This document shows positions 1 through 64,000 of a DNA stretch of 64,000 nt, in pieces (the stretch's first letter is position 1; every line of letters begins with the position of its first letter). The notes below the pieces were generated by a model. The model was not told the DNA's origin. It was given only the letters and a program-made list of their open reading frames with translations, and ran no database searches. Source of the stretch: Enterocytospora artemiae. Its lineage: Eukaryota > Microsporidia. Made by a program: the position numbers and the translations under genes. The DNA lies in assembly GCA_038659295.1 (NCBI GenBank), contig JASNGC010000003.1, positions 744,001 through 808,000 of the forward strand, read 5' to 3'.

Positions 1-580
1 CAACATCTTCCTTACTTTTCTTACAAAACAACACATTGGACATCAGTATAAATGTAAACAGGTACGGGAAAAGATGTTGGGATAGCTCTGTAATGACATA
101 ATTTTCATACCCCGGTGTCGCAGCAGCCTTATTCAAAATCAATTTTGGATTTATAAGGTATATTGGCCAGAAAAGTATTATTACGAGTGTATTTAGGGTG
201 AATGAAATACTCAGTGCAATAGAGTAATATTTGTTGAATTTTTCCTGGTTGATGAAGCCGTTGAAGATTGAGTTGATGCCTGCCATTACCCCGAGGAAAA
301 TAGATGTATACAAGGACAAAAAGGTGAAAAGCATATAGTTTTTTCCCTTAAAGGCATAGTCAATGCTGTTCTGTGCAGGGTTTATGGAATATGGAGTACA
401 TGCATATATTAGGCAGCAGAATAAAACAGTCAAAATTGAAAGTTTTATGATGGAAATTACTGGGCTGTCTACAATCTTCCCAAGCCTTATGGGAAGATAT
501 GCACTAAAATACCCCTCATCCTTAGTTAAAGGCTGCTCTTTGCAGATTGTGAAGTCTTTTTCCTTGGGAACTTCTAGCAT
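1..580 (-). CDS. FAR-17a/AIG1-like multi-pass membrane protein (3' part beyond left edge)
   Basis: Reading the minus strand from an ATG at 578-580 gives an uninterrupted frame of 193 codons to the window edge. CCC lies a few bases upstream (587-589), which fits the start motif used by other genes here. The protein has a hydrophilic N-terminus of about 45 residues and then at least four hydrophobic segments. Motifs such as KNYMLFTFLSLY, IILFWPIYLINPKLIL and HLFPYLFTFIL recall the FAR-17a/AIG1-like (ADTRP) family of small ER or plasma membrane lipid hydrolases, where a conserved Thr and His act in catalysis. The family assignment rests on pattern resemblance only, and the C-terminus is missing. 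Confidence 0.6.
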   Translation of the reverse strand, partial: MLEVPKEKDFTICKEQPLTKDEGYFSAYLPIRLGKIVDSPVISIIKLSILTVLFCCLIYACTPYSINPAQNSIDYAFKGKNYMLFTFLSLYTSIFLGVMAGINSIFNGFINQEKFNKYYSIALSISFTLNTLVIILFWPIYLINPKLILNKAAATPGYENYVITELSQHLFPYLFTFILMSNVLFCKKSKEDV

Positions 581-1245
581 TTCTATGGGTGAAAATTTGA
601 ATAATAAACTTTTCAGACCTCAAGGTGGTATTTTATGAGAAATTAGGAATTAATTGGTAGAATTAGCACTCATATGGTAAAAATATCTATAGCACACTTA
701 CTTTTAGTATCTATTTCCTACACATGCTATTTTACAAAATTTTTAATATTTAAATAGTAATCCGTGCAATATCCCAAATATGGCTTATTTCTTGAGTAAA
801 TAGTCCATCTCTAACATCAAGAACTAGTGGTTATTAATAATGAACAAGAAAACACGATCTATTACAAACAATTGTATGATGGAATTTAAAAGATACAGTG
901 GTGATAAATAATTTAATTGCAGTTTTTTCATTATACATAATTCAAAGAAATAAATTTAAGTTGATAAAGTTCTTGTATAAATGATAATTTTGTAATCTCT
1001 TCTCAGAAGTAATCACGTTTTAGTAAAATATACTTAGTACAACTGCTTGGGTCAAGCGCAACAATATCTCATCGGTTACGTACAAACGATAATAAATTTT
1101 ATTTCACGACGATTTCTTTATGTTAATACATGGTTGGTACGTAAACTTGATTCCTTATGGAAAGTGCTAACTAATTAAACAACTGTAAATTCATATCCAG
1201 CTTTATTTTCCTTTAAAGTCATATAATAGCACAACCTGCATACTA
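581..1245. other. AT-rich intergenic region
   Basis: This 665-bp stretch separates two minus-strand genes. No reading frame with a plausible start is seen. A short hairpin (GCTTG-GGT-CAAGC) lies near 1046-1058. I see no convincing RNA gene. Confidence 0.5.
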
Positions 1246-1677
1246 TTAAACCATTTTTCTCTTAATCAAGCTATTAAACCTTTCAGAATCCAGTTTTGTG
1301 AATTTTTTAATAGATTTTTCCACTTTTTTTGGGTTAGTCTTCATCTCCTTTTTATACTTGTCACGAATACTGGCTCTTGTTCTATTGGTGAATATCAAAT
1401 TGATCAAACTAAAATCACATCCACAACTCTCGATTGCAGAGTAGAATATGTCTGTGTCTTGCTCATTCCACCTCTGTGACTGTGGTTTCTTCCTCATGTA
1501 AGTACGACTAGTCACGATGTCTTCATTCTCCACTCTGTTTAAGTTCGTGTTCATGACAATCTGACCATCAACAACTTGCAAGACTTCGTTATCAGTTGGC
1601 TTGACAGATCTTGTAGCGTTGCTTTTAAAATTCTTGTTATTACAGAAGTAATTCAAGGGAAGTTTGGAATTTTTCAT
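1246..1677 (-). CDS. BDP1: Minimal TFIIIB B'' (BDP1)-like SANT-domain protein
   Basis: The 143-residue protein carries a SANT/Myb domain at about residues 69-118. The pattern RWNEQDTDIFYSAIESCGCDFSLI followed by NRTR and KYKKEMKTNP matches the Bdp1 SANT consensus, in which an acidic W..-ETE.FY.AL segment is followed by GTDFSLI, RTR.Q.K and a basic tail ending near NP. Bdp1 is the third TFIIIB subunit and helps open promoters for RNA polymerase III. Yeast Bdp1 is about four times longer, so this would be the extended SANT core with little else. The start is directly preceded by CCC on the minus strand, giving a near-leaderless arrangement. It diverges from the 14-3-3 gene across about 185 bp. 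Confidence 0.75.
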   Translation of the reverse strand: MKNSKLPLNYFCNNKNFKSNATRSVKPTDNEVLQVVDGQIVMNTNLNRVENEDIVTSRTYMRKKPQSQRWNEQDTDIFYSAIESCGCDFSLINLIFTNRTRASIRDKYKKEMKTNPKKVEKSIKKFTKLDSERFNSLIKRKMV

Positions 1678-1862
1678 GGGTCAAGAAAATAAGATTTTAA
1701 AGAGAATTTAGAATTAAGGAATTTTATGTTTCAATCAAAACAACGGAGTCGTTTGGGAATCTTCCATCCTTTTTACAGCCGAAACCAGCATATTTATCAG
1801 AAGGAGTGTTTTCAGACTTTTTGATATTTTTGTTTGTTAAAACTTCTTCTGTTTTTTCACCC

Positions 1863-2654
1863 ATGCCAATTGAAGAGTTCAATGAAGCTATGAAAAGAGT
1901 CCATTACTGGGATATTGCTGAAAGATATGAGGATATGGCAGAGGAATTAAAGTTGGTTATAAAGCTGGCTAAGGAAAATAAGATGGAGTTGAATGCACAG
2001 GTCAGAAATTCTTTCAGTTTAGCATTTAAGAATCTGGTAAGTGTTAGAAGAAATAGCTGGAGGGTACTGAATTCTGAGCAGCAAAAGTTTCAAAACTCGC
2101 AGCACCCAAATGGACAGAATTCTCTTCACGAATATTCTCCTGAAGATCTCCATATTGCAGATGAGTTCATCCAGAAGATTGAAACTGAGTTGCTTGCTTA
2201 CTGTGATACGGTTTTACAAATTATAGATGATGATATCCTCCCAGGTACAAAAAAGGTTGATGACCTGGTGTTTTTTCTAAAGATGAAGGGGGATTATTTC
2301 CGATACAAGTCAGAGGTACAGTCGGGAGAAATCCAGAGCGAGACTAGTGCAAAAGCCCTGAAGAACTATGAAGAAGCCAAGGAAAAGGCAAATTCGTTAT
2401 CCTCAACAAACCCGATCAGATTGGGACTTTATTTAAATTATTCCGTATTCTACTATGAAATATTGAATAACACCGAGAAGGCTTGTAAGATTGCACGTAC
2501 AGCATTTGACACGGCTATTTCAGAGCTAGATTTGTTAAATGAGGATTACTACAAGGATTCTACACTTATTATGCAGCTTTTAAGAGATAATCTTACATTA
2601 TGGACTTCTCGATCGGATGCAACCCGAGGTGGAGATGAGAAGCAAAGTGAATAA
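1863..2654 (+). CDS. 14-3-3 phosphopeptide-binding protein
   Basis: The 263-residue protein is a full-length 14-3-3 protein, a dimeric adaptor that binds phosphoserine or phosphothreonine motifs in signalling and trafficking clients. Phosphate-pocket residues are visible: Lys56 in LAFKNLVSVRR, Arg63 in the same helix, and Arg147-Tyr148 in KGDYFRYKSE. The helical pattern continues through LGLYLNYSVFYYEI and the region ending DNLTLWTS. A longer in-frame extension starts at a GTG (1806), but I chose the ATG at 1863 because CCC directly precedes it and homology begins there. The C-terminal tail is short and charged. Confidence 0.95.
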   Translation: MPIEEFNEAMKRVHYWDIAERYEDMAEELKLVIKLAKENKMELNAQVRNSFSLAFKNLVSVRRNSWRVLNSEQQKFQNSQHPNGQNSLHEYSPEDLHIADEFIQKIETELLAYCDTVLQIIDDDILPGTKKVDDLVFFLKMKGDYFRYKSEVQSGEIQSETSAKALKNYEEAKEKANSLSSTNPIRLGLYLNYSVFYYEILNNTEKACKIARTAFDTAISELDLLNEDYYKDSTLIMQLLRDNLTLWTSRSDATRGGDEKQSE

Positions 2655-3104
2655 AAGTGTTTGAAACTCTAATAAACCAAATGGAACTTATCAATTTTGA
2701 TAAATTAATATTGGCTTCGGCATATTATGGTTGATTTGGTATTTAATGATACATAATAGTTTGGATATTACTACATTCATTATTATTAAATTTTTTGTTT
2801 CACGAGAGGTATTAGACCTAGCTTGGGTTTTGGAGTAGGGCATTCTTTTTACTTGTTAAGATATAGATTTGAAATAGAATTTATCAATATCCTCTGTAAT
2901 TTACTACACTATATTATTTGTCATAAGTGGCTTTAAATAAAAAGTTGGTTGAGTAACCATTGTAAAGAAATTACTAGGTTAAACGAAGTCTATCTTACTG
3001 CAATACACAAATCCCCCTTTGGTTAAATTTTTCTAGGTCTAACCACACTAAAACTTTGTTTATCTTCTTTGTTACCAGGATAAGAATTTTGAAATTTTTT
3101 AATT
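2655..3104. other. AT-rich intergenic region
   Basis: This stretch lies between the 14-3-3 gene and the SRP RNA gene. No coding frame or RNA motif is recognised. Confidence 0.4.
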
Positions 3105-3295
3105 AAAAAAGTGAACATACCGATGCAGACAGTATTCACTGCTGCGTTTCCGCCCTGGTGCATTCCCCATCGCTTTACAGATGTGTCTCAGCACCCTAAG
3201 ATGCATACCCACACCATCACCGGATTCCACTAGAATTTTAGGCTTAGCCAAGAAGCGATCTCTCTACTTCAATTCCCAGGGATGCGAAAATATTT
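3105..3295 (-). ncRNA. Signal recognition particle RNA (7SL)
   Basis: A markedly GC-richer island in AT-rich DNA reads on the minus strand as an SRP RNA. The diagnostic helix 8 is at 3137-3160: CACCAGG, then a GCG-GAAA-CGC GNRA hairpin, then AGCAGTG. This is the conserved SRP54-binding asymmetric loop and tetraloop. CAC/GTG and, further out, CGATG/CATCG (3168-3172 with 3121-3125) close the helix. Upstream, GAGAGATCGCTTCTTGG recalls the GGAUCGCUU block of the Alu domain. The transcript side ends in a run of six T (3105-3110), a typical Pol III terminator. The 5' end near 3295 is uncertain. The RNA targets secretory proteins to the ER. Confidence 0.85.
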
Positions 3296-3745
3296 ATACT
3301 TACATTTTAAGCCAGTTAAGATTGGCAGAATGATGTTGTCTTATATTTCAACAGAAAATATGATCTTTTTCACTGCGAGTAAATTAATTCACACGATACT
3401 AGCAATAAAACACTGCATTAATTCTAAAAAATAAATTATAGTATGATTGGTTAACATTTGAGGTAAAATCCTCATTATAAATAAGTATTGTAAACAACCC
3501 AATATATGCCATATCCATTAAAGTCTAGAAAGCTATGGTGTCGAATTAGTTCCAAATTAAACCATACATTCTTTAATCATTTATATGCAAATTATCATTG
3601 ATTTCCCTTTCCCCAATAAACTCCTTAATAACAGAGGATGTAGATACTTTAGAACACTTATATTTGGAGCTCCTTTAAAAACTAAATCCCTTTCTATTAA
3701 ATACTCCTTTTCTCCAGTTATAATATGATGATCTCTTTTTACCCC
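3296..3745. other. AT-rich intergenic region
   Basis: This 450-bp stretch lies between the divergent SRP RNA and channel genes and presumably holds both promoters. No gene is seen. Confidence 0.4.
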
Positions 3746-5347
3746 ATGATCGATGAGCCATCAAACGACACAAATATTTCTGTTGTACCAAGTGATGCGT
3801 CACTGGAAAACAAAGTTTCTGACATTGCAACAACAACCTCCACCAAATTCAATCCATACGAGTTGTTTATCAACATGATATTATCTTTTTCGTTTGCACT
3901 AGGTTTTTGGTGTGTTAAAGACCTGGATGTAGATACAGACTTTTATAAGGACCATTCACGTATTAAGGAACTGATGCTAATCATAAAGGGATTGATTGCC
4001 ATACCTGCTTGGTATTTTCTAACCCAAGCTGTAGTTTTATCGGCACTAGCAATTTTAAGAAGCCGTAATATTCAGCAGAACTTTATCATGGGGCTTATTA
4101 AGGCAAATAAGATGTATATTGGATTCCTTGTTGCACTTTTGTGCAATAATATGTTCAACGTACACAACTTAGGAAATATGGAAATGGATATCAGTGAAAA
4201 TAAGAAGAAGACCATTGACACTGGTTTGGAAACAGTTAGGCATATGATAATCAGTAAGGATATGACGATTTTAACAAAAGCCAAGCAGATAGAGTCCAGT
4301 ATCAACTACATCTGCATGGTATTTCTCTCTAAGAGGACGGCAATGTTCCTACTGAACCATAACATCCATCATAAATATTATTACAAAAGAATTAATGAAA
4401 ATTCGGAGAAGATGGAGTTGCTGAAAATTTTAAGTGGACTAGTGGATTCGACTGGAGAGGAAACCATTAATGAGATCTGTGAAAAACTAGTTGCTAAAGT
4501 TGGTAGAAGCGATGAAATGATTCACTTCACTGAACTATCCAAGTTTGTGGGGGTAGATGTGGCCAGGAAAATCTTCAATAACTCAGATCCTTCAGGTGAT
4601 ATGAAAATATCACTAGATGAATTGATTGGGTTTTTTAAGACAACTCTAGTAGATCGAAATCAACTGAATGTTGGATTGGAACAGAATAGTTCCTCCATAG
4701 ATTCTTTAAGCGATGGACTGTTTATTGGATGTATAGTTTTATCTGCAATAATTTTGTGGAATAAAATGAGCAATGAGGACTCTCTAGCAAGCAGTGGAGC
4801 ATTTTATGGCGGAGCTCTTCTTTCTGGAAGTTATTGCTTTTCCGATACATTTAAGAAGTTCAGTGATTCTCTGGCCTTCGTATTTATTCTTAGGCCGTTT
4901 GAGGTGAACGATACAATTCTTATAGATGGAAAGAAGTACAAGGTCAAGGAAATCAAATTACTAGCATCGGTTTTCTTAAGAGACAATGTTATTGTTTCCT
5001 GGGCAAATAATGATTTGTATAACAAGCCAATATCGAATTTGAGAGCTAGTACGTCTTCCGATGAAAGGTATAGGTTTGTTTTTAATTCGGCAGAGTTTAA
5101 ACAAAAGAGTCCAATTTTGAGAAAGACTCTGGGCTCCTTTGTGAAGAGACATGCTGCAATGTTTAAAGGAGCACCATATTTCGACCAAATTGCTATTTCA
5201 GGAAAGGACAATATTGAGGTAACCGTGGTTGTAGAGTTCAACATGGAATATCAGGAGTTGGAGGTTATTGATCAGCGAAAGAATACATTTGTAATGACAT
5301 TGCACGATATTCTTAAGGAAGTTGACCTGCTTCCCATTGGAAAATAA
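3746..5347 (+). CDS. EF-hand MscS-family mechanosensitive channel
   Basis: The 533-residue membrane protein has hydrophobic segments near residues 40-55, 80-105 and 130-140. An EF-hand calcium loop at about 281-292 has the pattern DPSGDMKISLDE, with acidic or polar ligands at loop positions 1, 3, 5, 9 and 12. More hydrophobic segments follow, then an MscS beta domain (ILRPFEVNDTILIDGKKYKVKEI ... NKPISNL). The order of EF-hand followed by MscS domain matches fungal Msy1/Msy2 endomembrane channels, which respond to hypo-osmotic stress and calcium. I chose ATG 3746 because CCCC directly precedes it; an upstream in-frame ATG at 3725 lacks the motif. Its role is probably osmotic adjustment of internal or plasma membranes. 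Confidence 0.8.
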   Translation: MIDEPSNDTNISVVPSDASLENKVSDIATTTSTKFNPYELFINMILSFSFALGFWCVKDLDVDTDFYKDHSRIKELMLIIKGLIAIPAWYFLTQAVVLSALAILRSRNIQQNFIMGLIKANKMYIGFLVALLCNNMFNVHNLGNMEMDISENKKKTIDTGLETVRHMIISKDMTILTKAKQIESSINYICMVFLSKRTAMFLLNHNIHHKYYYKRINENSEKMELLKILSGLVDSTGEETINEICEKLVAKVGRSDEMIHFTELSKFVGVDVARKIFNNSDPSGDMKISLDELIGFFKTTLVDRNQLNVGLEQNSSSIDSLSDGLFIGCIVLSAIILWNKMSNEDSLASSGAFYGGALLSGSYCFSDTFKKFSDSLAFVFILRPFEVNDTILIDGKKYKVKEIKLLASVFLRDNVIVSWANNDLYNKPISNLRASTSSDERYRFVFNSAEFKQKSPILRKTLGSFVKRHAAMFKGAPYFDQIAISGKDNIEVTVVVEFNMEYQELEVIDQRKNTFVMTLHDILKEVDLLPIGK

Positions 5348-5811
5348 GTTTTGAATAAATTAAATGTTCAGTTGATTCATCACAATGGGGCATGGATGAT
5401 ATTTATTGTGAAAGTTGTTTGAATGTGTAGATCTAGTTGAGTAGTCATGCCATTGTTGGAGGGTTTGCCTTTATACATCAACTTCGATATATTTTTATAA
5501 GATAAGCTCAATTTCTGTACAATATTAAAATAACATCAGTTAATATCAAGAACGATTAATTTACAATAGTTCTGCAAATAAGTGATTTGAAATTAAAATT
5601 TATTATACCTACATATTCTACATGAAGTTTCAAATGACACCGACCTAGATTCCTAAACATAATATGATTGAAAGTAAAATAAACCTAGAAATAATAAGGT
5701 CCTCAATGTGTTAATAAGTTTTATCAGCAATATCTCAATACATACCAGTGTGTTATTAAAAATCAATATTGATGACTTGGTAATTAGTGAAAGATAATCG
5801 TAGATTTGGGT
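5348..5811. other. Intergenic region between convergent genes
   Basis: This 464-bp AT-rich stretch holds the two 3' ends. No gene or structured RNA is recognised. Confidence 0.4.
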
Positions 5812-7503
5812 TTACTTATAACTATATGGCTTACCAATTTCAACCGAATTAGCCTTGTCTTTCGGTGACTTTGTCTTCTCCGACGGATTTTCCCCCATCA
5901 TTTTCAATTTGAAATCATTTTCGGCCAATACTTCTTTTACAATATTTTTAATATCACTTTTGCTAATATTCAAGTCATTTTGGCTGGGTTTGATTTTCTT
6001 CGTTTTAGAAACTCTTTCTGAAGGAGGCTTCTTTATAAGTTCTCCTTTATTAGTGTTCGGCACATGATTTAATTCATGGTATTGACTCCTACCTGATATT
6101 GTTCTGTTTGGGACTTCATCAGTTGCAGTGTTCATTATAGAGGAGTTGTCAACCGATGTAGGCGTAGAAGTATGTTTATAGGTATTGCTCGATATTTTTT
6201 CTGCCTTAGTAGATTGTGAGCTCGTCTTCTGATTTTTTGGCTGAATTTGAGACCTAGAGAGATTTATACTATAGGACGGAGAATTGTTACTTGTGTCAAT
6301 ACTCTTTGTAGGATTAGTTGGTGGTTTTTTGGATTCCTCAATGCTAGTTTTATCCTTTGGGGTATTTTTAATTTCAGAGATTATTTCATCCTTAAAATCC
6401 TTTAGCATTTTTGGAATAAGTTTCTTCACTTCATCTACAATATTGCCATTGGTTGACACTTTGTTATCTGTTGATAACTTGGGCAAAACAGATGATATGG
6501 GTCCAACCGTTTCCATTCTAATAGTTCCGGGTGTTTCGGACAATGCAATGCTTGGAGGAAGTTGAAATGTCGGAATGTTTGGAGTAATGCTTCCAGTGTT
6601 GTTTACCATATGTTCATTGGAAATATCCCTACGTAACTCCTTCATTGGGCCTTTAGTATTTTTTACAGGATACCCATTATCCATATCGAAAATTTGTGGA
6701 CGAATCATTTCACCGGGCTGGCAATGTCTCGAGTCCGTGCATTCTGGTTGACTCTGGTCAATTATTCCATACCCAAAGTCCTTTTTTTTTCTATCGGAGA
6801 CGTCTAATGCTGAAGTGGTCTTTTTCAATTTATTAGGCTCATCATTACCGCTAGATTTGATATTGCCACCACCAATGTCCCTTTCTCCATCCTGTTCACT
6901 GTCTGTTGGTTTCAACAGTATGACATATTTGTCATTTTCCATCTGTGGAGAATACCCATCATCAATATATCTATTAAGCATTCGATAATCTTGGTAGCTT
7001 GGCAGTTGTTTGTTACTAATGCCTTTGCCAAACACCTGAATCCAATATCTATTGTATTGGCTGTCTCTGCAGGTAGATACTCCCGTAAAAGTAAAATCTC
7101 CCAAAATATTTTTCTTGTGTTCCTCACTTTTTATCCACATTTTCGCAACCTCCTCATAATCATTTCCCTGTTGCTTTGCAATATTTTCTCCAATATTTAC
7201 ACCAAAGAAATCCTCCTTCTTCAATCGGGTCTTTAATGACTTGTCATCCCTGGATCGATGCGTGAGCGCCTCGATTTCGCACATGTATTTCACCTGTCTT
7301 TTAGCCACAGCCACAAGAGCTTCATTTTCCACGAGAGCTTCCATATTATTCCTTACCCTAAAATCATTTGTGTATTTAAGCATATTCTGGGAAAGTTTTT
7401 TCTCCATGGATGGCTCCTCATTCGATACCACAGTGCTTACCTTTCCCAGCTCCGAATTTTTACACAGAGCTACAGCAACGGAAAACAGTAGTTTCATGTT
7501 CAT
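5812..7503 (-). CDS. Secreted CAP/SCP-domain protein with long low-complexity tail
   Basis: The 563-residue protein starts with a hydrophobic signal peptide (MNMKLLFSVAVALC). A CAP/SCP domain at roughly residues 30-170 shows a His in ALTHRS, the motif GVNIGENIA, the WIKSEEHKKNILGDFTFTGV block, and YWIQVFGKG near its end. CAP proteins are usually secreted and include lipid-binding and host-interaction factors. The remaining 390 residues are rich in Ser, Lys, Asn and Pro, without a recognised fold except a short amphipathic segment (KSDIKNIVKEVLAEN). An upstream in-frame ATG (7560) would bury the signal peptide, so the start is 7503 or 7497. No CCC is adjacent; a GGG lies about 20 bases upstream. 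Confidence 0.8.
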   Translation of the reverse strand: MNMKLLFSVAVALCKNSELGKVSTVVSNEEPSMEKKLSQNMLKYTNDFRVRNNMEALVENEALVAVAKRQVKYMCEIEALTHRSRDDKSLKTRLKKEDFFGVNIGENIAKQQGNDYEEVAKMWIKSEEHKKNILGDFTFTGVSTCRDSQYNRYWIQVFGKGISNKQLPSYQDYRMLNRYIDDGYSPQMENDKYVILLKPTDSEQDGERDIGGGNIKSSGNDEPNKLKKTTSALDVSDRKKKDFGYGIIDQSQPECTDSRHCQPGEMIRPQIFDMDNGYPVKNTKGPMKELRRDISNEHMVNNTGSITPNIPTFQLPPSIALSETPGTIRMETVGPISSVLPKLSTDNKVSTNGNIVDEVKKLIPKMLKDFKDEIISEIKNTPKDKTSIEESKKPPTNPTKSIDTSNNSPSYSINLSRSQIQPKNQKTSSQSTKAEKISSNTYKHTSTPTSVDNSSIMNTATDEVPNRTISGRSQYHELNHVPNTNKGELIKKPPSERVSKTKKIKPSQNDLNISKSDIKNIVKEVLAENDFKLKMMGENPSEKTKSPKDKANSVEIGKPYSYK

Positions 7504-7560
7504 TTTCCTTAAAAAACCCAATCCATTTAATTTTAAGCAAAATAAAACAAAATGTTTCAA

Positions 7561-8408
7561 GATGAGTAAGCATAGCTATGACAGATAAGAATGTTTTGGA
7601 GCCAATAGTGTTCTAAACCTTGAGTATCATCTAATGACTGCTGTGGTTATGTAATCAATTAATGATAAAGGACAGTACCAGCCACTATATGATTCCATAT
7701 TATCATAAAGATCAATGTTGAGTTGTATTTAAGATAGCAAGGTTAATTTATAATTGCATCTCCACTCAGAAACATTTTCCTGAATATTAAATATTTTGTT
7801 CTATCTTGTAGAATTTTAGTTTCGAAAATTGGTTGTCTGGTTAAAGGATCTTCAAAAATATACGATATTTATATCAAATCGCGTCATTTTGTGAATACTG
7901 GATAAAACATGGCCAGTAATCATTGATATTCTATTTGTTTTACATGGAGGCAAAACAAGAGGAATTAAAAAACTGGGAGGAAATTCCAATGTGAAAAATG
8001 TGTTAAGCAGAAAAGACATTAAGAATATCATAGTGTTGATCAAGCACTATTACAAGGCAAAACTTTTAGTAAAATATCGCTGGGGCATGAATCACAGATA
8101 CAAAAGTTCAGTGGGAAAAACCCAGCTTGGGGCAAAAAAGAAATTTTTTTAAAATTCTGATGATGTCTTGTATATAAATTGAGAGACTAGATATTAAGCT
8201 ATGTGCCTTTATATTTGGTTTTAAGCTGACACTAAGAGGACGGGATCTATGTATGAAATACAATACTTCTAAAGCTTCTTAAACATTGGTAGGGTACTAC
8301 GAATTTCAATGATATCATACGCTGTCAGACTAGTTAGATTTTTGAAATGGTGATTGGACGAATGCCTAAGAAACTCTCAAAAAATGGACTATCTTAGATC
8401 AAATATTT
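7561..8408. other. Intergenic region containing an orphan open frame
   Basis: Most of this 848-bp stretch is AT-rich without a normal gene. An open stretch of 85 codons on the plus strand (7895-8152) is listed separately. Confidence 0.4.
7895..8152 (+). pseudogene. Orphan lysine-rich open frame lacking an initiator
   Basis: The frame is open from just after a TGA at 7892-7894 to the TAA at 8150-8152. The predicted peptide is basic and non-repetitive (for example GGKTRGIKKLGG and KYRWGMNHRYKSS). The only in-frame ATG is near the 3' end at 8086. It could be the 3' exon of a spliced short gene, a relic, or chance. I do not recognise the family. Confidence 0.25.
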
Positions 8409-10334
8409 TTATTTTATTTTGTCTCTCATTTTCAAAGAATCGTTAATAATATCGTATACTGCTCTAAAAGCCACTCTTTTACTATTGAGACAATTTAGAA
8501 CCAAATAATGTTCTGTAAGTATTACATTATAATACATAGTTAGTTTAAAATAACATTCTTCATTTTCATGAAAATAGCTACAAAAATAACTCTTTTCGTT
8601 GGCCTCGTAGATGATATTCTGCTTCAGGAAAATATCCAGTATCATCTTCTTAAGAGAGTTAGAGCTACTGATGTTCTTTACCTTAATTCCCTTAAAAAAG
8701 CCCTTTAGATAAGATTTCCTGACATTTGGAAATGATGAACTATTACCAATGTGCGTGGAGGAGGCGGGTTTTGGAGAATTCATTGTGGAATTTGTTTTAA
8801 ATATACTCTTTGTAAAGTACCTGGAATATGGATTTTCAGACTCTTCGGCCAAGATAAAATTAACAAAGTTCTGCAAAATATTTGGAAGTTGCTTACTTGT
8901 AACCTCCGTCTCTTTCATGGCACTTATTTCAACGTCTTGCTTTTTAATTGCTCGTTTCCCACAATCATTAGTTCTTTCGAGCATCAGATAATATAGCGAC
9001 ACTGTGGGCTTTTTGGACCAATAGATTTGCTCTAGAGATCCGTCTCCATTCCTGCAAATTTGAAAGAATGTGTCCAACTCATCCTGTACATTCGAAAACT
9101 GAAAGGACGTGACTATCGAAAGAGCTGTCAAAATAGTTTTGTTTATGCTTTTAAGCGGATATCTTGTGCTCATATAGTTACTGACTTTCGACTCATAACC
9201 TTTATTTATCCATACTGACGATTTGATCTGCTCTATGCCATATCTACCGGCTGAATTTGCCATAATCATATTCAATATCAAATCCTTGGAATCGTTGGAG
9301 ATCGATCTTAAAAAATCAAACTCACAGGCTTTGATTTTGTTCTGGAGTGCATGGATACTTTCATCATCAAATGGGACACGCCCACACAGCATGACGTATA
9401 AGACAACTCCCAGACTCCAAATATCAATTTCAGGGCCACAATATCTCTGGCCCATTAGCAACTCTGGTGCTGCAAAATATAAACTCCCACAAAATGTAGA
9501 TAATAATGTCTTATTATCATAGAAATTAGATAGCCCAAAATCTATTATACGGATATTGTCGTCTTGATCAACCAGGATATTTTCTATTTTCAAATCCCTG
9601 TGCACAATGGAATTCCTGTGGATATAATCAATAGCTGAAACAATTTGTCTGAAATATCTTCTGGCATCATTTTCACAAATTTTGGAACTCTTAATAACCA
9701 CATCATATAACTGCCTACCACTAACATACTCAAACACAACAAAGAAATGAGTGGATGTAAACATAAAATCCAACAGTTTCACAATATGTGGGTGGTTTAA
9801 CAACGATGAAATCAGTACCTCTCTAAAAATCCGTTTTTCTGAAATCATGTTTGAGTCTCTATCGATTATTTTTATGGCCACACTTTCTCCAGATTCTGGA
9901 TCAACGGCCAAAACAACCTTTGCACTAGAACCTTTTCCCAGAACCTTGATGATTTTGTAATGTCCTATGGATACATTTTCAACATATTCGACATCATCGG
10001 CAGAATGACCATTTGAATTAAGGCTGTTGATCCTCATTTCTGCCATTTTCTGAACCATTTCGTTTTTCTCTTCTGGATGAGATGAAAACGCTGCAGTGGA
10101 CTTGGATTCTGCAGCCACAACCGATTCTTTATTTGTATATGGTCCTACAATTTCACTGCTCTGCATACTTTCATCAACTTCTCGAGATACATTTTGTAAG
10201 TTATTGTCCAATTGATCAGAAAGAATGCTACTCTGCTTTGGCTTAACATTCTCTGTTTTACAATTCAATAAAGAATTTATCTCGGAATCTAGAGAATTTA
10301 TGTCCGAGTCACTGCTCTTATTAGAAGATTTCAT
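8409..10334 (-). CDS. Ser/Thr protein kinase, KIN1/MARK-like, with C-terminal KA1-like domain
   Basis: The 641-residue protein has a Ser-rich N-terminal region of about 120 residues and a complete kinase domain at about 124-375. The glycine loop is GKGSSAKV (133-140), the ATP lysine is in VAIK (155), the catalytic loop is HRDLKIEN (245-252), DFG is at 265-267 and the APE-like motif AAPE is near 290. HRDLK plus the activation segment STFCGSLYFAAPELL is typical of the AMPK/KIN1/MARK group. The last 100 residues (ending YDIINDSLKMRDKI) resemble a KA1 membrane-binding domain. Yeast Kin1/Kin2 act at the plasma membrane in exocytosis and the ER stress response. No CCC is seen near the ATG. A precise orthologue is not certain. 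Confidence 0.85.
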   Translation of the reverse strand: MKSSNKSSDSDINSLDSEINSLLNCKTENVKPKQSSILSDQLDNNLQNVSREVDESMQSSEIVGPYTNKESVVAAESKSTAAFSSHPEEKNEMVQKMAEMRINSLNSNGHSADDVEYVENVSIGHYKIIKVLGKGSSAKVVLAVDPESGESVAIKIIDRDSNMISEKRIFREVLISSLLNHPHIVKLLDFMFTSTHFFVVFEYVSGRQLYDVVIKSSKICENDARRYFRQIVSAIDYIHRNSIVHRDLKIENILVDQDDNIRIIDFGLSNFYDNKTLLSTFCGSLYFAAPELLMGQRYCGPEIDIWSLGVVLYVMLCGRVPFDDESIHALQNKIKACEFDFLRSISNDSKDLILNMIMANSAGRYGIEQIKSSVWINKGYESKVSNYMSTRYPLKSINKTILTALSIVTSFQFSNVQDELDTFFQICRNGDGSLEQIYWSKKPTVSLYYLMLERTNDCGKRAIKKQDVEISAMKETEVTSKQLPNILQNFVNFILAEESENPYSRYFTKSIFKTNSTMNSPKPASSTHIGNSSSFPNVRKSYLKGFFKGIKVKNISSSNSLKKMILDIFLKQNIIYEANEKSYFCSYFHENEECYFKLTMYYNVILTEHYLVLNCLNSKRVAFRAVYDIINDSLKMRDKIK

Positions 10335-11694
10335 AACTGCTGAACCTTAAGGTTTTTTTAAAATAAAAAGTTAAAGGGGTTTATCAGTGTAAATGGACCA
10401 ATCCGGCACAGATCGAACAAAATTACTTTTTATTTTAAGGGGTATATATTCTCTTCAAGTATAAACTTAAGCTGAAATAGGTGTTTTATACAGACTTACA
10501 TAATTCCTATTGAATATGTTAAATTATTCAATTACTTTATTTGACTAATTCAGATTTGGTAGCTCTTATCCTAATGGATCTTTAAAGGATGTAGAAGTTA
10601 ATTGTTTCATTTTGACCCTCCCTTGATATCTAGTGACAAAAAATTGGTATTTATTGGGGAGCTCCTTTGAGTATGCTATAGTTGATATTTTAAGTGTATA
10701 ATTGATCATTAATGGAAATCCAACAGGTCAATCTTTTAAACCTTACTGGTATGACCGTCAGACAAATATTTGTGATCTTTGTTTTTGTGCAAAAAAATAG
10801 AATTGACTAAATACTTATTTCAGAGTATTAATGGAGTAGGTTTATTTAGTTCAACTAGTAATATCACAAAGTTGAAACCATTTAATTCACATTTTCCAAT
10901 TCAAAAAACTTCTTCTCCCAGGTTTGTCTAATTTATTCAAATAGAATTATACAATACCTGAAATTTTAATTTGGAAACCAAAACAATATTTCTGTAGGTT
11001 TCTTAATGTTAGCTTAACTAGTTGAATTAGTAGTAATTTTTAGTTGAAAATCTTTTTCTAATAGATATCATAGCAGAACATTAGATTGTGTCAATTCTTA
11101 GTTAGTAGAAAGTATTTTTTGGCATTCGAGAAACAATATTTTCAATATATTATATATCTTATTTCAGATAGATATTACTTTTAATTTATCATATCTATTA
11201 CTCAAATTTCATTTCTAACATCAAACACTCGACAATAAAATTCAAATCCGTATAATTAAACACGTGACCATGCAAACTTGATTTTTCTTAAATATGCTTC
11301 TAGAATTTATTCTAAAAACACTCCAAGATCTATTATAGCCTATCTGCAAAACTTGTAAATTAAAACTTCAATATTCCTAAAATGGCAATACACATTGACA
11401 AATTTATTTATTACTGCATGTTGTTTACGGAATATAATGAGTTAAAGAAGGAATTGCCAGGTTTATTTTTATACATAATCTACGTGATCCATTTTTCTTT
11501 TTTATTTCCGGAGAAATACTGGCTTTACATCCGTATGCTTTTTTTAAGGATTACAAATGCATTGGCCTGCATTTGTGGGTATATTTTTAAGTCATTACGA
11601 TTTTTTACTCGGCTTTCATAACTATTCATTCCAAAAAATTACTCCTTTGGCTAATTAAAAAAAAACTATAAATATTAATTTTTTGTCCCATAAA
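10335..11694. other. Long AT-rich intergenic region
   Basis: This 1.36-kb stretch is the longest gap in the housekeeping part. Apart from one doubtful small frame (11382-11621) I see no gene, tRNA or repeat. Confidence 0.4.
11382..11621 (+). CDS. Possible small membrane protein
   Basis: A 79-residue frame with an ATG start is rich in aromatic and aliphatic residues. It has one or two hydrophobic stretches (GLFLYIIYVIHFSFLF and ITNALACICGYIF). No CCC motif lies upstream and I recognise no family, so it may be spurious. It sits about 75 bp before the zinc-finger gene. Confidence 0.3.
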   Translation: MAIHIDKFIYYCMLFTEYNELKKELPGLFLYIIYVIHFSFLFPEKYWLYIRMLFLRITNALACICGYIFKSLRFFTRLS

Positions 11695-12183
11695 ATGGCA
11701 GACCAGAATTTTTATAGCTATGAATCATTACTGGATAGCTTGAAGGATACTCATGAGGCAAGAAAGAAACAGTTCGACGAAAATGCACATTTGCTCTCAT
11801 CGTTAGACAGGTCCCTCCGAGATGCATTGTTTAGCCTTGAGGAGGAGACTATTCAAGGTCAGGCCATAAATCCCAAAGAAGTTCGTTTTAATTTTGATGA
11901 GTTTATGAATGATTTGAGTAACGCCGAATCCAACGAAATACAACAATTTGAGAATGCAGACATCATTTCCAGCAATGTTGATCGGAAACATGTATGTCCC
12001 AAAGCAGGCTGTAACAAATCGTACACAAGTTCCCATGGGCTGAAATATCACATTGTCCATGGGCACTCAAAAGAGAAAGAGAATGCATACAAGCCATTTA
12101 TTTGTACTGTTAACAATTGTAAGAAAGCGTATCGCAATTCTAATGGTTTAAAATACCACATGGCTAAGGCACACAAGCAATAA
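11695..12183 (+). CDS. SFP1/JAZF1-like double C2H2 zinc-finger protein
   Basis: The 162-residue protein has an N-terminal helical, acidic half and two C2H2 fingers in its last 65 residues. Both fingers have a C-x4-C-x12-H core and both contain the string GLKYH (SSHGLKYHIVHGH and NSNGLKYHMAKAH). NGLKYH is characteristic of fungal Sfp1 and animal JAZF1, regulators of ribosome-biogenesis and growth genes. The protein is much shorter than yeast Sfp1. ATG 11695 is chosen because CCC lies five bases upstream; an earlier TTG is not needed. Confidence 0.75.
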   Translation: MADQNFYSYESLLDSLKDTHEARKKQFDENAHLLSSLDRSLRDALFSLEEETIQGQAINPKEVRFNFDEFMNDLSNAESNEIQQFENADIISSNVDRKHVCPKAGCNKSYTSSHGLKYHIVHGHSKEKENAYKPFICTVNNCKKAYRNSNGLKYHMAKAHKQ

Positions 12184-12356
12184 AATTTATATCGCATATT
12201 GGTGGTAGTATTAGGTGAGTGTTTGATAATCAGTGCATTGCCAATTCCTACCAATAATTTAAAGAGTTTAAATAGACTTCTAAAATAAATTACCCAATTC
12301 AACAGTCGATTGTTATGATGTCAACTACACTGGTGTTTCTTAAGTTGCTCTACTTG

Positions 12357-12493
12357 CACAATAATAATCCTGAAAGGCTGGTATTGTGTTAGCTCTCCAT
12401 TAAAAAGATGGAAAGGGGAGCATCTACGGTAAAAAATACTCTTGGTAATCTCAATTACTCATCTTTATGATTGGTGGGCTACATCCCACTAAT
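12357..12493 (+). ncRNA. Possible structured noncoding RNA upstream of tRNA-Gly
   Basis: Three successive stem-loops can be drawn. The first pairs CACAATA with TATTGTG. The second pairs GCTCTCC with GGGGAGC around an inner CCAT/ATGG stem. The third, at 12470-12493, pairs ATTGGTGGG with CCCACTAAT (9 pairs). I match it to no known family. The strand is a guess, and the structure may be coincidental. Confidence 0.25.
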
Positions 12494-12561
12494 ACTGTTA
12501 GATATCTTTGTCTATGCCGTAAACATTTTATGATGTTTAAGTATTTGTTATGGCGTGCTGA

Positions 12562-12632
12562 GCGCTAATGTTCTAATGGTATGATAATAGCCTTCCAAGC
12601 TGCAGGCCCGGGTTCGATTCCCGGTTGGCGCA
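12562..12632 (+). tRNA. tRNA-Gly (anticodon TCC)
   Basis: The 71-nt cloverleaf has acceptor stem GCGCTAA/TTGGCGC (one G-T pair), a D-arm containing AATGGTA, anticodon loop CTTCCAA (TCC), and T-arm CCGGG-TTCGATT-CCCGG. The discriminator base is A. The anticodon stem has one A-C mismatch and the D stem one mismatch. There is no intron. It reads GGA codons. Confidence 0.95.
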
Positions 12633-12972
12633 TGTTTGTTTTCTTTGCCATGTGGTATGTAGAGCATTGATTTTTTGATTACTGGACATCCCTAGTAAGA
12701 TGATGCGAATTATGTTTTATGATCAACCAAACATACAAAATGATCATGTATAAAATATTTCTGTTGTTGACAGTTCTTAAACCTTAATTTTCGGACAGAT
12801 ATTAGTTTTTTACCCAAATTGAGTAGCTACAAATCAAAAGTCAAATATTCCCATTTAATATAAGAGTAAAAAAACACAATACATGAATATCACCACAAAT
12901 CAACAACTCTTCTTGTCTAATTCCTGAAAGAATAAAATTGTAGAACGACCGCATTATTTAAATAAATTTTAT

Positions 12973-13680
12973 TTAAATCATTCGCTCAAGCAATTCACCC
13001 AAAAGTTCACCATGGTTGTTAACTGCACCCCCCTGGATAAAGCTCTTTGCCTTTCTACCCTTAAATCCTTTGAGAGGAGAATTGAGATTCATCGGTACTA
13101 GGAAATTCACAACACTCTTGATATCCTCCTTGCCATTAAAAATAACATCCAACAACTCCTCAATACATCTGTACTTTCCACAAAAAGCATCCTCGATGTT
13201 CTCGTTTGTCAACTTCACCCTTGAAAAATTCAACTTACCTGCTCCCCTAGTGTAGACCAACTTTCTAAGCAGCTCATAGGATACCTGACCATAAGCAATA
13301 TAATCCTTTGCGCCATACAACATATTCTTCATACACATGTTGTTTCTAACAATGACACACTGATTTATCCTTGACAATCTCAAAAGTTGAAGGTTTTTCT
13401 TTGCTTTTGGTGGAATACCACTAAGAGATCTTATTAAAATCGCCACATAGAAGTTCGGCTCTGCTGGGCAATAGTATGAATTCGGATCATTCTTTTTATC
13501 TTCCTCATCCTTCAAAGCCTGCTTTACATTCTTTATAATTTTCTCTGTAACCATGCTCTGATGCTGCAGGTTTTTTGCAATCCTATTGGTAAACTCCAAC
13601 TCCTGAGTAGATTTCAAGTGGTTCATCTTAGATTCATATTCTTGCTTCCTTACTGTTGAAACCGGAGCAGAGATCGACAT
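12973..13680 (-). CDS. RPL7: 60S ribosomal protein L7 (uL30)
   Basis: The 235-residue protein shows the eukaryotic uL30 layout. A basic helical N-terminal extension is followed by the core IRSLSGIPPKAKKNLQLLRL, the block YIAYGQVSYELLRKLVYTRGAGKLN, and the C-terminal NFLVPMNLNSPLKGFKG and FIQGGAVNNHGE motifs. It is a structural protein of the large ribosomal subunit. CCCC precedes the ATG by one base. It lies downstream of and convergent with the tRNA-Gly gene. Confidence 0.95.
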   Translation of the reverse strand: MSISAPVSTVRKQEYESKMNHLKSTQELEFTNRIAKNLQHQSMVTEKIIKNVKQALKDEEDKKNDPNSYYCPAEPNFYVAILIRSLSGIPPKAKKNLQLLRLSRINQCVIVRNNMCMKNMLYGAKDYIAYGQVSYELLRKLVYTRGAGKLNFSRVKLTNENIEDAFCGKYRCIEELLDVIFNGKEDIKSVVNFLVPMNLNSPLKGFKGRKAKSFIQGGAVNNHGELLGELLERMI

Positions 13681-13982
13681 TGGGGATAAAAATTTTAAAA
13701 AATATTTTCAAAAAGACTTTCGAAAGCAATATCAAATACATTAGAAACAGATAAAGTTCTACTCACTCTATACAATATCCAGTTGTGTCATATATTAATT
13801 AAAAAGTTCCTGAAAATTTGCACACAATTGTAAAAACTATTAGGAAATTTGTTTTGCCAATATAAAAAGCTAGGACCCTTATCTAAAATACTCACAAATA
13901 CTAATCGTAGTGAATAATGGCTATAGAGCTACATACGGGAGTACGAAAGCAGAAGAAATTAAATACCAAGTTTAACAATAAT

Positions 13983-15317
13983 TTATTTGATGTCAGAATA
14001 TGCTTCTATGAAATATCCGATAAACTCCTCACTTACCCTAATTGAATAATCGTTTTCAAATAGAGCATCTAGAGAAACAGTGGTGGGTTTTTCAAAAATT
14101 GTAGAAATACACCCTGCATTGGATAGATAATGCTCTTTCGTAATTTTGTTGAAGAAAAATGCACAAGATTCACCCAGGAGGTCTGAAAACATTGTATTAC
14201 TTTCTGTAGAAACGAATTTTCTTTCATAAAATTCTTTGACGGCAACATTATTCTTCAAGCCACAGATAGTCTTGATTGTAGATCCAGCAAATGCTATTTT
14301 ATTTGACTCCACAAAATCAAAGACATTTTCGGTCAACAATTCAATGTCTGATGAGTGTGAAAATTGAAGATCATGAACGATGTGAAATCTACCGGAACAA
14401 ATAGATGGATCTATCCAAACATAGGCCATATTGTATCTTTGGATGGTTTTGATCTCCATTGAGTAAAAAAGATCCCTGATATTTTTTAATAGAAGAAAGT
14501 ATCTATTACAGAACATATGAACTATACTGGGCTCATATGACTCTGATCTGTCATATTTGTATGTGATATACATTGCAAGCAGTATGTTGCTTTGCTTTTT
14601 GGATGAAATTAACAATGCAAGCAATAGTTTTAAACTCAAAAGCGATTTCTCCTTTTCGTATAATTCAATGCATTGAGGAGTCATATCACCCACTAACTCA
14701 TTACGCAAGTATTTTATAAGAATATCGTAAGTTCTATCGGAATGGTGGTTCATGTCTGTCAATTTAATCAACTTATGAATTTCAGTAAAATTTGTCAAAT
14801 TTACAATAAAATCGTTAGAAATCGCAATATCACGTGACCTAATAATACTATACCACTTGAAGTTGGCAGTATTCGAAAACCTCAACTCGATGTTGTTGTC
14901 TAATGCGTACTGATATATTGAGAAATCATCAATGTCGAGAAGAAGGGACTCTAGATCTGCACTACTCAATTTCTTTGTGCTAAGCTTAGCTTTGATTCTA
15001 ATTGCTTTGGTTAAAAAGTCAATGCCCACCAATCGATCTAGCAAATATTCGGTGTCCATTTTAGATATTCTGTGTTCTTTTATCAAATAAAATAGAAGTA
15101 CCCTATCAATTTCCTTAGAATCCTTTAAATTTCGAATTAAATGTTCTGGGTTTGGCTCAAAGTAATTTACTAAGGTACAATAATTTGGGTCAGTTTCAAA
15201 AATTGAAATGGCCTGAGCCATGGCATCTCTAAAATTACCATCAACTAACAGTGTGACAATCTTCTTCTTTATATCGTAGTTTTTATATGCATCAATTGAA
15301 TCACCAAATTTTAGCAT
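13983..15317 (-). CDS. Unassigned helical protein, 444 residues
   Basis: I do not recognise this protein. It is predicted mostly alpha-helical, soluble, and rich in Ile, Leu, Lys and Ser, with no signal peptide and no obvious catalytic motif. The regular helix pattern in the first 300 residues would fit a solenoid (ARM, TPR or PCI type) scaffold subunit. The frame is intact and CCC lies three bases before the ATG, which supports a real expressed gene. Confidence 0.75.
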   Translation of the reverse strand: MLKFGDSIDAYKNYDIKKKIVTLLVDGNFRDAMAQAISIFETDPNYCTLVNYFEPNPEHLIRNLKDSKEIDRVLLFYLIKEHRISKMDTEYLLDRLVGIDFLTKAIRIKAKLSTKKLSSADLESLLLDIDDFSIYQYALDNNIELRFSNTANFKWYSIIRSRDIAISNDFIVNLTNFTEIHKLIKLTDMNHHSDRTYDILIKYLRNELVGDMTPQCIELYEKEKSLLSLKLLLALLISSKKQSNILLAMYITYKYDRSESYEPSIVHMFCNRYFLLLKNIRDLFYSMEIKTIQRYNMAYVWIDPSICSGRFHIVHDLQFSHSSDIELLTENVFDFVESNKIAFAGSTIKTICGLKNNVAVKEFYERKFVSTESNTMFSDLLGESCAFFFNKITKEHYLSNAGCISTIFEKPTTVSLDALFENDYSIRVSEEFIGYFIEAYSDIK

Positions 15318-15707
15318 TGTGGGTAAAATTTTCCAAATTATTAAATGAATTTTTGTGGGCTTTATAATCTGTATTTGAAAGATTATCTGTGCAACAGTCC
15401 CACTATATATTTTTTTGTTCTTTTATAGTAATGGACAAATTACTAGCTTATACCCGAACTAAACAGTCTGTTTATGTTACCAATTGCTAGATGCAATTAT
15501 TTGGACGGATATCCTGAAGTATATTCTATGGTTGATCTATTGAAATTTTTATACCAGAGACAGATCAATGCATGGTATGGTTAAGGGCCAGAAAATAGGC
15601 ATTTGCTATTGGCAACAACTTGTTGCAGCTTTTGCCTTTTAATACTTCTCGGTATCTACCCATTCAATTATTTAAAACATATGAAGGGTTTTAGTTGGAA
15701 CCCTTAA

Positions 15708-16433
15708 ATGCTATCTCAGAATACTACAAACAACATTGAAAAATATAGAAAAAGCTTCTTTGAATCGCAAAAGTGTCTGAAAGAATATCTGAAGGATGCA
15801 GGAAGTTTAAATTTGTCAGGAATGTTGAAGGATTCCACAATTGTTTACACTCACGCCACTAGATTGGCTGTTCTAAGAGAAGAGGCCAGAGTCAAACAGA
15901 TTAAAAGAATTGTCAATAAAATCAACAAAATAAAGAAGAAAGACATTTTAGATTCAGAGCTGGATGAAATTGTTGGGAAATACTTTATTCAACTGGACAA
16001 AAGTATTCCCAATGAAAATAATATTTTGCATACCATGAATGATTTGCTAGGTAACGAGGACATGAAAAATATCTCAAATGAGCAGTACACTAATATTGTG
16101 AAGCATGATCTTGACTTGCTTAGAAAGCTCCCGGAATTTGTCCCCAGAGATACAAGCATTACAAGGAATTTCACACAGTCTGCTTCTCATCACCAAATAT
16201 TCAAAAAATATGAAATAATAGGCGATTCAGAAAATCAAAAACTCCAAGGAAATTTTTCTTATTCAAGAGGCTTTCAAACAGGGAGCGACAATTTGTTCTT
16301 ACACACACAAAGTAACACAAACCCATCTCAAAATGAACGTAGCGGCAGTAAGTTCCAGGGTAAAGAGCAAATTGATCGAGGTTTTTTAGATTTTCATAGG
16401 GATAACTTTGGGGAAGATCACCAACAAAATTGA
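15708..16433 (+). CDS. Unassigned protein with coiled-coil-like N-terminal half
   Basis: The 241-residue protein is not recognised. The N-terminal 140 residues are charged and helical (KQIKRIVNKINKIKKKD), while the C-terminal 90 residues are polar and likely disordered. CCC lies four bases before the ATG, supporting this start. A perfect 15-bp palindrome with 7-bp arms (GCAACAA-C-TTGTTGC, 15612-15626) lies about 80 bp upstream and might be a protein-binding site. Confidence 0.7.
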   Translation: MLSQNTTNNIEKYRKSFFESQKCLKEYLKDAGSLNLSGMLKDSTIVYTHATRLAVLREEARVKQIKRIVNKINKIKKKDILDSELDEIVGKYFIQLDKSIPNENNILHTMNDLLGNEDMKNISNEQYTNIVKHDLDLLRKLPEFVPRDTSITRNFTQSASHHQIFKKYEIIGDSENQKLQGNFSYSRGFQTGSDNLFLHTQSNTNPSQNERSGSKFQGKEQIDRGFLDFHRDNFGEDHQQN

Positions 16434-16604
16434 TCTCCGAACAATGATAGATCTTCAAAATTATTACATAAAATTTCTTATGGACTTTGGTGAAAAGCCC
16501 GATATCTCTTCAAGATGGCATGTTAATGGAAGAATTTCAACAAGTGATAGATTAAAATTAACTTTTGTGTAATTAACAACTTCAGCCAAGAACATCAAGT
16601 GCAT

Positions 16605-19600
16605 CTACTCATTTATTTCTACGGCAACTGCACATCTATCTTGTTCATCATCAGTCAAAATATCTAAAAAAATCCACTTCTTATTTTTCTCATCAAAGAT
16701 CTCACTTATTTTTTTATCCAAATTATCGTCATATTTCTTATTCATATTCCAGTAAATAATCTTGTTATTCACACTTACCATAGATGGAGAGTCACCAAAA
16801 ACAATCTCCACTTCCTTTAGAATATCCCTCAAAAGGGCATCTTTTAAAGTGATTCTAGACCAACAGGTATACTTCACTGTAAAATCTCTACTAGAGTCAT
16901 CAACAACATTGCCAGAGTCTATCTTTCTCCTTTTATTAACTGTATATGTATAAGCTTTGGGTTGTACGGGCTCAATAGTAGCTAGCATAGGATGGGCTAA
17001 GTCCAGAAAAGAATTGCGCATATTTAAGAAATTGTCTGGGCTTGAATTAGTCACCGAATTATTTTTACTTTTATCATCGGTATCAAACCCATTGCTACAA
17101 TGATCATTGGGGTTGGTATTCTCACCTGCACGATGGACCATATATTTCATTATTTCAATTGTAGATAGTCCGCTTACAATCGCAGTAGTAGTAGCAATAG
17201 CTGGAATAATTCTGCCTGCAATTCCTATAATATGATGCTTACTATACTCTTTAATACCATAAACACGTGCACGTAAATTAGAAGCAGCATAAATAAAATC
17301 AGCATGCCACGAGTCCTTATCAAAGCTAATGGAAATAGGCTCACAAGAGCTGTTTAGTTGCTTCAAAATATCCTCAATGACCGCTATATTACGCAGATTA
17401 TTGGTATCTATAGTATCAGAATCGATCTCCGATTCGTTATATTTACAACAAATACCTTCGTAGTCAAATGTTTTACTCTCGCAATCATTAATTATTCCAT
17501 ACTTCTCCGAGTACAGTCTTACAACGGTCTCTATAAATAGCCTATGAATAGAGTCGGTCAAGTCAAACTTAATAGCATTAGGAAGTCTCTTTGGAGGATT
17601 CCAAAAAGGTAATCCCTCCGCAGACTTGGAATCTGGGGGGAAGGTATCCAGTAGCTTCATTATAGAATGATAATAGAAATCATTGAAGAGACAAATCGCT
17701 AATGTGTACAGTGTGTCAATACCAACAGGCTTTGTGTCCTTACAACTATCGTTATCGATGCAATTTTGATCACCATCTTCATTGTCCTGTGTAAATAGTC
17801 TTTCAAATTCACCGGTGGCCCATTCTATCACATGTTCTATGCAGTTTGGGTACGATTTAATTGTACAAAGTGGAATTGATCCACTTTCTGGATCACTAGT
17901 GGCAGAGTAGCACTCTGTAGCAAACGGTATAATTACCTGAACATGCCCCCTGGTTCCAAGTGTTCCAGCATCAATCATGGGAGTAAGTGTATTTATACAT
18001 CTTGAATCCATATAGCTGCGAGCATTTACATTATCCAAAGCATTACAGACAATATCTATATTAGAATAGAAATTATCAGTAAATATCGATTCAGAATCCA
18101 ACCCTACAGGGTGAGTGAAGAAACAGAGGTTACCTGTGGCTTTCATGTCTCCCTTGGTAGTTAAATCCACAGAATAACCCGGATTCATTTTGTTGCAATT
18201 CATACTTGCTGCCTCTGATTTCATCTTACCCACGTCTTCCTCCTTAAAAAGAAACTGTCTATTTAAGTTGGACTGTTCTATCGAATCCATATCAGTTACA
18301 TAGATTTTTCCTGTTAATCCAATACCACTCATAACAAAATTCTTCAAATTCTCACACCCAATGGCCCCGGCTCCAACTAGAAAAACATTAGCATTCTGGA
18401 TTTTGGAGAAGTTACTAGAACCTAGAATAGCAATATAATCAGAATACCTATCCTTCACAGTACCATTGTCTTCATCATAATTCTGAAACAGCCCATCTGC
18501 ATGAAAATAATAAAACTGATCCAGAGGGGTAAACTTCCCTGAAACAGCTTTCAATGCCTCTTGTGCTGCAAAGCCCCCAATAACAGAACAAACCGGAGAA
18601 AAAAGAATACCTTCGGATTTAATAAACTCTCTAACGAGCTTATCTCTTAGATCATCACTTGCCACACCATCAGCATTTAGTTTATCAATCTTTTCCAAAT
18701 TCGTAAATAGCTCATGCAGTATTTCTTCATTGGTAAAGTTGTACTTACATACCTTTTCTGGCTTGTTAATTGCATCGCCTAGACTTTGAAATTCAAATCT
18801 CATTGGCTCTTTTATCTGCTCAAATTCATAGATCACACTTGGAATATATGAGAATTTGTCTACAGCAAATGAATTTGGAGAAGGTGTGGAAATAACAGTT
18901 AACTTAGACATATCTGTGGCATCTTGATGATTGTCTAAGCCCTTAGACCGGTTAATTTCACTCTGTTCACAGCCCTTAGAAAATTCATCATTTATCTGAT
19001 TACTACTGCTCTTTCTAATTACCACCTTATCTCCCTCTTCTAAGGTGTGTCTTGTTCCATCAGCTAGTGTTACTAATCCACTTTCACTTATATCATTTAT
19101 CAATCCGGCTGATGGTGCTTGTCCGTTTTTATCCAAGCATAAATGAACATTAAAATCACAAAATATTTGGCCAAATAGTCCGCGGGAATTGGCCATTATA
19201 AACTTCGGAGCAATAGAGCCAGAGTCGCTCAAATAATTTTGACTAGAATTTTGCATAGATCGAATATGACTGTTTAGAGAAATATTAAGTGATAACAGTT
19301 GATTTACAGATATCACAACTGAAATATTAAGAGATTCTACAATATTAATAATACTATCCAGTGTTATTTTTGTGTCACATAACTCAAAATTCTTATGATT
19401 GATGCTGGAAACAAGATCTTTTGTGGCTACAGACACCTTCACATATTTGTTTATATTCTTTAAATTTTCTATAACACTTTCATCCCGTCGCTTTCCTACA
19501 TTATTCTGCTTAAGGTAGAACCCCGACCCATAGTCATTCTCAGCCACAGGGATTGGATCATAAATATAAACAGACTCTACTCCAGCCAAGATAATATTCT

Positions 19601-19778
19601 TACACAATTCTTGTCCCAACCCATCCAAACCAACGATTAATATTTTACTAGACATCATACGCTTCATGGCATCATGGCCAAGCACATATAATTGCCGAGA
19701 ATAAAGTACCTCATCAATATCAGAAGAATATTCTGTGTTTGTATTATTACTTCTGAGGTCTACTTTGGAACTGGACAT
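16605..19778 (-). CDS. UBA1: Ubiquitin-activating enzyme E1
   Basis: The 1057-residue E1 has the full canonical architecture. The inactive adenylation half begins near residue 45 (ILIVGLDGLGQE). The active ThiF-type half near residue 468 shows GAGAIGCENLKN and the metal/ATP block DMDSIEQSNLNRQFLF. The catalytic cysteine is Cys638 in PLCTIKSYP. The ubiquitin-fold domain occupies the last 100 residues. E1 activates ubiquitin by adenylation and thioester formation and passes it to E2 enzymes in cytosol and nucleus. CCCC lies three bases before the ATG. Low-complexity insertions, for example residues 255-280, are typical of divergent lineages. Confidence 0.97.
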   Translation of the reverse strand: MSSSKVDLRSNNTNTEYSSDIDEVLYSRQLYVLGHDAMKRMMSSKILIVGLDGLGQELCKNIILAGVESVYIYDPIPVAENDYGSGFYLKQNNVGKRRDESVIENLKNINKYVKVSVATKDLVSSINHKNFELCDTKITLDSIINIVESLNISVVISVNQLLSLNISLNSHIRSMQNSSQNYLSDSGSIAPKFIMANSRGLFGQIFCDFNVHLCLDKNGQAPSAGLINDISESGLVTLADGTRHTLEEGDKVVIRKSSSNQINDEFSKGCEQSEINRSKGLDNHQDATDMSKLTVISTPSPNSFAVDKFSYIPSVIYEFEQIKEPMRFEFQSLGDAINKPEKVCKYNFTNEEILHELFTNLEKIDKLNADGVASDDLRDKLVREFIKSEGILFSPVCSVIGGFAAQEALKAVSGKFTPLDQFYYFHADGLFQNYDEDNGTVKDRYSDYIAILGSSNFSKIQNANVFLVGAGAIGCENLKNFVMSGIGLTGKIYVTDMDSIEQSNLNRQFLFKEEDVGKMKSEAASMNCNKMNPGYSVDLTTKGDMKATGNLCFFTHPVGLDSESIFTDNFYSNIDIVCNALDNVNARSYMDSRCINTLTPMIDAGTLGTRGHVQVIIPFATECYSATSDPESGSIPLCTIKSYPNCIEHVIEWATGEFERLFTQDNEDGDQNCIDNDSCKDTKPVGIDTLYTLAICLFNDFYYHSIMKLLDTFPPDSKSAEGLPFWNPPKRLPNAIKFDLTDSIHRLFIETVVRLYSEKYGIINDCESKTFDYEGICCKYNESEIDSDTIDTNNLRNIAVIEDILKQLNSSCEPISISFDKDSWHADFIYAASNLRARVYGIKEYSKHHIIGIAGRIIPAIATTTAIVSGLSTIEIMKYMVHRAGENTNPNDHCSNGFDTDDKSKNNSVTNSSPDNFLNMRNSFLDLAHPMLATIEPVQPKAYTYTVNKRRKIDSGNVVDDSSRDFTVKYTCWSRITLKDALLRDILKEVEIVFGDSPSMVSVNNKIIYWNMNKKYDDNLDKKISEIFDEKNKKWIFLDILTDDEQDRCAVAVEINE

Positions 19779-20238
19779 ATTGGGGCATAAATAAAAAACA
19801 AATATTTAAAAAATAATGATAGTGGAAATTGTATTAACTATTCGTTAAGGTATCAGAACAAGTAAAACAAATCGAAACAAGATAATTTAAGGAGAAAAAC
19901 CCTCTATTAAACAGTCATGTCCTAATAATATATATCTCCATATATTATTAGTCTATTATTCTATGGAATCTTTAAAACAAAAATTCCATGAAAATGATTG
20001 AGAAGTATTGTACGATTTTTACGTTAAATGAACATAAACAAAAAACTACAATATCTTTTACACATCTAAATATCCGTTTCTTATTATAAACACTAAGTTC
20101 AGACTTGAGTGAAGAAAGCAATGTATGTGGAAATAAAATCTTGAGTATATTTCGTTATTTAATTGATGGATTTGGTAGAAATTTATTTTTATGTTATGTT
20201 TAATATACTTGTTTTAATTTCTATTTTTTATCCCAGAA

Positions 20239-20940
20239 ATGACCATCCCCGAACTAACAGCACCAGCTGAATTATTTTACAACGAAAAAAAATCGGAAAA
20301 ATACCATAGAAATAGTCGAATTTGTAAAATACAGAGAGAATTGACCGAAAGAGCAATGGAGCTGATAAACCCAGATGAAAATAGTCTCTTTATAGATATA
20401 GGTTGCGGAAGTGGAATCTCTAGTAAAATAATCATTGAGAACAATCACAAGTATTTAGGAATAGATATAAGCAGAAATATGCTAGCAATACATTCTAAAC
20501 AGAACGAAAGCGATACAGAAGTACGCTGTAATATGTCGGACAGTATTTTATCAGGGTATATTGCACCTGATGAATTGGATAAAAGTACCATTAAGAATAA
20601 ATATTCCTCTGGTTGTATAGGTCTGGTCTGTGGGGATATTGGAATGGGGCTACCGTTTAAGGACGATTCCTTTGATTATGCAATATCTATTTCCGCTATT
20701 CAGTGGTTATTTCAGAGCTATAGAAAAGAGCATATTCCTAGAAAAAGAATTCGACAATTTTTTAAAGACTTATATCGGGTTATTAGAAAGAGTGCAGTAA
20801 TACAATTCTATTGTACTAAAAAGGAGATCGAAATACTGAAAGACATTGCTAAATCAGTAAAATTTGAAGGAGGATTGGTTATAGATAATGAAAATACAAA
20901 GAGAGTGAAGTACTTTCTGATCCTAAATAAGGCTAACTAA
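20239..20940 (+). CDS. BUD23: 18S rRNA (guanine-N7) methyltransferase
   Basis: The 233-residue protein is a class I SAM methyltransferase. Family signatures are visible: the start PELTAPAELFYN, motif I DIGCGSG (53-59), YLGIDIS, and SISAIQWLF after the post-motif. Bud23, with Trm112, methylates a single guanine in 18S rRNA during small-subunit maturation. The C-terminal basic nuclear tail of yeast Bud23 is absent, consistent with reduction. CCC lies four bases before the ATG. A roughly 50-residue acidic insertion separates the SAM loop from motif IV. Confidence 0.93.
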   Translation: MTIPELTAPAELFYNEKKSEKYHRNSRICKIQRELTERAMELINPDENSLFIDIGCGSGISSKIIIENNHKYLGIDISRNMLAIHSKQNESDTEVRCNMSDSILSGYIAPDELDKSTIKNKYSSGCIGLVCGDIGMGLPFKDDSFDYAISISAIQWLFQSYRKEHIPRKRIRQFFKDLYRVIRKSAVIQFYCTKKEIEILKDIAKSVKFEGGLVIDNENTKRVKYFLILNKAN

Positions 20941-21102
20941 AATATTTCCTGAAATAAAGCACTAACATGAATGGTAGCAGGCTATTTCGAATATTTAGGG
21001 TTTATTGATGCCATGATTTGAACAATGCACTCTAAGTATAGAGAATTCAAATGTGTGTCGGAAGAAAGCTAATAAAGAGTTATTAAAAAACTATATTGTT
21101 GA

Positions 21103-22689
21103 TTACAATCCCACCCTTTCTCTTATCCTAATATATTTCTTTAGCTTCTTTAAAAGCATCCTCCACTCCCCTTGCATCATTTCATATTGGTGATTAAACT
21201 GTAAAATCCGGTCAAAATATTCGAATTCTTGCAAAATCATGTTTACTATAAAACAATCTGACTTCCGAACGAAAGAACCGCTTATTATCTGTTCTTTAGG
21301 CCTCAACCCTATAATACAGTCTGAAAAACAGATATCAAGCTTGTAAACTAAATCTGATTGATTATAATATCTGGTTTCATGATTGTTGATTGATGATTCG
21401 GAAATGGTTTCAATACCCTTGGTGTCGTTTCTTTGTTCTGGTTCCTTCTGATCAATTAATCCTAGTCTTTGGTCAGACAACATTCTTTTATGTATGTCTG
21501 TATATAATCGAACTCCATCCTCAGGTGTAAAATTATCGTGAAAGGCTTCCATAGGATATCCAGTCACACTATCCAATTTGATTGGCTCAACCTGGAATTC
21601 AGCATACAGTTTCTTATTTTCAAGAACCTTAAATGGCCTTTTATACACTTCTACTTGAGGATGCCTGTAGTTGAAGTTTTTGGTATGTGACAGGGAGGAG
21701 TGTTCTTCTGTATTGTCTTCTAAATACAAACAATTTTCCCTACAAATTGTTTCGTCACTCTTTAACTTAAAACCATTGTAGTACCAACCTCTTTCTGTCT
21801 TTAACTTCTTTATCAGATTCCTATTGTAAACAGGCTCGCCCTTGATAAATCCAGCCACCGGTCGTCTTGGATAAATGATTTCATTGTAAGGCAATATAGA
21901 TTCACAAGTGAAAAGTGGGTTCGACCTTAATTTTGTTAAAGATGTAGGTACCTTGGTTAGGCGCTTACTATCTAAGGTTGCGAAGCATTGAGGATCAATA
22001 GTTCCTAGTGTGCAGCTAATGGTTTTCGGAAATATTTCATTTGTTTTGGGATCTTTTATATATATTTTTTGTGTAGCTGCTTGGCTACTATAAATAAATG
22101 GTTTTATCAAATTCTCTACAATATGCAGGTACTTCACAAAATATTTGTAATATACTGCTTTCTTTGAAAAATGAGGAGTCTGATCAACAATATTTCCTGA
22201 AAAATCAATTGAAAAAACATTTCCCACGACAGTTCCTTTTTTTTCGACTACTTTGTTTAGTTTGTACTCAATAAATGCAGAAATGTCTGTATGTAGCACA
22301 AAAAATATTCTTGAGTGTATATTATTTAGATTTAAATTAATAAAAAGTGCAAACTGTTCTAAAACCAATTTGGAATATTCACTAGAATCAACGGTATGGT
22401 TATCACTGGCATGCATGTTCTGGAACATCTGAAATGTCAAGTTATCTGCGGCTGCCATCTGCTTATAGTTTCTCTCAATCTGCTGATACTTCTCAAAAAT
22501 ATTTCCAAAATTCAAAATCGAATATTTTACGGACATTGATAGCATTTTAGAAATTTCAATCAATTGATGCATCATACGTATTCGATGATCAATTTGGGTT
22601 AGCCTTGAAGGGTTATTGTCGATTGCAGAAAAAATACATTCATCAGAAGCATCTTCCCACTTTGAGTCTTCCTCAGATACTGGACACAT
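21103..22689 (-). CDS. RAD4: RAD4/XPC-like nucleotide excision repair protein
   Basis: The 528-residue protein shows a clear beta-hairpin domain 1. From about residue 246 it reads VPTSLTKLRSNPLF, then YNEIIYPRRPVAGFIKGEPVY and LKTERGWYYNG, matching the Rad4/XPC BHD1 consensus (PTS..FK.HPLY, E.IYP, GE.VY.R, LKT...W). A later segment (KLYAEFQVEPIKLDSVTGYP) fits the following BHD2 region. The N-terminal half would correspond to the transglutaminase-fold region but shows no catalytic triad I can identify. Rad4 senses helix-distorting lesions and opens them for TFIIH. The protein is shorter and more diverged than yeast Rad4. No CCC motif is seen at the start. Confidence 0.72.
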   Translation of the reverse strand: MCPVSEEDSKWEDASDECIFSAIDNNPSRLTQIDHRIRMMHQLIEISKMLSMSVKYSILNFGNIFEKYQQIERNYKQMAAADNLTFQMFQNMHASDNHTVDSSEYSKLVLEQFALFINLNLNNIHSRIFFVLHTDISAFIEYKLNKVVEKKGTVVGNVFSIDFSGNIVDQTPHFSKKAVYYKYFVKYLHIVENLIKPFIYSSQAATQKIYIKDPKTNEIFPKTISCTLGTIDPQCFATLDSKRLTKVPTSLTKLRSNPLFTCESILPYNEIIYPRRPVAGFIKGEPVYNRNLIKKLKTERGWYYNGFKLKSDETICRENCLYLEDNTEEHSSLSHTKNFNYRHPQVEVYKRPFKVLENKKLYAEFQVEPIKLDSVTGYPMEAFHDNFTPEDGVRLYTDIHKRMLSDQRLGLIDQKEPEQRNDTKGIETISESSINNHETRYYNQSDLVYKLDICFSDCIIGLRPKEQIISGSFVRKSDCFIVNMILQEFEYFDRILQFNHQYEMMQGEWRMLLKKLKKYIRIRERVGL

Positions 22690-22862
22690 ACTTATATGGA
22701 TCTAAGTAAACTTTTTTGGAAAAATTTGAAAAAACTTCCAACATATGGTGCAGTAAGTAATAATATAAGCACCATAGGGATGCGCCTTACTTGAGGGATT
22801 AAGAAATAGCAGGAAAAAACAATTAACTTTTAGCAATAGTGAAAGAGTAAGAAATAATTAAT

Positions 22863-24011
22863 TTAATTCTCTCTCATTACCTCTGGCTTAGAAATACCAT
22901 AGAAGGCCCTCTTTTCCTCACTAGTCTGGAATCTACCCTTACCAATCTTCGACGATGTATCAACGAACTTGATAGAATATTCTTTAAGCTCTCTCGATAC
23001 CAAGGGCTTTCTCAGTGTTACAACCCTCTTTACTGGACCTGTCACACATCCCTTAACCATTATATAATCATTATTGATATTACCATAATGTGGAAATCCG
23101 CCCATGGGGGATATTGTTTTAACTGTTAAATCAAAATCGGTCACTACTGGCTTAGTACCCTCGCCAATGCCATACACAGCTAAATTCTGTTGTGTTCTTC
23201 TATGATAACCCATTTGACCACATCTAGCAACAGAATACATTACTCTAGATGGATGCCAAGCTCCAATACAAGCCACCTTTCTAATACCCTTATTGGTTTT
23301 TCTAGGAAGAATGGTTGTACCCCATCTCTTCACAGTACCCTGGAAACCCTTACCCTTGGTAACACCGATAGTATCAAGCATCTCGTTCTTCTGGAACACA
23401 TCCCCAATTCTAATCTCCTTCTCCAACTTACTAAGGGCAAAATCGACCTTATCTGAAACAGATCCTCCATTGATCTGGATCTCTGAAATGTGTGCCTTCT
23501 TCTGACGAATGGACTTTATCTTGAACACCTGAGAATGAACAAGAACTCTAATGATATCGGAAGTCTTCTTGAGCTCATCCACATCCTCCTGGGTGTAAGA
23601 CACATTCTTTCTTAAATCAGTATACTTCATACCAGGCACAAACTTCTTGGAAAACATTCTCCTAAGTAAGTTTTCAGACAGGTGCTCTGCCATAATTATC
23701 TTGGTCCTTACGAGACCTTTTACGGATTGTTGATATCCAACAATACCATGAACAATCATTGCTGGTGTCTCCAAGATAGTAACTGCCTCCAGAACCTCCT
23801 TGGTTTGTAGCTTATTCTTAGCACGGAATTCCTTTGTTCTGATCACATGTGTCATTCCAGCCTTGTACGACAGAAATGCTGTAAGATGACATGGAGCAGA
23901 GGAATCATCCTTTGGAAAGCTCTTAATACTTGGTCTGATAGAGGCAGATCTTTTCTTTGGCCTAAACTGTAATGAACCATGTCTTGGTGCTCTGAATTTT
24001 CTACAACTCAT
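22863..24011 (-). CDS. RPL3: 60S ribosomal protein L3 (uL3)
   Basis: The 382-residue protein is full length. Signatures include the N-terminal FRAPRHGSLQF and the YKAGMTHV block. The KGKGFQGTVKRWG stretch follows, then GAWHPSRVMYSVARCGQMGYHRRT, which contains the His modified in yeast (GYHHRT). L3 lies at the peptidyl-transferase centre of the large subunit. CCCC lies two bases before the ATG. It is transcribed from the same strand as the RAD4-like gene. Confidence 0.97.
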   Translation of the reverse strand: MSCRKFRAPRHGSLQFRPKKRSASIRPSIKSFPKDDSSAPCHLTAFLSYKAGMTHVIRTKEFRAKNKLQTKEVLEAVTILETPAMIVHGIVGYQQSVKGLVRTKIIMAEHLSENLLRRMFSKKFVPGMKYTDLRKNVSYTQEDVDELKKTSDIIRVLVHSQVFKIKSIRQKKAHISEIQINGGSVSDKVDFALSKLEKEIRIGDVFQKNEMLDTIGVTKGKGFQGTVKRWGTTILPRKTNKGIRKVACIGAWHPSRVMYSVARCGQMGYHRRTQQNLAVYGIGEGTKPVVTDFDLTVKTISPMGGFPHYGNINNDYIMVKGCVTGPVKRVVTLRKPLVSRELKEYSIKFVDTSSKIGKGRFQTSEEKRAFYGISKPEVMREN

Positions 24012-24578
24012 TTGGGGCTTGGAATAAAAAATTTCCTAAAAATTTTTGCAAATATAGAATTAAAAAATAAATTATTTAAAAAACTTCATTGAGCCTTGAA
24101 GATGCATGGCTTATGGGGCAGATTATAAATGATTTTCATGGTTGAACCGGCATTTGAGTGGAAAAATCTGTGAATATCTAATAGTATCTTTTTATTCTAA
24201 AAATATAGTTAGAAACAAAATTTAGAACCTATCCATTAGTGAAGTGATTTTTCATATGGTAAAGGTCATGGAGTACATGGTTTTCGATAAAGTGTGCTTA
24301 TACAGTGGTTTAATCAACTTATCTAAAGTTATATTGTAAGTTTTTTAAATATAATATTTCAAATTAAAAAATATTTTCATTAGAAATAATTAAAGTTCTA
24401 TTATTACCAAAATGCTAGCTAGGGCATTTTACATCCTGTAATGATGCTTTTATAATTTTATGAATATAGGCAAGCATCCATTCAAATTAAGGAACCTATA
24501 CTAGAAGAATCGTTATAGATTCCAAATTTATTGAGTATCATGAAATCTTGCTTTATAGATTTCCTAAAATTTAAACCC
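24012..24578. other. AT-rich intergenic region
   Basis: This 567-bp stretch contains the divergent promoters of RPL3 and the next gene. No gene or RNA is recognised. Confidence 0.4.
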
Positions 24579-25121
24579 ATGCATGGTGAGTTTGCCATGG
24601 ACATTGAAGATATCATGAATATGCCAGATTCGTCGGAAAGAACAAGAAGAACAACCACACTTGCCAAATTTCTGTCTACATTGGACAATGCCAAATTGGA
24701 TGTGGAAATTCTGAATAAATTCTGTCAATTTTCCTTCAAGGTGCTGCCAGGAAGTACAATTCCAATGAATTTAGCTAAGAAGTTCAACTTGAGAGTGGAA
24801 AAACGTAAGAGCATTACATTTGGCCAAACCTCCACTAAACTTTTGACAGAAACTCTTAGCAGAGAAGGTGAAAGGCAAAGAGTAAGAGAGCAAAATAATC
24901 TAAATTTAACGAATACAGATGTTTACAAAAAATTTCCTCCAAAGTTTGATATTGAGGATGGAATTGAGAATGAGACATCCATTGTCTATCCATTTATAGA
25001 CTTTGAAAATAACCTTGAGGAATATGAGGTTGATAGTTCATCATTCAAAACAATTGATACCACTAATTTGGAAATAAGTGAGATATTAGATAATCCAGAC
25101 CTACTGGAACGCTTTAGATAA
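24579..25121 (+). CDS. Unassigned 180-residue acidic protein
   Basis: I do not recognise this protein. ATG 24579 is directly preceded by CCC, so the upstream in-frame ATG at 24531 is not used here. The first 95 residues are mixed helical (DIEDIMNMPDSSERTRRTT, LAKFLSTLDNA). A basic arginine-rich helix (REGERQRVREQN) follows, and the C-terminal 60 residues are strongly acidic. It is soluble with no membrane segment. The basic helix plus acidic tail would suit an RNA- or chromatin-associated factor, but this is speculation. Confidence 0.7.
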   Translation: MHGEFAMDIEDIMNMPDSSERTRRTTTLAKFLSTLDNAKLDVEILNKFCQFSFKVLPGSTIPMNLAKKFNLRVEKRKSITFGQTSTKLLTETLSREGERQRVREQNNLNLTNTDVYKKFPPKFDIEDGIENETSIVYPFIDFENNLEEYEVDSSSFKTIDTTNLEISEILDNPDLLERFR

Positions 25122-25384
25122 CTTCAACGACAATAGCGGGAGTTAATACAGAAACAATTTATTTTAAGAATTTTGCTCTGGAAGTTGCTTACTTGGTAAG
25201 ACAGACTCTTACCAGTGTAAATCTACTATATCACTGAAATTCTAACAATTAATTAAAAAGGTTAGTTATTGTAAATAAGTTATCTCAATATTGAAGACAT
25301 AGAATGCTTTCGTAATAATGAGGGAAATGTCAGATACTGCAGTTAATATTTCTACTTCTATTGCTCTTAATTTATGCACCCTTA

Positions 25385-26077
25385 ATGAAAACAAATAGAA
25401 TTCCGACCTGTTATTTTGATGTTTTAGTCTCGGATTATAATCTGGTTTATGGCGTTGAGTTGGCTGTGGATATTCCAAGAATTAACTGTCTTGGAAAAAT
25501 GGAGTTTGTTACCTTAAAAGTTCCAATTCTACCAGAGACGTCTGCATTCCACATATTTCCATATCCAGGTTTGGGAAGTTATATGGGCAATGGTGTTTAC
25601 CAAGACATTTTCATCAGGGTTGTCACACACCCAATGACAGTAGCAGAAGTCGTTCAGTCCAATTCACACAAAATTCCATGTAGTACGACTTCGTTTGCGC
25701 AAAATCATCCGTCTGTTTTAAGGAATTCCCCCAGTGATATTCTAAGAAAAGCTGAGTATTCTAGTATGGGAAGTATCAATAGGGAATTTGCAGATGAGGG
25801 TGTAGAGATTCAAACATCCTCAAATGGTGATTTAGACATAACATGTAATATTTATCGCGACCAATTTAACGATAGGTTTTATCGCATTATTAATTTGGAT
25901 GGTAACACCAAAATAATTTTAACGCGGGCAATGATAAAATCTATACCTAATACATTCATAGCAAATCTGTTCACTCCCAGGATGGGCACTTGTTTATCTG
26001 GAAATGCCCTCGTAAGAATCAAGTTCAAGCGCGAATATACAGATGATGAATATATGAGCTGCTACAAATGGTGTTAA
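25385..26077 (+). CDS. J-less protein resembling the DnaJ C-terminal substrate-binding domains (copy 1)
   Basis: The 230-residue protein is paralogous to the next gene. Residues about 10-95 follow the pattern of DnaJ C-terminal domain I: a beta strand, L..VYG....DIPR, then VTLKVPILPE, a Pro-Gly turn and DIFIRVVTHPM (compare DLYV.VRV.PH). Residues about 140-220 look like domain II (GDLDITCNIYRDQF through GNALVRIKF). No J domain or zinc-finger region is present. If correct, it would bind clients but could not stimulate Hsp70 through HPD. CCC lies three bases before the ATG. A chance resemblance to another beta-sandwich is possible. Confidence 0.5.
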   Translation: MKTNRIPTCYFDVLVSDYNLVYGVELAVDIPRINCLGKMEFVTLKVPILPETSAFHIFPYPGLGSYMGNGVYQDIFIRVVTHPMTVAEVVQSNSHKIPCSTTSFAQNHPSVLRNSPSDILRKAEYSSMGSINREFADEGVEIQTSSNGDLDITCNIYRDQFNDRFYRIINLDGNTKIILTRAMIKSIPNTFIANLFTPRMGTCLSGNALVRIKFKREYTDDEYMSCYKWC

Positions 26078-26333
26078 ATAAATGTGGGTATTTCTAACTA
26101 ATCATATCAGTGCAATAATTTAGACAAATCTGACTAACAAATACTCCTGTGCTTGATGTCTTAACTATGTTTGGTGGATATTCACAACTTCAACCAAGAT
26201 ATTCCATCACATGCAAACACAGAAGTATTTTTGTTGGCTAGACAAGGAATACTAATTGTACATTTCCCACTAATTTTCCATATTTGGGCATCCAAGACCA
26301 AGATATTTTTTCTTTTATAAATTCTCCCCTTAA

Positions 26334-26984
26334 ATGTCATCGAATAGAATTTCTTCTTGCTACTATGATCTTCTTGTCTCCAATAATGATTTAATTTACG
26401 GAAATGAATTTACCATAGAGATTCCGAGAGCAACGAAGTCTTGTAAGATGGAGCTTGTGACCCTTAAAGTTCCCATCCCGCCACATACTCGTGCTCTTCA
26501 CATATTCCCATATCCCGGATGGGGAAGCTATATTGGGAACGGAGTGTATCAGGATGTTTTTGTGAGGCTAGTAACCCATCCATTTACAATCGATGAAGTT
26601 TTAGAATCAAATCATGATCAGATAGTACAGCAACCAAATACTTCAACTGTATTTGCTCACTCACCCATTATGACCTCGACAACTTTTGACACCGGAAATG
26701 AAGGGGTTACTGTAACTAGATCTTACAATGGAGATTTGACTATAACCTGTAATATTTTCCGTGATCAGTTTAACGATAGATTTATTAAGACCATTAGTAT
26801 CGATGATACCATCACAGTTGTCTTAACACGTGCAATGATAAAGGAGATCCCTACAACTTACATTAGAAATCTATTTTTACCGGTATTGGGCAGTGGGCTT
26901 AGTGGAAATGCTTATGTGACAATATACTTTACGCACAGAAGAGCATTTGGTGAAGGGTGTGATTGTTCCTGTAATATTTGCTGA
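26334..26984 (+). CDS. J-less protein resembling the DnaJ C-terminal substrate-binding domains (copy 2)
   Basis: This 216-residue paralogue follows copy 1 by 256 bp in the same direction. Conserved between the two are HIFPYPG.GSY.GNGVYQD, VTLKVPI/LKVPIPP, ITCNI.RDQFNDRF and LTRAMIK. The central linker is shorter and diverged. The tail differs, ending in a cysteine-rich CDCSCNIC. CCCC lies four bases before the ATG. A tandem duplication followed by divergence of linker and tail is the simplest history. Confidence 0.5.
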   Translation: MSSNRISSCYYDLLVSNNDLIYGNEFTIEIPRATKSCKMELVTLKVPIPPHTRALHIFPYPGWGSYIGNGVYQDVFVRLVTHPFTIDEVLESNHDQIVQQPNTSTVFAHSPIMTSTTFDTGNEGVTVTRSYNGDLTITCNIFRDQFNDRFIKTISIDDTITVVLTRAMIKEIPTTYIRNLFLPVLGSGLSGNAYVTIYFTHRRAFGEGCDCSCNIC

Positions 26985-27427
26985 ATAATATACGTAACTA
27001 TTTAAAATAATATTGGTCAGTATGTGGTAGCTGGCAAAGGTAGAGGATAGTGAAAAATTTGCTTGAGTGAATGCAGCTGGTCTAAAATAGTAACTAATAT
27101 AGATGGTATAGTCAATAAAACAGTGATTTAAAATTTTATAGGTCAATTGACCATATTGTATATTGTGTATCAACTTTAAGTATGATTTTTAAAGCATTAT
27201 TTAATCTCAAAATCACCAATAGATGCTTAGGCTATGCTTAGTTCTGTCTATATAGTGAAAATTGGTATGGGACCTACTTCAATATAAGGTATAACTTTTT
27301 GTGAATGACAAAGGGTTTAGCCTATGCAGGGGCTTTCAATATCAAGAAATATCTAAGGGACTTCATGATTTCTATTCGGTCTGTATTATACTGTTGAAAA
27401 TTAAAAGAATAATTGCCCTGATTTATC

Positions 27428-27784
27428 CTAGAATATTTTTAATCTAGACAATAGAGTTGCACCTATTGCAAAAACACCAGTTTTGAATCCAAAAGATATA
27501 CCGTTGCGCGCTCCAATTAAGTACGAGCTTATAAAGATACTAATAAGTTTAGATATTGATTTCTTTATAGAAAAATACCGGCAAGTATACACACACGCCA
27601 TGTAGATCATGTTATATTGCGCATACTCCAACCCTTCCTGAATGGCTCTGCATTGATTGTAAATTAAATTACTATTGGATTTGTTATTGCTTAAAAGCTG
27701 CCTTACTGCTGCAGAAGCCGTTCCGTATATAAAAGAACTGGTGGACTCCCTTAGCAGATTCCTATAGAAGTCATTAACAAGCAT
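27428..27784 (-). CDS. Tim17/Tim22/Tim23-family inner-membrane translocase protein
   Basis: The 118-residue protein has hydrophobic helices separated by short loops and ends with GARNGISFGFKTGVFAIGATLLSRL. This resembles the G-x-R-N-G...G...G.F signature of the Tim17/22/23 family. The early segment SSFIYGTASAAVRQLL would be the first Gly/Ala-rich helix. In microsporidia a single Tim22-like protein serves the relict mitochondrion (mitosome), so Tim22 is the likeliest identity. CCC lies four bases before the ATG. Confidence 0.6.
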   Translation of the reverse strand: MLVNDFYRNLLRESTSSFIYGTASAAVRQLLSNNKSNSNLIYNQCRAIQEGLEYAQYNMIYMACVYTCRYFSIKKSISKLISIFISSYLIGARNGISFGFKTGVFAIGATLLSRLKIF

Positions 27785-28030
27785 AACAGGGTTAAAATCG
27801 AATGAAACTAAAGGAAATACACCAGCAAATATTAATTCTTAATATTGAAGTAGATATGTGAGAATGATATGTATATCCCATAACATTTGGCGGCCAGCTA
27901 CCAGAGATACAAGTAAATTATTTAAACAGAAAGTTATTCTCACTAAAAATTTTCAACAGATTCTACCAATGGGTTCTCTTTCAACAAAACGGTTTCTTTT
28001 TTCTCAAAAAAATTGCCCAGATTTTCCTGG

Positions 28031-29902
28031 ATGCTTAATAGATTTGTACTTGAAAATTGTACTGATCCAAATGAACTCGCTGAGGAATACAGGAATACCA
28101 TGGGGTTGTTTAAGGAGTCTGAGGAATGCATCAATATTTTTCTCATTAAACTAGTTGAGATGAAAGATTCTGACTTAATCATAGAAGTTTTAAACAGAGA
28201 ACTTATTGATACCGAAAATAGTCAAGCAAACTATCTGCAAAACTATTGTACACTTGTTGACTGCATTACTAAGGTTACGGAAACCATAAAGAATCCAACC
28301 TTTTTTACTCTTCTTTCAGAGCTATTTTTGCAAATTAAGTTTGATACTGAATTTGAAACATTCAATAATTTGAAATTTGTTGGTGGGCTGATCAGTCAAG
28401 CCCGGAGTTTGAAATTTCAAATTCATTCGTCTATATTCTTAGGATATTTTACTAAGATGATAGGTTTTGTAAGAGATGATCCAGAGATTTTTTTGAATAT
28501 GCTGTGCATTATCTCTAAGTATGATAAATCAGCAGGATTAAGACTGGAGGACATCTCTTTCTACAAAGAATGTGCCGAAATGAAAAATATTAGTGATTCT
28601 GAAATGCTGATAAAGCAAAAAATATTTAAAACAATTATGTGTGGTCATAGACTAATTCCACTTGCTGATTTAGAAATTCCGATGGTTTCTTCTGGAGGAG
28701 AATATGGAAATAATGACAATTTCTCAGAATGGGAAAGGCTGATTTGTTCTAAAAACTCATTTATTGAATTTGACATCAAGTTTGTGATCTTTTTAAAAAT
28801 GAACAATTTTAGCTTTGAAATTGTGAACGATGATAATTGCAAGCGATGGATTAAGGTTGGAAAGTATAATTTTATGGGCTTCTCAACTAAAGTATTCAAT
28901 TTAGTCAAAAGATATTCGAGTAAATCTCCTGTAGCTCCAGAGGATCTGGAACTAAAAAATCGAGATATGAGAAATTCATTTCAAGAAATATCTCTCAAAA
29001 CAGGGAAGGACTCCCAAATATCTGAGTTAAAAACAAATACTAGTAAGATAATATGCAAAACCCCCAAAATTGAATTTATCAATCGATTTTCACGCCCTTA
29101 TAAGAAGTTTAGAGCCATTTATGATGTTTTTAGAAATATAAAATATGATTGTAGTTACAAGGAAAGGAACGAGAACTTATACACCTCTTTTTTGGAGAGG
29201 AAGAGGATTCAAGAAAACGAACAGGAAATCATTAGGGACAATATGGAAAATATTGAATGCCTTCTGAATGAGCTGGAGCTAGAAATTGAAAAAGAAAAAC
29301 GGGCAAGGATTGAAGAGGCAGCTAAAATACGACAGCAAGAGGAAGAAAGGAGGGAGGAGGAGAAATTAAGGAATAGTTGGAAATACAATCAAGGTTCCAT
29401 TGACAAAAGTACCGTTTTTATTGATAAATATTCAAAAAGTGAGCCCGACCTGACCTATAATGGTAATAACTTTGCGTTGTCAGCAGAGGAAATGAAAAAG
29501 ATTTCCATTACGACCAAGGAGTTGTCTCGCAAACCTATTGCAGCAAAACAGACAAATGTACGCTCTGAAAAGTGGAAGTCTATTAAAACAGAGCCTGAGG
29601 AAGACAATGTCTACAGGCCTCCTTCATTTTCGGGCATCACATTTAGTTCTCCAGCGACTCATACCGAAAGATTGAAAGAGGATATTTATAGGCCTCCTAA
29701 GGAAACTTCCCATCAGTATTTCCATCATCAAGCAAACAATAAGACCAGTTCTTGTCAAAACCTTAATGTTCGACAAAAAGGATGGAATAGTGAGTCTTGG
29801 AAATCCAAATCTGCAGAGGAAAGCTCGACCTCATCTACTTGTTGTCAAATCAATTCTTCTACGTCCCATGAGGAACCTGATTCAACAGAGAATAAAAAAT
29901 AA
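28031..29902 (+). CDS. Unassigned 623-residue protein with charged coiled coil
   Basis: I do not recognise this protein. The first 200 residues are a helical array without known motif. Around residues 400-450 there is a long charged helix (ELELEIEKEKRARIEEAAKI, QQEEERREEE). The last 170 residues are polar, Ser- and Lys-rich and likely disordered, with a repeated YRPP motif near 541 and 562. The helical repeat plus charged helix faintly recalls translation initiation factor scaffolds, but I cannot support a name. ATG 28031 is used; a longer reading would need a TTG. Confidence 0.7.
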   Translation: MLNRFVLENCTDPNELAEEYRNTMGLFKESEECINIFLIKLVEMKDSDLIIEVLNRELIDTENSQANYLQNYCTLVDCITKVTETIKNPTFFTLLSELFLQIKFDTEFETFNNLKFVGGLISQARSLKFQIHSSIFLGYFTKMIGFVRDDPEIFLNMLCIISKYDKSAGLRLEDISFYKECAEMKNISDSEMLIKQKIFKTIMCGHRLIPLADLEIPMVSSGGEYGNNDNFSEWERLICSKNSFIEFDIKFVIFLKMNNFSFEIVNDDNCKRWIKVGKYNFMGFSTKVFNLVKRYSSKSPVAPEDLELKNRDMRNSFQEISLKTGKDSQISELKTNTSKIICKTPKIEFINRFSRPYKKFRAIYDVFRNIKYDCSYKERNENLYTSFLERKRIQENEQEIIRDNMENIECLLNELELEIEKEKRARIEEAAKIRQQEEERREEEKLRNSWKYNQGSIDKSTVFIDKYSKSEPDLTYNGNNFALSAEEMKKISITTKELSRKPIAAKQTNVRSEKWKSIKTEPEEDNVYRPPSFSGITFSSPATHTERLKEDIYRPPKETSHQYFHHQANNKTSSCQNLNVRQKGWNSESWKSKSAEESSTSSTCCQINSSTSHEEPDSTENKK

Positions 29903-30073
29903 AGAATAAATAGCAGCTCAGACTAAAAGCCATATGATTGTCCTGTTCTTTTAAATTCAAAATGTATTGTTTCATATTATTCAATAGCTGAGAGTTTTAG
30001 TGTAATGCTTTGGTAAGAAATAAGCAATTTTAGAATTGAGGAACATCATGTACTTGTGTCGAATAATATTTAA

Positions 30074-30724
30074 TTAAATTTTATTTGTATTTAGAATAGT
30101 TTTTTGGAGTTGTTTGCCACTAGACTGCAATATTGTTTTGTATACACCTTGTCCAAAAAACTGTCTTCCGGTTCTTGCTCCAAAAATGCCGAGGGCTCCT
30201 ATAATCAATAATATAAATATCACAGTTAGCATATGAGATAATCTTCTCTTCGGAACATACAGGTTTTTTTCAGGTGCCTTGAATTGAAAATTCACGCTGA
30301 GAGCATCCAAAGCGTCTTCTTGGAAAAATAGCTTGCTTCGGAACACATTTGATTCCAAAAAACTTATGTGATTCCCAATATATTCCGCACGCAGTGGTGT
30401 TTCACTATCATACCTCAACTTAAAGAAATTGACCTCACTGATATCTTTACCGTGAATAGGGTCCTTAAAATTCTTGATTCTAATCTTACGACCATCCGTA
30501 GAAATAACCATTTCGAAAACATATTTACAAAGTTGTTTGGCATCGTAGCAATAATACGATTGTGTATCTTCTTGGTTACAGTGAACTCTGGCAATAAAGT
30601 AATCCTGGCCTTTGGAATGGGAATCAAATATTAGGTCGGCAAAAGGTTTTTGTGTAAATGCTTCATTTTTCGCAGCATCTAGAGCACACCTATTGGTGCC
30701 GCTTTTCTCTAGAACATATACCAT
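30074..30724 (-). CDS. Unassigned protein with single C-terminal-half transmembrane segment
   Basis: The 216-residue protein has a soluble cysteine-containing N-terminal domain of about 160 residues and one clear membrane helix (MLTVIFILLIIGALGIFGA) near residues 165-185. A short basic tail follows. There is no N-terminal signal peptide, so it is probably anchored with the N-terminus in the cytosol. The first in-frame ATG is at 30724; a longer frame would need a TTG. Function is unknown. Confidence 0.7.
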   Translation of the reverse strand: MVYVLEKSGTNRCALDAAKNEAFTQKPFADLIFDSHSKGQDYFIARVHCNQEDTQSYYCYDAKQLCKYVFEMVISTDGRKIRIKNFKDPIHGKDISEVNFFKLRYDSETPLRAEYIGNHISFLESNVFRSKLFFQEDALDALSVNFQFKAPEKNLYVPKRRLSHMLTVIFILLIIGALGIFGARTGRQFFGQGVYKTILQSSGKQLQKTILNTNKI

Positions 30725-30973
30725 AGTGAAACTCTCTTTTAGAAATTTATCTGAAAAACTATGAAACCGATGTTTTAACAACGGCCAATAAAATTTGAGA
30801 TAGGCTATATTTACTTTGTAAAAACAAATTTAGAAGTGTGATGTGTGGTTAGTAAATCAAAAATAAACTCATTTCATAAAAATCGTATTTCTTATGAAAA
30901 AATGCAAAGTGAGGTTTTACCATACTGCTCATTCGACTAAGTGTTCTTCAAAAAAATTTTCCTTTTTTTGACC

Positions 30974-32392
30974 ATGGAAAAAGATTTTGATAAGCTTACT
31001 ATTTCCGAGATTCGGGATATTTCACTACTAAAGGAGGTAGATGCAAGCAAAAGAGTCAAAGTCAGGGGTTTTGTGGATACTGTAAGAATCTTAAGCAAGG
31101 CAATTTTCTTTACGATTAGAGAGAGGCTTGAGACAATTCAATGTGTCTTGAGATTGGAGGCAAACCCAACTGAAAAGGATACGATAGCATTTCAACACCA
31201 CAAAAAGATCTCTGTGGAGAGCTTTGTGGAGGTTCTAGGTATTGTAAAGATTGCCCCAAAACCTGTTTTAAAATGCACTCAACAAAAAATTGAAGTGGAT
31301 ATTGAGAAAATATGTGTTCTCGGACCAGTCACAGAGAATTTACCGTTTTCTTTAAAAGATGCTTCTGAATGTGGAAAAACTTCCTCTGACGAACATAGCC
31401 GTTCCAAAGTAGGATATAATCTAAGATTAGATAATAGATTTTTGGATTTAAGGATTCCATCTACTGCTTCTATTGTGCGTGTTCTAGATAGTGTGATGTT
31501 TTCGTTCAGAGAGTTTTTAAGAAAAAATGATTTCATAGAAATTAAAACAACAAAGATTATTCAGTCTGGATCTGAAGGTGGTGCAAATCTGTTTAGTGTG
31601 TCATTCTTTGATAAAACAGCATATCTAGCCCAAAGTCCTCAACTATATAAGCAAATGGCTATTATTGGTGGGTTAAAGAGGGTTTATGAGATTGGACATG
31701 TTTATAGGGCTGAAGTTTCGAATATCAATCGATACCTGAGCGAATTCACAGGCTTGGACTTGGAAATGGAAGTTGATGGCACGTACATCGATACAATAAA
31801 ATTCATCTATGCCCTTTTTGTACATATATTTGATCATATCAAAACAGAGAGAATCCGTGAACTGGAAATTATCAGAGAGTATCGGCCATTTGAGGATTTA
31901 AAATATTCAAAAGAGGCATGCATTATTGACCATTCTGAGGCTATTGATATGTTGAGGAAAGAGGGAATAGACATCGGGTACAACGATGACTTTAGTAGGG
32001 AAAATGAAAGAGTTTTAGGAGGGCTAATGAAGAAAAAACATGATACTGATTTTTTTGTAGTAAAAGACTATCCAGCAGAAGCTAGACCATTTTATACTTA
32101 TGTGTGTAAAGATACTGGAAAAACTAGATCATATGATTTTATCATGCGTGGTGAGGAAATTTTGTCTGGTGCTCAGAGACAGAGTGATTATGATTTATTA
32201 AGGGCCGCTATTGTTGAAAAAGGAATTTCTGTTGATTCTTTGCAAAACTATTTAGAGCCGTTTAAGTTTGGTGCTCCACCTCATGCTGGTTGTGGAATAG
32301 GTCTTGAGCGTGTGATGAAATCTTATTTTAATTTTGATGATATTAGATATTTTTCACTCTTCCCAAGAGATCCAAACAGGTTATATCCATGA
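30974..32392 (+). CDS. DPS1: Aspartyl-tRNA synthetase, cytosolic
   Basis: The 472-residue class II synthetase has an N-terminal OB-fold anticodon-binding domain (VKVRGFVDTVR, residues about 25-120). Motif 1 lies near FIEIKTTKIIQSGSEGGANLF. Motif 2 follows with VYRAEVSNINRYLSEFTGLD, where a Tyr replaces the usual His of RHL.EFT. Motif 3 is GCGIGLERV. The C-terminal SLFPRDPNRLYP is diagnostic for AspRS rather than AsnRS, which lacks the Arg-Asp-Pro. The N-terminal helical extension of yeast AspRS is short. The ATG at 30974 follows ACC; upstream frame would need a GTG. Confidence 0.95.
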   Translation: MEKDFDKLTISEIRDISLLKEVDASKRVKVRGFVDTVRILSKAIFFTIRERLETIQCVLRLEANPTEKDTIAFQHHKKISVESFVEVLGIVKIAPKPVLKCTQQKIEVDIEKICVLGPVTENLPFSLKDASECGKTSSDEHSRSKVGYNLRLDNRFLDLRIPSTASIVRVLDSVMFSFREFLRKNDFIEIKTTKIIQSGSEGGANLFSVSFFDKTAYLAQSPQLYKQMAIIGGLKRVYEIGHVYRAEVSNINRYLSEFTGLDLEMEVDGTYIDTIKFIYALFVHIFDHIKTERIRELEIIREYRPFEDLKYSKEACIIDHSEAIDMLRKEGIDIGYNDDFSRENERVLGGLMKKKHDTDFFVVKDYPAEARPFYTYVCKDTGKTRSYDFIMRGEEILSGAQRQSDYDLLRAAIVEKGISVDSLQNYLEPFKFGAPPHAGCGIGLERVMKSYFNFDDIRYFSLFPRDPNRLYP

Positions 32393-32886
32393 ATAAAAGT
32401 TCATTCAGTTTCAGCCAATATTGATTATAGACATCTAGACTTATCTAATTGGTATTTAGAATTTTTTTATTGAATCCCCTAGTTTGATGATACACTTCTC
32501 TAAGGATGATAGATAGCTAACTGACCATTCTAGAAGTATTTCTATAATCAAAAAGACATCTTGGATCGTTTAGATCTTACCTTAGCCTTTTAAATTCAAA
32601 TCCCCATTCATAATTTGGTGGCATTAATATTCTTTTACTACCATTTTGTGCTATAGGCTTTAATACTTTTGCTTATTTCCATATTTGGAAAGTTATTAAA
32701 TCAGAATTTTTCTTACAAAACATTTTTAATTTAGATCTGATTGTATCAGGTTAGTTAGAATATCAACAAATCACATGCGCTAGCCAATCAGATGTTTCGT
32801 ACTACTATTTAATATGCATTTTAAAACAAAAATTTTCATACGTTGGATCAAATTTTTTATTAAAAAAATTCAATTCAGTTGAGGGG
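32393..32886. other. AT-rich intergenic region
   Basis: This 494-bp stretch lies between AspRS and the homeodomain gene. No gene is seen. Confidence 0.4.
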
Positions 32887-34077
32887 ATGGTTTTTAAAAA
32901 TGAAAATATTAATAAATCAAAATTAAACTCAAAGCCTTCGAAGGATAGATCTAAAAGCAGCTTAAAGAGTTTTAATGGGAAAGTGATTGAAAATGGAAAT
33001 AGTAGTTATCTACGCAATTTTAATCCAATTGTTTCAAACATGCTAGATATTGAGCAAAAAGTTGCTAATGATGAAACAATCTATGTTGACGTCACAAAAT
33101 ACAATCAATCGAATGACCAGAAGAAACCTATGTTTGAAACAATGGACCATTTTAACTCAAATCAATTAAATTCCCCCTTAAAAAACCTGTCTGAATATCA
33201 AATATCGAATTCCCAAGGGTTTAATGATCCCGGAGAATACGTATCAAATTTAGAAAAAAGATTAAAGCAGGGTATTGCACCTGAAATTAACCATTCAGGA
33301 GATTGGATCAACCAAACATCAAATTTTGATTTAAATAATCATTCATTTGGGCTTAGTTCTAACCCCGAAAGCTGCAATTCAAATCAGTTTGCAAAGCTAG
33401 AGGAGTCTCGCCGTAATACAAGACGTAGGACTACTATAGCCCAGCTCAATACACTGGAAACTATTGCCGAGACTATTCTAAAACCAGACAAATCAACCAG
33501 ATTACGCTTATCAAATGAGTTGGGAATGTCTCAACGCCAGGTGCAAATTTGGTTTCAGAACAGGCGAGCCAAGATAAAGAAGCTTGCACATGAAACTAAA
33601 GTTCAACAACATACCGCACCAAAGCTTTATCCTGATAAATCTGGAAATTCTGTGGTTGAATATAATAGACAAAGTTTTTATAAGCTCCAAAAATATTCGA
33701 AAACCAATAGAAAGCAATTGTGCGAAGATAGAAAGTATACCGGCATAACCAATCAGCAAGCCGTTGGATTGAAGCTATTTGACCATGCAGTTCATAAAAA
33801 TGAGTCGATAGGATATGGATACTTCTGTGATGAATCTAATGAAAAGTGTTTTGAATACACCGCAGAAATTCCATCCAATCTTGCAGCAAAGGCACAAAAG
33901 GAGTCTGACACCTTTTACGACCACCAAGACTCACTTCTTAACCACGGCTTTCATCGCTATCAATCAATATTGCCGCAGTCATTTAATAGGATGAGCTTTT
34001 ATACCCCAGAAAATCATCAGTTTGAAAAGCCTTTTGAATCAAATTTGTCCGATTCAGACAGATTAGAGAGAAAATAA
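32887..34077 (+). CDS. Homeodomain transcription factor
   Basis: The 396-residue protein has a homeodomain at about residues 176-236. The N-terminal arm is RRNTRRRTT, helix 1 is LNTLETIAE, and the recognition helix is SQRQVQIWFQNRRAKIKK with WFQNRR at 222-227. The flanks are Asn- and Ser-rich and likely disordered. Microsporidia carry several homeodomain genes, some in mating-type-like pairs; no HMG-box or second homeodomain partner lies next to it here. GGGG directly precedes the ATG, the other triplet type noted at microsporidian starts. Confidence 0.93.
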   Translation: MVFKNENINKSKLNSKPSKDRSKSSLKSFNGKVIENGNSSYLRNFNPIVSNMLDIEQKVANDETIYVDVTKYNQSNDQKKPMFETMDHFNSNQLNSPLKNLSEYQISNSQGFNDPGEYVSNLEKRLKQGIAPEINHSGDWINQTSNFDLNNHSFGLSSNPESCNSNQFAKLEESRRNTRRRTTIAQLNTLETIAETILKPDKSTRLRLSNELGMSQRQVQIWFQNRRAKIKKLAHETKVQQHTAPKLYPDKSGNSVVEYNRQSFYKLQKYSKTNRKQLCEDRKYTGITNQQAVGLKLFDHAVHKNESIGYGYFCDESNEKCFEYTAEIPSNLAAKAQKESDTFYDHQDSLLNHGFHRYQSILPQSFNRMSFYTPENHQFEKPFESNLSDSDRLERK

Positions 34078-34216
34078 ATTATGAGTAATATTTAATTACT
34101 TGGTTGAAATTGGTTTGGCTCACAAGTTTTTGGCTTAAAATTCACACCAATTTACAGTGAATGTATACTTTATGTAGTTAATTTCTATTTAATTCTTGTA
34201 TGGTAGGGTATATAAT

Positions 34217-35905
34217 CTACAAGTCAAAAGTTCCAGGCTCAGAATCCTTTTTCTTTCTGTTAAAAAAGCCGAAAACTCTTTCAAACCCTTTATTAATCTT
34301 TTCAAAATCCGATAAATTGAATATGCCTTGGTCTTCATCAATACTCTCAGGAGATATCTGCTGTATCTCCGGATTTGGTAACAGTAGATCGGTATCTTCT
34401 TTTTCATCTATTTTTGAATCATTAAGTTCAAAAAATTCTACACTATTCTTTTGGTCATTTAGATTTATAAAGTATTTGATGTATTTTCCTAGGTATTCTA
34501 TTAAAAACTCATCAATGTTGTCTGTAAAGGACTTTTCCTCGACAAGAATGCGTCGAAGCGCAATTAAATCCATAAGATTCTTTTGATTAACAACGGTTTT
34601 GTTGTAAATAATCAAAAGAAATCGGATTAGTTGTATTTTAAGCTCTTCTTGTGAATTAATATGTTTTCCAATGTCGGCTTCTCTAACAAGCATTAACCAA
34701 TCTTCATAATAATCTATTTCCTCCAGTTTAATATTTTCATTAGAAACACAGATTAAAAACAAAATTAGATTGACTGAATCTGGAAAACAGCTTGGGATAT
34801 TATCTATATCTGGTGTAAATCCAAGGCAGAATCTGATGGCTCCCAATTTGTTAATATTATGGAGGTTTTTATTAAAGTTTAACTGATTCCCTAGAGGCTC
34901 TGACTCGCAAAATGCTTGGTAATGATCATTCATTCCAACGGAATCCACCCTTCCCCAAGATTCTACCAAGCTACCACAATAATAATCGCTCTCAATATCC
35001 TGAATACTAATGATATTTGATTTTATAAAATTGTCTACAGCAATCCGAATGTTTTTGCCATTATCTTTGCAAATCTTGTAGACAATATTGTATTTTTTAT
35101 GTTCTACGGCTGGACTTAATAGTTTAATGAACATGTTCTGAATGTTTTTGATATTTGTATTGTTGAAATTTAATAGAATTTCAACAATGCTCCAGAAAAA
35201 TGAGTTCGCATTTTTACCCTGTAGACGATAATATATTTTGTTTTCAACAAAATAGTTTTGATTGATTATACTATCGTTTAAAAGGTTTTCTAGCAATGTT
35301 AAATCCTTTATGTTTTCCAGCAAAATTTTCTCGAAAAATCCCTCGAAAGACAATCTATCCTTAACTGATTTACAGTTTATCAACCCAAGTAACGTTCTTT
35401 TATTTGTGTCTTCTTCCATTTCAAGGTAATTTGTCGTGATAAAATCAACTACATCATCTTCCAATGTCGATTTCTCAGTTGGAATATTATTTATTCCACT
35501 ATTGTCTGCAGAATGATGACTGACTTGGGAGAGATATTTAAGTTTGGTGATTTCTTCAACAATCAACCCGGTTAAATTCATTACTTCTATTAATCGAACA
35601 GTTTCATCCTTTTTTAGCTGAAATATTCTTTTATAATTTTGTTTATTTCGAAATAGAATTTCAGAAAACTCTGATCTCAGATTGGTACTCATAACAATTT
35701 CTATAATTTTAAATTGTACTTCTCTCTCATCCATTTCAAAGAGACTATTAAACACCTCTTTAAGGCAAAACGTACCTACGGCTATTGGATCTTCCAATAT
35801 ATGTGAATATATCTCCTGAATGGTTTCAAGTTTATCCTCATCATAGCTTGATGTTTCCAGTCTATTGGCAAGGATAAGGAGCTGGTCATCAAGGGTAGCA
35901 GTCAT
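34217..35905 (-). CDS. Helical-repeat protein, possibly Uso1/p115-like tether
   Basis: The 562-residue protein is predicted all-helical in residues 1-480. The start (LLILANRLETSSYDEDKLE, then VGTFCLKEVFNSL) resembles the armadillo head of Uso1/p115, where R..SST..DDR is followed by a VG. motif and L..LL. The C-terminal 80 residues are acidic and polar and end in a basic Phe-rich stretch. No long coiled coil follows, so a Uso1 orthologue would lack its tail. CCC lies four bases before the ATG. The identity is tentative. Confidence 0.4.
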   Translation of the reverse strand: MTATLDDQLLILANRLETSSYDEDKLETIQEIYSHILEDPIAVGTFCLKEVFNSLFEMDEREVQFKIIEIVMSTNLRSEFSEILFRNKQNYKRIFQLKKDETVRLIEVMNLTGLIVEEITKLKYLSQVSHHSADNSGINNIPTEKSTLEDDVVDFITTNYLEMEEDTNKRTLLGLINCKSVKDRLSFEGFFEKILLENIKDLTLLENLLNDSIINQNYFVENKIYYRLQGKNANSFFWSIVEILLNFNNTNIKNIQNMFIKLLSPAVEHKKYNIVYKICKDNGKNIRIAVDNFIKSNIISIQDIESDYYCGSLVESWGRVDSVGMNDHYQAFCESEPLGNQLNFNKNLHNINKLGAIRFCLGFTPDIDNIPSCFPDSVNLILFLICVSNENIKLEEIDYYEDWLMLVREADIGKHINSQEELKIQLIRFLLIIYNKTVVNQKNLMDLIALRRILVEEKSFTDNIDEFLIEYLGKYIKYFINLNDQKNSVEFFELNDSKIDEKEDTDLLLPNPEIQQISPESIDEDQGIFNLSDFEKINKGFERVFGFFNRKKKDSEPGTFDL

Positions 35906-36566
35906 TTAAGGGTTGACTATGATTTTAATTGTAAAACTATCCATAAAATATCCGATTGTCTTTGACCATAGTGGGTTTTCGATATATTATAAAATGAAAA
36001 ACATATATTGATGATTTACCAGAAGTTTTAAACATAAAGATACTGTAAATTAATAGTTATAAATAATGCTATATTGATTAAAAGACTTGTAAACAGCCAT
36101 ATAGTACAAAAAGATTGTATTTCTGAAAAAATCTAAATAATTGATAGCAATACTCCAAACAAAAGCTTTGAAGGCCAAAATCAGAGAAATATTATCAATA
36201 TAGATTGGCAACAAAGTCAGATAAATAACTTTAATGTAAAAATGGCCTCATTATGGGATTACCTGATGTGTAGTATCCCAATTGAAAACAAATCAACTGT
36301 TCCTCCTCCAAGTTTTTGCATATGCATGCTTTACAAAACACTCCTCCTATATATCTAATATATTGAATTAATCTATCAGAAAAGTTACTAGTGCTCAGTA
36401 TACTTTCATCATTTCCATAAAAATCTGCTGGCCAATAGATATTTTAGTGTGTAATTAATAATCATACCATCTCCAATTAGACTGCCTTTCAATTTTCTGC
36501 TTAATATTATGGAATATAAATAGTTTTTCGTTGAGGATAGTAATGGCATGAATAATACGAAATACT
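35906..36566. other. AT-rich intergenic region
   Basis: This 661-bp stretch lies between two minus-strand genes. No coding frame or RNA is recognised. Confidence 0.4.
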
Positions 36567-39500
36567 TTATTCACTTAATGATTTTAAAATACTTTTTATG
36601 CTATTTTTTGGAATATACTTTGGATTTACAAACTTCGTGTGGTTTCTTGCAATATCAACCTCAGGAATTGTTGGATTTGGCTCTCCAATAAACTTTTCCA
36701 TTGATCTATCTGAGATACTCAGGTTGGTTCGCAGAGAACTACTTAATTTCACAAACTTATTTTGGGAATTAGTAAATTTCTCATAATTATTATCTCCACT
36801 AGATAATTTTAATTCCTTAATAAAATCACTATTGTCTGTCACCATAATTACTGCAGACTTTTGGGCATCATTAAGATAGAAGCATTCATCTATTAACTCA
36901 AGATTATACTTTGCAGAAATTATTGTCGATATTTTCACTGCTTCTGTAATGTGTGCCAATGAAATATTCCAATCTACAAATCCAAATCTAAAACAACACT
37001 TTCCTATCTCCCCTAAGTTATATGAGATCTGCGCACATCTATTAAAAGTCATAAAATTTTTCTTAATGAGTAATGAGTTAAATGCAATACAGTCGGTATA
37101 ACTCAAGGCATATGAAAGTATAGCCCTTATAAAGTTGTCTGGAATGTAGTAAAAGGTACAGATATCCATAATCTTCTCTAACCTCTTGACAAAGTCTCTA
37201 ATTGAGGAGCCTACAAAAATGTTCTTCAACAGAGACTCCTTTATTACGGCAGCAACCCCAGTACTAGTGCGCAATTCCTTAATCTCTTGGTGCTCCAAAA
37301 TAGAGTCTGGAAGACAGCTCTTTATAAACTCCTTAATTGATGAGCAAAATGTCAAGAATGTCGTGTTAATCAATTCGTCAAACAGACCTGGGATATCAGA
37401 TTGGCTACTATCGATATTGGCACGCTGAATCATTATGGCCTTCAGTTCTATAAGGTTGCTCAGCATAAATCCATTCTTACAAATTGTATTTTTAACGGAG
37501 CTAGATGTAATACCATTCCACAGATTATCAACTACAGTTCGAATATTTTCCAAATATAATTCCATTCCCAATTTATCGGAAATGTGGACAATACAGTTCG
37601 CGAGAGAGACTATTTCATCTCGTGGAATATCTGACGAGCTATACTTTGGATTTAAATAACTAGGGTAGTGGTCTAAGTAGAGATTGATGATACAGTGAAA
37701 TATATTGGCACTAGAGATCAATTCAATGGAATCTGTTGATGCTTCATCTTCCAGTAATCGAAGAGATTCACCCTGTCTATTTTCGGTTTGGCGAAGTCTT
37801 TCCGTTTGAATTTTATATTTTTGTTGTAAAATATCGTGAGAATGAAGTAATTTTGTATATAATTTGGCGTAGTCAATATTAGATTGACTTTTCTCTCTCT
37901 CCTGACATTTCATGCAGCTTATGGAAAACGATTTGTACTTTTCTAATTGCTTCATTAAGTCAGAATTTGAATTTTTATCAGATCCTAAATTGTAACAATC
38001 AATAATTCTTTGATTTGTATTCCTGGATGGCGACTTAATATCAGTTGGGCCATCATTATGATGTGTAAAAGAACTACTAGTAACCTTCGATGAGTCTTTT
38101 CTGTATGATGAAAAATCAATTGTACAAGTTTTATCAGATAAATGCAGCGTATCAGCAGAGTTATGATCTATATGGATATCTAGCTCACAAATAGAGTCTG
38201 ACTCGGAAATAGCATCAAGATTTGACTGAATACTGTCTTTCCTAATTTTCCGATTAAATTTACTGACGGCATATTGTATGATCTCATACATTCGTCTATT
38301 TTCATTTTCAATCTTGAACTCTAGCTTTTGTAACTCGTTTTCTAGAAACTTTAAGGTCGAGTTATTAAAGAAATACCTATTCTTGCCTGTTTTGACACCG
38401 ATTTTCTCCATATCATCAATTACAGAATGATACCTAAGATGAAATTGCTCTTTATACATCGAGCGGGGATACATTATCTTACTCAACTGAATAGACTGTA
38501 AAATTCCGTTAGCAGTAAGTTGCCGTAGAACAACATCTTCTTCAAAGACCATAGGCAATTGGCTATTATTTGGCTTGATGCACTTGATATACTTGATAGT
38601 TGTCTTATTTAGAATGTCAAATAGTTTTAATAAATTGCTTCTAAAATTGACGACAATATTTGAGGAACGAGTGGTTGTCGTTAGCAGGATATTTGCAATA
38701 CTCCAAGGGAAGGAAAATTTGTAATTTGGAATTTTGTTTGATATACAGGTATTTAAATTCTTTGTTCGTTCAGAATTCTTCTCAATAAAATCTGCCAGGT
38801 CATATTCCACTTCACCCGCAAAGTGAGTCAGTAACATTTTGTTACATATTTTTTCCGGATTATCCAGTAATTTCGATATTTTAATCGAAAGATTTGCCAC
38901 ACTCCCTGTCAAAAATGCCTCTTCAGAAACTAAGTCCACAATTCCGCCTCTCTCTTCTATCAGGGGGATTATAGAAGATTTAATAGAGGATATACCATCA
39001 GTATTACAGCCAATAAGCCCTTTATCTGCAGTATAGTGGGAATCATTAGCTACGCCATCTTCTTCAAAAATTCGTTGCTGCTCTTTGAACGTCCTATTAA
39101 CAAACTCATCATAAATCTTTTCATTACACCAGTTTATGCAAAACTGATCCAAACCATTCCGATCAAAATTCTCAAATCCAAATATATCAAGGATGTTTAG
39201 AGAAATATTAGGTCTCTGATAAATTGCTTGCATTCCGAACTCATGGCTTTGCTTTTTTTCAGAATAATTGTTTAAATATGTGTTTAAATTCTCAAGAATA
39301 TATTCAAACACAGTGGAATATATTAGTTTTGCAAGGGAGTCTCTATAAACAATAGAATCGCTTTTGGTCAATTTCACTCGAATAACCTCATCTTTAACCT
39401 TTATTTCCCTAAAGAGAAGATAATCAGCCAATGTAGCTTCATCAATCTCAAATGCATTGAGAACTGAAGGATGCACTGAAATATGATTCTCAAAAATACC

Positions 39501-40385
39501 AATGGATCCTAGATTCAGAATTGCAATGAGAACTGTTTCAATTTGTCCGAAATTCATTTTTAGATTAGAAAATGCAAGCTTAAGCTTCAAATATTGCTCC
39601 GTATAATACCTGGATGTTTGATGATATAGATCGGCTTTAGAATCAGCCTTTAAATTATTGTTTATGGGGTCACCGTCTTTCTCATAATGATTATATGAAA
39701 TATAATCGTTGTTTAATGTTAGCTTGTTTCCCGAAAGAATATAATAGAAGATATGAAAGTTTCCCTCGGCTTTCGAGCTTTTAATTGATGTTACTCTACT
39801 TTTCTCGAGAAGAAAGGTTTGAATTTCAATCTTTCCAGAATCTAATTTGACTAGCTTGCCAAACCTGCTTGAATTATCATTGTATGCCGTCCGTGCATTC
39901 CCAATACTTTCAATAACTGTGTCAATATCAGCCATGATCGATATACCTAAATAATCCAAGATATGCCGAGCACATTCTGTCTTTCCTGATCCGCTTTCTC
40001 CAGAAATAATAATCGAATGTGTACCATAAGCTCCAATATTCGTCAAGCATTCTTCAAGAAGAAGATAAATATGAGGCTGTAAACCGAAATGTCTAGATTC
40101 TATTTCTATGCGAGTTTTATTCTCTACAGTGAACAAATTGCCAGCAGAATGATGTTTTTCCACATCTGGATTTGGTGATTGTGGGTTTAATGTTAATTCC
40201 AGTTTTCCTTGATATAGTTCTTTAAATTGAGGACTGTATATTTCCAAATTTTTATAGGGATTGATGGAAAGAAGTTGAAGGCCACTACTGGTGTATATAC
40301 TTCCATTCTCAAATCTTTCCTTCAGGATTTTCATGAGGATTTTCTCGTCAAGGTCTGGAAGTTTACATAAATCAGATTTTTCCAT
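36567..40385 (-). CDS. Class V-like myosin heavy chain
   Basis: The 1272-residue protein has a myosin motor in its first 720 residues. The P-loop is GESGSGKT (129-136), switch I is NDNSSRFGK (169-177) and switch II is LDIFGFENF near 410. The actin-binding region ends with KCIKPNNSQLP. A short neck follows with at most one or two degenerate IQ sites. Only a brief coiled coil is seen (about residues 830-870). The C-terminal 400 residues have the helical pattern of a DIL cargo-binding domain (SYNLGEIGKCC). Class V myosins move vesicles and organelles on actin. Neck and rod are much shorter than in yeast Myo2. The upstream frame would need a TTG, so ATG 40385 is used. Confidence 0.9.
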   Translation of the reverse strand: MEKSDLCKLPDLDEKILMKILKERFENGSIYTSSGLQLLSINPYKNLEIYSPQFKELYQGKLELTLNPQSPNPDVEKHHSAGNLFTVENKTRIEIESRHFGLQPHIYLLLEECLTNIGAYGTHSIIISGESGSGKTECARHILDYLGISIMADIDTVIESIGNARTAYNDNSSRFGKLVKLDSGKIEIQTFLLEKSRVTSIKSSKAEGNFHIFYYILSGNKLTLNNDYISYNHYEKDGDPINNNLKADSKADLYHQTSRYYTEQYLKLKLAFSNLKMNFGQIETVLIAILNLGSIGIFENHISVHPSVLNAFEIDEATLADYLLFREIKVKDEVIRVKLTKSDSIVYRDSLAKLIYSTVFEYILENLNTYLNNYSEKKQSHEFGMQAIYQRPNISLNILDIFGFENFDRNGLDQFCINWCNEKIYDEFVNRTFKEQQRIFEEDGVANDSHYTADKGLIGCNTDGISSIKSSIIPLIEERGGIVDLVSEEAFLTGSVANLSIKISKLLDNPEKICNKMLLTHFAGEVEYDLADFIEKNSERTKNLNTCISNKIPNYKFSFPWSIANILLTTTTRSSNIVVNFRSNLLKLFDILNKTTIKYIKCIKPNNSQLPMVFEEDVVLRQLTANGILQSIQLSKIMYPRSMYKEQFHLRYHSVIDDMEKIGVKTGKNRYFFNNSTLKFLENELQKLEFKIENENRRMYEIIQYAVSKFNRKIRKDSIQSNLDAISESDSICELDIHIDHNSADTLHLSDKTCTIDFSSYRKDSSKVTSSSFTHHNDGPTDIKSPSRNTNQRIIDCYNLGSDKNSNSDLMKQLEKYKSFSISCMKCQEREKSQSNIDYAKLYTKLLHSHDILQQKYKIQTERLRQTENRQGESLRLLEDEASTDSIELISSANIFHCIINLYLDHYPSYLNPKYSSSDIPRDEIVSLANCIVHISDKLGMELYLENIRTVVDNLWNGITSSSVKNTICKNGFMLSNLIELKAIMIQRANIDSSQSDIPGLFDELINTTFLTFCSSIKEFIKSCLPDSILEHQEIKELRTSTGVAAVIKESLLKNIFVGSSIRDFVKRLEKIMDICTFYYIPDNFIRAILSYALSYTDCIAFNSLLIKKNFMTFNRCAQISYNLGEIGKCCFRFGFVDWNISLAHITEAVKISTIISAKYNLELIDECFYLNDAQKSAVIMVTDNSDFIKELKLSSGDNNYEKFTNSQNKFVKLSSSLRTNLSISDRSMEKFIGEPNPTIPEVDIARNHTKFVNPKYIPKNSIKSILKSLSE

Positions 40386-40838
40386 AAGAGCAATAAGCAG
40401 TGAGTTTAAATGCACCGACTGAAACAAACAAAGATCTGACCAATAATAATAGTTTCAAAATTTAAATAATTCTTGTTAGATTTCCAAAGGGAATAAATAA
40501 ATACTTATAAGAGTTTTTCCATTTCAATTCATTGCATATGTGACAGTATATATTAAAAAATCCTTATCATTTTAGACATAAGCATATAGACATTATTGAA
40601 AGCAATGTCTCATGGCTATGAAACATCTGTATCAAGTAAAGAGGCAAATATAATATTTTTTAGGTTTGGAATTTACTGTCACTCACTCTTACCAGTTAAC
40701 TAATCAATTGATTACTAAATTTCTTCTACTCAGAGTTATTTTGTTACAATGATAAATATTCATCATATTAAAAACTAAAATTCTTAACTTCAACTTTTAT
40801 AGAATTTGTTCTTTTTAAAATTTTTAAAATTTTTGCCC
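40386..40838. other. Divergent intergenic region
   Basis: This 453-bp AT-rich stretch holds the myosin and cyclophilin promoters. No further gene is seen. Confidence 0.4.
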
Positions 40839-41351
40839 ATGGACGTGGAAAAGCAAAAGGTATTTTTTAAAATATCAATAAATGGACAGGTTGAACAGGA
40901 GCCGATTGTATTTGAATTGAGAAACGATGTCGTTCCAAGGACAGCCAAGAATTTTTATGAGTTGTGCTGTAACAAGACTGCTCCAACTTATAAGGGATCA
41001 CCATTTCATAGAGTGATTCCTCAATTTATGCTTCAAGGAGGAGATTTCACCAACAAGAATGGAACTGGAGGTTATTCAATTTATGGCAACAAGTTTGCTG
41101 ATGAAAACTTTACTTTAAAACATAATAAGGCTGGTCTTCTGAGTATGGCAAATGCTGGTCCCAATACGAATGGATCACAGTTTTTTATTACTACGGTTAA
41201 ATGCGATTGGCTTGATGGCCATCATGTGGTTTTTGGTAGTGTAGTTAGTGGCATGAATGTAGTTAAGAAGATTGAAAGCTTAGGTAGCCCATCTGGTAAA
41301 CTAAGTGCTACGGTTGTTATAGATGACTGTGGTGAGTTCATTGATAGTTGA
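40839..41351 (+). CDS. CPR1: Cyclophilin-type peptidyl-prolyl isomerase
   Basis: The 170-residue protein is a complete single-domain cyclophilin. Active-site motifs include [16 protein letters not shown] (Arg and Phe of the catalytic pocket), the [10 protein letters not shown] block, and Trp in [12 protein letters not shown], the cyclosporin-contacting position. There is no signal peptide, so it should be cytosolic, like yeast Cpr1. ATG 40839 is directly preceded by CCC; an upstream in-frame extension lacks that context. Confidence 0.96.
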
Positions 41352-41894
41352 ATAAATCTCTATGCTTTCCTCTCTCTTGGTGGATAGAGTTTTCGTGGGT
41401 AGTTGGTTTTAACTGTTTGTAGTTAGGTAGTTATTTTGATTTAAAAGACAAGGAAAATGAGTTACTCATAAGTTACCCGGCAAATTTCATAATTCATAAT
41501 ACTGTTGCTTATATTCTAATTTTGTGTTTTTTGATGGCAAAACGTTTGTATCACAACATCCCATCGATTTTCGTGTTAGTTTCTGGATTCGAGAGCTTTT
41601 ACCCTAATTTCACAATGTAATCCTTTTAATATAATGCCTTCAAGGAATGATGCAAAATATTTCAATACATCAGCTAATTATGTTCTTTATTACCTGAAAA
41701 GTATGTTCCAAAGCACAATGTTAAAATAACCAGTACAAATTTTTTGATTTTGCAACGACAACTAACCCAATTAAGAAAAATATTTAGCTCTATCAAATAC
41801 TGCAAGGGCAATTTACAAAACTATCAGGTACTCACTAAAAAGGTACTTTGTCATAATAATAAACCTTTATACTATAAAAATAACACAAAATTTA
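41352..41894. other. Intergenic region between convergent genes
   Basis: This 543-bp AT-rich stretch has only a short frame beginning at TTG, which I do not accept as a gene. Confidence 0.4.
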
Positions 41895-42986
41895 TTAGGT
41901 CTTTATATCATAGAGTTTACTATTGCACACGCATGCAAAACCATCTTCGGTTTTTACAATTAATTTAATTCTATCCTGAGAATCACTAGATATCGTGTCG
42001 GATTGATTTTTTGGAATTTCTGCATTGTTTGTAAAAGAGCCAGGCTCTTTGCATATTTCTATCTCTTCACATCTATCACCTTTTGCGTCCACTGAAATTA
42101 CAGAGTTATAATACGATCCTGAAAATATAAGATTGTTTCTATTTATTATTTTAAACTTATCATATTTCTCATCCGAGTCTCTATCGTACTCCATTATTTT
42201 AATTTCTTTCAGGCAGGAAATCGGATTTCTAATATCAAAAAGAGAAATATAATTCAAAGTTCTAGTTGCTAAAATATTCTCATCTGTAAATGTAAAATCA
42301 GAAACACTTCTAATATCATTCTTCCTAGAACTAGTTGTTATAGACATTATATTCGACGACAAGGGTTTGACATTCAGGTCTTGTAACTCAACTGTTCCTC
42401 TCGATGTTGAGTAGCCATATATGTTTTCACAAAATACACTACACTTTGCCGAATTTATCACGTATACAGATCCAGACGTCAATTGTGGTTTTAAATCAAC
42501 AAGCGTAAAATAACTTTCCATTCTTTCTGGCTTCCAAAGATTTATTCTAAGCAAATCAGAAGATATCATATACTCCTCAGATAAATTTAGGGACAAAGAG
42601 TTAGTAATATACCTATGCGCATTCACCTTGTTAGCTATTGTAACATGATTATTTTCATAATTATAGAAATCATCTTTCACTTTTATCACCTTTATATTTT
42701 TTTCATTTGCTAAATATAATATCTCATTTGTGGTTCCCGTAGATTTCAACTCTATCGCAAGAATTGATTCTTTAACTGCTTCATTTTCAAAATCTATTTC
42801 AGAATCAAATACCTTTATGGGCTTGATTCCCATTTCACCTTGGTTGCTGAGTTCTTCCTTGCTAGATACGAGACCATTCCTAAGCTCTATTGTTCCATCT
42901 TCTCTACCAACAATTGTCATTTCTCCAGAAACAGTACTTTTACAAAAAATTGAGGAAATTCCTACTCTCGGGATTCTTGAACTCAT
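41895..42986 (-). CDS. CDC55: PP2A regulatory subunit B (B55/CDC55)
   Basis: The 363-residue WD-repeat protein matches B55 subunits along its length. EILYLANEKNIKVIKV corresponds to blade 2. NAHRYITNSLSLNLSEEYMI with SSDLLRINLW is the diagnostic B55 block (AHTYHINSIS...SADDLRINLW). STSRGTVELQDL, LFDIRNP, and FSGSYYNSVISVD follow in the expected order. The protein would form a beta propeller that directs PP2A to substrates in mitosis. It is about 100 residues shorter than yeast Cdc55. CCC lies about 12 bases before the ATG. Confidence 0.88.
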   Translation of the reverse strand: MSSRIPRVGISSIFCKSTVSGEMTIVGREDGTIELRNGLVSSKEELSNQGEMGIKPIKVFDSEIDFENEAVKESILAIELKSTGTTNEILYLANEKNIKVIKVKDDFYNYENNHVTIANKVNAHRYITNSLSLNLSEEYMISSDLLRINLWKPERMESYFTLVDLKPQLTSGSVYVINSAKCSVFCENIYGYSTSRGTVELQDLNVKPLSSNIMSITTSSRKNDIRSVSDFTFTDENILATRTLNYISLFDIRNPISCLKEIKIMEYDRDSDEKYDKFKIINRNNLIFSGSYYNSVISVDAKGDRCEEIEICKEPGSFTNNAEIPKNQSDTISSDSQDRIKLIVKTEDGFACVCNSKLYDIKT

Positions 42987-43088
42987 CTTATAAAAATGGG
43001 CAAAAATAAACACTTTCTGTTCTAATAAAACAACATTTAATAACGCAAATAAGGCATCAACAGTTCGGTATATACGCCAAACATATCA

Positions 43089-43463
43089 TTATACTTCTTT
43101 CCTTTTTTCGTGAAGCCTTGCAATCAATAGCTTCAACTTTTCAAACAAAAGGCAGTTCCTTTCAGAGGGTATTCTAGGTTTCCTATCAAGTTTAAATTTG
43201 GCCAAAATTTCAGTCTGTTTTAATTCTAGTTTGCTAAAGGCAAGGGAGCTTCCAAGAAACGCATTGGGATAGCTTTTCCTTTCCGAAATGTACTTGTAAA
43301 TCATAGAATCTCTGTCCTTGAACATACCTGTATTGTGGTTTTCATACTCCCAAAAAATACTATTCACCAGGGCTTTCCGTTCTTGTTGGAAGCTTTTTAT
43401 ATTACATAATATATTCAGGAATTTTTCAAAAACTTTTTTTTCTTTACTTGATAATTTTCCCAT
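43089..43463 (-). CDS. Small SWC4/DMAP1 C-terminal-like protein
   Basis: The 124-residue protein is basic and helical. Its last 65 residues (PNAFLGSSLAFSKLELKQT, then RIPSERNCLLFEKLKLLI) follow the pattern of the conserved C-terminal region of DMAP1/Swc4 (GVFLRS...L, MPT...F..LR..I..L.E..K). Swc4 is shared by SWR1 and NuA4 chromatin complexes and normally has a SANT domain upstream, which is absent here. CCC lies three bases before the ATG. The frame is intact. The match is short and unverified. Confidence 0.45.
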   Translation of the reverse strand: MGKLSSKEKKVFEKFLNILCNIKSFQQERKALVNSIFWEYENHNTGMFKDRDSMIYKYISERKSYPNAFLGSSLAFSKLELKQTEILAKFKLDRKPRIPSERNCLLFEKLKLLIARLHEKRKEV

Positions 43464-43955
43464 TGTGGGATACCAAAGTTTGAAGAAGTTGGAAAATTTT
43501 CAAAAAACTACAGACAGCGGGTACAAACAGAATCTTTGTTGCTCAAATACACAAAAAATAAATAATGAAAATTTCGGTGCAGTTAATGTTTGTTATAGCA
43601 TTGTAGTTTGTTATTTAAAGTAACTCAAGAATCTAATTTACTACTAATTGACTGTTTCATACATCTACTTAATAGAAAGCATTAGGGCATAATTTACCTG
43701 ACATCACAAAGGAATTAAGTGCGTATTCTGGTACAGAATGATAGGTTTAACACAATAATAGGCGAACAACATCCAAGGAGTTAGGAGTTGATATATTTTC
43801 ATCTAGAGTTATGAAAAATAGATGTGCATATGTTTTACCATCTAGGGAGAATCAATATAACCACTTGATTCAATTATCAATTTAAGGAAAAAAAAAGTTT
43901 ATTGATATTCCAATGGACAAAATTAAGTATATATGGGAAATCAACACCTGTACCC
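43464..43955. other. Boundary region before the accessory island
   Basis: This 490-bp AT-rich stretch separates core genes from the LRR island. A TATA-like TATATAT lies at 43928-43934, about 18 bp before the CCC of the next gene. Confidence 0.4.
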
Positions 43956-43958
43956 ATG
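43928..43958 (+). promoter_or_regulatory. TATA-like box and CCC start motif of LRR gene 1
   Basis: TATATAT is followed by about 18 bases, then CCC joined directly to the ATG at 43956. The paralogue at 48394 has TATATAA with 21 bases to the same GTACCCATGAA string. The parallel spacing supports a core promoter with a near-leaderless start. Confidence 0.45.
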
Positions 43959-46900
43959 AAATATAGATGTCAATTGTTGTACTGCATGTTGTTTTTACAT
44001 TATGTATCTGCAGAAGTATCGATAGACCAGATAGCTGAATTGTTTGACACAGCCAATTTTTCATCAGGTGACTATAAAGATGCAGGAAAGACAATTCTCA
44101 ATCCTATATTTGGATTTATTTGTTTGATAAGTTGTCTTCCTAATTTAAGGAGATACAATCCAGAAATTGAAGTCACACGTAAAAATGGGAAAAGAAATTT
44201 TGGAAAGGATAAAAGCAATAATCCTCTTGTTAGTCTTATAATCGACCTATTCCCGTCACCGAGTGGTGTATTATGCCCGGTTAGGACCATGGATAGTAAC
44301 TTTGGATACAATTACTTCTTCAAGAGTGTCAACAAAAGGCATGAGAGCATAAAAATAATGGCTGACTTATCGGAGCATATGAAAACAATGGCTGATTTGT
44401 CTGAATATACCAGAACAATGACTGGCCTATCCAAAGGTATAGCAGCGATTGATTTATCCGAAAATGTACAAATGCTGGCTGATTTATCCAAAAATGTACA
44501 GATGGCAACTGATCTATCTGAACACATAAAAATAATGTCTGATTTATTTGTCAAAGTCTTGACTGAGGATAAAGATATGGCCGTGCCGTTGCCCAAAAAG
44601 ATTTTGATTAATTTCATGAAGAGTTCTAATTCCGAGTTGTTCAAGGACAAGGACAAAGATATTAAACTTCTCTTGATCCATGGATTTATGATCAAAATAC
44701 TGAATTCAAAAGAAGATCTGGAATTGTATCTCAGCACCATATTAAAGAAAATTAAGGACAAAGCGTATAGAATAGACAGATATAATATGGGTGATGATTT
44801 CACAAAAACATTTGGTGAGTTTTATAAGAGTATTAACTCGTCATTCCCATATTCCAGAGCGAATACACCAGTTTCGAATGCTTCAACTCCAATATACACA
44901 AGAAGTAGTGATACATTTGGAACCAGAACATTCTCGGACTGTGTTGAAATGGCACTGCTTCATCTTTGCAACTGCTTATTCTGGGATATGAAGGGACAGT
45001 GCTATTCATTAGAACACCTGGGATTGGATAAAGATTCGCCACTGATACAATTCTACAAAAAAGTTGGGAATAATCAATTTACAATCACAGATGACATAAG
45101 AAAGGAATGGTCTCGGGTGGTACAGGATTTGGAGGATTTTACATTTACTAATAGAAGTAAATATTCAATAGGTAAGATTGTGTATGTAAGAGAAGGAGTA
45201 AGAAATGAGGTGAAGTCAGGAATGATGAATATGATGAATATACTAATAAAGATAGTACCTTCGATGGAAATAAATATAGAGGAGTTTTGGGAGGATATTA
45301 GTCAAGATAGTATAGAAGAGAAATTTAGGGAATTGATTGACAAATTAAAACATCCTAACTGTAGGGTTGAATGTGAATTTAAATCAATTGAAGAGTTTGT
45401 ATGGAATAACAGAACAGATATAAGTGGAAATATAACATTTACTTTTGAGGATACAGTTAACTCAAGTGAAATACAAATGGAATTAAGAATTGGTAGTGGG
45501 CATTCTGAAATGCATTTTATCTCTGATATAATTCAAAAGGATAAATTATCACAATTTGTTGATAAACTTAGATTCAGTGGGTATGAGAATGTAGCACCAC
45601 CATTTCCTATTTTATTAGCTATGAGGTATTTGATGCTCTGTGAGAGGAGATTCAACTTCACCATACCCAACGATTTTTTCACGAATGTATATAATAGAAT
45701 ACTCAATAACAATGGAGAGAAAGTAGAAGTACTGATATATTTGTTTGAACAAAAGGATGATAAGGAATTTGGAAAATACACAAGTGAAATTACAAAACAA
45801 ATATTAGACACAGTCGAGTTAACAGATACGGTCACACAGATGATGTTTTCGCCTTTTCTACCTGGCATACTATATACGGGACATTATAATACATTTGATA
45901 TTTTCGTAGAAGCATGTAGATTAAAGTCTAGAGTTTTAATAGAACATTGGAAAAAGGAGGTATCTAAGTTTAATTCCATTGATCTAACAGAATTGTATGG
46001 CTACACAGATGCATTTAATGAAATATTAGAATATATGCCATATGACGTGTTGGAAGTATTAAAGATTTCAATTGTCAGGGATAAAGAAATATCATTTACA
46101 GTAGCTTTGCTTAAGAATACTAAGAAGTTAAATCATTTAGAATTGGAATTATATGATGGTTTAAGTAAGGAAGGCTTGAGTTTTATTTCAGAGTCGTTGA
46201 GAAATATTCCAACCTTGAAACATCTCAGGTTACGTATGCCTATGCCATCCGATGTCAAGGTAGAACTGTTCACTCGGGTATTGCAAAGTCATCCAAATCT
46301 TGAATCTCTTGACATTAGTAGTGGTGAGATTGGGAAATTTGATTCGTCCCACCTGTCACAAATGTTTAAGACCATGGAAGAAATGAAATCATTGACGAAA
46401 CTGAATGTTAGTCATAATGAATTGGGATTGGAAGGAACTAAAATATTTGCAGAATCAATATCCAAACTAAATATAGAGAGTTTAGATTATTCCTCAAATG
46501 AGCTGAGTAAAAATGAAGCAGCATCAGCCTTTTCAAAATTATTACTGAAAATGCCAAAGCTAAAGATGCTTTCTCTAAGTCAAAATGGTTTAAAACAGAG
46601 CGATATGCAATCCATATTTAAGAAAAATCAGCAAGTTAGCTTGTCAGAGAATGTAGCTTCCTTGACTGGAAATCATGGATATGAGAATATAGAACATTTA
46701 GATTTAGGATATAACAAGTTATCTTATAAGTCCGTAAAAGAGATTGATGATATGCTAAAACAGTTTCCCAAGTTAAAAGGTCTAAAGGTAAATGATAATA
46801 GATCTAATTCTATGAATATCATAGAATTTTTCAATATGATCCATGAGCACAAAAGCATAGTTGATATAGACGTTGGAGGCTGTAATTTTAATGAATTTGG

Positions 46901-47504
46901 AGATATGTCCAAGGTCAAAACTGATCATTTTAGAATAGAGTCACTTGAAATTTCAGAGTGTGGATTTAATGATGAAAATGCTCAAGTAATCGGTGAGGTA
47001 TTGAAAAACATGCCTGAACTAAAGGTTCTGAATCTTAATGTTAGCCTTTATGAATTGGAATCAGAAAGTTCTATGCATATCTTGGATGGAGTAGAAAATT
47101 TAAAGAAGTTGAATAGTATAGATTTACAAGGCAATGATTTATATTTGGATGATTTACCGATATTAACCAGAATTATTAAAAATAACAAGCTGATCAATAC
47201 ATTAAATCTATCGGGGAATCAATTAGGAGAAGAGTTAGATGAAATACCCACTAGATCAGAAGTGGTTCAACAATTTGCAACAGCGCTTGAGTTATCACAA
47301 CATTTGGTGTATTTGGATATAAATAAGACAGATTTTAACAGTTCTGATTGGAATGTAATACTCCAAGCGATTTTGAAGGTTTCTAGTCTGAAGAAATTTA
47401 TAGTTTCTTACGATGATTTTGAATCAATGAATGAAGGGACCAAGAAATTGTTGGGGGATCTCGAAATCAAGGGAGTATATGTTGATATTATAAGATATTC
47501 GTAG
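43956..47504 (+). CDS. Secreted leucine-rich-repeat protein 1 (full-length family member)
   Basis: The 1182-residue protein starts with a signal peptide (MKYRCQLLYCMLFLHYVSA). The N-terminal domain of about 580 residues is family-specific (TILNPIFGF, YNPEIEV, LFPSPSGVLCP, CNCLFWDM). A 10-residue degenerate tandem repeat (MADLSEH-like) fills residues about 133-198. From about residue 700 to the end come RNI/LRR-type repeats (HLELEL, SLDISSGEIG, KLNVSHNELG, SLDYSSNELS, TLNLSGNQLG). There is no membrane anchor, so the protein is predicted secreted and may interact with host or spore surface partners. CCC is fused to the ATG. The paralogues are at 48394 and 58900. Confidence 0.88.
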   Translation: MKYRCQLLYCMLFLHYVSAEVSIDQIAELFDTANFSSGDYKDAGKTILNPIFGFICLISCLPNLRRYNPEIEVTRKNGKRNFGKDKSNNPLVSLIIDLFPSPSGVLCPVRTMDSNFGYNYFFKSVNKRHESIKIMADLSEHMKTMADLSEYTRTMTGLSKGIAAIDLSENVQMLADLSKNVQMATDLSEHIKIMSDLFVKVLTEDKDMAVPLPKKILINFMKSSNSELFKDKDKDIKLLLIHGFMIKILNSKEDLELYLSTILKKIKDKAYRIDRYNMGDDFTKTFGEFYKSINSSFPYSRANTPVSNASTPIYTRSSDTFGTRTFSDCVEMALLHLCNCLFWDMKGQCYSLEHLGLDKDSPLIQFYKKVGNNQFTITDDIRKEWSRVVQDLEDFTFTNRSKYSIGKIVYVREGVRNEVKSGMMNMMNILIKIVPSMEINIEEFWEDISQDSIEEKFRELIDKLKHPNCRVECEFKSIEEFVWNNRTDISGNITFTFEDTVNSSEIQMELRIGSGHSEMHFISDIIQKDKLSQFVDKLRFSGYENVAPPFPILLAMRYLMLCERRFNFTIPNDFFTNVYNRILNNNGEKVEVLIYLFEQKDDKEFGKYTSEITKQILDTVELTDTVTQMMFSPFLPGILYTGHYNTFDIFVEACRLKSRVLIEHWKKEVSKFNSIDLTELYGYTDAFNEILEYMPYDVLEVLKISIVRDKEISFTVALLKNTKKLNHLELELYDGLSKEGLSFISESLRNIPTLKHLRLRMPMPSDVKVELFTRVLQSHPNLESLDISSGEIGKFDSSHLSQMFKTMEEMKSLTKLNVSHNELGLEGTKIFAESISKLNIESLDYSSNELSKNEAASAFSKLLLKMPKLKMLSLSQNGLKQSDMQSIFKKNQQVSLSENVASLTGNHGYENIEHLDLGYNKLSYKSVKEIDDMLKQFPKLKGLKVNDNRSNSMNIIEFFNMIHEHKSIVDIDVGGCNFNEFGDMSKVKTDHFRIESLEISECGFNDENAQVIGEVLKNMPELKVLNLNVSLYELESESSMHILDGVENLKKLNSIDLQGNDLYLDDLPILTRIIKNNKLINTLNLSGNQLGEELDEIPTRSEVVQQFATALELSQHLVYLDINKTDFNSSDWNVILQAILKVSSLKKFIVSYDDFESMNEGTKKLLGDLEIKGVYVDIIRYS
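44354..44550 (+). repeat. Intragenic 30-bp degenerate tandem repeat
   Basis: Six to seven imperfect units of about 10 codons encode variants of MADLSEHMK. The equivalent region in the paralogue at 58900 has only a single MADVFVRML-like unit, so the array expanded in this copy. Confidence 0.65.
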
Positions 47505-48393
47505 ATTATTTGGCATTAAAATGAAAATATTGACCATGTGAATATGAATAAATGGAATATACTTCTTAAGTTGTTAGTAGGGTTCAAGAAAAGGGGCATG
47601 GTTTATAAGTATATGCATTATGTGGTTGTATGTTCAATATCCAATACTTCGTCAATATTTTGGAAAGGAATATTAGCAAGAAACTTTTCAGGATTTTATA
47701 AATAGTTATTCGTTAAAAGAAACTTTAGAAACTAAAAAAATTCGAATACAGGGAAATGCATATTTTATTCTCAATTTCAAGGATCAGTTATATCATTTAC
47801 AGACTATGATATTCCTATTGAGATGTCTAATTTATCTAACTCATTGTAGATCATTTTTTAGAAGCCATTAACTTAGGTATAGATTTTCAATAAATCTTAA
47901 TTTAATATTTTTTATGTTGAGATATTATCACTTAATAAAGAAACAATTTTTTGCTGTGGTATTTTTAAAAACATTGAGAAATAGATGATAATACAAACTA
48001 TTATTATTTTTAGAGATAGTTGGGATTTGTAAATGATATATTTTAATATTATTTCACAACAATGGTAGAGTAATGGGATATTATATATTTTTTAACTGAT
48101 AGAGGTGATTAATATTGTCAAGAAATGTTTATACTAATACAACGTTACAAGAATGATTTGAATAAGTTAATAATAAAATATTTGTGAAATTATTCTTATT
48201 TTATTTTCATAATCACTGTTTGATATTAGAATGAATGATCATTTTATCACTTTTACAACAAATTACATTCATTAAACTTTTCTTTTACTCCATTCATATT
48301 ACTTATTAATCTCCCTCACTTCTATTATTTTATTTCTTAATAATCCCTAAAGGGAAAATGAGTATATAAATGCGAAAAATTAATCCCGTACCC
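47505..48393. other. AT-rich intergenic region
   Basis: This 889-bp, very AT-rich stretch separates the LRR paralogues. TATATAA at 48363-48369 precedes the next start. No gene remnant is recognised. Confidence 0.4.
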
Positions 48394-50313
48394 ATGAAGT
48401 ATACTCAGCAGTTAATATATGGCTTGCTGTTTCTGCATCAAGTCACTTCATTTCTTAATAACATGCCGATGGACACTGCTTGTAAACCATTCGAGACAAT
48501 TGAACTACTCCTGTCGAATATTAGCAGTGATAAAGACAAAATAGAATTACTGACATACTTGTTTGAACATAAGATTGAGAAAAAAGATGACAAGGAATTT
48601 GTGGAATACGCAAATAAAACTACAAAACTAATATTATATAACGTTGAACTAACAGATCCAGACACACAGATGATGTTCTCACCATTTTTACCCGATAGCA
48701 CAGTGTATATAGGATATAATATATTTGATGTGTTTATGGAAGCATGTCAATTAGAGTCCAATGCTTTGAAAGAGTACTGGGGGAATGAGATATCCAAACT
48801 TAATTCAATTGACCTAACAATGCCATATGGTTATAGTGGTATAGTTTATGAAGTATTAAAGTATATATCTTATGAGTCATTGGAAGTATTGAAGATTTCA
48901 ATTACTAGGGATAAGGAGGTATCACTTGTAGTTAATTTACTTGAGAAAGCTGGTAAATTGAATCATTTGGAATTATCTGTAGACAAAAATGTAAATGAAA
49001 CAAATTTAAATTGCATTGCAGAGTCGCTGAAGAATATTTCACCAAAACATCTTAAACTAGACATTCATCCATCATCTGATAATGAGACAAACCTATTTAT
49101 TCGAATGTTGGAGAATTGTCGGAATCTTGAGTCACTTGATATTAGTAATAATGGTATTGGAAGGTGCGATCCATCCTATCTTCCACAATTGTTCAAAGCC
49201 ATAGAAGAAATGAAGTCACTGAAAAAATTAGATATTGGTTTGAATAGGTTAGGGTTAAAGGGAACTAAAATATTTGCAGAATCAATAACAAAACTAAATA
49301 TTGAAAGCTTAGACTATAGCTTAAACGGGCTTGATAGAGGTGAAGCGGCATCAGTTTTTTCAGGATTATTATCAAGGATGCCAGAGCTAAAAATGCTCTA
49401 CTTGGATGGCGATGGACTGACCTCAAATCATATGTTATCTATCATGAATGGTAACAAACCAGGACATACGTACGGAAAAGACTACATTATACTGCCCAGG
49501 GACAAAATAGAATTTTTAAGTTTGTGTGAAAATAATTTATGCAGTATCATGGAAAGAGTTGAGGAAATGTTAGCATGGTTTCCCAATTTAAAAAGTTTAC
49601 GTTTGGGAAGAAATTATACTGGAGAGATGAGTGTTACAAAATTCTTTAATTTAATACATAAACATGGAAAGATAACTGATATAGAGGTTCAACAGTGGCG
49701 TTTTGATGGCCAATCATGTGATGAAGAACTTATTGATGACAGTTTTAGAATAGAATCACTTGATATTTCATTCAGAAGCTTGAATTATAAACTTGTCCAA
49801 GAAATCGGGAAAGTATTGAAACATATGCCTGAGTTGAAAGTTCTAACTCTTACATGGTGTAATCTAGGCTCAACAGATCTTTTCCATATTTTAGATGGAA
49901 TAACAAGTTCAAAGAAATTGACATCCATAAATCTAAGAGGAAATGATTTATGTTTAAATGATTTGGGTATGATAACAAAAATCATCGAGAATAACAAGTT
50001 TATTGAAACCTTGAATTTGTCAAATAATCAATTGGGTGAAGAGCTGGAAGAAGGAGTGGTTGTGAGATCAGAGGCGGTTCAACAGTTTGCAACTGCACTT
50101 GAATCTTTAGAGGATTTGACAGATTTAGATATGATTGATGTAAGATTTAACAGTTCTGATTGGAATACAATACTTAAATCGATTGCAAAACTTCCTAATT
50201 TGAAGGAATTTAGAATTTTGTGTGATGATTTCGAATCAATAGATAAAGATACCAGAGAATTGTTAAATCTTCTCAAATACAAAGGAGTGTGCGTCTCTTT
50301 TGTAATGTGGTAG
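48394..50313 (+). CDS. Secreted leucine-rich-repeat protein 2 (lacks the N-terminal domain)
   Basis: The 639-residue protein has the same leader (MKYTQQLIYGLLFLHQVTS) as LRR gene 1. The next alignable region corresponds to residue 589 of LRR gene 1 (YLFEHKIEKKDDKEF against YLFEQKDDKEF). About 560 residues are therefore missing between leader and LRR half. The LRR part runs from about residue 160 to the end (SLDISNNGIG, KLDIGLNRLG, TLNLSNNQLGEE). The frame is intact and CCC is fused to the ATG. An internal deletion or leader-to-domain fusion would explain it. It is predicted secreted. Confidence 0.87.
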   Translation: MKYTQQLIYGLLFLHQVTSFLNNMPMDTACKPFETIELLLSNISSDKDKIELLTYLFEHKIEKKDDKEFVEYANKTTKLILYNVELTDPDTQMMFSPFLPDSTVYIGYNIFDVFMEACQLESNALKEYWGNEISKLNSIDLTMPYGYSGIVYEVLKYISYESLEVLKISITRDKEVSLVVNLLEKAGKLNHLELSVDKNVNETNLNCIAESLKNISPKHLKLDIHPSSDNETNLFIRMLENCRNLESLDISNNGIGRCDPSYLPQLFKAIEEMKSLKKLDIGLNRLGLKGTKIFAESITKLNIESLDYSLNGLDRGEAASVFSGLLSRMPELKMLYLDGDGLTSNHMLSIMNGNKPGHTYGKDYIILPRDKIEFLSLCENNLCSIMERVEEMLAWFPNLKSLRLGRNYTGEMSVTKFFNLIHKHGKITDIEVQQWRFDGQSCDEELIDDSFRIESLDISFRSLNYKLVQEIGKVLKHMPELKVLTLTWCNLGSTDLFHILDGITSSKKLTSINLRGNDLCLNDLGMITKIIENNKFIETLNLSNNQLGEELEEGVVVRSEAVQQFATALESLEDLTDLDMIDVRFNSSDWNTILKSIAKLPNLKEFRILCDDFESIDKDTRELLNLLKYKGVCVSFVMW

Positions 50314-50579
50314 TAAAATAAATTATTTAATATTAAATGAGAGATTGTAATTTATAAGATGTACTTTAAAAACCTGTCTTTGTTATTTTAAAATATATAA
50401 ATTCAAGGAATGAGAAGTTAGGTATTATCCACGGATGCTAAGACTAGTTAAGTTGTAAGAACTACTTTTATTCACTTTTGATTTTTATAAGACTAATAAA
50501 CGATATAAACTCAAATAATAGATATGCATTCAATATGATCCCACAACACTAGCTCAAATATCATCCATTACTTCATCCA

Positions 50580-50987
50580 CTACAATTTTCTTTCTCTTGA
50601 AGATGAAAGAGAATCAGTACTTGGTATTAGAAAGTATTTCAGGGTATTGTAATTCATCAAAGCTGAACATGTAGGATTCAACATCTCCTTAGTTTCTTGT
50701 GGGATGCCTTTCCACTTCTCTCCAACAAATAATTGTATGCATTCATTATTTATTTAGACCATAAACATCCCAACATCAACAAGTTCCTCACACAATATGC
50801 CAGATTCCTCAAGAAGCTCTTTCTTTACACATTCAAGAATCGTCTCACCGGGCTCCTTCTTTCCCCCGTATGCATTCCAGAGTCTAGCTCCGATCTTCCT
50901 ACTTTTCCTTGCCAGTAGAAACTCATCTCCATATCTCAATATAATCAGTGAGTCATTCTCATGAGTTCGAATAATTTTTTCAACATG
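50580..50987 (-). pseudogene. MTH1-like Nudix hydrolase pseudogene
   Basis: On the minus strand one reading frame, broken by a single in-frame TAA (50754-50756), matches the MTH1/NUDT1 family of 8-oxo-dGTP diphosphatases. FLLARKSRKIGARLWNAYGG leads into a Nudix box with EPGETILECVKKELLEESG, where Lys replaces the usual Arg. After the stop, QLFVGEKWKGIPQETKEM fits the following VHVF....GTP.E..EM segment. No initiator ATG is present upstream of the homologous region. The frame ends at TAG 50580-50582, short of the usual C-terminus. It lies 33 bp outside the left arm of the large inverted repeat. Confidence 0.72.
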
Positions 50988-51142
50988 TTATGCTCTATGT
51001 CACTTAGTTATCTTAAGATATTAGAAACGACTTACAGTAGACAGTTAGATTCTGGTTGGCCATCAGAACACAAGGTCATCTCTGGATAAATTTCTATTTT
51101 GATAAGAGTCTTATTCTGAAAATGATTGGTTTACATGCATTA

Positions 51143-51325
51143 CCCAGTCCATTCTCCCTGTGTCACCTGTGGTTGTGGATTGTTGAAAATCAGCTGCTTC
51201 ATAGAATTCGTCAGTGGTGAATCCTCATTTAGCTTTAGGTGTTCTAGAGCCTTTCTCCCATATTCCAGAACAGGCAGTTCACAGATGGAAAGTCCCCTCC
51301 AGCACAGCCCGAGAATGTCTGCTTT
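51143..51325 (-). pseudogene. Relic of LRR-family N-terminal domain (left arm copy)
   Basis: This is the mirror copy of the relic at 56383-56565. Read on the minus strand it resembles LRR gene 1 near 44930-45120 (TFSDC, NCLFWDM, EHLGL), with frameshifts. Confidence 0.55.
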
Positions 51326-51604
51326 GTATTCAAGCCATCACCACCTCTTGTGCATGGTGGGTCTGTGTCTGTTCTGCCAGTCAGTTTGCGATTTTGCCGT
51401 ATGTTGCTAATTGGAAAATCAATTTGCAGTACGAAATATCTGTTTTGCTAGGGTCTTTTAATTGATTAATTAAAAATGCCATTAACAATAATTCAAAGTG
51501 TCTCGTCAAAGATAGTTTGCTGATTCATTGGTGTTTCCAACACCTCAATTTTCCTGTGAGAATCAGCACTAAAATTTGTAGCTTAAATATTTTAGAAAAA
51601 CCGG

Positions 51605-51611
51605 CCCCATG
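51605..51611 (+). promoter_or_regulatory. CCCC start motif fused to the leader ATG (left arm)
   Basis: CCCC is joined directly to ATG 51609. A second ATG follows at 51615 and aligns with the only ATG of the related leader gene at 57883. An identical site serves gene B on the other arm (56097-56103). Confidence 0.6.
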
Positions 51612-53888
51612 AATATGTTGGCAGGGTATCTGATTGCTGCATGTATCTTGTGTCTCGCCGAGAGTAGTACTGGGGGGATTGTGGATGTGCTGCACCCTTC
51701 TGACTACACATTGGCTGTGTGCCCAGATAAACCTGCATCACAGGCTGGAGCAATATACGATGATCCATCACTCATCAACCCAATTCTAGAATCTATTGAT
51801 TATGAAGGTACCTTCAATGAAAATAGAGAAGTTCTATCTGATTATAACTACATTAATTTAACAAGTGACCTGAAAAAACTCAACATTGTGGGGGTACTTT
51901 TTGGAGGAAGTATGTTATACAAACACAAATTGGGAAAATTAGAAAACTCCAAAGACTGGGATGGAATAATACTTGTTAAACAAAAAAATGATATCGTAGC
52001 TCTTGTCAATCAACATCGACAAGAGTTATGTAATCTCCTTGGCATAAAATATGAAGAATATCCAGAATTGAGAGTACCTTTACCTACATCAAATTTATTC
52101 GAAGCTTTTCATGGTGTTCGTTTCGCTGGCCGGACACGTGAAAATATTAAAAAAGGAACAAAGATATTAGCTGTGGACTATTTAACTAAAATCCTTCAAG
52201 AAGATCAACCCTCTTTTATTAATCTTCTGTCATTCAAGGAAGTAAGAGTTGCAGAATATCAAATTAACGACATTATTAACCAGGTTCGAATCCAACAAGC
52301 AACTCGGCTAGACAATAACTTGGTGATTTTGCATGATATGGATATATTCCTGACTGACTCCTGTAAAAACCATGGTATCTCTGCTGCAATTTTTGGGGCT
52401 ACCACTGATTTACTGATGACAGGGTCCTGGGTTTATGACGATGGGTCTTTAACTGGCGAATGTATAACTAAGAGTTTATTCTCAAAATACCAAAGGCTCC
52501 ACACAGCATCACTAAGTCAAGAGAAGTTTATGCTAGTTTTAAAAAATATTAACAAATTTCCAGACTTTTTTCGTAAAGACCTAGAAAATAGATTTAAAAG
52601 ATATTATTCTGATCTAAAAATCAAACAGGATTGTGAATGTAGGAAAGATTTGATTCGTCACCAATGTTGTTTCTGGGGTAAACAGCCAGAAGTTAGTCTG
52701 GTAAGGAAGAAACAAGGACTAAAAACACAGACACTTCAAAGTGTGGATAGCACTATTTTAAATTTGTTCCAACACTACAATACAGATTTTTCATCAAACT
52801 CGCAAAGTGGATCTTGTAAAATCAATCTTAAAATATTTTGGAAAATAACCAGATTTATATCTGAGGAATTAGAAGGTTGCAGATTAGTTTCACAATACTA
52901 TCCTTTTATACAAGTTCCTCTAATGGTTGATCAGAAAAAAGGTATAGTTTTCTATCCATTTTTTGATGGAACATTGTTATCTGACTTAAGATTGGAATGT
53001 GTAAAACAAGAATTCGAAGGTCATCAATCATTGGACCCTGTCATTTTAACTGTGGAACTTCAGAGATGTGAAGATTTACTTCAAGCATTTTGTACTTCTG
53101 CAAAAATGGAAAAAGAAGAATCTACACCGGGAATTCATCGATTTTTCTATGATCGTTTAATGAATAATGGACGCTTTGACGAGTTTTATCGAAATGGTAT
53201 TAGTTATCTAGGCGAAAAATTAACACTCCAAGATTTGAAATCTAAGGACTTGTTGATAAATGGAAGAAACTACGGAAATTTAACACAAATTATGAATAAG
53301 GCATCTCAAATGTTGCACCCTTCCAATTTTCAAAACCAAATGGTGATTTGTGGTATGGGGGATGGCCATTCAGCGAATGTTATGGTAGGGAAAGAGAAAC
53401 AGAAAAATGAGACTTATAGGTATCTACATATTGATTATGAAGTGGCTGGATTTCATTCTCCTATCCTAGATTTAGCCAAACCCTTTTATAATGACATCTT
53501 TTTTAATTTATTTTATTCTGATTTGGTGACATCCAACGAAGAACTTTTTGACAGACATATGATAAGGGTGGATTTGACATCCAAGGATAATACAATTGAA
53601 ATAGAACTTTCACTACCAAAAAGTTTGATTAGTTCTTCAATATTTGAAATAAAGAAACGATATCTTCTACTTCCATTCCTAGATTTTGTTAAAAATTGTG
53701 AGGAATTCCAACTGAGCGATAATTGGGTTAATACCTTTGGGCAAGCATTATTTTGTTGTTCCCTTCTTACCAGGAATTTTTCTAAGAGATCGGATGTATT
53801 TTTTGGTAATTTAGCCTTAGGCGTAATTTTAACCTCGATAAGAAGTATTAATGATCTTGATGATATCGTAAAAGTATTACTTCAATAA
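51609..53888 (+). CDS. Chimeric secreted protein A: shared leader + nucleotidyltransferase-like + APH-like kinase domain
   Basis: The 759-residue protein begins with signal peptide MNMLAGYLIAACILCLAESS and a 57-residue acidic spacer, identical to protein B through residue 77. After the junction, LFGGSMLYKHKL (GGS at 99-101) followed by KDWDGIIL (Asp116, Asp118) fits the GS...DxD core of a nucleotidyltransferase fold. In the C-terminal half GMGDGHSANVM resembles the GD.H..N Brenner motif of APH/choline-kinase-like enzymes, and HIDYEVAGFHSPILDLAKPF resembles their ID.E.A..G.P..DLA motif. Substrates are unknown. No membrane anchor is obvious. It converges on gene B with 210 bp between stops. The enzyme part looks like an intracellular enzyme placed behind a native secretion leader, probably by horizontal gain; donor unknown. 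Confidence 0.8.
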   Translation: MNMLAGYLIAACILCLAESSTGGIVDVLHPSDYTLAVCPDKPASQAGAIYDDPSLINPILESIDYEGTFNENREVLSDYNYINLTSDLKKLNIVGVLFGGSMLYKHKLGKLENSKDWDGIILVKQKNDIVALVNQHRQELCNLLGIKYEEYPELRVPLPTSNLFEAFHGVRFAGRTRENIKKGTKILAVDYLTKILQEDQPSFINLLSFKEVRVAEYQINDIINQVRIQQATRLDNNLVILHDMDIFLTDSCKNHGISAAIFGATTDLLMTGSWVYDDGSLTGECITKSLFSKYQRLHTASLSQEKFMLVLKNINKFPDFFRKDLENRFKRYYSDLKIKQDCECRKDLIRHQCCFWGKQPEVSLVRKKQGLKTQTLQSVDSTILNLFQHYNTDFSSNSQSGSCKINLKIFWKITRFISEELEGCRLVSQYYPFIQVPLMVDQKKGIVFYPFFDGTLLSDLRLECVKQEFEGHQSLDPVILTVELQRCEDLLQAFCTSAKMEKEESTPGIHRFFYDRLMNNGRFDEFYRNGISYLGEKLTLQDLKSKDLLINGRNYGNLTQIMNKASQMLHPSNFQNQMVICGMGDGHSANVMVGKEKQKNETYRYLHIDYEVAGFHSPILDLAKPFYNDIFFNLFYSDLVTSNEELFDRHMIRVDLTSKDNTIEIELSLPKSLISSSIFEIKKRYLLLPFLDFVKNCEEFQLSDNWVNTFGQALFCCSLLTRNFSKRSDVFFGNLALGVILTSIRSINDLDDIVKVLLQ

Positions 53889-54098
53889 AATATTATAAAA
53901 CACATATTATTTAACTTTAATAAGAGGATAATAATGAAAATAAGAATGAATAATTATATTATTCATAACCTTGCATTAGTTAATATTTATATTATCAATT
54001 AAAACTCTTGTAACTATACCATTTATTAATACGTATGATAAGGCTTATCAATAGAAAAAATTGACACGCCCTAATAGTCGTATTATATATAATAACAG
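53889..54098. other. Spacer between convergent chimeric genes
   Basis: This 210-bp AT-rich stretch contains the 3' ends of both chimeric genes. No additional gene is seen. Confidence 0.4.
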
Positions 54099-56099
54099 TT
54101 AATTATCTTTGTAGGTATCCTCAAATAACTTGAAAACTTCCTGCACAAGCAACCTATCTTCCTCAAAACTCAAAAGATCACAAGCTTCATCAAGTGAAAC
54201 TAACCTAGCTTCAAAATTCTCATTTGGCATTTGGGTATTATCTCTTCTTGGTTTATACTCATCCACTTGAGTCACATACCAAAAGACAATCTTATGATTA
54301 GGTACTGAATCCCCAACTTTATGCAGATAAATCATAAAAGGTTCTGTACTGGCATTCAGTTTCCTCGAGACATCAGGATGATGTGCATTACCTGATGGAG
54401 TAGCTCTAGTTTCCATGTTGAGAGGCATCAGTGAACAATAAAAACCCGTCTCTTCATAGGTTTCACGTAATGCACACTCATGTAAGGTCTCATCAATATC
54501 CTTACGTCCCTTAGGTAACAACCATTCCTGTTTACCATCTAGTTGATGTATGAGACAAATTCTTCTTTGTGATTTATGGATTAGTACAGAACCAACACTC
54601 AAAACAAATTGGTGGGAAAACAAGCTAATCTTTCCAGAATATCTGTTACGGAGAAGTTCTTGTAGAGATATGGCTTCATATTTTTGAATTAACTTGTCAT
54701 AAATAAGGTTTGAACATTCATCCACCGTGTTTTTCTCATTATAAACAACAAAACAATCAGTTTCTGTCTTGATTCTATCTGCTCCTCGGGATATTTTAGT
54801 TATGTCTTTAACAACTAACTCATCTATATCTGTACAAGAACGTCTCTTTCGTGTTTCTAAGGATGCATCCACATAAACTATCTGGAGAAGCTTACCCAGG
54901 AATTTTTGTAATTGTTGTGTACTTTCTAATCTGTGACAGCTTTCGATGGTTATAACTCTAAGCCAATAATGACATTGTAGGTACCTATCAAGCTGTTTAA
55001 TCAGAAATTCAGCTTGTTTATTCGGAGTTAGTTGGTAAACATCCGGATATTGCTCCAGAAAGTAACCAATTTTTAAGCGAGAAGATTTAATACCTCTTGT
55101 ATCCAGTTTTCTGCAAATATCTTCAGCCAAACAACTCTTCCCAGCTTCAGAAAGGCCTCCAAATGCTATAATAGCAGTTACATGTTCAAACATTGGCTTT
55201 AAAAGTTTTGAGTTCGTATACTGATTAACTATTGATCGAATTTCATTTTGAACTTGGATAACAGACATGCTTGTAACATTAATGGTGTTAGTATAAACCT
55301 TGTCAGACTCCTGGCTGGCTAGTTGCTGTTGAAACAACTCCTGGTATTTTTTATACGAATCATCATACTTATCTTCCCGATTCAGAGTAATTTCCACGCT
55401 TTCCTTTAGGTTTTTGCCATGTTTCAATAATATTCGGATATCTTCTCTGGGAATTGAAATGCCCAATTGTTTTTTGATATTCTCGTATGTTTGTTCAGCT
55501 TTTTTTAGGTCACATTGATCTTTAAATGCAATTCTAGCAATACAAACGGCCTCAAACATTACTGCTCCCCTATCAAATACCACAAAATGCTTTGACGGGA
55601 TTGTAGACCAGCGGTTTTTAACAGCACGCATTATACTTGAAACAAATTCTTCATTACTGGCAGTTTCGAACCACCAATGCCTCAGATTGTTTTCCTTATC
55701 CAATGCTTTCATTTGGCCATCATAATCATAAATCCCAGAACAAATTTGAAAAGAATCTGGTAAGAACAGTGTTTGTAAGGTTTTACCAACATTGTCTGGT
55801 CCATTTATAGAGATGGTTATATTAGGGGAATTGAGATTCATATCTTGAGGGTCTGGAAATAAAAATTCAGATAGAACTTCTCTATTTTCATTGAAGGTAC
55901 CTTCATAATCAATAGATTCTAGAATTGGGTTGATGAGTGATGGATCATCGTATATTGCTCCAGCCTGTGATGCAGGTTTATCTGGGCACACAGCCAATGT
56001 GTAGTCAGAAGGGTGCAGCACATCCACAATCCCCCCAGTACTACTCTCGGCGAGACACAAGATACATGCAGCAATCAGATACCCTGCCAACATATTCAT
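54099..56099 (-). CDS. Chimeric secreted protein B: shared leader + two P-loop kinase-like domains + Nudix hydrolase
   Basis: The 666-residue protein shares its first 77 residues and upstream DNA with protein A. After the junction a first P-loop GPDNVGKT (100-107) resembles thymidylate-kinase-type NMP kinases, with a DRG motif in FVVFDRGAVMFE. A second P-loop GGLSEAGKSCLAE lies near residue 307 in another small-kinase-like domain. The C-terminal 170 residues contain a full Nudix box: GRKDIDETLHECALRETYEETGF fits Gx5Ex7REUxEExGU. The second in-frame Met (87), just after the junction, could be the original start. Nudix enzymes cleave nucleoside diphosphate derivatives. Predicted secretion of such a kinase-Nudix fusion suggests action on host or vacuolar nucleotides, which is inference. 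Confidence 0.82.
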   Translation of the reverse strand: MNMLAGYLIAACILCLAESSTGGIVDVLHPSDYTLAVCPDKPASQAGAIYDDPSLINPILESIDYEGTFNENREVLSEFLFPDPQDMNLNSPNITISINGPDNVGKTLQTLFLPDSFQICSGIYDYDGQMKALDKENNLRHWWFETASNEEFVSSIMRAVKNRWSTIPSKHFVVFDRGAVMFEAVCIARIAFKDQCDLKKAEQTYENIKKQLGISIPREDIRILLKHGKNLKESVEITLNREDKYDDSYKKYQELFQQQLASQESDKVYTNTINVTSMSVIQVQNEIRSIVNQYTNSKLLKPMFEHVTAIIAFGGLSEAGKSCLAEDICRKLDTRGIKSSRLKIGYFLEQYPDVYQLTPNKQAEFLIKQLDRYLQCHYWLRVITIESCHRLESTQQLQKFLGKLLQIVYVDASLETRKRRSCTDIDELVVKDITKISRGADRIKTETDCFVVYNEKNTVDECSNLIYDKLIQKYEAISLQELLRNRYSGKISLFSHQFVLSVGSVLIHKSQRRICLIHQLDGKQEWLLPKGRKDIDETLHECALRETYEETGFYCSLMPLNMETRATPSGNAHHPDVSRKLNASTEPFMIYLHKVGDSVPNHKIVFWYVTQVDEYKPRRDNTQMPNENFEARLVSLDEACDLLSFEEDRLLVQEVFKLFEDTYKDN

Positions 56100-56688
56100 G
56101 GGGCCGGTTTTTCTAAAATATTTAAGCTACAAATTTTAGTGCTGATTCTCACAGGAAAATTGAGGTGTTGGAAACACCAATGAATCAGCAAACTATCTTT
56201 GACGAGACACTTTGAATTATTGTTAATGGCATTTTTAATTAATCAATTAAAAGACCCTAGCAAAACAGATATTTCGTACTGCAAATTGATTTTCCAATTA
56301 GCAACATACGGCAAAATCGCAAACTGACTGGCAGAACAGACACAGACCCACCATGCACAAGAGGTGGTGATGGCTTGAATACAAAGCAGACATTCTCGGG
56401 CTGTGCTGGAGGGGACTTTCCATCTGTGAACTGCCTGTTCTGGAATATGGGAGAAAGGCTCTAGAACACCTAAAGCTAAATGAGGATTCACCACTGACGA
56501 ATTCTATGAAGCAGCTGATTTTCAACAATCCACAACCACAGGTGACACAGGGAGAATGGACTGGGTAATGCATGTAAACCAATCATTTTCAGAATAAGAC
56601 TCTTATCAAAATAGAAATTTATCCAGAGATGACCTTGTGTTCTGATGGCCAACCAGAATCTAACTGTCTACTGTAAGTCGTTTCTAAT
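55867..56688 (-). repeat. Inverted repeat, right arm (822 bp)
   Basis: Reverse-complement partner of 51020-51841, with the same relic, promoter, CCCC motif and 77-codon leader, here serving gene B. The spacer between the arms is 4025 bp. Outside the arms (51019 and 56689) sequence similarity ends. Confidence 0.95.
56383..56565 (+). pseudogene. Relic of LRR-family N-terminal domain (right arm copy)
   Basis: Plus-strand DNA resembles LRR gene 1 near 44930-45120. CATTCTCGGgCTGTG, CTGTTCTGGaATATG, TAGAACACCT and GATTCaCCACTGA are shared, but frameshifts and stops break the frame. The homologous stretch encodes the CNCLFWDM...EHLGL region of the N-terminal domain. It shows the repeat arms descend partly from a broken LRR gene. 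Confidence 0.6.
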
Positions 56689-56830
56689 TTGCCAATATCC
56701 AGTGACTAAGGACGGATGTGTAGAGTTTGATTGATTGAGATCATCATGTCATCTTGTAACTTGATACCTGTGAATGTTCTCAATGTGTCGACAGCTTTAT
56801 TATTAGTATCTACATATACTGTAGTACTCT

Positions 56831-57025
56831 TTATGAAGAAGGACAATTGACATTGGATGCACTATCAACATCATCCATTGGTGATTCGAACAAAATATCA
56901 AATATTTCACTTTTTACAAACTCTACAGGTTGGAACAAAATATCCAGTTCTTCTTCTGTATCCGTCAATCTTATGTTGCCTCTGACATCCAAGTCTAGTA
57001 TGTTACTGTTGTATTTATGAATAGC
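56831..57025 (-). pseudogene. Open coding-like remnant without start
   Basis: The minus-strand frame is open for 64 codons between TAA codons (57026-57028 and 56831-56833), with no ATG at its head. The peptide is acidic (for example NILDLDVRGNIRLTDTEEE) with two related EFVKSEIFDILFE-like stretches. It is probably the 3' end of a decayed gene; the family is unknown. Confidence 0.3.
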
Positions 57026-57445
57026 TTATTGTATGCTTCCAGGTAAAATGCTCATTAAGTTGTAGTTTGCATTACTTGGATCAATAGTATTTTTATCTCT
57101 TATGAAAAGAAGTTTAAATATTCATGAGGTAATTAATTTTGTATGACTACCAATATTCATTATAACAATTTGATATTAGAATATGTATTAATCATATGTA
57201 ATGATAATTTATTAATAAAATTCAAGAAATAGAAGTTGGTATTAAATAGCATAGGAAGTTATAATGGTGTATTTAATCATATATTGATAAGTATTTATGG
57301 AATTAATCGAGATATGCTGATGATTAACATTATAACCAAAGAGTGATACTATGGTGAGAGGAATGTCATCAAGTTGTATCAATGGGAAAGATAAGTTCTT
57401 TGTAACTGAGTTGTAAGGATCAAACTCAAATCCCATTGGGATTTT

Positions 57446-57883
57446 TTAGCTTGATGATAATGATAAATCAAGAATATAACAAATCACCAGGACTACTAGT
57501 ATAATTGAGATAAAGTAACGTAAGATAGTATATAGGAGACCCTTGCTGGGGTTTTGAAGGAAATAGATAATTGAAAATACAACTGAATAAGCAATGATCA
57601 TGAAAACTATATAATGACATAATGAATATTCACCCCTTAAACAGTTGGGTAGCACTTTCCTAAGTGAAGTATGGTTATAGTTGGAGTGTTCTTTCCCGTA
57701 TTCAATTAGATCATCCCCTGTGGAATATTCAGAATAAGTAAATTTTTCAGTTGACGGGGAAATATCATCTCTTGGACTAGTTTGTGTAGTGTATCTGTTT
57801 GAAATAGCATCTGATAGAAATTCCCTATCATTGTCCTCAGCAAAACAAAAATTACATATAACAATCAGATATTTTGGTAGCAT
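57446..57883 (-). CDS. Small secreted/membrane protein carrying a diverged version of the shared leader
   Basis: The 145-residue protein begins MLPKYLIVICNFCFAEDN, which aligns with MLAGYLIAACILCLAESS of the chimeric genes. The DNA aligns too (TATCTGATTG and the CCC seven bases upstream match the same positions). A polar region of about 65 residues follows, then two hydrophobic segments (YIVFMIIAYSVVFSIIYFL and YFISIILVVLVICYIL). It is predicted to enter the ER and stay in a membrane. It gives independent evidence that the leader is native to this genome. Function is unknown. Confidence 0.6.
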   Translation of the reverse strand: MLPKYLIVICNFCFAEDNDREFLSDAISNRYTTQTSPRDDISPSTEKFTYSEYSTGDDLIEYGKEHSNYNHTSLRKVLPNCLRGEYSLCHYIVFMIIAYSVVFSIIYFLQNPSKGLLYTILRYFISIILVVLVICYILDLSLSSS

Positions 57884-58899
57884 GTTCTTAGGGCAGACTT
57901 TCTCTTCAAAAAATTAAAATCACAGATTGTCCATTTAAATGTTCATAATATGAGGTATAGAGACATCCTCCAAGGTATATAAATCTTGAGGTTGAATTTA
58001 TGAGAGATACTCACCATCACCGGTTATATGTTGATAAGTGTGGATTTCATATTGATGAGACAGATACAAATATACTATTATGGCCTGTTGTCTACATGGA
58101 CTATCAGTACTCGTAACCTTTAATATAAAAGATTATAGAGGACCATCGCAATGTATTGTGATGATTTTTTGTAGTGGAGAACAAGACTACAGTACCATGT
58201 TCTGAAGGGGTCGAGTACTTTACTAAGATGTAACTGTAGCTGAACCGAGCCATAGCACAGTAAATGTACTTATCAATACATAATAACAGAGTATAACTAC
58301 CATTACAATATACTGTAAATGATTCAGGCTGATTGAGTGGAATAGGTAATTTATACAGAGTGGCAGTGACAAAGGATATATTTGAATGAATAGTTGCTAT
58401 AACCAAAGCAGTATTTCCTACTATCTTAATACCTGTAAGGATTAACAGAATCAAAAGATAAACACGATTTGGGGATGAACAATTTATTAATATGTTAAAT
58501 ATGTGTAATTGTTGGCCCAGTACCACTCATTTGTTCGTAGTATCACTCTCAGTTGTTGGTGTGAACATTTAGAATGCTTTAACCAATTCAAGGATATTGA
58601 GACCAATTCTGAAAATGGAATTACATGTTCTTCAAGGATATAAGATGGTATTAATGGTTGATTAAGTAGTTAAGCCACAATATGGAGCCGAAATATTTCA
58701 AATTTTGCAATTAAATGATCACTATATCCAGGAGTGATATTATTGGTAGAGTTAGGGAGAAAGGGGTACTATTCATAAACAATATACATATTGATGTAGT
58801 TGTTATTATGTTTAATACTTTATCAATATCTTGGAAAGATATATTAGTGATGTTAAGGGGGAAGAGGAGTAATAAATAGAGACATTAGCACCGGTATCC
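57884..58899. other. Gene-poor island stretch
   Basis: About 1 kb of AT-rich DNA lies upstream of the third LRR copy. A hydrophobic minus-strand frame (58104-58526) opens only with GTG right after a stop, and I do not accept it as a gene. Confidence 0.35.
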
Positions 58900-61030
58900 A
58901 TGAGATACCGCTATCAGCCATTCTACAGTTTGTTGTTTCTGGATCAAGTGCTTTCGGAAATATCAATGGACCAGATAGCCAAGGTAATTGGCATGGAAAA
59001 ATATGAAAGTATGAGAAAAACAATTCTCAATCCAATGTTTGGATATTTATGGTTGAGAAACTGTGGACCCAACTTACGAAGGTATAATCCAGAAATTAAA
59101 GTTACGTATGAAAGTGGCAGAAGAGACTTTGGAGAAGATAAAAGCGATGATCCTTTTGTTAGTCTTATGATAGATCTATTCCCATCCCCAGCAGGCATAT
59201 TGTGTCCTTTTAGAAATATGATGAATAATTTTGGGTATCACTATTTCTCCAAGATCACTGAGGAAAAAGCCAAAAAAGATAGATGTAACAAAGGCATAGA
59301 AGTGATGGCAGATGTATTTGTCAGAATGCTGACAGGAAGTGAAACAAATGTAGCCAGGTTGTCTGAGTCTAAACAAGACAAAATCAAATATACCGTTAAT
59401 CGAATAATATACAATACCGGGATGGAATCCAAATCAGAATTGTTCAAGGGGAAGGAGAAAGAACTTAAGCTTCTTTTGATCCATGGGTTTATGGTCAAAG
59501 TACTAGATTCCGAGGAAGAGTTGGGATTGTATCTCGATAAAATATTAGAGAAAATTGAGGATAAATCATACGAAATAGACGAATATGGTATGAGTGATCA
59601 TTTCACAGAAACATTCAGTGAATTTTATAGGATTATTAACATATTTCCATATTCCAGAGTGAATACACCAGTTCCAATATACATAAGAAAAGATAATACA
59701 TTTGATGAAACCAAAAAATTCACGGATTGTGCAGAAATAACACTACTTCATCTTTTCAACTGCTTATTCTGGGATATGGAAGGACAGCACTATTCATTAG
59801 AACACCTGGGATTGGAAGAAAGTTTACCGTTGAAGAAATTCTGTAGAAATGTTGGAATAGAGAATTCACAATGACGGCAGACAGAAGAAAGGAATGGTCT
59901 AGGGTAGTACGAGGTTTAGGAGGGTATACGCCTAGGGATGAAGGGGAATATTTGATAGATGAGTGTGTATAAGAAGGTGATGAGTGTGTATAAGAAGGTG
60001 ATGAGTGTGTATAAGAAGGTGATGAGTGTGTATAAGAAGGTGATGAGTGTATATAAGAAGGTGATGAGTGTGTATAAGAAGGGTTGGTAAAGAATGAGGT
60101 GAGATGAGGAATGATAAGTATGATGAATGTGATTGTAATGGCTACGGAAGTATCTCCAGCAGATACAAGCTTAGAGGGGTTTTGGAGGAATATTAAATAA
60201 GTTTAGGGAATTGATTGATAGGCTAAAACATCGTAATTGTGAAGTTAAATGTGGAATCAAATCAATTAGAGGATTTACAAAGGACGACAGAAGAGATTGG
60301 GGATACACCACTTACCTTTGGAAATACAATTAACCCGGGAGAGCTGGGAGAGGTCAAGATGGAGCTAAAAATTAGTAGTGGAAATTCTGCAATGCACTCT
60401 GTCTCGGATACTAAACTTACATTCAGTGGATATGAGAATGCAGCACCACCACATCCTATTGCATTGACCATGAAGTATCTGATGCTCTGTGATGAGAGAT
60501 TTAACCTTACCATACCCGACGGTTTCTTCACAAATGTGTACAATAGAATGATCAACAACAACGAAGAGAAAATAGAAGTACTGGGATACTTGTTTGAACA
60601 TAGTGATGGTAAAAAAAAGTAGAATACTCAAATGAAATTACAAAGCAATACTAGGCACAGCAGAGTTAAGAGATGGAAGGACACAGAAGATGTTCTCACA
60701 ATTTGTACCAAAGAATGCATTATATATATGGTATAGTATATTTGATGTGTTTGTAGAGTGTAAACTAAAAGTAGTGGTTTGGAAGAGTATTGGGGAGAAG
60801 AGGTGTCCAAAGAGGTATCTAAAGAGGTATATAGATTGGAATTAGTTGATTTAGCAGGGTTTAGTAATAATGACATGGCTGGTGAAATATTAAAATATGT
60901 ACCATATGGACATTAAAGGTGAGGATTTGAATTGCTAGGAATAAGGAGGTATCACCTGTAGTTGATTTACTTGGTAAGGCAGACTTGAATAGTTTGGAAT
61001 TTGAAGTGGCACAGTGGGGTTACAGAGAAC
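58900..61030 (+). pseudogene. Decayed third LRR-family gene
   Basis: The first 324 codons are open and match the N-terminal domain of LRR gene 1 (leader MRYRYQPFYSLLFLDQVLS, then TILNPMFGY, YNPEIKV, LFPSPAGILCP, LFNCLFWDM). A one-base deletion near 59860 causes a frameshift to TGA. Downstream homology continues in other frames with further stops, a 21-bp minisatellite, an open stretch at 60239-60622 (SGYENAAPPHPIAL, FFTNVYNRM) and traces to about 61030. It is truncated before most LRRs. The start motif is TCC instead of CCC. A truncated secreted product of 324 residues cannot be excluded. Confidence 0.82.
59958..60083 (+). repeat. 21-bp minisatellite, six units
   Basis: Six head-to-tail units, nearly identical (one base change in unit 5 and a changed end in unit 6), lie inside the decayed LRR gene. 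In the ancestral frame each unit carries a TAA. In the next frame each unit reads MSVYKKV without a stop. The paralogue has a single unit at this site (near 45163-45185). Confidence 0.9.
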
Positions 61031-61106
61031 GTTGAAGGATAGAAATTTAACGGATAATATGAAGATGATTTAACGGATAGTATGAAGATTTCTGGTTTTC
61101 TCACGC

Positions 61107-63269
61107 ATGGATAGAATTGGCATTGATGTTGGAACAACTAAGACAGTAATTTACACAAGTCGTTCCAATGGGACTGTTATTACTGATGAGTTTGACAAGA
61201 GAGAAATAGCTACGGTGATGGAGCTAACCACACCCAAGCGTAGCTTTGGAAAGGCATGTTCAAGCGATAATGTTGAGAATATCTTGAAGAGAGAAAGATT
61301 TTTCTTCCAAAACATTCTGAACGAGGAGGCCCAGCAGAATACATACATGTTTTTAGAGCACCTCCACAGACTGATTTCCACAAAGGGAGAATATAAGAGT
61401 GCTCAGCTATCGATTCCAGAGTATTTTTGTGAAAAGGAGAGAACTATTCTAAAGGCAATTACTGATGCGTCAGGTTTGAAGGTGTGCGGGTTCATTACTC
61501 ATCTAACATCTATTGGGGCCTATGCAGCACTGCTAAAGAATGATGTTCCGGAATGTTTTATGGTTATTGATTTTGGTAGCCATAAGACATGTGTGGGGAT
61601 ATTCAGGTTTGTGGACTTCAAATGTATTCCGGTTGAAAGGTTTTGTATAAAAGCAGGTGCTACTGACCTTGATGAGATTATTTATCAGATATTGGTCAAA
61701 AAGCATGGTTTGCCAGACTCGAAACTGAGCAGAGAAAGAATTTATTGTAAGCTAGGAAAGTTAAAGGCATCTCTCAACACCATAGAGTTTGGAAAGGACT
61801 TTATATTTTCCGATAGTTATGAAAAGATTGATATTCTGATTACAAAAGAAGAGTTTCTTGAGGCTGCTAAACCAGTTCTGGAAGATATTAGAAGCTTCTT
61901 GCATACGATTTTTGAGAAAACCAAGTTTGCAGGCCATGTCGAGATCGTTGGGAAGAATTATCAGAATGCCTTTATTCAAGAAATTGTCCGTGAGATGTAT
62001 AAGAATATAACAGAGCAACAGAGAGAGAAGGCAGAACAGTCTGATTGTAGTTTGCAAAATACAACCCTAAACTTGTCTCTTCATTCCTCAGAATCAGCAG
62101 CACATGGTGCCTGTCTTGCTCTGGCTGTTAATTCAAAGAATATTAAATACAGAATCGAGGAAATTATTGGCAGAGAGATTTCAGTAAAGATAATGACTGA
62201 GGAGGTTGAGCCAACAGTTATTTTCCGGAGGGAGAGTTTACAGGGCAGCTCAGTAAATATTAAGTATAACAGAAAAGAGGTATTTGACATTTGCTTTTTG
62301 GAAAATGGCAAGGAGATTGGGGTAGTTAGGAATATTCCAGCTGGAGAGGTTGTGATTACAGTTATGATGAACTCATATGGTTTGCTTGAGATTGTAGAGG
62401 GTAAGCAGAAGGTGATAAATGATGGAGAAGAGGCAGCAGAGGGTGATGCCAGTAAATCTGCCGATTACAAATGTGTAGAACTACTCCTCGAAAAATTCCA
62501 AGTTTCAAATGAGGCTATCAGTAGGATGCATGAGATTGAAAGCGAGTTTGTTAAATTGGAAAATGAAGTAAAGCTGGCGGGTGATTTAAGGAACGAGACA
62601 GAACGAATTTTGGATAATTTGGTTAATTTTTCCGAAAAAAACTTTCCAGGGCTGCTTTCAACCTCTGAAATTGACAGGGTAAATGAAATCTGTGACGAAT
62701 ACTATGATCAGACAGTCACCAAGGTTTTGAAAGTTGAGGAAAAGAGCAGGAATGAAGTGTTTGACAAATTGAATTTTGTTGAAGCGAAGTTTGCAGAACA
62801 GGAATCCAAATTAAAGAAAGATATTGAGGAGATGAAGTCTCAACTGAATGAGTTTCTCAATGCCAGTGATAAGATGACCAGGAGTAAAAGAGAGTTGATT
62901 AGGTTTGATTATCAGTTCAAATTAGCCTTGGAGAATGTTAAAATTTCCATTGCCACAAGTGATAAGTTTGACATGGACATGTATTGCAAGCTTATTAATG
63001 GTTTTAAGAAGACAATGGAGGAAGTAATAAAGGAAATGACTCAACAAGAAGAGATTGAGAAGGCTGCGGCTGATTTAAAGAAGGAAGCCGACGTTAAGGA
63101 GGAGAATAAGAAGACTGACAATGAAAAAGGCTCTGAAGAACTCAAAAACGATCAAGCTGATGGTGAGAAGGAGGATCCTAAGAATTCGAAGTGTAAGGAT
63201 AGCACCGACAAAGAAACTGAAAAATGTAGTGATACAGAGCAGGCTTTCACTGACAAGAATCAACAATAA
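61107..63269 (+). CDS. Hsp110/SSE-type Hsp70-like chaperone
   Basis: The 720-residue protein begins with the Hsp70 phosphate-1 motif GIDVGTTKTVIY. MVIDFGSHKTCVGIF is the phosphate-2 region. The nucleotide-binding domain extends to about residue 350 (SAAHGACLALAVNS). The substrate domain is diverged with long helices, and the last 75 residues are a highly charged Lys/Glu/Asp tail. The lack of a canonical Hsp70 linker and the long helical C-terminus fit the Hsp110/Sse nucleotide-exchange family. There is no signal peptide or HDEL-like end, so it is cytosolic. Its start follows directly on the decayed LRR gene and lacks a CCC motif. Confidence 0.85.
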   Translation: MDRIGIDVGTTKTVIYTSRSNGTVITDEFDKREIATVMELTTPKRSFGKACSSDNVENILKRERFFFQNILNEEAQQNTYMFLEHLHRLISTKGEYKSAQLSIPEYFCEKERTILKAITDASGLKVCGFITHLTSIGAYAALLKNDVPECFMVIDFGSHKTCVGIFRFVDFKCIPVERFCIKAGATDLDEIIYQILVKKHGLPDSKLSRERIYCKLGKLKASLNTIEFGKDFIFSDSYEKIDILITKEEFLEAAKPVLEDIRSFLHTIFEKTKFAGHVEIVGKNYQNAFIQEIVREMYKNITEQQREKAEQSDCSLQNTTLNLSLHSSESAAHGACLALAVNSKNIKYRIEEIIGREISVKIMTEEVEPTVIFRRESLQGSSVNIKYNRKEVFDICFLENGKEIGVVRNIPAGEVVITVMMNSYGLLEIVEGKQKVINDGEEAAEGDASKSADYKCVELLLEKFQVSNEAISRMHEIESEFVKLENEVKLAGDLRNETERILDNLVNFSEKNFPGLLSTSEIDRVNEICDEYYDQTVTKVLKVEEKSRNEVFDKLNFVEAKFAEQESKLKKDIEEMKSQLNEFLNASDKMTRSKRELIRFDYQFKLALENVKISIATSDKFDMDMYCKLINGFKKTMEEVIKEMTQQEEIEKAAADLKKEADVKEENKKTDNEKGSEELKNDQADGEKEDPKNSKCKDSTDKETEKCSDTEQAFTDKNQQ

Positions 63270-63479
63270 ACTAATTTGATTTTTAGAAGATAATTTTTTG
63301 TGAGACTTACATTTTCAAGAGACGGGGGTTGACTGGAACCCTGTGTTATGTGTTCTTAAGGAAAAAAGATATGTGGCAGTTTTGAACCACAAAGTATTAC
63401 CATATTGGGTAACGTTATTCTATAGAGGTAATAAAGAAGCATATTTGGTTGATATATATGATTAAAAATATACTTTTAT

Positions 63480-64000
63480 TTATTGGATTGGGATTTCCTT
63501 GATGTTGTTCTCAATGTATTTCAATTTGATCAAACTCTGATACATTTTCATGGTAGTTGTTAAGACCAGGCTAGAAAGCAGTATCAGTATTCCAATAAAG
63601 AGATAGGAGGTGTATTTGTTCTCGGTAATTTGTGAAAGTGTGGGTTCTCTTGGTATTACTCGTTCTTGTATATCAAAGCTGACTATTTTTTTGTCTCCAT
63701 CGGTGATGATCCTCTTTTTGATCAAAAAGATATCCCTGAACTTCTTTCTATCTATTTTCGAATTATTGATGGTTGATGCTATTTTTTCGTTGAGTTCTGG
63801 ACTCATCTCTTCCATTTCACTTTTCAATACATTTCTAATATCTTTTATGTCCGTTTTTACCTTTTCCTTGACAATTGATCTTAGTGGACTATTAAAGCTG
63901 TCATCAACAAATTCCTCATCATAGAAATTGTCGTCAACGAAATCATTACCAGCATAATTGGAGTCTTTTCTACTGCTAAACTCATTTGCTTCATTGGTGA
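63480..64000 (-). CDS. C-terminal part of a tail-anchored protein (5' part beyond right edge)
   Basis: The minus-strand frame is open for 173 codons from the window edge to its stop. The N-terminal visible part is acidic and polar (NDFVDDNFYDEEFVDDSF). A helical basic stretch follows, and one membrane helix (LFIGILILLSSLVLTTTM) lies about 20 residues before the C-terminus. This layout fits a tail-anchored or single-pass protein. No family is recognised. The start lies outside the window. Confidence 0.65.
   Translation of the reverse strand, partial: TNEANEFSSRKDSNYAGNDFVDDNFYDEEFVDDSFNSPLRSIVKEKVKTDIKDIRNVLKSEMEEMSPELNEKIASTINNSKIDRKKFRDIFLIKKRIITDGDKKIVSFDIQERVIPREPTLSQITENKYTSYLFIGILILLSSLVLTTTMKMYQSLIKLKYIENNIKEIPIQ

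What the first reader, a model, noticed from the sequence alone, without database searches (positions are those of the whole stretch)
51020..56688. Inverted repeat gives two unrelated enzymes the same promoter, start motif and secretion leader
Seen directly: 822-bp arms flank a 4025-bp spacer. The arms share upstream DNA, CCCC-ATG, signal peptide and the first 77 codons. Identity ends at the same base inside both coding regions. Beyond it, gene A encodes nucleotidyltransferase-like plus APH-like domains and gene B encodes two P-loop kinase-like domains plus Nudix. Both frames stay open across the junction. Inferred: a convergent enzyme pair was captured behind a duplicated native leader, making a matched secreted enzyme system that could act on host nucleotides or small metabolites.
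Basis: partly seen in the sequence, partly recalled or inferred. Interest (0 to 1): 0.92.

Follow-up and report, generated by a model that had tools for sequence, protein, structure and literature searches.

The report
Two foreign enzymes given one leader
Near a chromosome end of a microsporidian parasite, two enzyme genes of foreign type have each been joined, by an inverted repeat, to the start of one native gene for a secreted-type protein, so two enzymes whose parts resemble neighbouring bacterial genes may enter the parasite's secretion route together.

Summary
It is not an isolated assembly quirk: the 5.7-kb element recurs on a second contig, and B with its arm on a third. The leader is native: promoter, signal peptide and one degenerate cysteine repeat belong to a mostly subtelomeric family. 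A and B are chimeras: none of 77 retrieved homologues carries the leader, the closest homologues start about where the cores begin, and an old B relic resembles B only up to the arm boundary. B's nearest named homologues are in bdelloid rotifers. Best reading: laterally acquired enzymes, probably nucleotide-related, retargeted to the secretory route by duplicating one native promoter-leader. Secretion, substrate and co-transfer are inferred; the nucleotidyltransferase call rests on motifs alone. New variant of a known kind (microsporidian enzymes that gained signal peptides).

The parts
51020..51841 (+). left arm of the inverted repeat: upstream DNA of A, leader, first 2 nt of codon 78
   Evidence: 822 nt, 100% complementary to 55867-56688
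55867..56688 (-). right arm: the same for B; also present next to B at C2-left and C1
51144..51355 (.). stretch of the arm resembling DNA inside long native subtelomeric ORFs, partly LRR-like (70% identity)
   Evidence: C4:352347-352566, C2:686214-686412
51545..51636 (+). promoter-proximal DNA and start region shared with native secreted-type family genes (78% over 96 nt, E 4e-13)
51609..51839 (+). leader of A, 77 codons: signal-peptide-like residues 3-17 plus one degenerate native cysteine repeat
55869..56099 (-). leader of B, same 77 codons
51609..53888 (+). gene A, 759 aa: leader + nucleotidyltransferase-like (GGS...DWD) + APH/EcKL-like kinase
51861..52598 (+). approximate nucleotidyltransferase-like domain of A (residues 85-330; motif evidence only)
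   Evidence: no support
52761..53885 (+). APH/EcKL-like kinase domain of A (residues 385-759)
   Evidence: EcKL; pairwise profile match to the bacterial neighbourhood's APH-like kinase, E 2e-13 and 2e-14
54099..56099 (-). gene B, 666 aa: leader + tandem P-loop kinases + Nudix
54690..55832 (-). tandem P-loop kinase domains of B (P-loops at residues 100 and 315)
   Evidence: (pairwise profile match to bacterial kinase-kinase, E 3e-77)
54174..54602 (-). Nudix domain of B (residues 500-642, box at 531)
54074..54098 (.). 3' flank of B: common end of similarity with C1, C2-right and C3-left copies, beyond which those loci run into a native family gene facing B
57446..57883 (-). short native-type gene (145 aa) just upstream of B with a related start region and signal-peptide type
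50500..61089 (.). part of the shared 48322-61089 block in which C3-right and C2-left differ at only 5 aligned positions

Best explanation
A microsporidian of the Glugoides/Vittaforma neighbourhood acquired enzyme genes of a kind it does not share with any named microsporidian returned by my searches; for B the nearest named relatives are in bdelloid rotifers (tree), for A no donor can be named. B reached several chromosome ends, at first without this leader (inferred from a decayed relic). Subtelomeric recombination then replaced the 5' end of B by the promoter, signal peptide and one cysteine repeat of a native subtelomeric gene, and an inverted copy of that same 822-nt piece came to sit in frame in front of A (shown as anatomy; order inferred). 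The result is two convergent genes with one promoter and one leader, copied to a second chromosome end, with B alone on a third (shown). Both proteins should be expressed together and enter the secretory route without the membrane anchor of the donor family (inferred). Together they carry activity types that bacteria encode side by side: APH-like kinase, tandem P-loop kinase, Nudix hydrolase and, by motif, a nucleotidyltransferase. The likeliest role is phosphorylating, activating and clearing a nucleoside- or nucleobase-derived compound outside the parasite's cytosol, with the parasite's ADP/ATP-translocase-type carriers taking up products; this last step is conjecture.
For: Exact arms and shared leader. 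Second copy at C2-left, and B alone at C1. Native origin of promoter and signal peptide, and of the post-signal part (16.5 bits; best of 1,881 scored shuffles 8.3). Donor family at 10 distinct places, 8 of them within about 40 kb of a contig end (my grouping of its 17 matches, C5 length by subtraction). None of 77 retrieved homologues has the leader. The closest homologues start at the junction: P0001 for A, P0018 for B. A has no Met between the junction and its GGS motif, so it needs the leader's start. The C2-right relic matches B to the arm boundary 55867 and no further. Active-site motifs intact. A groups with P0001 (100/100); B groups with P0018 (100/99) beside a rotifer-bearing clade. 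Bacterial neighbourhood: within 5 kb and on the same strand of 73 kinase-kinase genes, Nudix in 44 and APH-like in 31; per ORF and any strand, 50 and 31 of 487 near against 1 and 0 of 241 more than 6 kb away. L118 and L119 have these gene types together. Profile matches. Five TLC matches, about four genes, in the own genome.
Against: No expression, proteomic or localisation data. The signal peptide was judged by hydrophobicity only. The post-signal homology appeared only in a second, narrower test. The nucleotidyltransferase domain of A finds no support in profile comparison (E about 0.2) or Pfam. Nudix and kinase domains are promiscuous, so substrate is open. In the bacterial loci Nudix and APH-like genes occur together within 5 kb in only 16 of 73, and neither in 14 of 73 (motif rules, probably low); many of these loci are related Streptomyces and not independent. 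The same loci hold a short-chain dehydrogenase (22 of 73), which the microsporidian pair lacks. C1 has B without A, so the two are not strictly bound. No A homologue bears a rotifer name, so a shared donor is not shown: the hint is one equal contig length (6,054) for P0002 and P0020, and a third protein, P0062, shows that length too. The C2-right relic could have lost a leader instead of never having had one.
Confidence: 0.64

Rival explanations
1. Promoter capture only. The arms gave A and B a working subtelomeric promoter and start codon, and the signal peptide is a by-product that is cleaved or ignored, with the enzymes acting in the parasite cytosol.
For: B keeps an internal Met (residue 87) about where its closest homologue P0018 starts. 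Most homologues lack a signal-like N-terminus: 10 of 11 full-length B homologues; of 17 A homologues two are flagged, both for the strand before the GGS motif and not for a leader. Cytosolic enzymes need promoters too.
Against: A has no Met between the junction and its GGS motif, so its only sensible start is the leader's. The leader keeps a hydrophobic core of 2.44 over 15 residues, and four of the five long native relatives end in strongly hydrophobic segments. All five leader copies found in the genome are identical at 77 residues.
Confidence: 0.16
2. Passing subtelomeric recombination. The chimeras are short-lived products of end shuffling with little or no function, on the way to the decay already seen in the B relics.
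For: B relics: stops and an internal deletion at C2-right, a truncated piece at C3-left; recent homogenisation of the block; many related genes at the ends.
Against: Three B and two A copies are open throughout, with P-loops, Nudix box, GD-H-N and DYE motifs in place in the window's copies, in a 3-Mb genome. The leader is in frame in both genes.
Confidence: 0.12
3. Assembly artefact: the arm in front of A, or the inverted repeat as a whole, is a misjoin.
For: Perfect inverted repeats near chromosome ends are a classic trouble spot; no reads were available to me.
Against: The element is assembled twice, on contigs whose left flank differs at 186 aligned positions before 50,500 and which part altogether beyond 48322; the C1 copy differs again. 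C2-left carries its own substitution inside one arm (position 56164).
Confidence: 0.04
4. The leader is an old, native part of both enzyme families and not an addition.
For: Both proteins carry it in every intact copy in this genome.
Against: None of the 77 retrieved homologues carries it, and the leader matches an unrelated native family in promoter, signal peptide and repeat.
Confidence: 0.02

Closest known systems
Secreted hexokinases of microsporidia (Nematocida parisii, Trachipleistophora hominis)
   Same: A metabolic enzyme that is otherwise cytosolic carries a signal peptide and is thought to reach the host side, possibly to feed host nucleotide synthesis (PMC5113988, passages; PMC6460350, title and start of abstract).
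   Different: Here two acquired-type genes got the same leader by an inverted repeat, the leader can be traced to a native gene family, and the pair holds several activities of one bacterial neighbourhood.
Laterally acquired nucleoside and nucleotide genes in microsporidia (thymidine kinase, NTT transporters)
   Same: Foreign genes in nucleotide supply, taken up by organisms that cannot make nucleotides (PMC5113988, passages).
   Different: The passages I saw describe single genes and no fusion to a native leader. B's kinases and A's kinase reach no NCBIfam cut-off.
Uncharacterised, mostly actinobacterial neighbourhood: kinase-kinase-nucleotidyltransferase protein, APH-like kinase, short-chain dehydrogenase, Nudix
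   Same: Tandem kinase homologous to B (E 3e-77); APH-like kinase homologous to A's (E 2e-13); Nudix close by (44 of 73).
   Different: Domains are joined differently (B: kinase-kinase-Nudix; A: nucleotidyltransferase-like plus APH-like), no dehydrogenase or phosphoribosyltransferase in the pair, and no leader.
Similar gene set in two bacterial MAGs (loci L118, L119)
   Same: Nudix, APH-like kinase, nucleotidyltransferase and kinase-kinase within about 5 kb. L118: Nudix, APH and deaminase by Pfam, nucleotidyltransferase at the cut-off. A-family queries hit the L118 APH gene by tblastn (best 1.6e-12 with P0014; window A core 3.4e-5).
   Different: Separate or differently fused genes, plus an adenosine deaminase in L118. 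In L119 the APH-like, Nudix and Ham1-like genes are named from my reading of the sequence; L119's APH-like gene has no Pfam match.
Bdelloid rotifer homologues of B (Didymodactylos carnosus, Adineta steineri)
   Same: Kinase-kinase-Nudix architecture, 50-52% identity.
   Different: No leader; they sit in a clade beside, not at, the window's branch.

Membership tests
Signal-peptide-bearing secreted microsporidian enzyme | N-terminal signal peptide on an enzyme whose relatives lack it | tested here: met
   Hydrophobic core in residues 3-17; the leader is absent from all 77 homologues retrieved. Hydrophobicity only, no dedicated predictor.
Signal-peptide-bearing secreted microsporidian enzyme | protein found outside the parasite cytosol | not testable with these tools
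   needs localisation or proteomics
Native subtelomeric cysteine-repeat secreted-type family (donor of the leader) | same promoter and start region and signal peptide | tested here: met
   78% over 96 nt, E 4e-13; sequences side by side
Native subtelomeric cysteine-repeat secreted-type family (donor of the leader) | cysteine repeats after the signal peptide | tested here: met
   one degenerate repeat, 16.5 bits, 0 of 1,881 scored shuffles as high. A profile of whole N-termini did not show it: 14.8 bits against a shuffle mean of 14.6 and maximum of 24.7.
Native subtelomeric cysteine-repeat secreted-type family (donor of the leader) | C-terminal hydrophobic (membrane) segment, in four of five long members | tested here: not met
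   best core 19-mer 1.37 in A and 1.45 in B, so A and B are chimeras, not members
Nudix hydrolases | box GX5EX7REUXEEXGU (consensus recalled) | tested here: met
   residue 531 of B; Pfam 8.6e-13
P-loop kinases | Walker A GX4GK(S/T) | tested here: met
   residues 100 and 315 of B
APH/choline/EcKL-type kinases | catalytic Asp and Asn plus metal-binding Asp in order (consensus recalled) | tested here: met
   GDGHSAN at 584 and DYE at 609; EcKL 1.0e-4. The His of the usual HGD motif is Met or Leu in this family.
Nucleotidyltransferase (NTP_transf_2 type) | G[GS]S...DxD motif and a matching fold or profile | tested here: inconclusive
   motif present at residue 99; no profile support; structure prediction switched off
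Bacterial kinase/APH/Nudix neighbourhood | homologous kinase-kinase and APH-like kinase, with Nudix | tested here: met
   in the bacteria themselves APH-like and Nudix are both found near the kinase in 16 of 73 loci only
Known anti-phage defence systems (PADLOC) | match to a model | tested here: not met
   none for A or B; hits to candidate models PDC-S07 (6.6e-11) and PDC-M05A (5.7e-4) for two bacterial neighbourhood proteins

The most novel reading that the evidence does not exclude
A multi-enzyme pathway of bacterial type was turned into a two-protein exported system: an inverted repeat copied a single native promoter-signal peptide onto both acquired genes, so that all its activities would leave the parasite together and rework a host nucleoside-type compound. 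That would be a way of converting a foreign metabolic unit into an effector pair.
Probability: 0.3. Interest if true: 0.85.

Novelty: new variant of a known kind. Interest (0 to 1): 0.62.

Why it matters
How acquired cytosolic enzymes become exported is seldom caught in the act. Here the donor family of the leader, an apparently leaderless relic, the fused genes and spread copies all sit in one genome, so the order of events can be tested. The pair also draws attention to a gene neighbourhood (kinase-kinase, APH-like kinase, Nudix, nucleotidyltransferase) in actinobacteria and two other bacterial MAGs, with relatives of its tandem kinase in fungi and rotifers, whose substrate is unknown to me. 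If exported, it would give a concrete, assayable case for how microsporidia might alter host nucleotide pools.

Tried and rejected
Viral origin: searches of viral contigs with the A and B alignments confirmed no relative (35 and 12 pattern matches, none confirmed). Defence system: PADLOC gave nothing for A or B. Solved structures: no useful match for A (best E 0.097, choline kinase); for B the matches shown are to the Nudix part (best 1.3e-9, Dcp2); for the bacterial kinase-kinase-nucleotidyltransferase profile the best are AdkA-like kinases (8.8e-6), with a weak CdnD match to its last domain (0.012). Nucleotidyltransferase homology between A and the bacterial proteins: not significant. First test of the post-signal leader against whole native N-termini failed (leader 14.8 bits, shuffles up to 24.7); I then built a profile of repeat units only, and that succeeded. 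This is a second attempt after a failed first and should be weighed as such. The 10 units were picked by a script rule, and the one unit I had already noticed as similar to the leader (second repeat of the C4 gene) is not among them.

Bacterial neighbourhood counts: the first gene calls were spoilt by wrong-frame ORFs in GC-rich DNA. The second set had a cluster that merged APH-like kinases with short-chain dehydrogenases (seen), so the APH counts, and those in my notebook entry, are too high and are not used. The recount uses motif rules and is probably low, because the ORF filter drops some genes. Of 115 relatives found the tool kept 80; I counted on 78 of these (L118 and L119 read by hand), and 5 of the 78 had no kinase-kinase ORF in the filtered set and were dropped. 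A Nudix density control on six genomes gave 202 matches in 53.3 Mb, about 1.4 expected within 2.5 kb either side of 73 genes, against 43 seen by motif on the same strand.

For alignments I used 16 of 17 A homologues (P0017 left out, a fusion with another enzyme) and 36 of 60 B homologues in the larger alignment. In the B tree 39 rows were used.

Print searches. No title or abstract start listed there describes a microsporidian pair like this or names the bacterial neighbourhood, which asked for five of six terms, returned no paper at all. Read as passages only: PMC12449221, PMC12558613, PMC5113988. All others were seen as search listings and abstract starts.
Full report
What is there. The inverted repeat is exact: 51020-51841 and 55867-56688, 822 nt, no mismatch, 4,025 nt apart. 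Genes A (51609-53888, +) and B (54099-56099, -) point at each other and share residues 1-77. Identity stops in codon 78, and both frames run on without a stop. The window is C3:744001-808000 of a 3,015,070-base genome in 5 contigs; the element lies 14 kb from the right end of C3.

Which organism. The microsporidian SSU rRNA model matches over its full length at five places, all near contig ends (about 1,179 bits); the model also rings in 9 of 14 prokaryote controls, so length and score, not the bare hit, carry the point. The aspartyl-tRNA synthetase of the window has its nearest named relatives in Glugoides intestinalis (62%), Vittaforma corneae (61%) and Enteropsectra breve (59%). C1 begins with (AACT)n, that is a TTAG repeat; a 4-mer TTAG telomere with rRNA genes behind it is reported for G. 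intestinalis (PMC12449221, passages). I therefore read it as an unnamed microsporidian near that group. No named microsporidian appears among the homologues of A or B, though most hits are unnamed.

Not a single misjoin. The full 5,669-nt element is also at C2:17007-22675, and B with its arm at C1:18515-21129. C3-right and C2-left share 48322-61089; of 191 aligned differences, 186 lie before 50,500 and 5 after. C1 shares 54074-61089 with 8 differences, 6 of them within 54080-54097 just behind B's stop codon. This looks like recent copying between chromosome ends, with a switch point at the 3' end of B. The 100% identity of the arms is therefore no sign of selection by itself: the whole block is young or homogenised.

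Where the leader comes from. Window 51545-51636, which covers promoter-proximal DNA and the first codons, matches C2:679233-679328 at 78% over 96 nt (E 4e-13) and C3:30592-30713 at 71%. Side by side, native genes at C1, C2-right (two), C3-left and C4 share a GCCCCA-AT(G/A) start context and an MLAEYLIV-C-FC-A type signal peptide. Those proteins have a signal peptide, cysteine repeats and, in four of the five long ones, a strongly hydrophobic C-terminal part. A search with one of them gives 17 matches, which I group into 10 places: 8 within about 40 kb of a contig end (C5 length by subtraction) and 2 internal, at C2:538004 and C2:583058. Residues 21-77 of the leader align with one cysteine-repeat unit: 16.5 bits, while the best of 1,881 scored shuffles (2,000 made) reaches 8.3. 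A first test with a profile of whole N-termini had not shown this. Another part of the arm, 51144-51355, resembles DNA inside long native subtelomeric ORFs (70%). So the arm is native subtelomeric DNA ending inside a cysteine-repeat gene; its GC is 40-44% against 33-36% in the cores.

The cores are additions to it. Homologues of A (17 hits; only the 7,999 candidates sharing most words were scored) and of B (60 hits) lack the leader: a BLASTP of the leader against all 77 finds one internal 15-residue match at E 0.23. P0001 (54% to A) starts with Met where A has residue 76-77, and P0018 (68% to B) starts a few residues before the first P-loop. In A there is no Met between the junction and the GGS motif at residue 99, so A depends on the leader's start; in B an internal Met 87 remains. 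At C2-right a decayed B has no leader: its similarity to B ends at the arm boundary 55867, and I see nothing like the leader in the DNA further upstream. The simplest reading is that this relic is older than the fusion; loss of a leader at the same base is possible but less likely. One B homologue, P0028 (39%), has its own signal-like N-terminus (12-mer hydrophobicity 2.94) unlike the leader, the only one of 11 full-length B homologues that does.

How the pair was built. At C1, C2-right and C3-left, B or its relic faces a native cysteine-repeat gene in convergent orientation; in the window and at C2-left it faces A. Either A was put in place of the native gene, or the native gene replaced A at those ends. 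I cannot decide. In the trees B pairs with P0018 (100/99) and the two, with P0025, lie beside a clade that holds both rotifer proteins; A pairs with P0001 (100/100), beside unnamed sequences, none with a rotifer name. P0002 (A type) and P0020 (B type) share source and contig length 6,054, and P0020 nests with Adineta (98/94), which hints at an A-B pair in a bdelloid; but P0062 shows the same length, so this remains a hint and co-transfer is inferred.

Probably not an arbitrary pair. A scan of bacterial and archaeal genomes with the kinase-kinase-nucleotidyltransferase relatives of B kept 80 loci of 115 relatives. Within 5 kb and on the same strand of 73 such genes, a Nudix gene is found in 44, an APH-like kinase in 31, a short-chain dehydrogenase in 22 and a phosphoribosyltransferase in 11. 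Per ORF and on either strand the counts are 50, 31, 22 and 11 of 487 within 5 kb, against 1, 0, 0 and 0 of 241 more than 6 kb away. Against a fixed set: Nudix and APH-like are both present in only 16 of 73 and both absent in 14, and many loci are related Streptomyces. L118 and L119, two MAGs, hold Nudix, APH-like, nucleotidyltransferase and kinase-kinase genes together, with an adenosine deaminase in L118; in L119 the Nudix and APH-like calls are my reading of the sequence. The kinases of B match the bacterial ones in a pairwise profile comparison at E 3e-77, and the kinase of A matches the neighbourhood's APH-like kinase over 312 columns, 15% identity, at E 2e-13. The nucleotidyltransferase of A does not match by profile, so the fourth correspondence is by motif only. 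Thus A plus B cover the same activity types with different joins.

How it most likely works. Shown: shared upstream DNA, shared in-frame leader, intact active-site motifs, several open copies. Inferred: common expression, entry into the secretory route, soluble export because neither core has a clear membrane segment. Conjecture: action on a nucleoside- or nucleobase-derived compound, drawn from the kinase, Nudix, phosphoribosyltransferase and deaminase company. The genome has five matches, about four genes, to ADP/ATP-translocase-type carriers, and microsporidia lack nucleotide synthesis and import host nucleotides (PMC5113988, passages). The dehydrogenase in the actinobacterial sets speaks for a more specialised product and against simple salvage.

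Known and new. Microsporidian enzymes that gained signal peptides are known, with hexokinase as the model (PMC5113988 passages; PMC6460350, abstract start), as are laterally acquired nucleotide genes. I found no paper describing two acquired genes given one native leader by an inverted repeat, nor a name for the bacterial neighbourhood (open-licence library only, listings and passages). I call it a new variant of a known kind.

Change on checking. On holding the draft against the calls I corrected the rotifer statement (it holds for B, not A), added the 16-of-73 and 14-of-73 results, corrected the distances of the donor family from contig ends and several domain calls in L118 and L119. Confidence in the best explanation was lowered from 0.66 to 0.64 for the first two, and the promoter-only rival raised from 0.15 to 0.16.

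Noticed in passing
C1:1 onward (L014): Contig starts with a 4-nt TTAG-type telomere repeat, as reported for Glugoides intestinalis; rRNA genes lie near contig ends.
   Followed up: partly
window 43956-47504, 48370-50313, 58900-59874 and C1/C2/C3/C4 ends: Subtelomeric genes, two in the window with LRR matches and one (58900) sharing its N-terminus with long ORFs at other ends; all heavily reshuffled between chromosome ends.
   Followed up: no
window 61107-63269: 720-aa ORF with a weak MreB-type match (8.1e-7) just beyond the shared subtelomeric block.
   Followed up: no
L118:4793-9886 and L119:7350-11164: Two bacterial MAGs with a compact set of Nudix, APH-like kinase, nucleotidyltransferase and kinase-kinase genes; L118 adds an adenosine deaminase.
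   Followed up: partly
protein P0028 (691 aa): A distant B homologue (39%) that begins with its own signal-like segment and holds an extra insertion; possibly a separate case of export.
   Followed up: no
proteins P0076, P0077: Variant with a DUF4254 domain in place of the first kinase; in P0076 followed by the second kinase and a nucleotidyltransferase-like domain.
   Followed up: no
window 61045-61089 and C1:13953-14089: Short tandem repeat (period about 23 nt) at the outer edge of the shared subtelomeric block.
   Followed up: no
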